Source: Harmothoe impar (Eukaryota > Annelida > Polychaeta > Phyllodocida > Polynoidae). From it: a stretch of 64,000 bases of DNA. Made by a program: the position numbers and the translations under genes. The DNA lies in the NCBI GenBank assembly GCA_947462335.1, contig OX381708.1, forward strand, positions 248,001 through 312,000. The letters run 5' to 3'. This document shows, in pieces, positions 1-64,000 of the stretch (position 1 is the first letter of the stretch; the number at the start of each line of letters is the position of its first letter). The notes beneath the pieces were generated by a model, which worked only from the letters and a program-made list of their open reading frames with translations, made no database searches and was not told the origin of the DNA.

Positions 1-1040
1 GGTTTCCCCTGCATTTGTCTTACTCAGGCATCTTTCAGGTCCCAACATGTACGCTCTTGCTTTGCCTCCTCGACGTGGTGACCGAGACAGGCCAGCAGTG
101 CGCGGCCGCCCGGAGACATCGGATCCTGCCATGGATGCGAACGCCCTGTCACTTTCATTGCGCCTGTGCGTTTAGTAGAGCCCAATGACTTGCGCACATG
201 TTAGACTCCTTGGTCCGTGTTTCAAGACGGGTCTGATGGGGTGCCGATCGATTCGCCACGGACCCTAGGCTTCCAAACGGGAGCACACCCAGAGCTGATC
301 AGCCCAGCAGTCGGAACAAACTATAAACAGTCCATCCTCGACCCAACCAAACTAGGCAGGGGCCCGCGCCATCCCGAGGGAGGAGGAAGCGGCAGCATGC
401 TTTCCCTCGGTTCACCGGCCGGGCTCTGAGCCCAGGGACTATAACACGGGAGGCGCCTGAAGGCGTTCCGGCTACCTTTCCTCGGGACTTCTCTCCTCGT
501 GGAAAGAGCACCCTCAGGAGCCCGCAAACACTGAAGCAGTCCCATGTGGATCTACAATCAGAAGCTCCGAGCCCTCGGAAGAGTTGAATTCCACGAGGCT
601 ACTTTGCGGTCACATCAGTTTGCCTCTGAGTGGTTTCACGTACTCTTGAACTCTCTCTTCAAAGTCCTTTTCAACTTTTCCTCACAGTACTTGTCTGCTA
701 TCGGTCTCATGTCAGTATTTAGCCTCAGATGGAGTTTACCACCCACTTTGGGCTGCATTCCCAAACAACCCGACTCCAAGGACATTTAGAGGCACGTTGG
801 CCCTCGCCTAGACTAGAGGCCTGACACACGCTATGAGAAAGGCCCCGATCAGGAGCACTCGGACCGGAGCACGTACCGGAGTGATCGTCCTAAAAACCAC
901 AGTTCACTGCCGCAGCAACAGGGGATTCAGTGGTGGGCTATTCCCGCTTCACTCGCCGTCACTAGGGAAATCCTTGTTAGTTCTTTTCCTCCGCTTAGTG
1001 ATATGCCTAAGTTCAGCGGGTAATCCCCCCTAAGGCGATG
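1..1040 (-). pseudogene. 28S rRNA 5' part, degenerate copy (copy 1)
   Basis: Read on the minus strand, this matches the 5' part of nuclear large-subunit rRNA. It has the start of 28S near 1020-1040 (a slightly altered ACCCGCTGAACTTA-GC motif with G for A), the AAGCGGAGGAAAAGAA segment near 985-1000, and the GGGAATGCAGCCCAAAGTGG and AAAGTTGAAAAG...TTTGAAGAGAGAGTTCAAGAG blocks near 650-765. Near 190-230 it has CTTGAAACACGGACCAAGGA. Several universally conserved positions are changed. The window edge cuts this copy; the second copy shows that the 28S continues and has lost internal segments. I infer a non-functional pseudogene. All open frames here are shadows of rRNA. Confidence 0.88.
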
Positions 1041-1116
1041 GACCGAGGCAATCCACCCGTGAGTGAACTGACGCTACTACGCTCAAGGTGCGCACGAGAA
1101 TGGACTTCCGGACGTC
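1041..1116 (-). other. ITS2 remnant between 5.8S and 28S
   Basis: Short spacer between the recognisable 5.8S 3' end and 28S 5' end on the minus strand. It is very short for a metazoan ITS2 (about 75 bases), in line with a shortened, decayed rDNA unit. Boundaries are approximate. Confidence 0.6.
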
Positions 1117-1272
1117 AACCAACCCTGAGACAGGCGGGGCCTTGGGAATGCCCAAGGCCGCAATATGCATTCAAGATGTCGCTGCTCAATGTGTCCTGCA
1201 ATTCACATTAATTAACGGAGCTGGCTCTACTCTTCATCGACGCATGAGCCAAGTGATCCATCGCTGAGTCCA
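1117..1272 (-). pseudogene. 5.8S rRNA, diverged copy (copy 1)
   Basis: The minus strand carries the 5.8S landmarks GATGGATCACTTGGCTCATG, GCGTCGATGAAGA and AATGTGAATTGCAGGACACA, followed by a GC-rich hairpin. The core that normally follows CGATGAAGA (AACGCAGC and its pairing partner) is replaced by an unrelated stretch, and the segment after GACA is also altered. Because that core is nearly invariant in eukaryotes, I infer that this copy is not a working 5.8S gene. Confidence 0.82.
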
Positions 1273-1408
1273 TTCCGCTGCCTCCTTCCAAAGTTGGACT
1301 TTGATTGGAATTGGGTTGGGTCATGGGGCCACAGAGAAACCGACGCAAGCGATCGGGAACCGAAGCCCACCGGTGCGCGTTGCTCTCGTCTCCGGGGTCC
1401 AAGAGAAC
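1273..1408 (-). other. ITS1 remnant, truncated by a 400-bp deletion
   Basis: Spacer between 5.8S and 18S. Compared with the second copy (52892-53194 plus part of the 18S), about 400 bases are missing here at a join around 1408-1410. The lost part includes the rest of ITS1 and the extreme 3' end of 18S. Confidence 0.65.
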
Positions 1409-1738
1409 TCTTACCAGGACGAATGACACGTTGATTCCTTCAGTGTAGCACGTGCGGCCCCGAACATCTCAGGGCATCACAGACCTGTTATTGCTCAATC
1501 TCGCGTGGCTGTACGTCACTTGTCCCTCTAAAAAGTTGGTGTCGACTGGACGGACCAGGTAAATCGATGGACTAGTCAGCAGGTCAGAGTCTCGTTCGTT
1601 ATCCTAATTAACCAGACAAATCGCTCCACCAACTAGGAGCGGCCATACACCGCCACTTACCAAATCAAGAAAGACCTCTCAATCTGTCTCAATCCTAATG
1701 GTGTCCGGGCCAGGTGAGTTTCCCCGCCACGAGTCCCA
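1409..1738 (-). pseudogene. 18S rRNA 3' part, broken (copy 1)
   Basis: The minus strand matches the 3' domain of small-subunit rRNA: blocks equivalent to CACAGACCTGTTATTGCTCA, CTCGTTCGTTATC..AATTAACC and AGACAAATCGCTCCACCAAC (read on the plus strand). The 3' terminal end is absent because of the 400-bp deletion, and homology stops near 1738 where unrelated satellite begins. It cannot yield a functional 18S. Confidence 0.88.
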
Positions 1739-2637
1739 CCCCCCATGTACTAATGGCACAAGGGTGGTGACATTGTGAGGCATGTCACGAACTTTGAAGA
1801 GCTCTCATACAGAAACCGCCAGGACTTTCACCACCAAATTCGGGTTCAGGAGGAGTTTCTGGGTAGCTTTTCAAAAAAAAGAATTCGGAGTGATGACTTG
1901 AGGTCCAAGTGTAGGAATGACCTTTCGGTAGGTTTCAATAAGGGTATCCACTTCACGTCGAAGTATGGGCCTAGTATTTTCTCTTTTATAGAGATTTTAT
2001 TCAGGGTATCCATTTCAAGTCCAAATGCAGAAATCTCGTGTAGCTAGCGGTAGGTTTCCCTGGACATCAGAGGAGGATGCACATTTAATAGCAGCAGGCT
2101 TTCCCTGGACGTCAGACAAGGATGCACGCTAGTGGCAGGCTTCCCTGGACGTCAGACAAGGATGCACGTTAGCGGAAGGCTTACTAAGAGGTTTTATTCA
2201 GAGTATCCATTACAGGTCAAAGTGCAGGAATGACTTTTCAGTGCAGTTTAATTCAGAGTATCAACCAGAGGTCCAAGTGTAGGAATTACCTTTCGTGAGG
2301 TTTAAATGAGGGTATCCACTGCAAGTGCAAGTCCAAGTATAGGCCTAGCGTCTGCTATAGAGGTTTTATTCAGGGTACCCACTTCAGGCTCAAGTGTAGA
2401 AATGGCCTTCTGAGATTTCTTTTTGAAGAGTATCCCGACGGCACATGGTAGTATCAGGGTTTGCTTGGACGTCAGACGAGGATGCACGTTAGCAGCAGGC
2501 TTATCCTGAGGTTTTATTCAGGTCAAAGTGTGGGAATGGCCTGTCAGTGAGGTTTAGATGAGGGCATCCACTTCAAGTCTTAGTGTAGGCCTAGTATCGG
2601 TCTTCTATAGAGGTTTTATTCAGGGTATCCACTTCAT

Positions 2638-3141
2638 CCTAGTAGCAAACACACTGTGGCCCCTGACGGGGCCAGACTGTGTTTACAAGTATGGCCCGGA
2701 GTGGGCTAACCGACGGGCTTCCGTCGGTTTAGGCCACCGGGCTTTGGTCTGGCCCCGTACGGGCTGCCCATGTTGGGCGCAGATCGGGTTTTGGATGGTC
2801 TGCCCACTTTGGGTTCAGATCAGTTTTTGGACGGGCTGATAGCGGGTTCAGATCATTTTTTGGACAGGCTGAAAGCGGGTTCAGATCGGTTTTTGGACGG
2901 GTTGAAAGCGGGTTCAGATCGGTTTTTGGACGGGCTCGCTAATTTGGTTGCACAGCACCTTCTGATAATTATGGGTGTTTAGAATCTATTCAATCATTTC
3001 CCCAGATATCCTAGGGTTTCCTGTTATCTGCCACACATGGACCCAAAGCGGGCAGCCCACTTTGGAACTGATCTGAGCCCAAATCGGGCAGCCTGCTTTG
3101 AAACTGATCTGAGCCCAAAATGGGCAGCCCAATCGGGGCCA
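2638..3141. mobile_element. Foldback-type element inside the satellite (copy 1)
   Basis: A 504-base stretch interrupts a class B satellite unit. It is bounded by an 8-base direct repeat, CACTTCAT, at 2630-2637 and 3142-3149. Inside, GGGCTGCCCA..TTGGGC.CAGATC units run one way (2758-2830) and their inverse runs back (3045-3135), with TGTGGCCCC near the left end (2655) mirrored by GGGGCCACA at the right. Between the arms lie about four 33-base tandem units around TTCAGATCGGTTTTTGGACG. It has no transposase. An 8-base target duplication would suit hAT-like transposition, but the left inverted terminus sits about 17 bases inside the direct repeat, so this is tentative. Confidence 0.5.
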
Positions 3142-4111
3142 CACTTCATTTCAAGTCCAAGTGCAGGAATAGCCTTCAGCGCATGTTAGCAGCAGGGTAC
3201 CTGGGCGTCAGACAAGGATGCACATTAGCGGCAGGGTTTCCCTGGACGTCAGACGAGGATGCACTTTAGCAGCAGGGTTACCTGGACGTCAGATAAGGAC
3301 GCACGTTAGCAGCAGGGTTACCCTGGACATCAGACGAGGATGCACGTTAGCAGCAGGGTTACCTGGACGTCAGATAAGGACGCACGTTAGCGGGAGGGTT
3401 TCCCTGGACGTCAGATGAGGACGCACGTTAGCAGCAGGGTTACCTGGACGTCAGATAAGGACGCACATTAGCGGCAGGGTTACCCTGGACATCAGACGAG
3501 GACGCACGTTAGTGGCATGGTTACCCTGGACCTCAGACGAGGACGCCCATTAGCAGCAGGCTTATCCAGAGGTTTTATTCAGAGCATCCACTACAGGTCA
3601 AAGTGCAGGAATGGGCTGTGAGTGCACGTTATTTCAGAGTATCAACTAGATGTCCAAGTGTAGGAACGGCCTTTCATGAGGTTTTATTCAGGGTATCCAC
3701 TTCAAGTCCTAGTGTAGGCCTAGTGTCTGTCATTTATAGAGGTTTTATTCAGGGTATCCACTTCAGACTCCAGTGTAGAAATGGCCTTCTGTGATTTCTA
3801 TTTTAAGAATATCACGAGGGCACATGGTAGTAGCAGGGTTTGCTTGGATATCAGATGAGGACGCACGTTAGCGGCAGGCTTATCCAGAGGTTTTATTCAG
3901 GTCAAAGTTTAGGAATGGCCTGTCAGTGAGGTTTTAATGAGGGTTTCCCTTTCAAGTCCAAGTGTAGCCTAGTGTTGGCCTAGTATCGGTCTTATATAGA
4001 GGTTTTATTCAGGGTATCCACTTCAGGCTCAAGTATAGGAATGACCTTTTGTTAGTTCTTTTTAAAGAGTATCGACCTGAAGTCCAAGTGTAGGAACGAC
4101 CTGTCATGAGG

Positions 4112-4117
4112 TTTTAT
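4112..4117 (-). terminator. Possible poly(A) signal downstream of the endonuclease gene
   Basis: AATAAA on the minus strand, supplied by a satellite class B unit about 420 bases past the stop codon of the His-Cys box gene. It is the nearest such hexamer that I noticed. Its use is inferred only. Confidence 0.25.
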
Positions 4118-4536
4118 TCAGGGTATCCATTTCAAGTCCAAGTGCAGGAATAACCTTTAGTGCCTGTTAGCGGCAGGGTTACCCTGGACGTCAGACAAGG
4201 ACGCACGTTAGCGGCAGGGTTTCCCTGGACGTCAGACGAGGACGCACGTTAGCGGCAGGGTTACCCTGGACGTCAGACAAGGACGCACGTTAGCAGCATG
4301 GTTACCCTGGACGTCAGACGAGGACGCACGTTAGCAGCATGGTTACCCTGGACGTCAGACAAGGACGCACGTTAGCGGCAGGGTTACCCTGGACGTCAGA
4401 CAAGGACGACACCCAACTTGAATCACTTCAACTTCTGGCTGTGCTTTGCAAAGTCGCATCAACATGTAAATATTGAACACCAACAGTGAAAAAACACCTT
4501 AATCTAGAATATTACAAGTTGGATATACTGACACTG

Positions 4537-4989
4537 TTATGGAAACTGGCAATATGGGTCGTGTGCCTTGGAGCAGTGACGCATCAGCTTGCAGGTCCGG
4601 CGATCGGCGTTCTTACTCCGCGTCTCAAGGGTGAGGTGGTCGCTGTTCACGCACAACGTGGTATGGCAGAGATGGGAAACTTCAAGTTTGTTGTCTTTTG
4701 AATGAAGAATCCTTAGATCATAGTGCTTCAACATGTAGACCAGTCTGTGGACTGACATTGGCTTGTTTTTCAGGCCTAGCTCTATTCTAGTAACAGCCTT
4801 CACGCCGTATCTATTGTCTTTACCTTTGCCAGTTGCTGCCCCCGTCCACAAGAGGCAGCCACCAGCTCCCCCCACACACCGGTTATGGATCAAGACGAGT
4901 TGCTCGTCACACCAGCGCTTGAGATCAGGTTGGAAGACGCCTGTAGAGGAAATAGCTTTAAATGAGGGTTCCAGCCAAATCCACTCCAT
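4537..4989 (-). CDS. His-Cys box (I-PpoI-like) homing endonuclease, copy 1
   Basis: Uninterrupted 150-codon frame, ATG at 4989, TAA at 4537-4539. The C-terminal half has the His-Cys box signature: S-H106-L-C108-H, C113, H118-L, E122, N127, R130-R131, C133, C139, H143 and C147, with an upstream C45 in a CLLWTG motif and an HRL motif at 81-83. Spacings match those known for Physarum I-PpoI: catalytic His to metal-binding Asn is 21 residues, Cys-Cys 5, Cys-His 5, Asn-Cys 6. This suggests H106 as general base, N127 as Mg ligand, zinc 1 from C45/C108/C113/H118 and zinc 2 from C133/C139/H143/C147. The family makes site-specific DNA breaks with a beta-beta-alpha-metal fold, usually as a dimer; I-PpoI is 163 residues and cuts 28S rDNA. 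No intron is seen, no group I intron surrounds it, and it lies 2.8 kb from degenerate rDNA. Assignment to the fold is strong; target and activity are unknown. Confidence 0.85.
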   Translation of the reverse strand: MEWIWLEPSFKAISSTGVFQPDLKRWCDEQLVLIHNRCVGGAGGCLLWTGAATGKGKDNRYGVKAVTRIELGLKNKPMSVHRLVYMLKHYDLRILHSKDNKLEVSHLCHTTLCVNSDHLTLETRSKNADRRTCKLMRHCSKAHDPYCQFP

Positions 4990-5039
4990 GTTTACTGGGA
5001 CCTTTGGATACCGTGAACCAAAAAAGTGATCAAACTGTT

Positions 5040-5104
5040 ACCGGGGTCACAAGAAGCCCGGTCACAACTTGGATAGGGTTCAAATAGTGCTGCAGCATAT
5101 AAAA
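5040..5104 (-). promoter_or_regulatory. Possible promoter region of the endonuclease gene
   Basis: Upstream of the ATG on the minus strand there is a small perfect inverted repeat (ACCGGG at 5040-5045, CCCGGT at 5057-5062). An A/T-rich TATA-like heptamer lies at 5098-5104 and reads TATAAAA on the plus strand. Neither is diagnostic. Confidence 0.2.
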
Positions 5105-6826
5105 CAGCGCCCAATACAACTGCCTTTTAACATAATTCAATAAAGTGATCTCAATAGCCAAAGGCCTTTTTTGAACAAGTCATGTTTTAATTGTAATTTT
5201 ACATCAAAATCAAGAAAGACTAGCAACATCTCACACTAACAATAGACTGGGGTCATATTATTAAATCCTTCCTAATCAATATCCATCCAACCACCAACAT
5301 ACTAGAATGCTGGTCACAGAATCATGTCAACAAACCTGCATGGTCAGCCATCTTGGAAGTGAATCATTTCATTTCTGACCCAACCCAAATGGACCCCCAA
5401 ACAATTCCTTCATAACAATCAACCATGCTTATATACATCTCTCATCATGATGAGACCTTATTCTGGCTCTATTCTCATCTCTAACACAATTTCCAAAAAA
5501 ATACCAAACTATTTAGACCACTCAGAGCTCATCTGGTATTCACTGCAGACTGATTCTTTCCCTAATTATGCACTCACTCACCCCCCACACCAAACTTGGT
5601 CACAGTCTTCTCATGACTCTCACCCCCACCAAACTTGGCCACAGTCTTGTCATGCCCAACAGCAACAAACAACCTAAAACAGTCTAGCTCCTCTTCAAAC
5701 AACACTCCTAACTAACAGCAAGTCACAGCATTTTGTCTTTGGCTGCTGTAGTCTGCCTGGATTGATAGATTCCTTCTCTAGCCTACATTGGAGCTTTTTT
5801 CACAATTTCCGAGTGCCGAAAATTTGCGTATCGTCGTCTGCGCCGGCCTTATTATGGCCTAGGGAGACTGTGACTGCATTGGGGGTTGTAGCCCTGAATC
5901 TCCTCTTTCCAGCAACGTTTGAATTTTGAAAATCGGTTGATAAATAGCCGAGTAAATGCAAGTTTTCTAAGAAATGATTTAAAAAAAGAATTTCTTCCAA
6001 TTTTTCTGATTTTCAAATGTCGACGAGTTTTCCGAAAAGCGGCAGGCACTCTATATAGGGCTTAGAAAGGTGAAGAAATGAAGAGCTTACAAAATTCTGA
6101 TCGAAATGGACTATTTACATGTCAAAATCAGACAAGATTTCATTTTAATTAATTTTCTTTGACAGCCAAAAATGTGTAGGCCTATTTGGGTGCTATTTTC
6201 GGTTTGCTTATAGCTGTCACTACAGTGACAGACCCACCCACCTACAGAGGGAGTCTACCATGCTGTACCATGTGATCAGGGAGTGGTCAGTTCTTAAACA
6301 AAGGGAGGGCATGGCAAAAAATAATTAGCCCCTTCTGGTGGGGGAGGGGAATGCCAGAAATGAAGAGCAGACAAAATTCTGATCGGAATGGACTATTTAC
6401 ATGTCAAAAAATGGAACAAGATTTCATTTTTTGACAGCCAAAAATATGTATTGGGTGTTCATTTTCACCTTGTTGAACTGTCACAATAGTGAGAGAACCC
6501 CCTACCCACCGCCGGACCCACCCATCCAGACTACAGACAATATGGGCCAATATTGTGTATTGGAGTGGTCATTTTCGGTTTTTCAATTGTCACTATAGCA
6601 ACAAATCCACCCACCCACGCCCATTGACAGAAACAGATAAACTGCTGGTGGCCAAAACTAAAATAGCACTGTTTCTTGATGTGTTAACATTTGACCATGT
6701 AAATGTACAGTTTTACAGTCCCTTCCCATCCCCTGCTTTTAGAATTGGATCACACCCAGAACAACAACACAACACACCATACATTCATGATTCTATTTGC
6801 TGATTTCACTTTTATTTTGCACACAG
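5105..6826. other. Non-coding stretch upstream of the plus-strand gene tail
   Basis: AT-rich, with no convincing gene. A short direct repeat containing CACCAAACTTGG occurs near 5588 and 5630. Open frames here are short and lack recognisable domains. Confidence 0.5.
6066..6620. repeat. Imperfect direct repeats of about 150-290 bases
   Basis: A block starting AAATGAAGAGC and running through ACAAAATTCTGATCG.AATGG, ACTATTTACATGTCAAAA and TTGACAGCCAAAAAT to ACCCACCC occurs at about 6070-6245 and again at 6357-6530. A partial third tail (TGTCACTATAG..CCCACCC) lies at 6541-6620. It is present in both large copies. Confidence 0.65.
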
Positions 6827-7135
6827 CATTATATTCCACCTGTCTCCAATGTGTACCACCAGACATCGTCGTCCGGTGCTACGAGTCGGTTGACGCCGTC
6901 ACAGATACTGCAGTCCCCATACACGGTAAGCAACTGGGCTCAAAGGCTAACCCAGTAGGTCTACCTACCTGTGACTGAAATAAGATAACATGCCTAAACC
7001 AGATAAGAATTGTATTTGTTTGAATTTGTTTTTTTGGTTTTTTTAATATAAAAGATTTTAATTGATGTGTCGAAAGATGTAACCTTTTGTCCTTTTATAT
7101 AGGGGACTTTGTCTTCCCATGTGGTCGGTCATGAG
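6827..7135 (+). CDS. Last two exons of an unrecognised gene (copy 1)
   Basis: Two exon candidates join in phase. The first, 6827-6925 (33 codons), has a pyrimidine-rich acceptor ending CACACAG and donor GTAAGC; it reads HYIPPVSNVYHQ through SQILQSPYT. The second starts at 7103 after acceptor TTTTATATAG, reads GDFVFPCGRS, and stops at TGA 7133-7135. A 3' UTR and poly(A) signal follow. I do not recognise the protein; it is Ser/Pro-rich with no visible domain. No upstream exon is evident between the endonuclease gene and 6826, so the gene body lies beyond the satellite/rDNA block or has been cut off by it. It could be a fortuitous exon pair, but the matched phase and splice sites argue for a real gene end. 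Confidence 0.45.
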
Positions 7136-7295
7136 GCTCCAAGATCAAGTTGACTTGTGACGCAGCAACACCGGAAGAGATTTAGTCGAGCATAGATGAG
7201 GCTTTTCTCCCGGATGGAAGCATCATGTGTTTACTTATAATACCTGCATGGGTTAACTCTTAGAAGACTTCCCTGTGTAAAATATCATGTATTTC

Positions 7296-7395
7296 CTTAA
7301 AGTGGCATTCTCACCAAGCGTATCCCACTCACAATTCTAGTACTGTTCTAGTCTGCTATGTGGTTAAGTGCGAGTGGTGAGAATGCCCCTTTAAG
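7296..7395. mobile_element. 100-bp MITE-like inverted repeat
   Basis: Imperfect terminal inverted repeats: CTTAAAGTGGCATTCTCACCA at the left and the inverse of TGGTGAGAATGCCCCTTTAAG at the right, each about 20 bases, enclosing about 60 bases. No coding capacity. Confidence 0.7.
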
Positions 7396-7439
7396 GTGTA
7401 TAAGGATGAGGCCTCTCTCACAGATAAAGAGGGTGGCAT

Positions 7440-7575
7440 TAATGTATTAATGTGTCATGCCCTTGGTCGTCATGATGTATCAATGCAGCCCTGAGCTGAT
7501 CATGCATCATGCTGTTTGTGTTTTTTTTTACTCTCGAAGGATCATCATGATGCCCTAGGCAGTACCAGCGCGTTA
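7440..7575. mobile_element. Palindromic GCATGAATGCAGCC-family MITE fragment
   Basis: Carries the family motifs CATGCCCTTGGTCGTCATGA, ATCAATGCAGCCCTGAG and GCATCATGC in the usual order. Other members lie at 27600, 34660, 36840, 46968, 49255, 49800 and 50365. Confidence 0.6.
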
Positions 7576-7694
7576 CTTTCCAGCACTGCATTGGTGCATC
7601 ACAAGGACAACTGTATGGTGAGTCCCCCTGGTGTGAAGTGTGTGAACTGCCTCAACTATTTCTTGACAAGAGACAGTGCTGCCATCTGTCTTAC

Positions 7695-7907
7695 CATAAA
7701 ACCTCGCGTATAACCCTAACTCTCGTATTAGCCGCACCCCGACTTTGGGCCGACCCTATAAGCCGCACCAGAATTCTGATTATGGTGCCTTTAGCACTGT
7801 ACCATAGTAGCAAAAACTCGTGTATAACCCGCACCCTGACTCTGGGTCTATCCTATAAGCCGCGCTGCTGATCTGAAAAGCGGCGGCTTATATGTGAGGT
7901 TTTACAG
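7695..7907. mobile_element. MITE with TAAAACCTCGCGTATAA inverted ends
   Basis: The left end TAAAACCTCGCGTATAA pairs with the inverse of TTATATGTGAGGTTTTA at the right. The inside has repeated TATAAGCCGCACC and CCGACTTTGGG-type motifs. The ACAGTA-like right terminus next to TA suggests a Tc1/mariner-related non-autonomous element. Related fragments lie near 26641-26830 and 29720-29780. Confidence 0.6.
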
Positions 7908-7969
7908 TAGTTGACCTGTTACGAGGCCCTGTATCTATGTTATTCAGTGATTCATGTGGTTTACAATGA

Positions 7970-7975
7970 AATAAA
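7970..7975 (+). terminator. Poly(A) signal of the plus-strand gene
   Basis: AATAAA within ACAATGAAATAAACATGA, about 835 bases after the inferred stop and followed by a TGTGTCTGTCTC-type GT-rich stretch. It converges with the minus-strand signal at 8123. Confidence 0.5.
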
Positions 7976-8122
7976 CATGACCAAACATAGTCTGTGTCTG
8001 TCTCTTACTGTTATAGACTCTACATGTAATGCCGGGGAAAGTTTAGTGGTAACCCCTTCAAATTGAAACCCCACAAATTAAACACAGTAGAAAAAGGAGG
8101 CAAGTTGTGATTGATTGAGCCG

Positions 8123-8128
8123 TTTATT
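8123..8128 (-). terminator. Poly(A) signal of the tubby gene
   Basis: AATAAA on the minus strand (plus: TTTATT), about 3.9 kb after the tubby stop codon, with no other gene between. Cleavage would fall near 8105. The tail-to-tail arrangement with the plus-strand gene supports a real transcript end. Confidence 0.5.
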
Positions 8129-11100
8129 TCTGTACAGCAGACAATATCTTAATTTCACACAATCTGGAGAACAGTAAACAAAATATATACTTTACAAGAT
8201 AACATGTGATACAATGTCGCACACATAAAATGTCATAGTCAATGAATACAAACTGTGAGTTGTCAACTAGTGCTCTAGAAAGCTTGTTAAAAGTGCTGGA
8301 CGGTATCGGGACGGCGCTGCGGAGGCACCGTGTTTCTTTTAGTGGGTCGAGTTGAGAGTTGACTTGTACCTCCCCGTGCTTCCTCCAGGGGGGGCTGCGG
8401 TCAGCTGTCTGACACGCTGCAGGTAAAAGTGGGTCAAGTTCCAAGATGTAAAGCAGTATTACAATCTCACACACCCTGCATGACATGAAAAGGTGACGGT
8501 GGAGGGTCGGTACAAAAATAGCCCCATGCTCTGAAGTACTCGGCAACTATCACTCCTGAACCATAACCTGCTAGGTTACTGCACTTCTTTGGTTCTTTTA
8601 TATACAGAACTTATCCATGGAATTCTAGAATACAGCAATGGAAACATGTGTAATGGTATATTCAGGTAATACAGGATAGGCTTACAGCAAATATGATAAT
8701 AATAAAGAGAGTGGTTCATGCTATTATGTTGTCTTTAAATTTAACAGTAGCGAAACCTTTAAGAGGTCCTCTCACCAAGAGTGTACTGGACACTGTAAAC
8801 TGGTCAACTCATGAGGAGCTGGTTACTGGGGAGAGGGCCGCTTTAAACAGACCAGTTTCTGGGACTTTGTGTGAGAAGCTTGGAGGGTGAGGTTTACTGC
8901 CCATGCTGCTGCCTAGAACAGGCAGCAGCAGTGAGGGGCGGCAGGCAGGAGCGGCAGGCAGGTCTTCAGGGTGAAGCTCTATGTGACCTTGTAGTTTGTA
9001 CATTGTGCTGCTACCTGTTTGGTCCCTAGATCATCAGTCAAAACGACAGGGGAGAATCCCCGGCTGCTAACAGCTAGGTGTTCCTCCTGTTACGGTGAGA
9101 TCTATCTCGCTACTGAAGGGTACACTTTGGGGTCAGCGCGGCTTTCACACGTTTCATGGTAAATAAGACGGTCTACACTACGCAGCATGCGCTGTCTATA
9201 TACTAAGGGGCTGACGGGGCAGGCACAAACAGAGATGACGTGAAGAGGTGAACAAACCTACCAGCAGTCTGTACCATCAGAAGCCAACACAGAGTTGGTT
9301 CTGTACAAGTCTTCCTCCTCTGGCACCCTGCACACAGCTTCCACCCTCATGTGGTGTGCAGAGGGTGCTGAGGGTGATGTCTGGGCGCACCGCCCCCGGT
9401 TAGTAGTAGTTACATGACATAGTACATACCCACGCAGCATCATCAGTATAATCCAAGTCATTCTAATACAACGCAAGTCACTGCTAATACAATGTAGGTC
9501 GCTACAATAGATACAACATGTGTTCCCCATCCTGTGCTGGACTTGAAGGTCGTTTACTGACAGAAAACTGTGGTGTTAGTTTACTGCAGAATGGGTCTCG
9601 GTGACCGCACTCTGCTGACCTTACTGGCACGGTGTTCAAGGATGGTTGCTGCAGCATCAGATGACACTTTCTGGTCTCAGTAACAACAGTTAATTTGATA
9701 TTTGTACTTCTTCTCCCAAACATAAATACATTTTCTTACTATGAAACATTTGATACAAGGCTCCTATTAAACCACTCATTGGAAAACTAAAATTCTGACT
9801 GTTTTTTTCAAGGTTTGCCACTCTGCCTGGAAACTACGAGCCTGATACAGATTCAGAGGACGTTTACATGAAATGTGAATCCTGCCGTATTGAATGAGGG
9901 CATTACGTCATGGTGTGTCGGTGTGTGTGTCTGGTGTGGGTGTCGTATAACAGCGTATGATAACAGGTTTAGCAGGCTGCGCCGTGCTACGTACATACTG
10001 TGTCTAATACTGCACCGCTGTGTGACGGATCTGACACCTTTGTGCAGCCTATAACAGACAGGTCAGCTCACATCGAGCCGTGTAAAACTGGAACTGTCAG
10101 GGTATGCCATGTCAGAAACCCTCTGCTGTAAAACACCATGGGGCCATAGTTAAACCCGCAGGTCTCGGTACCCCTCCAGCGGCAGTCGGAGTGGAGTCGG
10201 GACAGGTACTCAGCGCTATATATAGGGGCACTGGGCCTTTAAGCCATTTCAATCTCTGTATGACTGGTCCTTGATGTAATCAGATTTTGTTTAGTCAAGT
10301 GTCACATTATTTTCTTCAAAGATGAACAATCCCCTAACAAAAACTCACAATATCTATATTGACGGTGGTCCTGGAAAATCACATATTCTTTTCAATCTCT
10401 AATTTAGATTCAAGATGAGGTGCTGGGTGCGGTTGGTTTTGTGGATTGTGACAAAGCAGGCGCACATGGCCTCGTGGCAAACATAGCAGAAGCGGCCTAA
10501 ACGGCATTTCATGTTGTTTCATACGCAATACTCAACATAAGTAATCCAATGGGGGTAAAAAAACAACATAGCAACAGCAAGTATATCACACCTGTGGGAC
10601 TGCATGCAGGTCATCCCTAAATACACAGGAACCACCACAAAGTCTGCCGCTGACTTGGTGTTCCACCTGGTCAAAGCCACAACTAGATCAATGCGGGCGG
10701 CAAATATAGACCAATGTCATTGTGACTGGCTCTAAGCATAATGACTTTGTAAAACAAACTGCTGTCTGTCACTGCCTCCATAGCCTCCTGTGGATACATC
10801 AAAGAGGAATGTGAACTAGAAGCAGGGGTAGGTAGATGATGTGTGCGGTGGGGGTGGGAGACATGGCTAGATGCGGTCTGCAGAATGGGCTGATGAGGGA
10901 TGAAGGTGTACATGACATGATGAAGGATCTACACACAGCCTCCTCCGTGTCACACATTGTGGCACAGAGTCAGCCACCTGCTGGAATGGATACATCGTAC
11001 AGAAACCACCGCCTCCTATTGTCACATCAGATAATAATAACAATAATAATAACAGTTACACGGATAACCTGGACTAACGCTTCATACAATGTCTGCTACC

Positions 11101-12052
11101 TACACAAATCTGGGGGTAAAAGGAATTCCATGTCTATCCAGCTGTGAACTTGATACAACATAGTAACACAGGATGATGGGGTGGGGCCAAACTGAGGACT
11201 AGATTATGTAATGCACTGTATATCACCACATGGGGGAATAGACTGAGGACTTTATATCAATATAACATTGTGTATATCACTGGTGACTATATGCTTTAGT
11301 GCTGCTCAGAGTATCGGTGTAGTTGACCTCCCACGGCAGCTTGTTCCCATGTTGGGGGGATCCTGACCACTCGGTCTACAAGAGGGGCCGTGTGTCAGGC
11401 GCCATAACGTTCTCAGGTAGGCAATACGGCGCATGCACAGTAAACCGTTGGGACAGTAAAAACTACAAATATCCATACATATATATATAATTATCTTACG
11501 ATAGAGACTCATACAAAACTTGTCTTTCTAAAATGCTCCTCCAATATCACTTACAAACCCTTTGGGATAAAAGCGTCTCCCGTAGTGTGAGAAAATAGTG
11601 GGTGTTGAAATCAGCATGAGTCTGGGTGATGCGTGCTGGGTGTGCCCTCCTCACCCACCGCCACCCCCGCCTGCACGCCGTCTGTCACAGGGCACTACCA
11701 ACTCCACGTCTCTCAAGTAAAAATATATCTTGTTGTGGGACACGGCGAGGGGTAAGAAGAAGAGTGGTCCAGGTGTGATATACAGAGTCAGTGAGGATGC
11801 TGAAGGTAGCATGCAGCAAACCCGACAGCTGTGAGACAAGGGGTTGTCACCACTGCTGGCTGGCAGTGGGGTGGGGGCTGTCAGGTTGGCTGCCCTACCA
11901 CCACTCTCTGCCCGGGCAGCACATAATACACCCCGCAGGTGACTACTTTGTGGAATGGTCGACTGTTTGTTCTGAAATGTCTCCAACTCGGACAATAAGA
12001 TAAACACAGGAGGGCCGCTGCATGGAGGGTCGACTGGCGGGAGGCAGGGCGC
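8129..12052 (-). other. Inferred tubby 3' UTR / downstream region
   Basis: No convincing exon on either strand over 3.9 kb. The 140-codon minus frame at 8124-8546 has no domain and overlaps the poly(A) signal. A simple AAT-type run lies at 11031-11051. I infer an untranslated region because the nearest minus-strand poly(A) signal that I found is at 8123. Confidence 0.4.
8756..8850. mobile_element. Diverged MITE-like inverted repeat
   Basis: CTTTAAGAGGTCCTCTCACC at the left faces the inverse of GGGGAGAGGGCCGCTTTAAA at the right. Size and end sequence (CTTTAAG, CTCACCA) resemble the element at 7296, so it is probably a diverged relative. Confidence 0.4.
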
Positions 12053-12186
12053 TCATTCACAGGCCAGCTTACTGTCAAAGCTGCTCAGGGCGACGCCAAA
12101 GGCCTGCACGGCACACATGGGGTAGTTGTAGTCCATGGTGAAGACTTCCTCAGCCACACGACCAAACTGCATCACAATGTAGTCAA
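12053..12186 (-). CDS. TUB: Tubby terminal exon
   Basis: Acceptor CCCCTACAG precedes TTGACTACATT. The exon encodes the final 45 codons including stop, ending in the family's invariant [10 protein letters not shown] tail. Confidence 0.95.
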
Positions 12187-15100
12187 CTGTAGGGGCACAA
12201 CACAACGCAAGGTCAGATTAAATCATCACATAGAACACATGCACAATCTGTCCAATCACAGTTTACTTTTCTAATGACTAAGTTTGCCCTATGTATGGTG
12301 GTAGACAATTCTTCAATTATTTATTATTTTAACTTAATCTATTGTAAGTGCAACACCATACTATCTTCAGGTATATTCAAACTCTTTCCTCAGTGCACAA
12401 TGCTGACTACACCCTTGTGCACATATCTTGTCCTCCTGGTGAAGAACCTCAGCCACTTTAAGGCTGTATAGAGTCTAACACAGGCTAACTTAGTACAAGC
12501 TACTCACCATCATTGTCATGAACAATTTGGAAATTCTTCACGGAGGCTTGTGTAACGCGCCCGTGGAAGTTAAGGACGTAGGACTGTGTGTCTGCAAGCA
12601 ACAAACAAATAGGGTCAGTCTCACAATTCAACCATTTACAATGTACATTCTTAATACATGGATATGACATGGAATTTTTTTCTTTTTACTCTGATTCATG
12701 AAAGTGCGGATTAAAAATGGGAAAATGTGATTCATTAAACTCATCTGCTAATACACACATCAGGTCTATGCTGCATTATCTAGTGGCACATTCCACACAG
12801 TTGTCAGGGAAGACACCTCTATTAAAAGCTGTTTAGTTCAGATATAGAGCCTGGTCCTGCAGTACTCATTCTGCTAACCTGGTTCTGCTAATGAACCTTT
12901 TACTAAGTGATTCATAATGCCCCTTTGTATGCTGATAACAAGATTAGCCGCATGTTCTATAACTGCCTCCCACACACCCCATACCAAGGTACACTGTGTA
13001 TAACTGCCTCCTACATGTAATATATCAAGGTGCGCTGTGAGTGAGTCTTATTTATAATGGCAGACCATGTTATACAGCTCATGAAGATGACTACATCCCA
13101 GGTTATATAACCTACTGTGGGTAAGAAGACAGAACACAGACCTTCATTCCAGACTGGTGTCTTATTGTGTAGTTCCAGCAGGTTCTCCATATTCTTGTTC
13201 TTCCATCTCGATATCAAACCATCATGGTCCTAAAACACCAGAACAACAAGATATCAAACCTGTGTGCTATTAAAGTACTAAGTGACCAGAATAAAGAGGT
13301 TATTACAAATACTTGTTATCATGTAGCATAGAATATCACATTATGAGTTATCATGACTTACATTTTTAGGTTTGATGTCGACTCGCTTTTGGTCCAGGTT
13401 CATACCAGGGATGACAACTGTCATTTTCCGTGGTCCTTTAAACCCGAGAACATTTGTTTCCTGCAAAAGTAAATAAATTAATTTAAATGCAATGTATCAA
13501 TATCTTTAATATTAATTTGCAATACAATTTGGAGATATTTAGTTTGGCCAAGTTTCAAATTTTACAGCCTTCCTTCAGTTTTAGAATGCTTAAGCAATGA
13601 CAACTTAAATGGCCAATAATCAAAGTGCTGACATCAGGCATACATGCTTTTTGACATTGTCTCACAATTGTAACACAAGACTTGACCTATAAAAGGGTAA
13701 GTATACGTACATATACAGCGGCGGCCATTTCACAGCGGAGATTGCTGGTGTCAGAGCCGTGGTTCTTTGGACTGTCGCCTCCATCAAATACGGTGAACTG
13801 TGTGCCCAGGAGGTTAGATCTGCAGAAGAGAACAAAACACACATGTACATTACAGTCTCTGACACCAAATTATGACGTATCAAAGCACCCATTTTGCAAA
13901 GAACTCAAGGCTGCCTCAACACAATGCCTAATCTTCAATACAACTGGTTGAAAGGGTAATTTATTCTTTATACAAATCCGCCAAATTTCCAATAATTTAA
14001 TTCCAAAGGTTCTGCATGGTAGTACAGAGAGTTAACTAGTGTCAAGTGAGGTAACTACGAACCTGAGTTTGCCGACGAATGCGTCTCCCCCGCGGGACAG
14101 GTCGGTGGGGTCGGTGGAGATGAGATAGTTAGAGGTGGCACTCTTCTTCCGTTTCCGTGCAGCTAACAAGAATACCTGACAACAACAAAATAAAGTTTAT
14201 TGCTCAGACTCTCTGGTATGTAGGTACATAGACATAGTATCCACATCCTTTACATGTCAATGACCATTGTGATGAAGGTAGTTGATTAATTCAGTATTGA
14301 CAAATGTTGAAAAGCCGTTAAATATTGGGAGTATTGATGCATACACAATATGCTAATTCATACAATGTTAGTGTCAGGTACATGTTAGGATGAGCCTGGT
14401 ACACCTGGACATGTGGCTTGTGTCTAGTACATCCTGGACCACCCTTCGGTGAGCCGTGTGTCTTTACTATATAACAAATAGTACACAGTGTTCTCTATGA
14501 TGCAGTCTGTGGCCAGCCGATATAAAGAGTGGATTCTTTATACCCAAGGCAGCTGAGGAAAGTGCAAGGAGATATTTAAAGGAGTCTAAGTAGAATAACT
14601 ACAAGATATTTTACTTGTGACTATGAAGATTATAGGTTTTTTAAATCAGTATCACCTTTAATGCAGACTTAAAGTCAAATCTTACTTAGGACAACTTAGA
14701 CATGGCAATCTTCAATTAATTTTGTGTATTACATGAAGAAATATGTTAATGTAACTATCTGCTGCTACACGGCTTCAGTCCACACCACGCCTCGCTATAC
14801 TCCACTGTACACCACTACTTATCCACTGCTAGGTCACGCAGGTGTTACTTTGTCACACAGAAAGAGCTGATAATCAGACACGGGCAGACGCAGCCACCCA
14901 GGGTGTCAGGGGGTTAGTTTACACTTACACCACCAGGTGAGGTCACTGTTGTCATGGTAACCAGGTGGCTGACTGATTCAGCTAGTTGTTGGTATTGTAT
15001 TCATTGTATTGGATGCTGTGTACGGCCTTTACAACATGACTTAACGATGCAGTGAATCATTGGTCACTACGTATAGAGAGATGGTCATGTCCCACAGAAT

Positions 15101-18100
15101 GTACCCAGTCAGCGCTCTGGTTGGGGCTTCACAACATGCACACAAGGTATGTCCTGCATCAATTATGGGCAATAAACGACACTCTTCTTCTCATGGAGTT
15201 GATTGTTTCAGTGAAATACATGTTGTCTATCTATGACTGTGTAAGTGTAGAGAAGTCTAACTTGGTGGCAGTCAGTTGTATATGTAGCATGTAAAGACAC
15301 TAGATGAGGACCTAGAGTGAGGCAGACATCTTGTACAGCTGCTACCCACTAGGAGCTGCTGCTGCTGCTGTATAGGTGACTACTGACACGTGAATGAGTG
15401 GTCCCAGACAGACCGCCTTCTTCATACATGCAAACTCCCAGCCCACCAACTTCAACAGTCCCTGTATTTACTATATCATCTCACTTTCTACTCCCAGAAT
15501 GGAGTGTCAAGTAGCCAGTCCATCTTAATGTTATAAAGGTAGCTCAATAATGAAATTTAAGGTAAAGTTATGAAACATATGAAAGTTTGCATGTATGTTT
15601 ACTTGAAGTTCACACAGAGTGAGTCAATTGCAGCTTGAGGTGGACGAGGAACTGACAGAGGGGCAGGGACTGAGGGGCCATTGGGGGGAGGGGGGCCGGG
15701 GACTGAGGTGGCCAGCTCAGACTGCTGTGACTGAGAGTTGTGTTGGCTGGAGGCCGACTGACCACAGGAGGAGGGGGCCGGGACTGTTGTGACTCAAGAG
15801 TTGTGTTAGCTAGAGGCCAGCCGCTGGGGCAGGGGGCCGGGACTGTTGTGACTTGAGAGCCGTGTTAGTAGACAGGAGAAACAACACAAGTAGTGAGGAG
15901 GAGGATGTGGAGAGGAGTGCCGGACACGCAGACACGGCCATTACTTACATTCTGGACACCCTAGAGAACAACGAGCAGCACCGGTTACTATGGTTACCAC
16001 AGGGTCAAAGGTCACAGCCAGCCACACTCAACATGATACCAAAACATCGGGAGTGGACCTGAACCCTTGTAAGACTAGGTGTAGACAAATGACTTCAGGA
16101 ATTATCATTTGTCTACAAATAGTCTGACCAGGGCATTATGCAACAAAACAGTCTTGACTGCCCCAATAAGACATCCAGTTAGATAGAACAGGTGTGAGTG
16201 CGACTGTTGCTTGGTCCACTCCAGCTGCAGTAGTATCTCTTATAATATACACAAATACTGCTAATGTCTAACAAGCCAAAACAAACCTTTAACATTTGTC
16301 ATCTGACAGAATACAAGATGACTGAAGAACTCATGATACAACTTATCTGGCATAGACTACACATTGAGCAGGAGAAGGTTCTCGTTATGTCTGAATACTT
16401 GGTTGGAGAGGAGAGCTCTGACCTTTACCCTACACTGTTGGCGCTCTGTGTAACACTGGTTCTGGTACTAGCTGGTGTATGTGGAGCCTGCAGGACTACA
16501 GCAGCAATAGGTAAGGAGGCAATGACTGTACTGAGAGGGACTGGGGGCAGCTCATGAAGCCAATGGTGAGTTCCTGAATGAGGGACAAGGGTTCTGTGTA
16601 GTACTTACACAGGGGAATTACCATGGGTGTGTTTTACAACCTTACTACACTCAGGGAGCACCAACTAGTGCCAGATGTCGTGCAGCGTCAACCAAAGCTA
16701 CCTCTACCACCGCCAAGTTAACAGTTATTGTACCATATCTCATCTGTGGTAAATGAAGTAATGTAAATATAGCATGAAAAGTACTGTCTACAGGGTTACA
16801 AATGCAATAAAAGGGGGAGAAACAATTACAAATTTGGGCCGTGATGGGGAAACAAACAGGGGAGTTATGTGAAGATTTAAAAAGTATAGATTTCAGTTTT
16901 CCTACCAGGTGTTGTGAACGGTAAGTGAAGGGAGGTGCCAGCTAAATCAATGTGATGTGTCAATGTGTGTGCATTGCTGCTGATCATGACTGAAGCCTGC
17001 GAGGCATCAGATGAGTTGTCTAACAACATAAAGAGAGGACATGCAGGCTTCAGTCAGTGTGACAGTGTGTTTAATCCTCTGCTGACATGAACCCTTTAAG
17101 GACCTACCTTCTTGCCGTCGTCTCGCTCCATGTGCAGGTAGTAGGTGGGGTAGATGCCCCGGTCCATGCCCTTCTTGTCACGTGTGATGCGGCACTTGAT
17201 GGTCTGACCTTGGGGCGCAGGGTCAAGGACAAACTCCTCCAGGTTGATGGTGGGGTCGGGGCTGCCGCCGGACGCACCACCTTGGTTAAGGTCCTGGAGG
17301 AACACAACAACATTATACACAATATGGACTCTCTTATGGTGAAGTCAAAGAGGGCATGAATGAAGAACACAGGTTTTCTATATTCATTTCGCTTAATGAA
17401 AAAACCTTTTGATATGAAAGTTGTTGGACCAGAATTTTTTTCATGTTAATGAAGATCATAATGGTGATTTAGAGACTTTACATTTCATATGCCAATCACA
17501 TTTGATACTTCTCATAACAAAGTGTTAGCAATGCTGTTTGGTTCATCCTTCAACACTGCAGTATTTACAATTCACAATATGCCACATCTCCAGCTGCATC
17601 AAACTATTTGACATGGTAGGGGGTGAATGTAAACACAAATCATTGTTACATCCACATATTTCTCATTTCAACAATAGAACATCAACTGTAACAATGAAGT
17701 TGAAACCACGCGACAAATTTTAGAAACTCCATTGAAGTAAATGCAAACAGACAACCCCAAATGCCAAGTTGTCTTATAGTGATAGAGGCTCCTACTTCAG
17801 ACACCACAGTAGAGGTCTCCGACGTGCTGGTGGTCTCACTGACGCTCAACTCACACGCCGCTTCAACTGGCTGTGGGCATATGTGACACATTTACACATG
17901 TGTTTGTTTATAAGTCATTATAAATATATTTAAGCAGGACTTATAATTTAGTGGAAGCGTCTCATATTCTGTTCTGCGGTAGTGGAGGCATAGTTTAGTA
18001 GAAGCAACTCTTGGTCTAATTTGTTGAGGTCTAATAGAAGGTACTCTTATTCTGTTTTGGGCAGGTGGAGTCATAATTTAGCAGAAGCTACTCACATTCT

Positions 18101-21100
18101 GTTTAGAACTGGAGTTGTCGTAGTTGAGGTTGCTGCTGCTGTAGGCACCCGCCGGTCCCACCGCCTGTTCTACCGCTTCTTCCTCCTCGTCATCTGAACA
18201 CACAATAGGGATAGGTCAGTTAGGTCACATTTATCATATAATGTGTGGCAGTCTATCTCACAAAATAAGGTTCTGTTGCTTACATACCAAACTGTTTCAG
18301 TGTATGCATGGTATTTGTTTAGTTGTACTCATCAAACTGCAACAGGGTGTTGTAGATAACTAAAACAAATCAAACTTTCCCTTTTTCAACTATTTGCCAC
18401 ATGTAGAAGCTCCACTTACCAGCATTAATGGTGGGAATGTCGTCATCGTCGTCGCTTTCTGCCACATAGTCTTTGGACTGTGTAGATGTAACCTGAAGGA
18501 TCTGTGTACAAATATATTGTAGTTAGTAAACTTGTTAAGTATGTTCATAAATCTGATGTATTTAGGTGTTTAGATATTTGTTTAATCATTGTTTGAAAAT
18601 TGTGGTTTACTTAACCCGTAGAATCTGGGTATACACATGTATTGTTTTAAGTGTGCCTATGGAACCTGTGAGCATGTGTCATTGGTTCACCTGACTCGTT
18701 AGTGCACAAACATGACTTAGTTAGGTTCAGCTGGAGAATTCTCTGTACAGACAATGTACCTTCAGTTACCCTGCAGGATTAAGTACCACTCATTTGGAGA
18801 CATTTAACAACCTGTGTGTGTTTGAGTACAAATAAACAAGGGTTTTGTCTCTACTTCTTTCCTCCTACTTTATGTACATTTATTGTTTAACAAGGTATGG
18901 AAACATGTGAGGTTCTATTGTAAGTGAGTGTGGTTTGGTTGTTAACACATGTCTATGTCAGCCGCTACTGTAACTGTTAATGTGCATGCCTGTTTGGGGT
19001 GTGAGGGTGGTAGAACTGCCTCACAGCGTACTGCCGGGTTGCAGATGGGGTTAGTGTTTTACCGTGTACTGTCTCTGGTTGAGCTAGTTTCTAAGTGGAC
19101 CATGTGTTACGGCTTGTGCAGTATAAAATGGGTAATTGCTGCCTCACGGCGAGGGGTCAGTAGAAGTGAGTCTGTGGGGCAATGTTAGTGTACAATAGGT
19201 ATCACACCACAGTATGGACCCTCAGGATACAGCCTTTGTAGAAGGCACCCGCACCAAGGGCTCTCAGTGTAGCACCCAGTCGCCATCAGCCGCTGAATAT
19301 GCCGCAATGAGAGCCCTGGACATGGACCCTGTTTAGGTTCCCAGGACCCTGGTTCAGATGTAACCCTGAGGTGTAGAGCTGTGTAACAGGGGGAGGTAGA
19401 AGATGTTAATGCAGCAAGATGTGTGCTGACCTAGGGTACACGCGGGGCGCAGTGGGTGCTGCACACCCCGTGTCAGGCTGTTAGTTGTTAATCAGCACCC
19501 CAGCAGGCATGGGATTGGGCTTTGAAGAAAAAGAACCAAAAAGGTGAAATGAGACTCAGTATGGGCTGTACCCCAGCAACAAATCTGGGGTTGGAAGCAG
19601 TGACCAGTGACCGTTTTTAGCCCTCAAAAACAGAATCAGCCAAAAGAAAAAAAGGAAAATCCCACGCCTGCAGAATAGATGGGGACTAGTCCAGACCACT
19701 ACAAGTGCAACAAGCGAAGGCACAATAGTAAACTGCAGTAATAGCTGCTAGCGGAGAACTGCAGGAGGACTGCTTCTGGTACTTACTAAGGGTCACCAGG
19801 TGGCACCACAAGGACCAGCATGCAGCAAAGCAACACACCATGCAGCCGTGGCAGCCATCACGAGGGAACAGGAGGAGAAAGGACACAGAAATGAGGCGAC
19901 TGTCTGCAGCACTCGTTACATCCAGGTCTGGAGGCCAATGTGGCAGCTACATTCTAGTTACAGGGCACTCTCTGTTCTATTCTGCCCCCGTCTGTCACAC
20001 AGCAGCGTGACAGGCAGAGAAGGGGGTGGCTGAGGAGTGACAGACCCTGTTACCACTATAGAGGTGCCACATGAGCCTCCAACCAGGTGTGTAGTGAGTT
20101 GCTGCCCTTGGTGTGCAGCGGGGTGCGTCCTGAGAAGCACACAGAGTAGGACTGTGTGCAGCGCTGTGCTGCAGGCTCTTTGTATCTATCTAGTTACATG
20201 TGGTACATATGTTCTATATAGATATAGTATACAGCTTGTTCTACATACAGGCAGTCTACCATATCTGGATATAGCACCGATAGTCCAGCTGATGCGCAGC
20301 CTGATACCAAATTACATACTTAACATCTTTATTGCACATCGTAATCTTTAAATCACACAGACATTAATATCAACTAATACTCTAGTTTATATACTCTTAA
20401 TCAATCATTTATTTCTCAGCATCTAGTACCTCATTAACTTATTCTTAACCCTACATACCTGCACTACTTTAATGGTATTAATTGAAGTTTACAAACCTTA
20501 CTTAATTATGTATCTTTATTGTTGAGAAGTCTACATCTACATGTCACATTAAACTTATAATACAAAATCAAGCAATCAAAAATATTACAAAGGTCTAGAT
20601 GAGGCAAGAATTTGGCCTCTTCTGAATTAGCAATGTCAAGCCACAGATAGAAAGATGTAATATTTCATTTTTTTCAAATTCAAATTTAGTCTGTTGTGCA
20701 AAAGGCAATCCAAACACTCAAGTTGCAGAACCCTGGTAGTAGAAACTATCACCTTGATCCCTGATCAGCACAGGGTGCACGCATGTTATAGAACTCTGTT
20801 TACACGGTATTATGTCACGTTGTGTGCACGCTGCTGCAGCAGTTCAACCTGCCTGCTATAAGGTACTATATGGTGCATGTTAGTCAGACTTAACTTGGGT
20901 CAGGGCTTATTATGTCTACCAGTAAACCCGTGTATCAAGACCAGGTTAGATCGAAGGGGGTGAAATGACAGTCACTTATGTCCTAGCTTTACCTCGCGCG
21001 CTGGCGGTGGAGGCAGTTTGGAGGAACTGCTCGAGCTTTTTTTCCCTGCGCTTTTCCTAGACTTCATGCCAACAACAAAATATCCAAGTTCAAGATGCAT

Positions 21101-23773
21101 TTCTTACACGGAAAAAATCGGGGGAAACCATTTTTAAACTGAAAAGGACTCTAATATGTGGACACACGGGGGGCGTATAACACACAATAACTGAGTATTG
21201 GGAGCGTTTAAGGTTTAGAACTAAGACAAGCCGCACATGGAGAGAACCGAGGTGGTTACCTGCAGCATGGGCGCCCCTTGGTCTAAGACAATTAAGGGAG
21301 CTTCACTCTGTGGTAAAGGAATAGAACAGCGTCTGTTTAGTGCTTCACGCCATGCAGCCCCTGCAGCCCTGTCCCGCTAATCTTTCCTGCAGTCGCATCA
21401 CACATGGATGAATGCAGACCCAGTTACTTGGCGAGTCACTCACTTGACAAGTTACTCGCTGAGTTAATTGGCGAAACACTCGCTGCATTACTTGGCAAGT
21501 TACTCGCTGAGTTACTTGGTGAGTTACTTGGTGAGTTACTCGCTGAGTTACTCGCTAATTTACTTAGCGAGTTATTCGCTGAGTTACTTAGAGAGTTACT
21601 TGGCGAGTTACTCGCTGGTAATGCATTCATGTATATTTTGTCAGGACTATGAGAACACTGAGGATTGTCCCATTAGCGAGACATGGCTGCAGCATATTTC
21701 AAACAGTTTCTAAAATATTCCTGAAGTAGCGAGAAATGTAGATTATTGAAAGGAACCAGTTAGACAGTAAGTTACTGTTGTTGATGCGGAGATTTGGAGA
21801 GGAGGGCGGCGGGTGCACAGTGATGGGTGCCGCACACAACAATATGAGTGTTGATACCAGAACCAGGTAGGATATCAACACTACCACTAACAGTAAGCCC
21901 ACATCATGAGTGTTGATACAAGTGTTGATACCAGAACCAGGTAGGATATCAACGCTCCCACTAGCAGTAAGCCCACATCATGGGTGTTGATATGAGTGTT
22001 GATACCAGAACCAGGTAGGATATCAACGCTCCCACTAGCAGTAAGCCCACATCACGAGTGTTGATACAAGTGTTGTGACTGGCAAAAATTTATTGTAAAA
22101 ATAGTTCTAATTTTCACCAGATTTTATCCAAGTGGCGAAAATAAGTCAGCATGTACACCACCTGAACAAATGCTAAATTATCCACTTTGAAATGCACATA
22201 AACCTGGCTCAATATCTAGTAAATTATCTCTGAGAAAGAAAAACTGAATTTTTTTCTGCCAATCTGGCATAAAAAAAAAGTACCCTAGCGTGAGCCTATT
22301 AAGCCTGCAGTCCGACTGGAGACTTTGAGGTGCAGGACAGGGCTTTACATTCTCACACAGTCAGGCTTCTTAATGAGGCCAGCACCTCCACATTCAGCTA
22401 CAGGCTTGCACTTGGACATGTGTGCAAAGCAGAGTTCCCCATCTACTGTTTCTGCCAAAGCTGCCAGCTCTTAACTTCTAAGTTCATGCTGCATTTATCA
22501 TATACAGGTCTCAGCTACCACGAGCTGGCGCCAACACAAGGTGAATCATGGACCAATCAGGCGTCAACGCTGACTGCCCCTATACACACTACTTGTGTTT
22601 ACTTACCGGCAGAGATGGCACTGTCGATAATTAACAGTTTACTGTAATACAGATAGTAGCATCTCTGTACCTATGACCGGTATATGATAGAGACAGCATT
22701 AACACACCATGCAGTACCAGACATGAACCCACAAACCATGCCTTACCCTGCCCGTCTGTCACGGAGATATCAGAGTACAACTCACCTGAACCCGCGTCCT
22801 TGTGTCAGCATCAGGGTCAAACGCCGGCCCGTCATAGGCTGCAGGTACACAAAGATACAAACTCATGTAGCAGCTTTATACACCTGAGTCATAGGCTGCA
22901 GGTACACAAAGATACAAACTCATGTAGCAGCTTTATACACCTGAGTCATAGGCTGCAGGTACACAAAGATACAAACTCATGTAGCAGCTTTATACACCTG
23001 AGTCATAGGCTGCAGGTACACAAAAACACAAACTCATGTAGCAGCTTTATACACCTGAGTCATAGGCTGCAGGTACACAAAGATACAAACTCATGTTGCA
23101 GCTTTATAAACCTAAATTATAGCTAGATTGTATTCTCCTAATATAACTAAACATTCAAGGGGATGTGAATTTGAACTTTCAATTTAATTAAGTAAAATTT
23201 AAGGCTTACCCTGAAATACTCTTTCCCAAATCCTTCTGAAGGAAGGCTCTGGGGACAGCCAGTATGACCTTGAACTTGGATTTTGCTGGGCTTAGGCAGT
23301 CCCTGTAGTTAGCCTAGAACCAGCGAACAGAAACCAGAAATGGAACCATCAAACCCAGCAAAATCCCAAGTTCAAGGTCATACTGGCCGTCACCAGAGCC
23401 TTCCTTTGGAAGGATTTGGGAACGAGAGTAACCCTGAAAGAGAAAAATGACAGATCACATGCAAAAATGTCTTCCTTTAGTTTGTTTTGGTTGGTGGTAC
23501 TTACCATGTGCGTGGTCGGGTTGGCTGTTCTTGGTGCTAGGAGCACTGACTAGGGGCCTCATGGAGTCGTCGCGGGGCGTGGGCCCGAAGCCTCCCCGCC
23601 CGGTGCGGGGCCGGTCCTCGTTGGCCTGCATCATACCGGAGTGGCTGCGCTTCTTGCGCTCTTGTTCCTGGTAGATGCGCTGCTGGGCGCGCCGCTTCTG
23701 TTCTGACAGCGACCCGGGCTCCTCCACGCTGCCGGGCGGACCGCCATATCCAGGGTAAGACATGGCCGTGTTT
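12053..23773 (-). CDS. TUB: Tubby-like protein (TUB/TULP family), spliced gene
   Basis: Exons in transcription order: 23763-23505 (N-terminal), 21067-20993, 18501-18420, 18193-18096, 17870-17796, 17293-17108, 14175-14063, 13819-13711, 13460-13362, 13229-13142, 12591-12508 and 12186-12053 (TGA 12053-12055). From 21067 onward all phases fit, giving 380 residues if translation starts at the ATG at 21067. The C-terminal tubby domain is complete and strongly conserved: [115 protein letters not shown] and terminal [10 protein letters not shown]. This domain binds PI(4,5)P2, and the KLR residues implicated in that are present. The N-terminal exon has a basic Gln/Arg/Lys helix followed by MMQAN, like the vertebrate TUB/TULP3 region that contacts IFT-A. 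The likely role is ciliary delivery of membrane proteins. Confidence 0.95.
12508..12591 (-). CDS. TUB: Tubby exon (NFHGRV segment)
   Basis: Acceptor TTGCTTGCAG, donor G|GTGAGT. Encodes [15 protein letters not shown] and [12 protein letters not shown], the most conserved strand-helix region of the tubby barrel. Phase 1 at both ends. Confidence 0.95.
13142..13229 (-). CDS. TUB: Tubby exon (NKTPVWN segment)
   Basis: Acceptor GTGTTTTAG. Encodes [20 protein letters not shown]. The donor reads G|GTCTGT, weaker than the other donors in the gene; phase and the following exon confirm it. Confidence 0.93.
13362..13460 (-). CDS. TUB: Tubby exon ([11 protein letters not shown] segment)
   Basis: Acceptor CTTTTGCAG, donor GTAAGT. 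33 codons in phase 0, with [13 protein letters not shown] and the VIPGMN motif. Confidence 0.95.
13711..13819 (-). CDS. TUB: Tubby exon ([12 protein letters not shown] segment)
   Basis: Acceptor TCTTCTGCAG, donor GTACGT. Carries [14 protein letters not shown] and CEMAAAVY. The preceding split codon AG|A supplies the conserved Arg of KLR. Confidence 0.95.
14063..14175 (-). CDS. TUB: Tubby exon (KRKK / DPTDLSRGG segment)
   Basis: Acceptor GTTGTCAG, donor GTTCGT. Encodes the basic ARKRKKS stretch, [17 protein letters not shown] and GKL. It contributes the phosphoinositide-binding pocket known for the family. Confidence 0.95.
16988..17056. repeat. 13-base perfect inverted repeat in a tubby intron
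   Basis: GACTGAAGCCTGC and its inverse GCAGGCTTCAGTC are separated by about 45 bases. Possibly a small decayed inverted-repeat element. Confidence 0.5.
17108..17293 (-). CDS. TUB: Tubby exon, start of the tubby domain
   Basis: Acceptor GTTCCTCCAG, donor GTAGGT. 62 codons. A Gly/Ser/Pro linker leads into [19 protein letters not shown] and [20 protein letters not shown]. The linker makes this exon longer than its neighbours. Confidence 0.95.
17796..17870 (-). CDS. TUB: Tubby exon, Ser/Thr/Glu-rich linker
   Basis: Acceptor ATGCCCACAG, donor GTAGGA, 25 codons, phase 0 at both ends. It is low-complexity ([13 protein letters not shown]) and joins in frame. The donor is weak, so the end is less certain. 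Confidence 0.7.
18096..18193 (-). CDS. TUB: Tubby exon, acidic linker
   Basis: Acceptor GTGTGTTCAG, donor GTGAGT. It starts [10 protein letters not shown] and ends [15 protein letters not shown], like the acidic/Ser-rich stretch before the tubby domain in vertebrate TUB. The phase 1 entry matches the 18420 donor. Confidence 0.85.
18420..18501 (-). CDS. TUB: Tubby exon, ILQVT / acidic segment
   Basis: Acceptor TTGTACACAG, donor G|GTAAGT. Encodes [17 protein letters not shown] then [10 protein letters not shown]; the QIL-type motif before an acidic run also occurs in vertebrate TUB. Confidence 0.85.
20993..21067 (-). CDS. TUB: Tubby upstream exon: alternative first or internal exon
   Basis: Encodes [20 protein letters not shown] and a further PPARE, then donor GTAAAG in phase 0, fitting the exon at 18501. 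It is basic and Ser-rich, like the nuclear-localisation-type region of TUB. It starts with an ATG, so it could be an alternative first exon. An AG right after ATGAAG (21062) with T-rich sequence before it could also serve as an acceptor. Confidence 0.6.
21424..21622. repeat. Short minisatellite, unit about 14 bases (GAGTTACTTGGCGA)
   Basis: Degenerate tandem GAGTTACT(T/C)GGCGA-type units in a tubby intron. The Leu/Glu- and Ser-rich open frames on both strands are artefacts. Confidence 0.8.
21842..22073. repeat. Minisatellite, about three 70-base units
   Basis: Tandem units with GAGTGTTGATAC, CCAGAACCAGGTAGGATATC and AGCAGTAAGCCCACATCA, inside a tubby intron. Confidence 0.85.
22607..22620 (-). 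CDS. TUB: Possible 14-base tubby microexon
   Basis: A consensus donor, CCG|GTAAGT, is preceded 14 bases upstream by ATCGACAG. The 14-base piece would enter in phase 1 and leave in phase 0. That is exactly what is needed to join the N-terminal exon (ends phase 1) to an internal start at 21061 (phase 0), for a 469-residue protein. This is purely inference from splice motifs and phase. Confidence 0.2.
22833..23110. repeat. Minisatellite, about five 57-base units
   Basis: Units contain ATAGGCTGCAGGTACACAAA, GATACAAACTCATGTAGCAG and CTTTATACACCTGAGTC. The 57-base period is divisible by 3, so a plus-strand repeat frame stays open; there is no other sign that it is coding. Confidence 0.85.
23206..23434. 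repeat. Long imperfect inverted repeat beside the tubby N-terminal exon
   Basis: Arms of about 85-90 bases: TTCCCAAATCCTTCTGAAGG...GACCTTGAACTTGG at 23220-23298 against its inverse at 23348-23425, separated by about 50 bases. The right arm, read on the minus strand, begins just after a strong acceptor-like TTTTTCTCTTTCAG. It is probably a foldback MITE in the first coding intron. Confidence 0.7.
23505..23773 (-). CDS. TUB: Tubby N-terminal coding exon
   Basis: Acceptor GTTTTCTTACAG (so a 5' UTR exon lies further upstream), ATG at 23761-23763, donor CATG|GTAAGT. Encodes [18 protein letters not shown], then a charged helix [20 protein letters not shown] and [10 protein letters not shown], and ends near PLVSAPST. 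Helix, M-QAN and PLV order match the conserved N-terminus of vertebrate TUB/TULP3. It ends in phase 1, which does not fit the 18501 or 21067 exons directly, so at least one more exon is needed. Confidence 0.8.
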
Positions 23774-23794
23774 CTGTAAGAAAACCAGGGAAGA

Positions 23795-24050
23795 CGTTAG
23801 TATAATTAACATAGGAAACCAGGGACAACATTATTATATATGTCAAATACATGTAACATATTAAACATAGGAAACCAAGGACAAGGTTAGTTAGATATGT
23901 CATATACATGTAACATATTAACCATAGGAAAATAGGTACAAGGTTAGTTAGATATGTCAAATACATGTGACATATTAAACATAGGAAACCAAGGCCAAGG
24001 TTAGTTAGATATGTCATATACATGTAACATATTAAACATAGGAAACAAGG
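23795..24050. repeat. Minisatellite, about 60-base units, 4-5 copies
   Basis: Units run ATTAAACATAGGAAACCAAG, GACAAGGTTAGTTAGATATG and TCATATACATGTAACAT, immediately upstream of the tubby N-terminal exon. Confidence 0.85.
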
Positions 24051-24649
24051 GATTACGCTAGCATATCAAATGTACTAAAATTAAGCATACCAGCTATGGT
24101 CAGATTTCTATGAGTAAACCTGACATAACGGTAGCACGTTTCATGTACTAAACATGCATAGATGTATGAACTGTGTGCTGGGATTCTCAAGAAAACCAGA
24201 TATAACTCATGCATTTCTAGTATATCAAACATATTAATCAAGGCAAGATATGGCTGTTTTAAGGTGGCCAGCGGGTATAGGCTAAGAGTAACTACGATTC
24301 TACCATACTTATACCACTTGCTCCATAGGATATATACTCTCAGAAAATAAGAAAAAAATAAGGGGGTCCCGAGCTTGTTTCTGAGATATTCAACCACAAA
24401 GTTTGAGTGAGCTGCAATAGGATTATATAGTGCTCTGGTACATATGTGGATGGAATAACATTGAAAAGTAACTATATATTTTTCAAACTTCAACACAATA
24501 TTCTACATAATGTTATCTGCCCTGAACATGTCTTTTGAACATATATGGTCCCGGGCACATTTGTAATATTTGTGATGTTTGAAATAGAAAACATAGTATT
24601 ATGGTAAGAACAATGCCAGACAGGATAGATATACCTTTTTACTTCCTCA
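24051..24649. other. Upstream region, no recognisable gene
   Basis: A 147-codon minus-strand frame (24053-24496) has no domain that I recognise and overlaps the edge of the 60-base repeat. I see nothing else supportable. Confidence 0.4.
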
Positions 24650-24654
24650 CCTAC

Positions 24655-24790
24655 AACAGATTCCATAGCATGATGGTTATGGCATTTGACTTATGATCCA
24701 AGGGCCTGGGGTTCTAGTCTCAGTCATGCCAAACTAGCTAGGGTTTTACTAATTTCGTCACAGTATGTGCCAATATGACAAAATTGCCCC
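24655..24790 (+). mobile_element. tRNA-derived SINE head
   Basis: TAGCATGATGGTTATGGCAT (A-box-like) and GGGTTCTAGTC (B-box-like) are spaced as in a tRNA, with a mediocre anticodon stem. The sequence then continues into a non-tRNA body. This points to a tRNA-related SINE rather than a working tRNA gene. Confidence 0.4.
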
Positions 24791-24829
24791 CTGGTGTCCC
24801 ATTCCAGAACTAAAATCCCCGCCGGCCAC

Positions 24830-25300
24830 CTTAACAACTAGGTAAAAGTCCTTTTGGTACCTAGTCCTACCCAGACCCCTGCCACCACTAGGTAAGGGTC
24901 CCATTGGTACACAGTCCTGCCCAGACTCCTGCCACAACTAGGTAAGGGTCCCGTTGGTACCCAGTCCTGCCCAGACTCCTGCCACAACTAGGTAAGGGTC
25001 CTGATGGTACCTAGTTCTATCCAGACTCCTACCACAACTAGGAAAGGGTCCTGATGGTACCTTGTCCTACCCAGACTCCTACCACAACTAGGAAAGGGTC
25101 CTGATGGTACCTAGTCCTACCCAGACTCCTACCACAACTAGGAAAGGGTCCTGATGGTACCTAGTCCTACCCAGACTCCTACCACAACTAGGAAAGGGTC
25201 CTGATGGTACCTAGTCCTACCCAGACTCCTACCACAACTAGGAAAGGATCCTGATGGTACCTAGTCCTGCCCAGACTCTGGCCACACATGGGTAAGTGTC
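24830..25300. repeat. 50-base minisatellite, about 9 units
   Basis: Period 50. Units contain CTAGGAAAGGGTCCTGATGG, TACCTAGTCCTACCCAGACT and CCTACCACAA. Later units are more uniform than the first two. Confidence 0.9.
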
Positions 25301-25544
25301 TTGATGGTAACCCACTCATTTCTGAAACCGATCCCACATGTAGTATTGTAAGGACATAGCTAGGATTGTACAGAACTAAGCTAATTCCCACAAACTGGTG
25401 CTGGAGGAGTGTAGACCCCGTACAGCAGCAGCAGCAGTGTATGTGTGGTGTGAGGACCGGCTGCAGGTGGCCCTGATATGTCAGGTGCCTACAGGTAGAC
25501 AGACAGACAGTGTTTGTCCGGTTGGAGACAAAGCCCTACAAGTG

Positions 25545-25975
25545 CAGGAGTACTGCAGCTTCCACCCACAGGGACCTCGTTAACACGGCCCGGTAGCAGG
25601 AGTCCTGCAGCTTCCACCCACAGGCACCTCGTTAACACGGCCCGGTAGCTGGAGTCCTGCAGCTTCCACCCACAGGGACCTCGTTAACACGGCCCGGTAG
25701 CAGGAGTCCTGCAGCTTCCACCCACAGGGACCTCGTTAACACGGCCCGGTAGCTGGAGTCCTGCAGCTTCCACCCACAGGCACCTCGTTAACACGGCCCG
25801 GTAGCTGGAGTCCTGCAGCTTCCACCCACAGGGACCTCGTTAACACGGCCCGGTAGCTGGAGTCCTGCAGCTTCCACCCACAGGGACCTCGTTAACACGG
25901 CCCGGTAGCTGGAGTCCTGCAGCTTCCACCCACAGGGACCTCGTTAACACGGCCCGGTAGCTGCAGTCCTGCAGG
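25545..25975. repeat. 52-base minisatellite, about 8 units
   Basis: Nearly identical units GGAGTCCTGCAGCTTCCACC, CACAGGGACCTCGTTAACAC and GGCCCGGTAGCT, each with a PstI-type CTGCAG and a GTTAAC palindrome. Confidence 0.9.
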
Positions 25976-26107
25976 TTCTGACATGTTATGGGGTGGTGCC
26001 ACCTGTTGGCACAGAGCAGATCTAAATGGTAGGACAAGATAACACTGAGCCTCCTTGTAATTGTATAGTCTTCTTTGAGCACTTCTCACTGTGCATTATT
26101 TATCAAT

Positions 26108-26640
26108 TAATGTATTGTAAACCTGCCCTTTACAACAAATATATATGTAAGTTCTCATAGCAACGAGCCCAATGGTCCACCTGGCGGATATATGAAGAAC
26201 CAACCCACCAGTTAACATAAGAAAGGGGCGGGAGGCGTAACTATGAAAACATGTAAATGGGACCTGCCATCGGACTATCGAGGTCTGACTGTATAGATGT
26301 CCTCCCTCGTCCTGGTGGGTGCTCGGCTGCCACACGCGGGTGGTACTGGGACTGGGGTAAAGGCATTAATCGATGCATTGACCTCCGCTCCCCCCGGGAC
26401 GTCCCACCGACCCCCCTGGGACACCCCCGGGATGCCGGGTACAGCCCAGGGTAAGGAGGCCTAACGAGCATTGTGCAGGAATATTGGGTAAATCGGTTAA
26501 TCCATAACCAGCTGTCCCTACCCCATAACCAGCTAGTCACCCTAGATCTAACCACCCTACAGCACTAACCAGCTCGTTACTCCATAACTCACAACGAGCA
26601 ACCACCCTAACCATACTACCGTGCTCGTTAGCGTAGATTC
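26108..26640. mobile_element. Dispersed repeat, longer copy
   Basis: Starts TATTGTAAACCTGCCC and runs through CAACGAGCCCAATGG, CAACCCACCAGTTAACAT and GGTAAAGGCATTAATCGATG to TAACTCACAACGAGCAACCA. A second copy at 45166-45560 matches closely but lacks about 100 bases around 26390-26520. No coding capacity. It could be a non-autonomous element; class unknown. Confidence 0.65.
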
Positions 26641-26830
26641 AGAGCTAAACCTCCAGTGCAGGTTTTACATTCTCAAAGTCTAGGTGCGGGGAATACAAGG
26701 TTTTTGAAAATATAGAAAAGTACTAAACAATTTTCAGACCTCCGGTGCGGGTTATAAGATTCTCCCAAAGTCGGGGTATGGGTTATATGCGAAGTGTGGG
26801 TTATAGGCGGGATGTACAGTACCTCCCAAA
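26641..26830. mobile_element. Decayed MITE fragment (GGGTTATA family)
   Basis: CCTCCGGTGCGGGTTATAAG, CCCAAAGTCGGGGTATGGGT and a final GTACAGTACC resemble, in inverse, the element at 7695-7907. Confidence 0.4.
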
Positions 26831-27177
26831 TCAACAACCCAGCCCAACACAAGCACCCCCTCACTGGCTAACGAGTCTGCACTTAATGAGATCTATCTCA
26901 CTTACAACTTGATATTTTAATTACACTGATGTGAGATTGTCTGATGTGAGATTGTCTGTAATTATAATTCTACTTACAATGTATCATTAGGTTTCTTTGT
27001 GATATTGTACCCTGGCCATTATAGATGTACAAACATGCCTCCTATAACTCTGTGTCATGAGACACGGTAAGTGGACAGGCTGATAGCTGTGAGAAGGCTC
27101 GGTGTGATATTGTACCCAGACTAATGGTGACAGCTACTTACAGTGTCACACAGGTAACGACAGGTACAACTGCGGCA

Positions 27178-27600
27178 CAGTGCATGAATGCATCATATCC
27201 CTGGTCGTCATGATGCATGAATGCAGCATATCGCACTAATGCATCATATCCCTGGTCGTCATGATGCATGAATGCAGCATAGTGCACTAATGGATCATAT
27301 CCCTGGTCGTCATGATACATGAATGCAGCATAGTGCACTAATGCATCATATCCCTGGTCGTCATGATACATGAATGCAGCATAGCGCACTAATGCATCAT
27401 ATCCCTGGTCGTCATGATGCATGAATGCAGCATAGTGCACTAATGCATCATATCCCTGGTCGTCATGATACATGAATGCAGCATAGCGCACTAATGCATC
27501 ATATCCCTGGTCGTCATGATACATGAATGCAGCATAGTGCACTAATGCATCATATCCTTGGTCGTCATGATGCATGAAAGCAGCATAGTGCATTAATGGC
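27178..27600. repeat. 51-base minisatellite derived from the palindromic MITE
   Basis: About eight units of CATGATGCATGAATGCAGCA, TAGTGCACTAATGCATCATA and TCCCTGGTCGT. The unit contains the MITE motif (CAT-CCCTGGTCGTCATGA, GCATGAATGCAGC). Because 51 is divisible by 3, a 154-codon minus frame stays open with a 17-residue repeat; I regard this as a by-product. Confidence 0.85.
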
Positions 27601-27700
27601 AATACTCCATCATGTTAATAACATAGTTATTGGTCGTCATAATGCATGCAGCCGTGGTGAGTAACTCGCCAGTGCTGCATGCATACATGTATATATAAAG
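27601..27700. mobile_element. Palindromic MITE remnant at the array edge
   Basis: TTGGTCGTCATAATGCATGC, then GTGAGTAACTCGCCAGTGCT and GCATGCATACATG: the central fold of the family, right next to the 51-base array. Confidence 0.55.
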
Positions 27701-28114
27701 GACGGTACATGATGCGTCATGAGGCGGCAGTCACACATGTATCAGTATATGTGTGTACCATGATCGGGCCATGATACAGCAATGTACGTTATACGCTGAG
27801 TTTGTAGAGGCATCATGCACCCTGACACAGTTACAGTAATGTACGTTATACGCCGATTCTGACGTCATTACACAGTTACAGCTGTTAATGTATGGTTACA
27901 GGGTGCTACCTGGACTACCACGTGGTATGACGTGTGTCTCACCTGAGGGGGGAGGAGGCCGGCATGCTGCGTGCTGTGTGTGTGTAGGTGTGTGTGTAGG
28001 TGAGAGAGATGGTAGATGTGTGCGTCCACTCACGTGTAGGTGTGTAGTGGGTGACTTGGGGTTCAGTAGTTGTGTCACACACACGGCGCTCATTAACTAC
28101 TGCAGCAGCAGCAC

Positions 28115-28115
<1 letters not shown>

Positions 28116-28152
<37 letters not shown>
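28116..28152. repeat. (TG)n microsatellite followed by a G tract
   Basis: About 17 TG dinucleotides, then GAGGGGGGGG. Confidence 0.95.
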
Positions 28153-28154
<2 letters not shown>

Positions 28155-28224
28155 GGGGGGTACCTCTACCTGCCGCTGTCACACCTGTACAGGTGTGGCC
28201 CCGGTCAGCACGAGGTGTGAAGGC

Positions 28225-28320
28225 TACAGGTGTTGTATCAGGTGTGAACACTACAGGTGTGGACACTACAGGTGTGGACACTACAGGTGTGGACACTACA
28301 GGTGTGGACACTACAGGTAT
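28225..28320. repeat. 15-base minisatellite (AGGTGTGGACACTAC)
   Basis: Five to six tandem units; the last two are perfect or nearly so. Confidence 0.9.
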
Positions 28321-30446
28321 CCCTATAGAGATGCTACCGTTGTCATGGCTACAGGTTTATTATACACCATACAGATGCTGTATAACGTGTCAAGGCCTCA
28401 CTTTTTATGCATTAACAAATCTCTGTATGTGAACATTTTTATTCCTAACCTTTCTGTATCCCTCGATTTTTAAAAGGGCGTGTTGCCCGTGTCGTATTTT
28501 ACCCATGTAGAGGCACAGATTTGATGACAAATAAGGTACCTAAATGAACTGCCATTTATCGCTAACATTTGTCTCTATTATCAATTTTAAGAAATGATCC
28601 ATGTCACTATCTATTGTTTCCTCCTGCCCCATGTCACTAAGCCCCAGAATGGTCCACGTGGCCAGGTCCCATTCAGGGGCCTAGCGTCATTTTCCTTGTC
28701 ATTCTCACGTTCAACTCCGTGGTGTCGTGATTATATTCATGATTTTGAAGTAAAACGTTTAATTGCTTTAGGCCCAGGTTTTTAGCCTAAAAGTAAAAAT
28801 GATGGACGTCAATAATTTATATGGCTATTCGGGTAGATTCGTCACTCCCCGACGTTCAGCTGCAGCGGTACCCTGACCCCTTTCTAATTCTTTAATGCCT
28901 GATTGTATTTAACTTTTTACCGCCGTTATTATTACGGCTATACATGCTATGGACAGGGGAGGATATGACATTTCTAAGAAACTGATAATTAACCCACCTC
29001 AATATATATATAGATATACTGATAATTAATGCATCTCAGTATTTATACATGTATATATGAGGGAATGTAAAGGCATCAATTTCACCTGCAGTCGGACAGA
29101 AGATTAGGCATTTTACCTGAAATCGACACTTTCCTTTTCCCGAGATTTTGGAAGGAAATTTAGTGAAAAATCTCGTATCTATTTGAACTTACAGCAGAAA
29201 TGTGACGCAAAATGTCACATGGCTCCCAGCATGGCTCACACTTAAGGCATGTACATGCCCATTTAAACGTTCCTTAACTTCCATGGTTCTATCAGGAGGT
29301 GTTATTGAACCTTCTGTCAGGAAGACCAGCCCCATAAGCTTCCTAACAAACTAGTCATCTCCCGAGTCTGTGAATATAAATACGTGAACTAGGTGTAATA
29401 CTGCAGACCAGGGTTACTACTACTTCCTATATATTTCTGTGTTAATTTGTCTAAATCAGATCTCTCTTTTGGACGTTTTGCTGTCTCATAATATGATGAC
29501 ATATGGCCTTTGTTTAACCCATGTATTATATGGTAGTATATAAACACTATGTATGTATCTACACAACCTCTATACAGCTACAACACACACTATACATGTA
29601 GACGGTAATACTAAACTTTTTCTGACAATAGCACACATTTATGACATGTGTAATACCTGTAGATACTCAGACAACACCCCCCCCCCCGTCCCCACGCCTA
29701 TTGTTAAGTAAGTATCACTCCCTAACTGGTGTATAAGCCACATCCCTGACTTTGACACATTTTAAAAGCAGCAGAGGGGTCTGAACATTGCTAATTGCGG
29801 TGCTATACTTATAAAGACCACTTGTCCTGTATATAGGCTGTCTTCACATCAAGCTGAGTCTGGCTCTGATTCAAGCGCGGCTTGTAGAGTAGACAGGTAT
29901 ATGTAGAGACTCCATGCTAACCCATGCTATTAAACAGTCACACCCTCTGTAGATGGTCTCCACACAGTGACAAGACAGCACGCAGTAGGGGGGGGGGGGT
30001 GTAGGTGTGTGGGGGGGGGGGGAGAGTTACTTCAGTGATTGAGCCCAAACTCCCATTTGGGAGTCACCGTGATTCTACTTCTTTTCTCTGTGTTGCTCAG
30101 CTCTGACTGTTACTGCAGGGGCAGCGAGTGTCTGAAATCTGTTGTTGACTTGTGTTACATTGAAGATGTAATATTTCTGTTATTGAAAGACAACCCCCCC
30201 CCCCCCCCTCCCACCGGGCCGGACTGATGGCAGACAGTAATACACACACACACACCCTGCAGTCCACCCTCACTACCTCCAACATTTACTACCTTAAACC
30301 CCTCACATCCTCAGACACAAGCCCTGCAATTGGCCATATATATTTCATTCTATTTGGATTTAATTCCTCTGATAATTTGCTTCCTCCAACATTTTCCCGT
30401 GTATTTTCTACACGTGAGTAGTTGAGTGCTGACTGTAGAGCAGCAC
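28321..30446. other. Non-coding stretch
   Basis: No exon recognised. It has C/G homopolymer runs near 29680, 29990-30020 and 30191-30207 and a TATA-rich patch near 29005-29060. A GTATAAGCCACATCCCTGAC motif near 29730 may be a scrap of the 7695-type MITE. Confidence 0.4.
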
Positions 30447-33400
30447 TAACAGCTCACACGGGGGTCAGCCCGGGACTGAACATGTATAAATAAGACATAC
30501 TAACAGCTCACACGGGGGTCAGCCCGGGACTGAACATGTATAAATAAGACATACTAACAGCTCACACGGGGGTCAGCCCGGGACTGGACATGTATAAATA
30601 AGACATACTAACAGCTCACACGGGAGTCAGCCCGGGACTGGACATGTATAAATAAGACATACTAACAGCTCACACGGGGGTCAGCCCGGGACTGAACATG
30701 TATAAATAAGACATACTAACAGCTCACACGGGAGTCAGCCCGGGACTGAACATGTATAAATAAGACATACTAACAGCTCACACGGGGGTCAGCCCGGGAC
30801 TGAACATGTATAAATAAGACATACTAACAGCTCACACGGGGGTCAGCCCGGGACTGAACATGTATAAATAAGACATACTAACAGCTCACACGGGAGTCAG
30901 CCCGGGACTGAACATGTATAAATAAGACATACTAACAGCTCACACGGGGGTCAGCCCGGGACTGGACATGTATAAATAAGACATACTAACAGCTCACACG
31001 GGGGTCAGCCCGGGACTGAACATGTATAAATAAGACATACTAACAGCTCACACGGGGGTCAGCCCGGGACTGAACATGTATAAATAAGACATACTAACAG
31101 CTCACACGGGGGTCAGCCCGGGACTGAACATGTATAAATAAGACATACTAACAGCTCACACCGGGGTCAGCCCGGGACTGAACATGTATAAATAAGACAT
31201 ACTAACAGCTCACACGGGGGTCAGCCCGGGACTGGACATGTATAAATAAGACATACTAACAGCTCACACGGGGGTCAGCCCGGGACTGAACATGTATAAA
31301 TAAGACATACTAACAGCTCACACGGGAGTCAGCCCGGGACTGGACATGTATAAATAAGACATACTAACAGCTCACACGGGGGTCAGCCCGGGACTGGACA
31401 TGTATAAATAAGACATACTAACAGCTCACACGGGGGTCAGCCCGGGACTGAACATGTATAAATAAGACATACTAACAGCTCACACGGGGGTCAGCCCGGG
31501 ACTGAACATGTATAAATAAGACATACTAACAGCTCACACGGGGGTCAGCCCGGGACTGGACATGTATAAATAAGACATACTAACAGCTCACACGGGAGTC
31601 AGCCCGGGACTGGACATGTATAAATAAGACATACTAACAGCTCACACGGGAGTCAGCCCGGGACTGAACATGTATAAATAAGACATACTAACAGCTCACA
31701 CGGGGGTCAGCCCGGGACTGGACATGTATAAATAAGACATACTAACAGCTCACACGGGGGTCAGCCCGGGACTGGACATGTATAAATAAGACATACTAAC
31801 AGCTCACACGGGGGTCAGCCCGGGACTGAACATGTATAAATAAGACATACTAACAGCTCACACGGGGGTCAGCCCGGGACTGAACATGTATAAATAAGAC
31901 ATACTAACAGCTCACACGGGGGTCAGCCCGGGACTGAACATGTATAAATAAGACATACTAACAGCTCACACGGGAGTCAGCCCGGGACTGAACATGTATA
32001 AATAAGACATACTAACAGCTCACACGGGGGTCAGCCCGGGACTGGACATGTATAAATAAGACATACTAACAGCTCACACGGGAGTCAGCCCGGGACTGGA
32101 CATGTATAAATAAGACATACTAACAGCTCACACGGGAGTCAGCCCGGGACTGAACATGTATAAATAAGACATACTAACAGCTCACACGGGGGTCAGCCCG
32201 GGACTGAACATGTATAAATAAGACATACTAACAGCTCACACGGGAGTCAGCCCGGGACTGAACATGTATAAATAAGACATACTAACAGCTCACACAGGGG
32301 TCAGCCCGGGACTGGACATGTATAAATAAGACATACTAACAGCTCACACGGGAGTCAGCCCGGGACTGGACATGTATAAATAAGACATACTAACAGCTCA
32401 CACGGGGAGTCAGCCCGGGACTGAACATGTATAAATAAGACATACTAACAGCTCACACGGGGGTCAGCCCGGGACTGAACATGTATAAATAAGACATACT
32501 AACAGCTCACACGGGGGTCAGCCCGGGACTGAACATGTATAAATAAGACATACTAACAGCTCACACGGGAGTCAGCCCGGGACTGAACATGTATAAATAA
32601 GACATACTAACAGCTCACACGGGGAGTCAGCCCGGGACTGAACATGTATAAATAAGACATACTAACAGCTCACACGGGGGTCAGCCCGGGACTGAACATG
32701 TATAAATAAGACATACTAACAGCTCACACGGGGGTCAGCCCGGGACTGAACATGTATAAATAAGACATACTAACAGCTCACACGGGGGTCAGCCCGGGAC
32801 TGAACATGTATAAATAAGACATACTAACAGCTCACACGGGGGTCAGCCCGGGACTGGACATGTATAAATAAGACATACTAACAGCTCACACGGGGGTCAG
32901 CCCGGGACTGGACATGTATAAATAAGACATACTAACAGCTCACACGGGGGTCAGCCCGGGACTGGACATGTATAAATAAGACATACTAACAGCTCACACG
33001 GGGGTCAGCCCGGGACTGGACATGTATAAATAAGACATACTAACAGCTCACACGGGGGTCAGCCCGGGACTGGACATGTATAAATAAGACATACTAACAG
33101 CTCACACGGGGGTCAGCCCGGGACTGAACATGTATAAATAAGACATACTAACAGCTCACACGGGAGTCAGCCCGGGACTGAACATGTATAAATAAGACAT
33201 ACTAACAGCTCACACGGGGGTCAGCCCGGGACTGAACATGTATAAATAAGACATACTAACAGCTCACACGGGAGTCAGCCCGGGACTGAACATGTATAAA
33301 TAAGACATACTAACAGCTCACACGGGGGTCAGCCCGGGACTGAACATGTATAAATAAGACATACTAACAGCTCACACGGGGGTCAGCCCGGGACTGAACA

Positions 33401-33790
33401 TGTATAAATAAGACATACTAACAGCTCACACGGGGGTCAGCCCGGGACTGAACATGTATAAATAAGACATACTAACAGCTCACACGGGGGTCAGCCCGGG
33501 ACTGAACATGTATAAATAAGACATACTAACAGCTCACACGGGGATGAGCCCGGGACTGAACATGTATAAATAAGACATACTAACAGCTCACACGGGAGTC
33601 AGCCCGGGACTGAACATGTATAAATAAGACATACTAACAGCTCACACGGGGATGAGCCCGGGACTGAACATGTATAAATAAGACATACTAACAGCTCACA
33701 CGAGAGTCAGCCCGGGACTGAACATGTATAAATAAGACATACTAACAGCTCACACGGGAGTCAGCCCGGGACTGAACATGTATAAATAAG
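30447..33790. repeat. 54-base satellite-like array, about 62 units
   Basis: Unit CAGCTCACACGGGGGTCAGC, CCGGGACTGAACATGTATAA, ATAAGACATACTAA. Very homogeneous: most variation is at two sites, GGGG/GGAG-TC and CTGAAC/CTGGAC, with a rare GGGATGAG variant twice near the right end. Each unit has the palindrome-like GGGTCAGCCCGGG and a TATAAATA box. No long open frame. Confidence 0.97.
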
Positions 33791-34919
33791 TGCCCTGTAT
33801 GGGACGCCTCACATTCACGTCTCATGAAAGGTTTTAAATTGACAGCCCATTGAGTCGGTATCAGCGCGCTGTGGTCGGCTGTATGTGATGTTTGCTGTTT
33901 GTGTGTGTACAGTGCTGTTATAGGGAAGGTGTTGTAGTTTATTTCATGGTGAATACGGCACTCCCATTGACTTAACCAAGGAAGGCTGTATTTAACACCC
34001 CCCATGAAATAACCCTCCCCCGTATTTCACGGCCTGCTGAATACAACGGTCAGTATGCTGATGTACTACAAATCCTGTACTCCTATGGAATACAATGTTT
34101 TAGTATCACATGGCCTGTGATGACATCATTTGTTCAAATTTGAATGGCCATTTGCAAATTAACATATTTTTAGTAGTATAAAAATAAAGGCAAAGCCCCG
34201 TATGCCACTCCTGAAGCGTTCGGCCTCATGGGATACGGCCCCAGTCTGGGGGTGCAGAGGGCCCCCCCCCCCTCAGGTCGGAAAGTCGCCAAAATTAAGG
34301 GGACCATTTTTGTATAGTCTGGGTATCTTTATATCTATATCTGGGTCAGGTGACTGTATGCTGATCTGGGCTACATTTAGATAATCCAGATTCACACCGT
34401 GCTCCAATACACCACTCACAGGAAGCAGTACTCTTCTGTCCGTGTCTCATGACATTGTGACAATTGAAACGTCTTTGACCAGCAAGCTTCAAAATGGCTG
34501 AAATGGGGGCTATGCACACAAAAGTTCCAGGGAAATTTGTAAGATATAGTGTTAAAATATCCATTAACATTTTCCGGCATTACTGTGTGCATAGCTGATT
34601 CGCGTACTAGCCGCAGCTTCTACAAGAGAATTTACAATAGGCACAAATACAAGTTTGGCAAGTAACTCGCAGTGCTGCATTCATGCATGGTGCCAACCAT
34701 ACAAGATTAAGTAGAAGCCTTGAGCAGTTCACCTGTGCAGGTGGTAGTGTAGGGCAGGGAGTAGAGGCCAGTGTTTGAGAACCGCTCAGTGTTATATTAG
34801 AATAGGAATACCGTGCTGATAAACCGACTCGTGTCAATATTGACGCCAATAAAACAGGTAGGCCTTGTCATGGCAACAGGTGACCCAATAAAGAGGTGAA
34901 CATTCACTTCAACTCCATA
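33791..34919. other. Non-coding stretch
   Basis: It includes a GCAGTGCTGCATTCATGCAT fragment of the palindromic MITE at about 34660-34700. A facing pair (ATTTCATGGTGAATACGG / CCCCGTATTTCACGG) lies near 33940-34030. No exon recognised. Confidence 0.4.
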
Positions 34920-34931
34920 CAATGAGTGCTG
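34879..34931. repeat. Direct repeat flanking the 19-base array (left)
   Basis: GGTGACCCAATAAAGAGGTG, AACATTCACTTCAACTCCA and ATGAGTGCTG recur at 36242-36294, on the other side of the array. Confidence 0.85.
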
Positions 34932-36060
34932 CTCCCCTCACCCTGAGCTGCTCCCCTCACCATAAACTGCTCCCCTCACCCTGAGCTGCTCCCCTCACCA
35001 TGAGCTGCTCCCCTCACCCTGAGCTGCTCCCCTCACCCTGAGCTGCTCCCCTCACCCTGAGCTGCTCCCCTCACCATAAACTGCTCCCCTCACCCTGAGC
35101 TGCTCCCCTCACCATAAACTGCTCCCCTCACCCTGAGCTGCTCCCCTCACCATGAGCTGCTCCCCTCACCCTGAGCTGCTCCCCTCACCCTGAGCTGCTC
35201 CCCTCACCCTGAGCTGCTCCCCTCACCATGAGCTGCTCCCCTCACCCTGAGCTGCTCCCCTCACCCTGAGCTGCTCCCCTCACCATGAGCTGCTCCCCTC
35301 ACCATGAGCTGCTCCCCTCACCCTCAGCTGCTCCCCTCACCCTCAGCTGCTCCCCTCACCATGAGCTGCTCCCCTCACCATGAGCTGCTCCCCTCACCAT
35401 GAGCTGCTCCCCTCACCATGAGTTGCTCCCCTCACCATGAGCTGCTCCCCTCACCATGAGCTGCTCCCCTCACCCTGAGCTGCTCCCCTCACCATGAGCT
35501 GCTCCCCTCACCATGAGCTGCTCCCCTCACCCTGAGCTGCTCCCCTCACCCTGAGCTGCTCCCCCACCATGAGCTGCTCCCCTCACCCTGAGCTGCTGCC
35601 CTCACACTGAGCTGCTTCCCTCACCCTGGGCTACTCCCCTCACCCTGAGCTGCTCCCCTCACCCTGAGCTGCTGCCCTCACCCTGAGCTGCTGCCCTCAC
35701 ACTGAGCTGCTTCCCTCACCCTGAGCTGCTCCCCTCACCCTGAGCTGCTCCCCTCACCCTGAGCTGCTCTCCTCACCATGAGCAGCTCCCCTCACCCTGA
35801 GCTGCTCCCCTCACCATGAGCTGCTCTCCTCACCATGAGCTGCTCCCCTCACCCTGGGCTGCTCCCCTCACCATGAGCTGCTCCCCTCACCCTGAGCTGC
35901 TCCCCTCACCCTGAGCTGCTCCCCTCACCATGAGCTGCTCCCCTCACCATGAGCTGCTCCCCTCACCATGAGCTGCTCCCCTCACCCTGGGCTGCTCCCC
36001 TCACCATGAGCTGCTCCCCTCACCCTGAGCTGCTCCCCTCAGCATCAGCTTCTTCCCTCG
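34923..36060. repeat. 19-base minisatellite, about 60 units
   Basis: Unit CTGCTCCCCTCACCATGAG with a CCCTGAG variant. One strand is strongly pyrimidine-rich. Units degrade at the right end. Confidence 0.95.
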
Positions 36061-37125
36061 CCCTCTGCTGCTCCCCTTATCCTGGGCTGCCCCCTTCCTC
36101 ACCATGGGCGGCCCCTCTCATCCATGGCTAAATGTCTGTCCTAACCTGAGTTATTCCCCAACCCATATCCATCATAACATCAACTCCATCTTTCTGCCAT
36201 GGTGTGGGTGGTAGTGTTGTATTTGATGTTGCTGCAGTGTTGGTGACCCAATAAAGAGGTGAACATTCACTTCAACTCCACACCATGAGTGCTGCATTAC
36301 CCCCCCCCCCTGCCCCCCTCTCCCCCCAGGGATCAATGCGGCCATTGTTTCTACTTTTTACATTCATCATGGCGGCTATTTGTCAGGATGAATCATGTGT
36401 CTGCAGGTCGCCTCTATCAGCGTGATTTGCGGCATCCCGGTCTAATCTCATCTCAGTGCTTTTTTCCTCAATGGTAAGCAGTATTTCACAATTGACAAAT
36501 CAAATTTGGAATTTAAAACAAGGAAAAAATAGATGAATCCCAATTATGTCGTAAATAGTAGAACAAACACGGTCGGCAAACCACAAGAGGCACACAGCGC
36601 CACCTGCCACAAATACCGGGAACCACCGTCACTAATTCCTGCTGAGTGCCAGTTAAGCCGCACCAAATTAGTACCTCAACTTTTTATAGGCGACTTGCCG
36701 TGAAGGTACCTTTGGCAGCGTCATTATTTCCTACATCCGGCATTTAAAACTGAAACTTGCTGAACCCTCTGAGGGCTGCATAGTGCTTTAACAAACAAAA
36801 AATTGTCTCGCATTTAGCTTTTTTCAAACATTGTGCTGACCCTAGAGGGTTGATATTCTCCCGTAGGGTCACCATGATGCAGCCTTGGCAAGTAGACTTC
36901 ATGCATCATACCGACAAAAGGGCTACTAACACAGTAAAGACGTGTGCCGTGCTTAAAGGATAGGAACTAAAACCGGCTTAAATTGTGCGTTATTTCAGGC
37001 GGGCCGTGCACTCTGACTGAAATAATCAATGTCCTTGTACAAACACGGCACGCTGATCTTTGTGGAGGCGCGTGTTTGTCTTACTCCGTCAATGTTATGT
37101 AAATCTGGCAGCCCTGCCTGACACA
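36061..37125. other. Non-coding stretch with MITE fragment
   Basis: It contains the right flanking direct repeat (36242-36294), a C tract (36300-36310) and a palindromic-MITE fragment at 36838-36912 (GACCCTAGAGGGTTGATA, CACCATGATGCAGCC, CATGCATCATACCG). No exon recognised. Confidence 0.45.
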
Positions 37126-39083
37126 CTGTCACAGCTACCTGAGTAATGCATCTACCTGACACACAGCTACCTGAGTAATGCATCTACCTGACACACAGCT
37201 ACCTGAGTAATGCATCTACCTGACACACTGCTACCTGAGTAATGCATCTACCTGACACACAGCTACCTGAGTAATGCATCTACCTGACACACAGCTACAT
37301 GAGTAATGCATCTACCTGACACACAGCTACCTGAGTAATGCATCTACCTGACACACAGCTACATGAGTAATGCATCTACCTGACACACTGTCACAGCTAC
37401 CTGAGTAATGCATCTACCTGACACACTGTCACAGCTACCTGAGTAATGCATCTACCTGACACACTGTCACAGCTACCTGAGTAATGCATCTACCTGACAC
37501 ACAGCTACCTGAGTAATGCATCTACCTGACACACAGCTACCTGAGTGATGCATCTACCTGACACACAGCTACCTGAGTAATGCATCTACCTGACACACTG
37601 ACACTGCTACCTGAGTAATGCATCTACCTGACACACTGTCACAGCTACCTGAGTAATGCATCTACCTGACACACAGCTACCTGAGTGATGCATCTACCTG
37701 ACACACTGCTACCTGAGTAATGCATCTACCTGACACACAGCTACCTGAGTAATACATCTACCTGACACACTGTCACAGCTACCTGAGTAATGCATCTACC
37801 TGACACACTGTCACAGCTACCTGAGTAATGCATCTACCCGACACAGCTACCTGAGTAATGCATCTACCTGACACAGTGTCACAGCTACCTGAGTAATGCA
37901 TCTACCTGACACACAGCTACCTGAGTGATGCATCTACCTGACACACTGCTACCTGAGTGATGCATCTACCTGACACACAGCTACCTGAGTAATGCATCTG
38001 CCTGACACACAGCTACCTGAGTAATGCATCTACCTGACACACTGTCACAGCTACCTGAGTAATGCATCTGCCTGACACACAGCTACCTGAGTAATGCATC
38101 TACCTGACACACAGCTACCTGAGTAATGCATCTGCCTGACACACTGTCACAGCCACCTGAGTAATGCATCTACCTGACACACAGCTACCTGAGTAATGCA
38201 TCTACCTGACACACTGTCACAGCTACCTGAGTAATGCATCTACCTGACACACAGCTACCTGAGTAATGCATCTGCCTGACACACTGTCACAGCTACCTGA
38301 GTAATGCATCTACCTGACACACAGCTACCTGAGTAATGCATCTACCTGACACAGCTACCTGAGTGATGCATCTACCTGACACACAGCTACCTGAGTAATG
38401 CATCTGCCTGACACACAGCTACCTGAGTAATGCATCTACCTGACACACAGCTACCTGAGTAATGCATCTGCCTGACACACAGCTACCTGAGTAATGCATC
38501 TGCCTGACACACTGTCACAGCTACCTGAGTAATGCATCTGCCTGACACACAGCTACCTGAGTGATGCATCTACCTGACACACAGCTACCTGAGTAATGCA
38601 TCTGCCTGACACACAGCTACCTGAGTAATGCATCTACCTGACACACAGCTACCTGAGTAATGCATCTACCTGACACTGTCACAGCTACCTGAGTAATGCA
38701 TCTACCTGACACACTGTCACAGCTACCTGAGTAATGCATCTACCTGACACACAGCTACCTGAGTAATGCATCTACCTGACACACAGCTACATGAGTAATG
38801 CATCTACCTGACACACTGTCACAGCTACCTGAGTAATGCATCTACCTGACACACTGTCACAGCTACCTGAGTAATGCATCTACCTGACACACAGCTACCT
38901 GAGTAATGCATCTACCTGACACACTGCTACCTGAGTAATGCATCTACCTGACACACAGCTACCTGAGTAATGCATCTACCTGACACAGTGTCACAGCTAC
39001 CTGAGTAATGCATCTACCTGACACACAGCTACCTGAGTAATGCATCTACCTGACACACAGCTACCTGAGTAATGCATCTACCA
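37126..39083. repeat. 32/38-base minisatellite array, first block
   Basis: Unit CAGCTACCTGAGTAATGCAT, CTACCTGACACA, with a longer form carrying an extra TGTCAC. Roughly 57 units of mixed length, with TAC/TGC and TAA/TGA variants. Confidence 0.95.
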
Positions 39084-39639
39084 TTAATTAGGTTTCATCA
39101 TGGAGTTAGTATTGATACACATAATGAGGCAGTATTCATAAAATACTGAATTTGAATATTGCCAGTGATTGGGAGAGGTGCTAAATGTGCATGTCATGGT
39201 CCCCCTAGTGTGTGTAGCTGTAGGACAACTTACTTGACCATACATGATACTCCATACAGTCAGCTGACTGGTTGTATGTGTGTGGGGGGGGGGGGGGGAC
39301 TGACAGGCACAGGCCGAATGAGAGCCTTCTGGTGGAGATGGTCAGCAGGGGCTGGTAGTATTAGGGTAAGGCCCGACACTTGTATGGTACGGTCTGTCCT
39401 GGTAAACTACCCTCCATGTCACACCTTGTCCACAGGCTGCAGCCTCTCCATGTACCCTGTACACAGCTGTAACCTGCCGGGGTAGGATCCCACTGTGAGT
39501 CTGTGTGTGGTATCGGCCACTGACGGGGCAGCTCCCCGTTATCTACCACCTCTCCCAGCACGCTCACATGCTGCCTAATAAGCATGCTTATATCATGGGG
39601 AGTCACTGCGGCAGAAAATCCACCTTGTCATACCCTCAT
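39084..39639. other. Spacer between two related arrays
   Basis: TTAATTAGGTTTCATCATGG through ACTCCATACAGTCAG (39084-39265) is repeated after the second array (43211-43402). It is followed by a G tract and unrecognised sequence; no gene seen. Confidence 0.6.
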
Positions 39640-39949
39640 ATTGAATGTGATAGCCTTGAGCCCTCTCGTGTAGCCTTGTTACCTAGTCTATTCCTCCCCC
39701 ATAGTCATAAAGCCTTGATACTCTTGGCCTCCGCGATATAGCCTTGACACCTGCAGTCCCCTTATATAGCCTCGACACCCACCACTCCCTCATATAGCCT
39801 CGACACCCACCACTCCCTTAAATAGCCTTGACACCCGCGTCTCCCTCATATAGCCTCGACACCTGCGTCTCCCTCATATAGCCTCGACACCCGAATCTCC
39901 CTCATATAGCCTCGACACCCAAATCTCCCTCACATAGCCTCAACACCTG
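39640..39949. repeat. 28-base minisatellite, about 8 degenerate units
   Basis: Units around ATATAGCCTCGACACC and TCTCCCTC. It runs straight into the second 32/38-base array. Confidence 0.8.
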
Positions 39950-42900
39950 CATCTACCTGACACACTGCTACCTGAGTAATGCATCTACCTGACACACAGC
40001 TACCTGAGTAATGCATCTACCTGACACAGTGTCACAGCTACCTGAGTAATGCATCTACCTGACACACAGCTACCTGAGTAATGCATCTACCTGACACACA
40101 GCTACCTGAGTAATGCAACTACCTGACACACTGCTACCTGAGTAATGCATCTACCTGACACACAGCTACCTGAGTAATGCATCTACCTGACACACAGCTA
40201 CCTGAGTAATGCATCTGCCTGACACACTGTCACAGCTACCTGAGTAATGCATCTGCCTGACACACAGCTACCTGAGTAATGCATCTGCCTGACACACTGT
40301 CACAGCTACCTGAGTAATGCATCTACCTGACACACAGCTACCTGAGTGATGCATCTACCTGACACACTGTCACAGCTACCTGAGTAATGCATCTACCTGA
40401 CACACAGCTACCTGAGTAATGCATCTACCTGACACACAGCTACCTGAGTAATGCATCTGCCTGACACACAGCTACCTGAGTAATGCATCTGCCTGACACA
40501 CAGCTACCTGAGTAATGCATCTACCTGACACACAGCTACCTGAGTAATGCATCTGCCTGACACACTGTCACAGCTACCTGAGTAATGCATCTGCCTGACA
40601 CACAGCTACCTGAGTAATGCATCTGCCTGACACACTGTCACAGCTACCTGAGTAATGCATCTACCTGACACACAGCTACCTGAGTAATGCATCTACCTGA
40701 CACACAGCTACCTGAGTAATGCATCTGCCTGACACACAGCTACCTGAGTAATGCATCTACCTGACACACAGCTACCTGAGTAATGCATCTACCTGACACA
40801 CAGCTACCTGAGTAATGCATCTACCTGACACACAGCTACCTGAGTAATGCATCTACCTGACACACAGCTACCTGAGTAATGCATCTACCTGACACACAGC
40901 TACATGAGTAATGCATCTACCTGACACACAGCTACCTGAGTAATGCATCTACCTGACACACAGCTACCTGAGTAATGCATCTACCTGACACACTGTCACA
41001 GCTACCTGAGTAATGCATCTACCTGACACACAGCTACCTGAGTAATGCATCTACCTGACACACTGTCACAGCTACCTGAGTAATGCATCTACCTGACACA
41101 CAGCTACCTGAGTAATGCATCTACCTGACACACTGCTACCTGAGTAATGCATCTACCTGACACACAGCTACCTGAGTAATGCATCTACCTGACACACAGC
41201 TACCTGAGTAATGCAACTACCTGACACACTGCTACCTGAGTAATGCATCTACCTGACACAGTGTCACAGCTACCTGAGTAATGCATCTACCTGACACACT
41301 GCTACCTGAGTAATGCATCTACCTGACACACAGCTACCTGAGTAATGCATCTACCTGACACACAGCTACCTGAGTAATGCATCTACCTGACACACAGCTA
41401 CCTGAGTAATGCATCTACCTGACACAGTGTCACAGCTACCTGAGTAATGCATCTACCTGACACACAGCTACCTGAGTAATGCATCTACCTGACACAGTGT
41501 CACAGCTACCTGAGTAATGCATCTACCTGACACACAGCTACCTGAGTAATGCATCTACCTGACACACAGCTACCTGAGTAATGCATCAACCTGACACAGT
41601 GTCACAGCTACCTGAGTAATGCATCTACCTGACACACAGCTACCTGAGTAATGCATCTACCTGACACAGTGTCACAGCTACCTGAGTAATGCATCTACCT
41701 GACACACAGCTACCTGAGTAATGCATCTACCTGACACAGTGTCACAGCTACCTGAGTAATGCATCTACCTGACACACAGCTACCTGAGTAATGCATCTAC
41801 CTGACACACAGCTACCTGAGTAGTGCATCTACCTGACACACAGCTACCTGAGTAATGCATCTACCTGACACACAGCTACCTGAGTAATGCCTCTACATGA
41901 CACAGTGTCACAGCTACCTGAGTAATGCATCTACCTGACACACAGCTACCTGAGTAATGCATCCACCTGACACACAGCTACCTGAGTAATGCATCTACCT
42001 GACACACAGCTACCTGAGTAATGCATCTACCTGACACACAGCTACCTGAGTAATGCATCTACCTGACACACAGCTACCTGAGTAATGCATCTAACTGACA
42101 CACTGCTACCTGAGTAATGCATCTACCTGACACACAGCTACCTGAGTAATGCATCTACCTGACACACAGCTACCTGAGTAATGCATCTACCTGACACACA
42201 GCTACCTGAGTAATGCATCTACCTGACACACTGTCACAGCTACCTGAGTAATGCATCTACCTGACACACAGCTACCTGAGTAGTGCATCTACCTGACACA
42301 CAGCTACCTGAGTAATGCATCTACCTGACACACAGCTACCTGAGTAATGCATCTACCTGACACAGTGTCACTGCTACCTGAGTAATGCATCTACCTGACA
42401 CACAGCTACCTGAGTAATGCATCTACCTGACACGCTGTCACAGCTACCTGAGTAATGCATCTACCTGACGCACTGTCACAGCTACCTGAGTAATGCATCT
42501 ACCTGACACACAGCTACCTGAGTAATGCATCTACCTGACACACAGCTACCTGAGTAATGCATCTACCTGACACACAGCTACCTGAGTAATGCATCTACCT
42601 GACACAGTGTCACAGCTACCTGAGTAATGCATCTACCTGACACACAGCTACCTGAGTTATGCATCCACCTGACACACAGCTACCTGAGTAATGCATCTAC
42701 CTGACACACAGCTACCTGAGTAATGCATCTACCTGACACACTGTCACAGCTACCTGAGTAGTGCATCTACCTGACACACAGCTACCTGAGTAATGCATCT
42801 ACCTGACACACAGCTACCTGAGTAATGCATCTACCTGACACAGTGTCACAGCTACCTGAGTAATGCATCTACCTGACACACAGCTACTTGAGTTATGCAT

Positions 42901-43210
42901 CCACCTGACACACAGCTACCTGAGTAATGCATATACCTGACACACTGTCACAGCTACCTGAGTAATGCATCTACCTGACACACAGCTACCTGAGTAATGC
43001 ATCTACCTGACACACAGCTACCTGAGTAATGCATCTACCTGACACACAGCTACCTGAGTAATGCATCTACCTGACACACTGTCACAGCTACCTAAGTAAT
43101 GCATCTACCTGACACACAGCTACCTGAGTAATGCATCTACCTGACACACTGTCACAGCTACCTAAGTAATGCATCTACCTGACACACAGCTACCTGAGTA
43201 ATGCATCTAC
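39950..43210. repeat. 32/38-base minisatellite array, second block
   Basis: Same unit as the first block, roughly 95 units. The TGTCAC-containing long form occurs semi-regularly, suggesting higher-order repeats. Confidence 0.95.
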
Positions 43211-43700
43211 CTTAATTAGGTTTCATCATGGAGTTAGTATTGACAGACATAATGAGGCAGTATTCATAAAATACTGAATTTGAATATTGCCAGTGATGGG
43301 GAGAGGTGCTTAATGTGCATGTCATTGTCCCCCTAGTGTGTACAGACGTGTGTAGCTGTAGGACAACTTACATGACTATACATGATACTCCATACAGTCA
43401 GTCTCAAAGGGGGTCAGGTTGTATGTATGTGTGTGTGTGTGGGGGGGGGGGGGGGTGGTAGCTGACTGGTTGAATGTGTGTGTGTAGGGGGGGGGGGGGG
43501 GGTAACTGACAGGTCAGGACTGCTTGCCATGCTCAGTGTGAGCAGCTTCCTGGTTAAACTGCAAATCAAGATAAGGACACTCCTCCATGGCAGTACCAGG
43601 CTATCCGCACCGAGAGCGGTCAGTGCTTGGTGTAGTGGTGGATCTCTGTGTACATGTAAGTAAGGAGGGGGAGTACGTGTCCTGGGGCCACACTCTCCGT
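43211..43700. other. Duplicated flank plus G tracts
   Basis: 43211-43402 repeats the spacer at 39084-39265. Two long G runs follow at about 43441-43456 and 43488-43502. No gene seen. Confidence 0.6.
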
Positions 43701-43729
43701 ATGACACACGACGACAAGCTTAGACTTAT

Positions 43730-45168
43730 ACAGCATGTATCTCTGAGGTACAGGGGGAGTCTGAGACTCATACAGCATGTAGCTCTGAGGTACACGGGCA
43801 GTCTGAGACTCATACAGCATGTAGCTCTGAGGTACACGGGGAGTCTGAGACTCATACAGCATGTAGCTCTGAGGTACACGGGCAGTCTGAGACTCATACA
43901 GCATGTAGCTCTGAGGTACACGGGGAGTCTGAGACTCATACAGCATGTAGCTGAGGTACACGGGCAGTCTGAGACTCATACAGCATGTAGCTCTGAGGTA
44001 CACGGGGAGTCTGAGACTCATACAGCATGTAGCTGAGGTACACGGGGAGTCTGAGACTTATACAGCATGTAGCTCTGAGGTACACGGGGAGTCTGAGACT
44101 CATACAGCATGTAGCTGAGGTACACGGGCAGTCTGAGACTCATACAGCATGTAGCTCTGAGGTACACGGGGAGTCTGAGACTCATACAGCATGTAGCTGA
44201 GGTACACGGGCAGTCTGAGACTCATACAGCATGTAGCTCTGAGGTACACGGGGAGTCTGAGACTCATACAGCATGTAGCTGAGGTACACGGGGAGTCTGA
44301 GACTTATACAGCATGTAGCTCTGAGGGGGAGTCTGAGACTCATACAGCATGTAGCTCTGAGGTACACAGGGGGTCTGAGACTCATACAGCATGTAGCTCT
44401 GAGGTACACGGGGAGTCTGAGACTCATACAGCATGTAGCTGAGGTACACGGGCAGTCTGAGACTCATACAGCATGTAGCTCTGAGGTACACGGGGAGTCT
44501 GAGACTCATACAGCATGTAGCTGAGGTACACGGGCAGTCTGAGACTTATACAGCATGTAGCTCTGAGGGGGAGTCTGAGACTCATATAGCATGTAGCTCT
44601 GAGGTACACGGGCAGTCTGAGACTTATACAGCATGTAGCTCTGAGGGGGAGTCTGAGACTCATATAGCATGTAGCTCTGAGGTACACGGGCAGTCTGAGA
44701 CTTATACAGCATGTAGCTCTGAGGTACACAGGGGGTCTGAGACTCATACAGCATGTAGCTCTGAGGTACACGGGGAATCTGAGACTCATACAGCATGTAG
44801 CTGAGGTACACGGGGAGTCTGAGACTCATACAGCATGTAGCTGAGGTACACGGGCAGTCTGAGACTCATACAGCATGTAGCTGAGGTACACGGGCAGTCT
44901 GAGACTTATACAGCATGTAGCTCTGAGGTACACGGGCAGTCTGAGACTCATACAGCATGTAGCTGAGGTACACGGGGAGTCTGAGACTCATACAGCATGT
45001 AGCTCTGAGGTACACGGGCAGTCTGAGACTCATACAGCATGTAGCTCTGAGGTACACGGGCAGTCTGAGACTTATACAGCATGTAGCTCTGAGGTACACG
45101 GGGAGTCTGAGACTCATACAGCATGTAGCGTTGAGGTACACGGGCAGTCTGAGACTTATACAGCATGT
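43730..45168. repeat. 42/40/36-base minisatellite, about 35 units
   Basis: Unit AGCTCTGAGGTACACGGGGA, GTCTGAGACTCATACAGCAT, GT. The 40-base form lacks CT and the 36-base form lacks TACACG. The long open frames on both strands follow from the 42-base form and break at 40-base units. The array stops abruptly at the dispersed repeat. Confidence 0.93.
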
Positions 45169-45560
45169 ATTGTAAACCTGCCCTTTACAACAAATATATA
45201 TGTAAGTTCTCATAGCAACGAGCCCAATGGTCCACCTGGCGGATATATGAAGAACCAACCCACCAGTTAACATAAGAAAGGGGCGGGAGCCGTAACTATC
45301 GAAACATGTAAATGGGGCCCGCCATCAAACTATCAAGGTCTGACTGTTTAGATGTCCATCCCTCCTCCTGGTGGGTGCTCGGTGCCACACGCGGGTGGGA
45401 CTGGGACTGGGGTAAAGGCATTAATCGATGCATTGACCTCCCATTACAAGCTAGTCACCCTAGAGCTAACCACCCTACAGCACTAACCAGCTCGCTAATC
45501 CATAACTCACAACGAGCAACCACCCTAACCCCTCTACACATCCTCAGCACTAACCAATAG
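45166..45560. mobile_element. Dispersed repeat, shorter copy
   Basis: Matches 26108-26640 from TGTATTGTAAACCTGCCC onward, with an internal deletion. Its left end abuts the last 42-base unit at GCATGTA|TTGTAAAC. Confidence 0.65.
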
Positions 45561-45572
45561 CCTTTAGCGCAT

Positions 45573-46680
45573 CCTAGCGGTAGGTTTCCCTGAACGTCAG
45601 AGGATCCACTACAGGTCAAAGTGCAGGAATGACTTTTCAGTGCAGTTTAATTCAGAGTATCAACCAGAGGTCCAAGTGTAGGAATGAGGTTTCGTGAGGT
45701 TTTAATTAAGGTATCCACTTCAAGTCCAAGTATAGGCCTAGTGTCCATCTTCTATAGAGGTTTTATTGTGGGTATCCACTTCAGGCTCAAGTGTAGAAAT
45801 GGCCTTCTGAGATTTCTTTTTTAAGAGTATCACGAGGGCACATGGTCGTAGCAGAGTGTGCTTGGACGTCAGACGAGGACGCACGTTAGCAGCAGGCTTA
45901 TCCAGAGGTTTTATTCAGGTCAAAGTGTAGGAATGGCCTGTCAGTGAGGTTTTAATGAGGGTATCCCTTTCAAGTCCAAGTGTAGCTTAGTGTAGGCCTA
46001 GTATCGGACTTATATAGAGGTTTTATTCAGGGTATCCACTTCAAGTCCAAGTGCAGGAATAGCCTTCAGCGCACATTAGCGGCAGGGCTACCCTGGACGT
46101 CAGACCAGGACGCACGTTAGCGGCAGGGTTACCCTGGACGTCAGACAAGGACCCACGTTAGCGTCATGGTTACCCTGGACGTCAGACCAGGACGCACGTT
46201 AGCGGCAGGGCTACCCTGGACGTCAGACAAGGACCCACGTTAGCGTCATGGTTACCCTGGACGTCAGACAAGGACGCACGTTAGCGGCAGGGTTACCCTT
46301 GACGTCAGACGAGGACGCACGTTAGCGGCAGGGTTACCCTGGACGTCAGACGAGGACGCACGTTAGCGGCATGGTTACCCTGGACGTCAGATGAGGACGC
46401 AAGTTAGCGGCAGGGTTACCCTGGACGTCAGACAAGGACGCACGTTAGCGGCAGGGTTACCCTGGACGTCAGACAAGGACGCACGTTAGCGGCATGGTTA
46501 CCCTGGACGTCAGACAAAGGACGCACGTTAGCGGCAGGGTTACCTGGACGTCAGACGAGGACGCACGTTAGCGGCATGGTTACCCTGGACGTCAGACGAG
46601 GACGCATGTTAGCAGCAGGGTTACCCTGGAGGTCAGACGAGGACGCGGCCTAGCGGCAGGGATTACCTGGACGTCAGACT
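45573..46680. repeat. Composite satellite, third diverged block
   Basis: Class B units (45573-46060) lead into about 14 class A units (46070-46680), the same two repeat classes as at 1739-4410 but without the foldback element and without rDNA beside it. It then continues into the sequence that flanks the endonuclease gene. Confidence 0.85.
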
Positions 46681-46891
46681 AGTAAGACACCCAGCTTGAA
46701 TCACTTCAACTTCTGTCTGTGCTTTGCAAAGTCACATCAACATGTAAATATTGAACACCAACAGTGAAAAAACACCTTAATCTCGAGCATTACAAGTTTG
46801 ATATACTAAAACACTGATAGGATTTTATGATTTGGTTTGAGAAGCCTTAGCCTTTAATCTAGAACATTACAAGTTTGATATACTAACACTG

Positions 46892-46967
46892 TTATGGAAA
46901 CAGACAATATGGGACGTGTGCCTTGGAGCAGTGCCGCATCAGTTTGCAGGTCCGGCGATCGGCTTTC
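46892..46967 (-). pseudogene. His-Cys box endonuclease, C-terminal remnant
   Basis: The last 23 codons of the endonuclease frame, in phase with TAA at 46892-46894. The protein begins ADRRTCKLMRHCSKAH and keeps C133, C139, H143 and C147 (numbering of the intact copy). Against copy 1 there are three silent changes and two replacements (D144V, Q148L). Homology ends where palindromic-MITE sequence begins. The remnant is truncated and not functional. Confidence 0.8.
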
Positions 46968-47180
46968 ATACATGCTAAGGAGTGGAACCCTTTAAGGGCC
47001 GCAGAGTGGATTAATGCACCATGGCCTTTGTTGTCATTATGGATGAATGCAGCCCTGGTGAGTAACTACAGACCTACTCACCAGGGCTGCATTCAGGCAT
47101 CATGCCGACCCTGTGGGGTTGATACATTCCAAAAGGAATGGAACACTTTAAGAGCAAATTAATACATCATGCCCTTGGTT
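46968..47180. mobile_element. Palindromic GCATGAATGCAGCC MITE, well-preserved copy
   Basis: It has a perfect 20-base inverted repeat, GAATGCAGCCCTGGTGAGTA at 47045-47064 and its inverse at 47075-47094. Outer arms TGGAACCCTTTAAGGGCC and GGAATGGAACACTTTAAGAG and the CATCATGCCCTTGG tail also mirror each other. Confidence 0.75.
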
Positions 47181-47249
47181 AGTACAGATAGAATAAACAT
47201 GTTACCCTGACTGCTCTAGTAGCTCTAACTCTGACTGGCCAGCTAGACA

Positions 47250-47890
47250 TGTGGAGGTTTATGTCCATGTGTCGGCATGATGCACCAATGCAGCCATGTA
47301 CCTCTACCTCCCTGCGTGTCCACCAACAGGTGTATGTCCATGTGTCGGCATGATGCACCAATGCAGCCATGTACCTCTACCTCCCTGCATGTCCACCAAC
47401 AGGTTTATGTCCATGTGTGGGCATGATGCACCAATGCAGCCTTGTACCTCTACCTCCCTGCATGTTCACCAACAGGTGTATGTCCATGTAGCAGCATGAT
47501 GCACCAATGCAGCCTTGAATTTCTACCTGCCTGCGTGTCCACTGACAGGTGTATGTCCATGTGTCGGCATGATGCACCAATGCAGCCATGTACCTCTACC
47601 TCCCTGCATGTCCACCAACAGGTGTATGTCCATGTAGCAGCATGATGCACCAATGCAGCCTTGAATTTCTACCTGCCTGCGTGTCCACTGACAGGTGTAT
47701 GTCCATGTGTCGGCATGATGCACCAATGCAGCCATGTACCTCTACCTGCCTGCGTGTCCACCAACAGGTGTATGTCCATGTGGCGGCATGATGCACCAAT
47801 GCAGCCATGTACCTCTACCTCCCTGCATGTTCACCAACAGGTGTATGTTCATGTAGCAGCATGATGCACCAATGCAGCCTTGAATTTCTA
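47250..47890. repeat. 73-base minisatellite, about 9 units, carrying the MITE motif
   Basis: Units contain GTGTATGTCCATGTGTCGGC, ATGATGCACCAATGCAGCCA and TGTACCTCTACCTCCCTGC. The GCATGATGCA..AATGCAGCC core is the palindromic-MITE motif. Confidence 0.88.
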
Positions 47891-47924
47891 CCTGCCTGCA
47901 TCTACCATCATGCCACAACAAATA

Positions 47925-49240
47925 GCCCTATTTCCGTATCCTCACACCACCCCTCAAATTCAAGTTCAACGTACCCTTTTATACTTGTCTGATCTCTTAG
48001 CCTTTATACATGCCAATACAGGGAATCTATTGCTAAATTACCATGGAGAGATATTGCTATCTTTTGCAATATTTAGTTCATATAAGTAGTGTAAACCATT
48101 TCATATTTTAAGCATGGCACACCTAAAAGTCATATTTCCAAACCCATATATACCACCTTTTGAATTCAAGTTCAACGTTCTCTTTTATATTTGTCTGATC
48201 GCTAAGCCTTTATACATGTCAATACAGGGAACCTATTGCTAAATTACCATGGAGAGATATTGCCATCTTTTGCAATATTTAGCTCATATAAGTTGTGTGA
48301 ACCATTTCATATTTTAAACATGGCACACCTAATAGTTATATTTCCAAAAAAAAAAAAACACCCCTTAAATTCAAGTTCAACGTACCCTTTTATATTTGTC
48401 TGATCTCTAAGCCTTTATACATGCCAATACAGGGAATCTATTGCTAAATTACCATGGAGAGATATTGCTATCTTTTGCAATATTTAGTTCATATAAGTAG
48501 TGTGAACCATTTCTTAATTTAAGCATGGCACACCAAATAGTCATATTTCCAAACCCATATATTATACCACCCCTTGAATTCAAGTTCAACTTACCCTTTT
48601 ATATTTGTCTGATCTCTAAGCCTTTGCCCATGCCAATACAGGGAACCTATTGCTGAATTACCATGGAGAGATATTGTTATCTTTCACAATATTCAATTCA
48701 TAAAAGCAGTGTGAACCATTTTATACTATAAGCATGACATAGCAAATAGTCATATTTCCGTGCCCCCACACCAACCCTTGAATTCAAGTTCAACGTACCC
48801 TTTTATATTTGTCTGATCTCTAAGCCTTTATACATGCCAATAGAGGGAATCTATTGCTAAATTACCATGGAGAGATATTGTTATCTTTTGCAATATTTAG
48901 TTTATTAGAATACCATTTCATATTTTAAGCATGGCCACCAAATAGTCAAATTTCCAAATCCTCATTTACCACCCCTTAAACTTGAGTTCAACGTACCCTT
49001 TTGTATTTGTCTGATCTTTATGCTTTTATACATGCCAATATGGGGAACCTATTGCTAAATTACCATGGAGAGATAATGCTATCTTTTACAATATTTCGTT
49101 TTTATAAGTAGTGTGAACCATTTCATATTTTGAGCACGACATAGCAAAATGTCATATTTCCGCACCCTCACACCCTTTGAATTCAAATTCAAAAAACAGC
49201 CTTTTGTATTCCTCCAATCTCTAAGTCTTTATATATGCCA
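47925..49240. repeat. Satellite-like tandem array, about seven 207-base units
   Basis: Units contain TTGAATTCAAGTTCAACGTA, TTTGTCTGATCTCTAAGCC, AATTACCATGGAGAGATATT and TGTGAACCATTTCATATTTT. The period is close to a nucleosome repeat length. Divergence between units is much higher than in the 54-base array, so this array is older. Confidence 0.88.
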
Positions 49241-50490
49241 TTGCTAAATTACCATGCACCGATATTGTTGGCTGTATTCAGCTATCATGCTGACCTATAC
49301 GGTTTGATACACTCACCCTTTAAGGGCCCCATAGTACATGCCCTTGGTCGTCATGAATGCAGCCCTGGCGACTCAGAGAAGCAAGGCTATTGTTTATATA
49401 TATTCAACAGCTTGTCTTTTTTCAATCATCTGGAAACCACTTGAATCACAAAACAGGTTACATGACAAAATTTATTCACACTAACTTGATAAAACATGTT
49501 GATGAAGCACTTGCTACAGTATGTCTAAAGTTGTTAGACTGATGATATTCTTTAGTCCTCTCATCAGAGTATACCCATGAATATATACAGAGTCTCCATC
49601 ACCATGTATAATAGCCTGTATACGTGGAGGGTGGAGTGCATTGGGCTTCATGACAAATGGCCATGTTCTACAATTGATGTGCATGTCACCACATTTGCTA
49701 CCTCCTCCAAGAAGGATGTCTTAGAACTGCAGTAGTCCACAGTAGCCCTGCGTCTCTGTCCCCCCCATCCCGCAGCACCAGCACGGCCAGCCAAGCCTGA
49801 CCCACTGCATTCATGCATCATGCTGACCCTGCTGGAGTGTATCAACCCCCTGTAGGTTAGGCATGATGCATGAATGCAGCACTGGCTATAAAGGATTGTA
49901 GTGCATTCCATGTCGAAAGTTTAGATTTCGATGCTCAATGTGCGACCAGTGATATCCAGTGTATAGCATAAGACATGCAGTCAAGTTCCCAGAAAGCTCA
50001 AGAACAGTCCGATCGACTAGCTGTAAAAGCTTGCACAAAAATCAGAGTGTGGGCAACGCTGCTAAATTGTCCCAAGGGATGATAAACACAGTCCCTCACC
50101 GTGGTGACAAAAAAACTGTGTCACAGGTGGTGAAAAAGGACGACAATTAGGACTTTGAAACCAACTTAGTGTTGGGTTCCCTCAGTAGAATCCTTAATAA
50201 CGGTTCGATTGCAAAACCCTGAAAACTGACATGTAGCCAGGACCCCTGGCAACAGGCCCTGATGCAGAGACATGGGCTGTGACCATTTCCCTAGCTGCAG
50301 CAACCATAAGCGCAATTGTCGGGCAATTGACAGACTGTGGAAGAGACCTTTCCACAGGTTTTAATTGTGCCCTTAGTCGTCATGTTGCATGAATGCAGCC
50401 CTGGCGGGTAACTCGACATTGCTGCATTCAAGCATCATGCTGACCCTACAGGGTTAAGACACTCCCGAAGGGTCGGCATGATGCAGCGAC
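49241..50490. other. Unique sequence with three palindromic-MITE fragments
   Basis: Fragments lie at 49262-49380, 49803-49890 and 50365-50490. Each has the order GACCCT..GGGTTGATAC, GCATGATGCATGAATGCAGC or its inverse. The rest, including a 63-codon plus frame near 49959, is unrecognised. Confidence 0.5.
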
Positions 50491-51150
50491 GTACATGAAA
50501 TCATAAAGGTTTTGACATCAGGAACTCCAGGTTTTCAGCTCTGGGAGAATCTGAGCAAGGCTAGCTTTTAGCCCCCCCTGGGTTGCTGCTGTAATCTCAT
50601 CACTGGACATTTTGGCAGAGTCCAATCTCTTACTTCTCGGTGGTTTAATGGGTTCATGGTCCATTACTGGTTCTTTCTTACAGTTCCTCCCGCTGGAGGA
50701 GTAAGATCGCTACCACAGCGGCAGCACCACGCCTCAGCCATAGCGATGGCTTATCAGAAAAGAACCCAATTTTGAATTCCTAACCGACAATCAGACAGCG
50801 GGCCTACACCAGTAGACGCATCCTCTTGCTGCTGAGTTTTGAAACCAACTGTAATACGAACCTGCAGCAGCTGAGTGTCGACACCTTTACTCATCCCGGC
50901 AGTTCTATCATGTACTAACCACCGGATAACAATTGGCGCGCGCCAGGACTGTTGTATATAGGTATATTGACATATAAACTCTGCCACCTTTATGTAGTTA
51001 AAATAAACAGTGATATAAATGAATAATGTAGATATCTGGTTTCGGCTGATAGTTTTTGTTACGGCCGACAGTGAGCAACTCTCATCTAAAAGGCGAGGGT
51101 TTCTGAATTTTGATTTTAAAAAGATGGACGATTGTTGCAGTTTAATTCAT
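50491..51150. other. Left flank of the second rDNA block
   Basis: No recognisable rRNA or domain. A 77-codon minus frame at 50754-50987 is unassigned. Confidence 0.35.
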
Positions 51151-52655
51151 GACATTCAGAGCACTAGGCAGAAATTACATTGCGTCAACACCAGGCTATG
51201 GCCATTGCAATGCTTTGTTTTGATTAGACAGTCGGATTCCCCCGGTCCCTACCAGTTCTAAGTTGGCTGTTGGACCACGGACGAAGCGGATGCGCCGACC
51301 ACAGTTGCCCGCAGCCGACACCGCACAGCTGAGGCGGTCCATGGGAAGGTCCCGGCGACGGTCCGAGCTTGACGCGCCGTTGCCGACGACGTCTCGTCCA
51401 GCCCCTGCCGGTTCCAGGCCCGGTTCGCACCCCAGCCCGACCGGCCCAGCCCTTAGAGCCCACCAGAGGCTGTTCACCTTGGAGACCTGCTGTGGATATG
51501 GGTATGGTCGGGCACCAAAATATCACCGTCTCCCCAGGTTTTTCAAGGGCCGACAGTCTTTTAGCCCTATAAGTTCGAGGATTGATTTGCAAGTCATAAT
51601 AGCTGCGGATCTCCATCAGGGTTTCCCCTGCATTTGTCTTACTCAGGCATCTTTCAGGTCCCAACATGTACGCTCTTGCTTTGCCTCCTCGACGTGGTGA
51701 CCGAGACAGGCCAGCAGTGCGCGGCCGCCCGGAGACATCGGATCCTGCCATGGATGCGAACGCCCTGTCACTTTCATTGCGCCTGTGCGTTTAGTAGAGC
51801 CCAATGACTTGCGCACATGTTAGACTCCTTGGTCCGTGTTTCAAGACGGGTCTGATGGGGTGCCGATCGATTCGCCACGGACCCTAGGCTTCCAAACGGG
51901 AGCACACCCAGAGCTGATCAGCCCAGCAGTCGGAACAAACTATAAACAGTCCATCCTCGACCCGACCAAACTAGGCAGGGGCCCGCGCCATCCCGAGGGA
52001 GGAGGAAGCGGCAGCATGCTTTCCCTCGGTTCACCGGCCGGGCTCTGAGCCCAGGGACTATAACACGGGAGGCGCCCGAAGGCGTTCCGGCTACCTTTCC
52101 TCGGGACTTCTCTCCTCGTGGAAAGAGCGCCCTCAGGAGCCCGCAAACACTGAAGCAGTCCCATGTGGATCTACAATCAGAAGCTCCGAGCCCTCGGAAG
52201 AGTTGAATTCCACGAGGCTACTTTGCGGTCACATCAGTTTGCCTCTGAGTGGTTTCACGTACTCTTGAACTCTCTCTTCAAAGTCCTTTTCAACTTTTCC
52301 TCACAGTACTTGTCTGCTATCGGTCTCATGTCAGTATTTAGCCTCAGATGGAGTTTACCACCCACTTTGGGCTGCATTCCCTAACAACCCGACTCCAAGG
52401 ACATTTAGAGGCACGTTGGCCCTCGCCTAGACTAGAGGCCTGACACACGCTATGAGAAAGGCCCCGATCAGGAGCACTCGGACCGGAGCACGTACCGGAG
52501 TGATCGTCCTAAAAACCACAGTTCACTGCCGCAGCAACAGGGGATTCAGTGGTGGGCTATTCCCGCTTCACTCGCCGTCACTAGGGAAATCCTTGTTAGT
52601 TCTTTTCCTCCGCTTAGTGATATGCCTAAGTTCAGCGGGTAATCCCCCCTAAGGC
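51151..52655 (-). pseudogene. 28S rRNA 5' portion with internal deletions (copy 2)
   Basis: This is the longer view of the 28S remnant. Minus-strand landmarks from 3' to 5': GTGCTCTGAATGTCA (51151-51166), GGGAATCCGACTGT and AAAACAAAGCAT, GGCTCTAAGGGCTGGGCCGG, CAGGTCTCCAAGGTGAACAG, TACCCATATCC, then everything listed for copy 1. Compared with standard 28S order, several hundred bases are missing between the AAAGACT of the expected AAAGACTAATCG site and the CCCTTGAAAA..CTGGGGGAGA-type block. About 60 more are missing after AACAGCCTCTGG. The deletions and truncation after GAATGTCA make it a pseudogene. Confidence 0.9.
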
Positions 52656-52735
52656 GATGGACCGAGGCAATCCACCCGTGAGTGAACTGACGCTACTACG
52701 CTCAAGGTGCGCACGAGAATGGACTTCCGGACGTC

Positions 52736-52891
52736 AACCAACCCTGAGACAGGCGGGGCCTTGGGAATGCCCATGGCCGCAATATGCATTCAAGATGTCG
52801 CTGCTCAATGTGTCCTGCAATTCACATTAAATAACGGAGCTGGCTCTACTCTTCATCGACGCATGAGCCAAGTGATCCATCGCTGAGTCCA
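52736..52891 (-). pseudogene. 5.8S rRNA, diverged copy (copy 2)
   Basis: Same diverged 5.8S as copy 1, with two base differences near its middle and 3' part. The altered core after CGATGAAGA is shared, so that change predates the duplication. Confidence 0.82.
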
Positions 52892-53194
52892 TTCCGCTGC
52901 CTCCTTCCAAAGTTGGACTTTGATTGGAATTGGGTTGGGTCATGGGGCCACAGAGAAACCGACGCAAGCGATCGGGAACCGAAGCCCACAGATGCGCGTT
53001 GCTCTCGTCTCCGGGGTCCAAGAGAACTCTGAGACGCAGGTACCCCAGCAACGCGTATGAAACATGCCAGCATTTGGGATTCGGGAGGCAACCCCACACC
53101 GATTCACCGTCGGGGGAGGAGTCCTTTTTTTCAGTACAAACTCCTGACTGCAAACAATCTTGGTGTTCCGCCGGTTAAGGCTTCGACCAGTTCG
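52892..53194 (-). other. ITS1 (complete in copy 2)
   Basis: Spacer between 5.8S and the 18S 3' end, of which only the part nearest 5.8S remains in copy 1. It contains no coding signal; open frames here are incidental. Confidence 0.6.
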
Positions 53195-53208
53195 ATAAAG
53201 ATCCTTCT

Positions 53209-53253
<45 letters not shown>

Positions 53254-53757
53254 AATGATCAAGTTTACATGGCTCGACGGTTGCCCGCCATGCCAGGGGC
53301 CGGTCCGAGGATCTCACTAAACCAACCAATCAATGACAGGCACTTACTGGGAATTCCTTGTTCATGGGAAAGAATTACAAGCTCCAATCCCTAGCATGAA
53401 GGAGGTTCAACGGGTTACCCGATCGTTCCTTACCAGGACGAATGACACGTTGATTCCTTCAGTGTAGCACGTGCGGCCCCGAACATCTCAGGGCATCACA
53501 GACCTGTTATTGCTCAATCTCGCGTGGCTGTACGTCACTTGTCCCTCTAAAAAGTTGGTGTCGACTGGACGGACCAGGTAAATCGATGGACTAGTCAGCA
53601 GGTCAGAGTCTCGTTCGTTATCCTAATTAACCAGACAAATCGCTCCACCAACTAGGAGCGGCCATACACCGCCACTTACCAAATCAAGAAAGACCTCTCA
53701 ATCTGTCTCAATCCTAATGGTGTCCGGGCCAGGTGAGTTTCCCCGCCACGAGTCCCA
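53195..53757 (-). pseudogene. 18S rRNA 3' part with deletion of the decoding region (copy 2)
   Basis: The plus strand begins GATCCTTCTGCAGGTTCACC, ACGGAAACCTTGTTACGACT: the true 18S 3' end. About 60 bases that normally lie between CCAATC and GCACTTACTGGGAATTCCT are missing. That segment includes the GACGGGCGGTGTGTAC decoding-site block, invariant in living ribosomes. Homology ends near 53757 at satellite DNA. Confidence 0.9.
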
Positions 53758-56429
53758 CCCCCCATGTACTAATGGCACAAGGGTGGTGACATTGTGAGGC
53801 ATGTCACGAACTTTGAAGAGCTCTCATACAGAAACCGCCAGGACTTTCACCACCAAATTCGGGTTCAGGAGGAGTTTCTGGGTAGCTTTTCAAAAAAAAG
53901 AATTCGGAGTGATGACTTGAGGTCCAAGTGTAGGAATGACCTTTCGGTAGGTTTCAATAAGGGTATCCACTTCACGTCGAAGTATGGGCCTAGTATTTTC
54001 TCTTTTATAGAGGTTTTATTCAGGGTATCCATTTCAAGTCCAAATGCAGAAATCTCGTGTAGCTAGCGGTAGGTTTCCCTGGACATCAGAGGAGGATGCA
54101 CATTTAATAGCAGCAGGCTTTCCCTGGACGTCAGACAAGGATGCACGCTAGTGGCAGGCTTCCCTGGACGTCAGACAAGGATGCACGTTAGCGGAAGGCT
54201 TACTAAGAGGTTTTATTCAGAGTATCCATTACAGGTCAAAGTGCAGGAATGACTTTTCAGTGCAGTTTAATTCAGAGTATCAACCAGAGGTCCAAGTGTA
54301 GGAATTACCTTTCGTGAGGTTTAAATGAGGGTATCCACTGCAAGTGCAAGTCCAAGTATAGGCCTAGCGTCTGCTATAGAGGTTTTATTCAGGGTACCCA
54401 CTTCAGGCTCAAGTGTAGAAATGGCCTTCTGAGATTTCTTTTTGAAGAGTATCCCGACGGCACATGGTAGTATCAGGGTTTGCTTGGACGTCAGACGAGG
54501 ATGCACGTTAGCAGCAGGCTTATCCTGAGGTTTTATTCAGGTCAAAGTGTGGGAATGGCCTGTCAGTGAGGTTTAGATGAGGGCATCCACTTCAAGTCTT
54601 AGTGTAGGCCTAGTATCGGTCTTCTATAGAGGTTTTATTCAGGGTATCCACTTCATCCTAGTAGCAAACACACTGTGGCCCCTGACGGGGCCAGACTGTG
54701 TTTACAAGTATGGCCCGGAGTGGGCTAACCGACGGGCTTCCGTCGGTTTAGGCCACCGGGCTTTGGTCTGGCCCCGTACGGGCTGCCCATGTTGGGCGCA
54801 GATCGGGTTTTGGATGGTCTGCCCACTTTGGGTTCAGATCAGTTTTTGGACGGGCTGATAGCGGGTTCAGATCATTTTTTGGACAGGCTGAAAGCGGGTT
54901 CAGATCGGTTTTTGGACGGGTTGAAAGCGGGTTCAGATCGGTTTTTGGACGGGCTCGCTAATTTGGTTGCACAGCACCTTCTGATAATTATGGGTGTTTA
55001 GAATCTATTCAATCATTTCCCCAGATATCCTAGGGTTTCCTGTTATCTGCCACACATGGACCCAAAGCGGGCAGCCCACTTTGGAACTGATCTGAGCCCA
55101 AATCGGGCAGCCTGCTTTGAAACTGATCTGAGCCCAAAATGGGCAGCCCAATCGGGGCCACACTTCATTTCAAGTCCAAGTGCAGGAATAGCCTTCAGCG
55201 CATGTTAGCAGCAGGGTACCTGGGCGTCAGACAAGGATGCACATTAGCGGCAGGGTTTCCCTGGACGTCAGACGAGGATGCACTTTAGCAGCAGGGTTAC
55301 CTGGACGTCAGATAAGGACGCACGTTAGCAGCAGGGTTACCCTGGACATCAGACGAGGATGCACGTTAGCAGCAGGGTTACCTGGACGTCAGATAAGGAC
55401 GCACGTTAGCGGGAGGGTTTCCCTGGACGTCAGATGAGGACGCACGTTAGCAGCAGGGTTACCTGGACGTCAGATAAGGACGCACATTAGCGGCAGGGTT
55501 ACCCTGGACATCAGACGAGGACGCACGTTAGTGGCATGGTTACCCTGGACCTCAGACGAGGACGCCCATTAGCAGCAGGCTTATCCAGAGGTTTTATTCA
55601 GAGCATCCACTACAGGTCAAAGTGCAGGAATGGGCTGTGAGTGCACGTTATTTCAGAGTATCAACTAGATGTCCAAGTGTAGGAACGGCCTTTCATGAGG
55701 TTTTATTCAGGGTATCCACTTCAAGTCCTAGTGTAGGCCTAGTGTCTGTCATTTATAGAGGTTTTATTCAGGGTATCCACTTCAGACTCCAGTGTAGAAA
55801 TGGCCTTCTGTGATTTCTATTTTAAGAATATCACGAGGGCACATGGTAGTAGCAGGGTTTGCTTGGATATCAGATGAGGACGCACGTTAGCGGCAGGCTT
55901 ATCCAGAGGTTTTATTCAGGTCAAAGTTTAGGAATGGCCTGTCAGTGAGGTTTTAATGAGGGTTTCCCTTTCAAGTCCAAGTGTAGCCTAGTGTTGGCCT
56001 AGTATCGGTCTTATATAGAGGTTTTATTCAGGGTATCCACTTCAGGCTCAAGTATAGGAATGACCTTTTGTTAGTTCTTTTTAAAGAGTATCGACCTGAA
56101 GTCCAAGTGTAGGAACGACCTGTCATGAGGTTTTATTCAGGGTATCCATTTCAAGTCCAAGTGCAGGAATAACCTTTAGTGCCTGTTAGCGGCAGGGTTA
56201 CCCTGGACGTCAGACAAGGACGCACGTTAGCGGCAGGGTTTCCCTGGACGTCAGACGAGGACGCACGTTAGCGGCAGGGTTACCCTGGACGTCAGACAAG
56301 GACGCACGTTAGCAGCATGGTTACCCTGGACGTCAGACGAGGACGCACGTTAGCAGCATGGTTACCCTGGACGTCAGACAAGGACGCACGTTAGCGGCAG
56401 GGTTACCCTGGACGTCAGACAAGGACGAC
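53758..56429. repeat. Composite satellite next to rDNA (copy 2)
   Basis: Essentially identical to 1739-4410 (one substitution seen, at 54011 versus 1992), including the class A arrays at 54075-54200, 55200-55570 and 56180-56429. Confidence 0.88.
54657..55160. mobile_element. Foldback-type element in the satellite (copy 2)
   Basis: Same element, same position in the satellite and same CACTTCAT flanks as at 2638-3141. Its insertion predates the large duplication. Confidence 0.5.
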
Positions 56430-56555
56430 ACCCAACTTGAATCACTTCAACTTCTGGCTGTGCTTTGCAAAGTCGCATCAACATGTAAATATTGAACACC
56501 AACAGTGAAAAAACACCTTAATCTAGAATATTACAAGTTGGATATACTGACACTG

Positions 56556-57008
56556 TTATGGAAACTGGCAATATGGGTCGTGTGCCTTGGAGCAGTGACG
56601 CATCAGCTTGCAGGTCCGGCGATCGGCGTTCTTACTCCGCGTCTCAAGGGTGAGGTGGTCGCTGTTCACGCACAACGTGGTATGGCAGAGATGGGAAACT
56701 TCAAGTTTGTTGTCTTTTGAATGAAGAATCCTTAGATCATAGTGCTTCAACATGTAGACCAGTCTGTGGACTGACATTGGCTTGTTTTTCAGGCCTAGCT
56801 CTATTCTAGTAACAGCCTTCACGCCGTATCTATTGTCTTTACCTTTGCCAGTTGCTGCCCCCGTCCACAAGAGGCAGCCACCAGCTCCCCCCACACACCG
56901 GTTATGGATCAAGACGAGTTGCTCGTCACACCAGCGCTTGAGATCAGGTTGGAAGACGCCTGTAGAGGAAATAGCTTTAAATGAGGGTTCCAGCCAAATC
57001 CACTCCAT
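56556..57008 (-). CDS. His-Cys box (I-PpoI-like) homing endonuclease, copy 2
   Basis: Encodes the same 150-residue protein as the copy at 4537-4989, with H106, N127 and both zinc sites (C45/C108/C113/H118 and C133/C139/H143/C147) intact. Flanks are also identical. It sits 2.8 kb from the 18S remnant of the second rDNA block. No intron and no frameshift. Confidence 0.85.
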   Translation of the reverse strand: MEWIWLEPSFKAISSTGVFQPDLKRWCDEQLVLIHNRCVGGAGGCLLWTGAATGKGKDNRYGVKAVTRIELGLKNKPMSVHRLVYMLKHYDLRILHSKDNKLEVSHLCHTTLCVNSDHLTLETRSKNADRRTCKLMRHCSKAHDPYCQFP

Positions 57009-58845
57009 GTTTACTGGGACCTTTGGATACCGTGAACCAAAAAAGTGATCAAACTGTTACCGGGGTCACAAGAAGCCCGGTCACAACTTGGATAGGGTTC
57101 AAATAGTGCTGCAGCATATAAAACAGCGCCCAATACAACTGCCTTTTAACATAATTCAATAAAGTGATCTCAATAGCCAAAGGCCTTTTTTGAACAAGTC
57201 ATGTTTTAATTGTAATTTTACATCAAAATCAAGAAAGACTAGCAACATCTCACACTAACAATAGACTGGGGTCATATTATTAAATCCTTCCTAATCAATA
57301 TCCATCCAACCACCAACATACTAGAATGCTGGTCACAGAATCATGTCAACAAACCTGCATGGTCAGCCATCTTGGAAGTGAATCATTTCATTTCTGACCC
57401 AACCCAAATGGACCCCCAAACAATTCCTTCATAACAATCAACCATGCTTATATACATCTCTCATCATGATGAGACCTTATTCTGGCTCTATTCTCATCTC
57501 TAACACAATTTCCAAAAAAATACCAAACTATTTAGACCACTCAGAGCTCATCTGGTATTCACTGCAGACTGATTCTTTCCCTAATTATGCACTCACTCAC
57601 CCCCCACACCAAACTTGGTCACAGTCTTCTCATGACTCTCACCCCCACCAAACTTGGCCACAGTCTTGTCATGCCCAACAGCAACAAACAACCTAAAACA
57701 GTCTAGCTCCTCTTCAAACAACACTCCTAACTAACAGCAAGTCACAGCATTTTGTCTTTGGCTGCTGTAGTCTGCCTGGATTGATAGATTCCTTCTCTAG
57801 CCTACATTGGAGCTTTTTTCACAATTTCCGAGTGCCGAAAATTTGCGTATCGTCGTCTGCGCCGGCCTTATTATGGCCTAGGGAGACTGTGACTGCATTG
57901 GGGGTTGTAGCCCTGAATCTCCTCTTTCCAGCAACGTTTGAATTTTGAAAATCGGTTGATAAATAGCCGAGTAAATGCAAGTTTTCTAAGAAATGATTTA
58001 AAAAAAGAATTTCTTCCAATTTTTCTGATTTTCAAATGTCGACGAGTTTTCCGAAAAGCGGCAGGCACTCTATATAGGGCTTAGAAAGGTGAAGAAATGA
58101 AGAGCTTACAAAATTCTGATCGAAATGGACTATTTACATGTCAAAATCAGACAAGATTTCATTTTAATTAATTTTCTTTGACAGCCAAAAATGTGTAGGC
58201 CTATTTGGGTGCTATTTTCGGTTTGCTTATAGCTGTCACTACAGTGACAGACCCACCCACCTACAGAGGGAGTCTACCATGCTGTACCATGTGATCAGGG
58301 AGTGGTCAGTTCTTAAACAAAGGGAGGGCATGGCAAAAAATAATTAGCCCCTTCTGGTGGGGGAGGGGAATGCCAGAAATGAAGAGCAGACAAAATTCTG
58401 ATCGGAATGGACTATTTACATGTCAAAAAATGGAACAAGATTTCATTTTTTGACAGCCAAAAATATGTATTGGGTGTTCATTTTCACCTTGTTGAACTGT
58501 CACAATAGTGAGAGAACCCCCTACCCACCGCCGGACCCACCCATCCAGACTACAGACAATATGGGCCAATATTGTGTATTGGAGTGGTCATTTTCGGTTT
58601 TTCAATTGTCACTATAGCAACAAATCCACCCACCCACGCCCATTGACAGAAACAGATAAACTGCTGGTGGCCAAAACTAAAATAGCACTGTTTCTTGATG
58701 TGTTAACATTTGACCATGTAAATGTACAGTTTTACAGTCCCTTCCCATCCCCTGCTTTTAGAATTGGATCACACCCAGAACAACAACACAACACACCATA
58801 CATTCATGATTCTATTTGCTGATTTCACTTTTATTTTGCACACAG

Positions 58846-59154
58846 CATTATATTCCACCTGTCTCCAATGTGTACCACCAGACATCGTCGTCCGGTGCTA
58901 CGAGTCGGTTGACGCCGTCACAGATACTGCAGTCCCCATACACGGTAAGCAACTGGGCTCAAAGGCTAACCCAGTAGGTCTACCTACCTGTGACTGAAAT
59001 AAGATAACATGCCTAAACCAGATAAGAATTGTATTTGTTTGAATTTGTTTTTTTGGTTTTTTTAATATAAAAGATTTTAATTGATGTGTCGAAAGATGTA
59101 ACCTTTTGTCCTTTTATATAGGGGACTTTGTCTTCCCATGTGGTCGGTCATGAG
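58846..59154 (+). CDS. Last two exons of the unrecognised plus-strand gene (copy 2)
   Basis: Exons 58846-58944 and 59122-59154 duplicate those at 6827-6925 and 7103-7135 without visible change. Again no upstream exon is seen, here with more than 50 kb of upstream sequence available. This suggests that at least this copy is a detached gene tail or that the exon pair is fortuitous. Confidence 0.4.
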
Positions 59155-59314
59155 GCTCCAAGATCAAGTTGACTTGTGACGCAGCAACACCGGAAGAGAT
59201 TTAGTCGAGCATAGATGAGGCTTTTCTCCCGGATGGAAGCATCATGTGTTTACTTATAATACCTGCATGGGTTAACTCTTAGAAGACTTCCCTGTGTAAA
59301 ATATCATGTATTTC

Positions 59315-59414
59315 CTTAAAGTGGCATTCTCACCAAGCGTATCCCACTCACAATTCTAGTACTGTTCTAGTCTGCTATGTGGTTAAGTGCGAGTGGTGAG
59401 AATGCCCCTTTAAG
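59315..59414. mobile_element. 100-bp MITE-like inverted repeat (copy 2)
   Basis: Duplicate of 7296-7395. Confidence 0.7.
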
Positions 59415-59458
59415 GTGTATAAGGATGAGGCCTCTCTCACAGATAAAGAGGGTGGCAT

Positions 59459-59594
59459 TAATGTATTAATGTGTCATGCCCTTGGTCGTCATGATGTATC
59501 AATGCAGCCCTGAGCTGATCATGCATCATGCTGTTTGTGTTTTTTTTTACTCTCGAAGGATCATCATGATGCCCTAGGCAGTACCAGCGCGTTA
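59459..59594. mobile_element. Palindromic MITE fragment (copy 2)
   Basis: Duplicate of 7440-7575. Confidence 0.6.
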
Positions 59595-59713
59595 CTTTCC
59601 AGCACTGCATTGGTGCATCACAAGGACAACTGTATGGTGAGTCCCCCTGGTGTGAAGTGTGTGAACTGCCTCAACTATTTCTTGACAAGAGACAGTGCTG
59701 CCATCTGTCTTAC

Positions 59714-59926
59714 CATAAAACCTCGCGTATAACCCTAACTCTCGTATTAGCCGCACCCCGACTTTGGGCCGACCCTATAAGCCGCACCAGAATTCTGATT
59801 ATGGTGCCTTTAGCACTGTACCATAGTAGCAAAAACTCGTGTATAACCCGCACCCTGACTCTGGGTCTATCCTATAAGCCGCGCTGCTGATCTGAAAAGC
59901 GGCGGCTTATATGTGAGGTTTTACAG
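59714..59926. mobile_element. TAAAACCTCGCGTATAA MITE (copy 2)
   Basis: Duplicate of 7695-7907. Confidence 0.6.
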
Positions 59927-59988
59927 TAGTTGACCTGTTACGAGGCCCTGTATCTATGTTATTCAGTGATTCATGTGGTTTACAATGA

Positions 59989-59994
59989 AATAAA
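59989..59994 (+). terminator. Poly(A) signal (copy 2)
   Basis: Duplicate of the AATAAA at 7970. Confidence 0.45.
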
Positions 59995-60141
59995 CATGAC
60001 CAAACATAGTCTGTGTCTGTCTCTTACTGTTATAGACTCTACATGTAATGCCGGGGAAAGTTTAGTGGTAACCCCTTCAAATTGAAACCCCACAAATTAA
60101 ACACAGTAGAAAAAGGAGGCAAGTTGTGATTGATTGAGCCG

Positions 60142-60147
60142 TTTATT
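60142..60147 (-). terminator. Poly(A) signal facing left (copy 2 of the tubby signal)
   Basis: Duplicate of the hexamer at 8123. Whether a second tubby gene lies to the right cannot be seen; its stop exon would begin about 70 bases beyond the window. Confidence 0.4.
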
Positions 60148-63100
60148 TCTGTACAGCAGACAATATCTTAATTTCACACAATCTGGAGAACAGTAAACAA
60201 AATATATACTTTACAAGATAACATGTGATACAATGTCGCACACATAAAATGTCATAGTCAATGAATACAAACTGTGAGTTGTCAACTAGTGCTCTAGAAA
60301 GCTTGTTAAAAGTGCTGGACGGTATCGGGACGGCGCTGCGGAGGCACCGTGTTTCTTTTAGTGGGTCGAGTTGAGAGTTGACTTGTACCTCCCCGTGCTT
60401 CCTCCAGGGGGGGCTGCGGTCAGCTGTCTGACACGCTGCAGGTAAAAGTGGGTCAAGTTCCAAGATGTAAAGCAGTATTACAATCTCACACACCCTGCAT
60501 GACATGAAAAGGTGACGGTGGAGGGTCGGTACAAAAATAGCCCCATGCTCTGAAGTACTCGGCAACTATCACTCCTGAACCATAACCTGCTAGGTTACTG
60601 CACTTCTTTGGTTCTTTTATATACAGAACTTATCCATGGAATTCTAGAATACAGCAATGGAAACATGTGTAATGGTATATTCAGGTAATACAGGATAGGC
60701 TTACAGCAAATATGATAATAATAAAGAGAGTGGTTCATGCTATTATGTTGTCTTTAAATTTAACAGTAGCGAAACCTTTAAGAGGTCCTCTCACCAAGAG
60801 TGTACTGGACACTGTAAACTGGTCAACTCATGAGGAGCTGGTTACTGGGGAGAGGGCCGCTTTAAACAGACCAGTTTCTGGGACTTTGTGTGAGAAGCTT
60901 GGAGGGTGAGGTTTACTGCCCATGCTGCTGCCTAGAACAGGCAGCAGCAGTGAGGGGCGGCAGGCAGGAGCGGCAGGCAGGTCTTCAGGGTGAAGCTCTA
61001 TGTGACCTTGTAGTTTGTACATTGTGCTGCTACCTGTTTGGTCCCTAGATCATCAGTCAAAACGACAGGGGAGAATCCCCGGCTGCTAACAGCTAGGTGT
61101 TCCTCCTGTTACGGTGAGATCTATCTCGCTACTGAAGGGTACACTTTGGGGTCAGCGCGGCTTTCACACGTTTCATGGTAAATAAGACGGTCTACACTAC
61201 GCAGCATGCGCTGTCTATATACTAAGGGGCTGACGGGGCAGGCACAAACAGAGATGACGTGAAGAGGTGAACAAACCTACCAGCAGTCTGTACCATCAGA
61301 AGCCAACACAGAGTTGGTTCTGTACAAGTCTTCCTCCTCTGGCACCCTGCACACAGCTTCCACCCTCATGTGGTGTGCAGAGGGTGCTGAGGGTGATGTC
61401 TGGGCGCACCGCCCCCGGTTAGTAGTAGTTACATGACATAGTACATACCCACGCAGCATCATCAGTATAATCCAAGTCATTCTAATACAACGCAAGTCAC
61501 TGCTAATACAATGTAGGTCGCTACAATAGATACAACATGTGTTCCCCATCCTGTGCTGGACTTGAAGGTCGTTTACTGACAGAAAACTGTGGTGTTAGTT
61601 TACTGCAGAATGGGTCTCGGTGACCGCACTCTGCTGACCTTACTGGCACGGTGTTCAAGGATGGTTGCTGCAGCATCAGATGACACTTTCTGGTCTCAGT
61701 AACAACAGTTAATTTGATATTTGTACTTCTTCTCCCAAACATAAATACATTTTCTTACTATGAAACATTTGATACAAGGCTCCTATTAAACCACTCATTG
61801 GAAAACTAAAATTCTGACTGTTTTTTTCAAGGTTTGCCACTCTGCCTGGAAACTACGAGCCTGATACAGACTCAGAGGACGTTTACATGAAATGTGAATC
61901 CTGCCGTATTGAATGAGGGCATTACGTCATGGTGTGTCGGTGTGTGTGTCTGGTGTGGGTGTCGTATAACAGCGTATGATAACAGGTTTAGCAGGCTGCG
62001 CCGTGCTACGTACATACTGTGTCTAATACTGCACCGCTGTGTGACGGATCTGACACCTTTGTGCAGCCTATAACAGACAGGTCAGCTCACATCGAGCCGT
62101 GTAAAACTGGAACTGTCAGGGTATGCCATGTCAGAAACCCTCTGCTGTAAAACACCATGGGGCCATAGTTAAACCCGCAGGTCTCGGTACCCCTCCAGCG
62201 GCAGTCGGAGTGGAGTCGGGACAGGTACTCAGCGCTATATATAGGGGCACTGGGCCTTTAAGCCATTTCAATCTCTGTATGACTGGTCCTTGATGTAATC
62301 AGATTTTGTTTAGTCAAGTGTCACATTATTTTCTTCAAAGATGAACAATCCCCTAACAAAAACTCACAATATCTATATTGACGGTGGTCCTGGAAAATCA
62401 CATATTCTTTTCAATCTCTAATTTAGATTCAAGATGAGGTGCTGGGTGCGGTTGGTTTTGTGGATTGTGACAAAGCAGGCGCACATGGCCTCGTGGCAAA
62501 CATAGCAGAAGCGGCCTAAACGGCATTTCATGTTGTTTCATACGCAATACTCAACATAAGTAATCCAATGGGGGTAAAAAAACAACATAGCAACAGCAAG
62601 TATATCACACCTGTGGGACTGCATGCAGGTCATCCCTAAATACACAGGAACCACCACAAAGTCTGCCGCTGACTTGGTGTTCCACCTGGTCAAAGCCACA
62701 ACTAGATCAATGCGGGCGGCAAATATAGACCAATGTCATTGTGACTGGCTCTAAGCATAATGACTTTGTAAAACAAACTGCTGTCTGTCACTGCCTCCAT
62801 AGCCTCCTGTGGATACATCAAAGAGGAATGTGAACTAGAAGCAGGGGTAGGTAGATGATGTGTGCGGTGGGGGTGGGAGACATGGCTAGATGCGGTCTGC
62901 AGAATGGGCTGATGAGGGATGAAGGTGTACATGACATGATGAAGGATCTACACACAGCCTCCTCCGTGTCACACATTGTGGCACAGAGTCAGCCACCTGC
63001 TGGAATGGATACATCGTACAGAAACCACCGCCTCCTATTGTCACATCAGATAATAATAACAATAATAATAACAGTTACACGGATAACCTGGACTAACGCT

Positions 63101-64000
63101 TCATACAATGTCTGCTACCTACACAAATCTGGGGGTAAAAGGAATTCCATGTCTATCCAGCTGTGAACTTGATACAACATAGTAACACAGGATGATGGGG
63201 TGGGGCCAAACTGAGGACTAGATTATGTAATGCACTGTATATCACCACATGGGGGAATAGACTGAGGACTTTATATCAATATAACATTGTGTATATCACT
63301 GGTGACTATATGCTTTAGTGCTGCTCAGAGTATCGGTGTAGTTGACCTCCCACGGCAGCTTGTTCCCATGTTGGGGGGATCCTGACCACTCGGTCTACAA
63401 GAGGGGCCGTGTGTCAGGCGCCATAACGTTCTCAGGTAGGCAATACGGCGCATGCACAGTAAACCGTTGGGACAGTAAAAACTACAAATATCCATACATA
63501 TATATATAATTATCTTACGATAGAGACTCATACAAAACTTGTCTTTCTAAAATGCTCCTCCAATATCACTTACAAACCCTTTGGGATAAAAGCGTCTCCC
63601 GTAGTGTGAGAAAATAGTGGGTGTTGAAATCAGCATGAGTCTGGGTGATGCGTGCTGGGTGTGCCCTCCTCACCCACCGCCACCCCCGCCTGCACGCCGT
63701 CTGTCACAGGGCACTACCAACTCCACGTCTCTCAAGTAAAAATATATCTTGTTGTGGGACACGGCGAGGGGTAAGAAGAAGAGTGGTCCAGGTGTGATAT
63801 ACAGAGTCAGTGAGGATGCTGAAGGTAGCATGCAGCAAACCCGACAGCTGTGAGACAAGGGGTTGTCACCACTGCTGGCTGGCAGTGGGGTGGGGGCTGT
63901 CAGGTTGGCTGCCCTACCACCACTCTCTGCCCGGGCAGCACATAATACACCCCGCAGGTGACTACTTTGTGGAATGGTCGACTGTTTGTTCTGAAATGTC
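60148..64000 (-). other. Duplicate of the tubby 3' UTR / downstream region
   Basis: Matches 8129-11981. Only one substitution noticed (61870 versus 9851). No exon recognised. Confidence 0.5.

Follow-up and report, generated by a model that had tools for sequence, protein, structure and literature searches.

An intact I-PpoI-like nuclease gene beside satellite arrays and rDNA pseudogenes in an animal genome: a probable relic of a KolobokP transposon

Relatives of the endonuclease I-PpoI in protists and fungi target rDNA, and the C-terminal tail of I-PpoI itself takes part in dimerisation. In animals, the closest described systems are the KolobokP DNA transposons, which occur in 7 animal phyla and mostly encode an I-PpoI-like nuclease, as stated by Kojima and Bao (2022, PMC9587614). 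According to the same paper, a DDD/E Kolobok transposase lies on the opposite strand beside the nuclease, the elements have long terminal direct repeats of 450 or 660 bp, and it was proposed that a nuclease break in these repeats leads to unequal crossover, by which the element multiplies. An I-PpoI-like gene outside an intron in an animal is thus no surprise, because KolobokP already carries such genes, and the surprise that the first-pass annotation of the present locus saw in a free-standing animal nuclease is not upheld.

The locus lies in a 64-kb stretch of DNA, called the window below, where the nuclease gene occupies positions 4537-4989 on the minus strand as an intact frame of 150 residues from ATG to TAA. 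Its protein matches the profile of the I-PpoI group, PF05551, with 50.6 bits against a curated cut-off of 27, and the predicted model matches the I-PpoI fold; the assignment to the I-PpoI-like His-Cys box family is thereby borne out by both the profile search and the structure comparison which had been suggested as checks. A further protein, lacking the His-Cys zinc clusters, matched much more weakly, no higher than unrelated folds listed with it. An NCBIfam search with the same protein returned no match, and the first structure model, built from 3 sequences, was rejected with a pLDDT of 30. The length of the frame alone is no significant evidence for a gene, since, when the bases of 1741-11981 were shuffled 300 times, a frame of 150 residues or more with an ATG arose in 24 of the shuffles. 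We take the frame as real because of the profile and fold matches, and it is both real and intact.

The catalytic histidine H106 and the metal asparagine N127 are present, 21 residues apart, and C108, C113, H118, N127 and C133 follow each other with spacings of 5, 5, 9 and 6, just as the first-pass annotation had described. A serine (S105) directly precedes the catalytic histidine and a glutamate (E122) stands 16 residues after it; S105, H106, H118, E122 and N127 have the same spacing as S97, H98, H110, E114 and N119 of I-PpoI, in the numbering given in PMC9587614. All eight cysteines and histidines for two zinc sites are found, and C45, C108, C113 and H118 are likely the ligands of one site and C133, C139, H143 and C147 those of the other. 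The earlier statement that both zinc clusters are present holds for these eight residues, but from C133 to C147 the members of the second cluster follow at intervals of 6, 4 and 4 residues, whereas the intervals in I-PpoI are 7, 2 and 4.

Of 27 proteins listed as matches, 25 had E values of 0.0019 or less, P0026 had 0.059 and P0027 had 8.2; the sequences of all but P0027 were retrieved, 26 in number. The nearest, P0001, is 86% identical and likewise 150 residues long. In the larger alignment (A3; 25 relatives and the window nuclease, 26 rows), Y61, S105, H106, C108, C113, H118 and E122 are invariant, while C45, N127 and C133 are conserved at 90% or more. The smaller alignment (A4; 21 relatives and the window nuclease) omits P0021, P0022, P0024 and P0025 for poor coverage or long tails as well as P0026 and P0027; there every row has C108, C113, H118 and C133, while conservation is at least 90% for C45, C139 and C147 and below 90% for H143. 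N127 is also invariant in A4, but this is because P0022 and P0025, which have no asparagine at the metal position, were omitted, and A3 gives the value of at least 90%. A tree of 22 proteins groups the window nuclease with P0001, P0002 and P0003 (support 96/91) and leaves most other relationships open, with 14 of the 19 inner branches unresolved; having neither KolobokP nor intron references, it cannot tell the origin of the gene. In scans of viral sequences there was one hit only, which was set aside: an HNH protein at L001:7947-8366, whose WTGAATG stretch resembles the window nuclease (34% identity) on a contig that is phage-like judging by its frames. In prokaryote genomes, 76 stretches fitted the search pattern and none was a relative.

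Two further copies of the gene, neither of which was in the first-pass annotation, are found in the window. The second copy (56556-57008, minus strand) encodes an identical protein and belongs to the same 52-kb tandem duplication as the first. The third (46892-46966, minus strand) is truncated to codons 128-150 and the stop codon, with 21 of 23 residues identical; it differs from the full copy by 3 synonymous and 2 non-synonymous changes over these 23 codons, a comparison too small to show selection, and its V144 and L148 match P0001. The duplication has its left member at 1-11981 and its right member at 51620-64000, where the window stops within it. Positions 1411-11981 equal 53430-64000 with 2 mismatches over 10.6 kb, at a period of 52 kb, and 1-1409 recurs at 51620-53028 with 8 mismatches. 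About 400 bases, comprising the 3' end of 18S and some of ITS1, are missing from the left copy. The duplication may have arisen recently in the genome or have been introduced falsely during assembly.

What accompanies the gene in both independent occurrences is satellite DNA. Tandem arrays of 55-bp and 41-bp units occupy 1883-4408, interrupted at about 2644-3146, and reach to within 128 bp of the stop codon of the gene. A second, independent 55-bp/41-bp array (45597-46679) adjoins the truncated copy. Between array and gene lies a 3' flank (4409-4536, minus strand) that is common to the truncated copy, where it is partly duplicated (46687-46891, minus strand); the aligned pieces are 94.2% and 91.5% identical. 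Other, very long minisatellite arrays in the window are at 30445-33790 (54 bp, 62 units), 34928-36095 (19 bp, 62 units), 37130-43212 (about 32 bp, 182 units) and 43722-45169 (42 bp, 35 units).

The window contains two degenerate fragments of ribosomal DNA, both on the minus strand and with their genes in the order of the operon. The left-hand fragment (1-1738) consists of the 5' part of 28S (1-1043, running off the edge of the window), 5.8S (1120-1272) and a piece of 18S (1456-1738). The right-hand fragment extends over 51200-53761, or 51462-53761 in the whole-window scan. Of the 1831 positions of the 18S model its match begins at about 1196, and the decoding-site stretch is lost; its 28S match places model positions 1-2169 in 1463 bases (the limit at 51200 being that of the searched stretch), and its 5.8S has changes at conserved positions; from these features we read the fragments as pseudogenes. 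The left-hand 18S match ends at 1738 and the array region starts at about 1883, so that the junction would be a break point and not an original rDNA spacer. BLAST with the right-hand fragment as query gave nothing similar between 2001 and 51199, therefore there is no rDNA at the array of the third copy; the rDNA nearest to that copy is 4.2 kb off, on the side away from the array. The linkage of the gene to truncated rDNA and a satellite, on which the first-pass annotation had placed weight, is correct in that both adjoin the gene; a special link with rDNA is not upheld. Since the array adjoins the gene in 2 of 2 occurrences and rDNA in 1 of 2, and there by way of a truncated 18S, the closeness to rDNA seems incidental, more in keeping with local rearrangement than with an rDNA parasite.

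No Rfam group I intron was matched at the gathering score in the 64-kb window, in agreement with the earlier observation, and none within 3000-7000 when E values as high as 5 were allowed, where one sub-threshold snoRNA match was seen. The reading as a group I intron homing endonuclease was rejected on these results. The DNA looks animal, as had been thought: six-frame Pfam detected tubby-family exons in 12071-14181 (minus strand), inside the 52-kb unit, and the last of them matches the tubby protein of PDB 1i7e with E=1.6e-18. The animal origin of the contig is supported by these exons.

We compared the surroundings of the gene with the KolobokP layout. The six-frame Pfam scans covered 1741-30542 and 46681-51482; the stretch between them, 30543-46680, is mostly tandem arrays. 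Apart from the nuclease and the tubby-family gene they gave one match, to a zinc-dehydrogenase (E=0.0015, under the cut-off) within a 73-bp minisatellite at 47255-47901, which was taken as chance. No transposase was recognised by Pfam in these two stretches, although Pfam may miss Kolobok transposases. BLAST of 1401-12000 against 1-51619 found no long terminal direct repeats flanking the gene on both sides. Terminal inverted repeats were sought within 4409-7000 at spans of 400-720 bp; a candidate at 5727-6380 (654 bp) was weak and was rejected as being at chance level, with 1 observed and 1 of 10 shuffles also having one. Its right arm lies within a local repeat, and its 12-mer has 16 matches at up to 2 mismatches compared with 6.5 expected, 6 of the 16 being second-copy repeats of the duplication. 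With neither a recognised transposase nor flanking direct repeats, the gene is not in a complete KolobokP element here.

Nevertheless, the gene may be a relic of one. Most likely, with a probability of roughly 0.6, it is a nuclease gene of the KolobokP type that lacks the transposase. The predicted nuclease would be of the zinc-stabilised beta-beta-alpha-metal type, in which His106 would activate a water molecule and Asn127 would hold the metal ion, and by analogy with I-PpoI the protein, if made, would dimerise and cut a semi-palindromic site in a staggered fashion. Within a KolobokP element, such cuts would promote unequal exchange between the terminal repeats. At this locus the adjacent transposase and terminal repeats would have been lost, or would never have been there; the gene may have been caught in a repeat-rich region, copied together with its flanking 41-bp satellite and later duplicated in the 52-kb block. 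Because neither a transposase nor terminal repeats are recognised beside it, the window copy would act in trans at best.

A different account is that the nuclease gene and the 55/41-bp array form a stand-alone selfish unit that needs no transposase in cis. Cuts within or beside the array, repaired from copies bearing the array, would then spread or expand the unit. The shared 3' flank and array beside the gene in both independent occurrences agree with this, as do the intact frame in two (duplicate) copies, the conserved length of P0001 at its high identity and the 3 synonymous against 2 non-synonymous changes between the full and truncated copies. However, the independent occurrences are only two and one of them is truncated, a segmental duplication of a repeat-rich region accounts for both, and the codons compared are too few to show selection, so we consider this account unlikely. 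Its more far-reaching form, in which a transposase-free animal element expands the 41-bp satellite and neighbouring repeats, possibly including the decaying rDNA, through breaks and unequal exchange, is likewise unlikely.

The first-pass annotation had favoured a free-standing homing endonuclease with its target in rDNA; such a gene might reside, for example, in an intergenic spacer of the functional rDNA. The rDNA fragments are 2.8 kb from the gene on the same strand, and the habit of the protist and fungal relatives lends the idea some appeal. But the rDNA is degenerate and its 18S match is truncated before the array region, the array of the second occurrence (46892) is free of rDNA, BLAST gave no other rDNA-like sequence between the two fragments, and the 13-base core of the I-PpoI target has no match at up to 2 mismatches in the 64-kb window. 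The rDNA-parasite reading is weak, and we give it a small chance. It is very unlikely that the nuclease has been domesticated and now serves the host: the frame is intact and P0001 is of equal length, but the gene sits among repeats and pseudogenes and is tandemly duplicated. A chance frame, for which the unremarkable length speaks, or contamination from a protist or fungus is scarcely credible in view of the profile, fold and active-site matches and of the tubby-family exons on the same contig; a chimeric assembly would be the remaining way out.

On balance, the window gene is most likely an ordinary relic. If active, it would be a candidate for a natural, site-specific nuclease from animals, with which the proposed multiplication of KolobokP through unequal crossover at nuclease-made breaks could be tested. 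Were it independent of any transposon, it would represent an animal homing endonuclease that stands alone and is linked to a satellite, of which we found none described in the opening parts of abstracts of the open-licence literature; beyond the KolobokP paper, the same material gave no description of I-PpoI-like genes from animals or from animal rDNA.

When compared with I-PpoI of Physarum polycephalum (PDB 1a74 and 1evw), the window nuclease is 17% identical and has no intron around it, whereas I-PpoI is intron-borne. It ends at a residue aligning with I-PpoI residue 140 and thus lacks the C-terminal tail of the I-PpoI type. When compared with KolobokP, as described in PMC9587614, the window gene adjoins a 41-bp satellite and rDNA fragments and stands where neither the transposase nor the long terminal direct repeats of that transposon were recognised. 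The gene itself shares several features with KolobokP: the KolobokP nuclease is likewise small, I-PpoI-like, of animal origin and outside any group I intron, has the same signature residues and is present in multiple copies.
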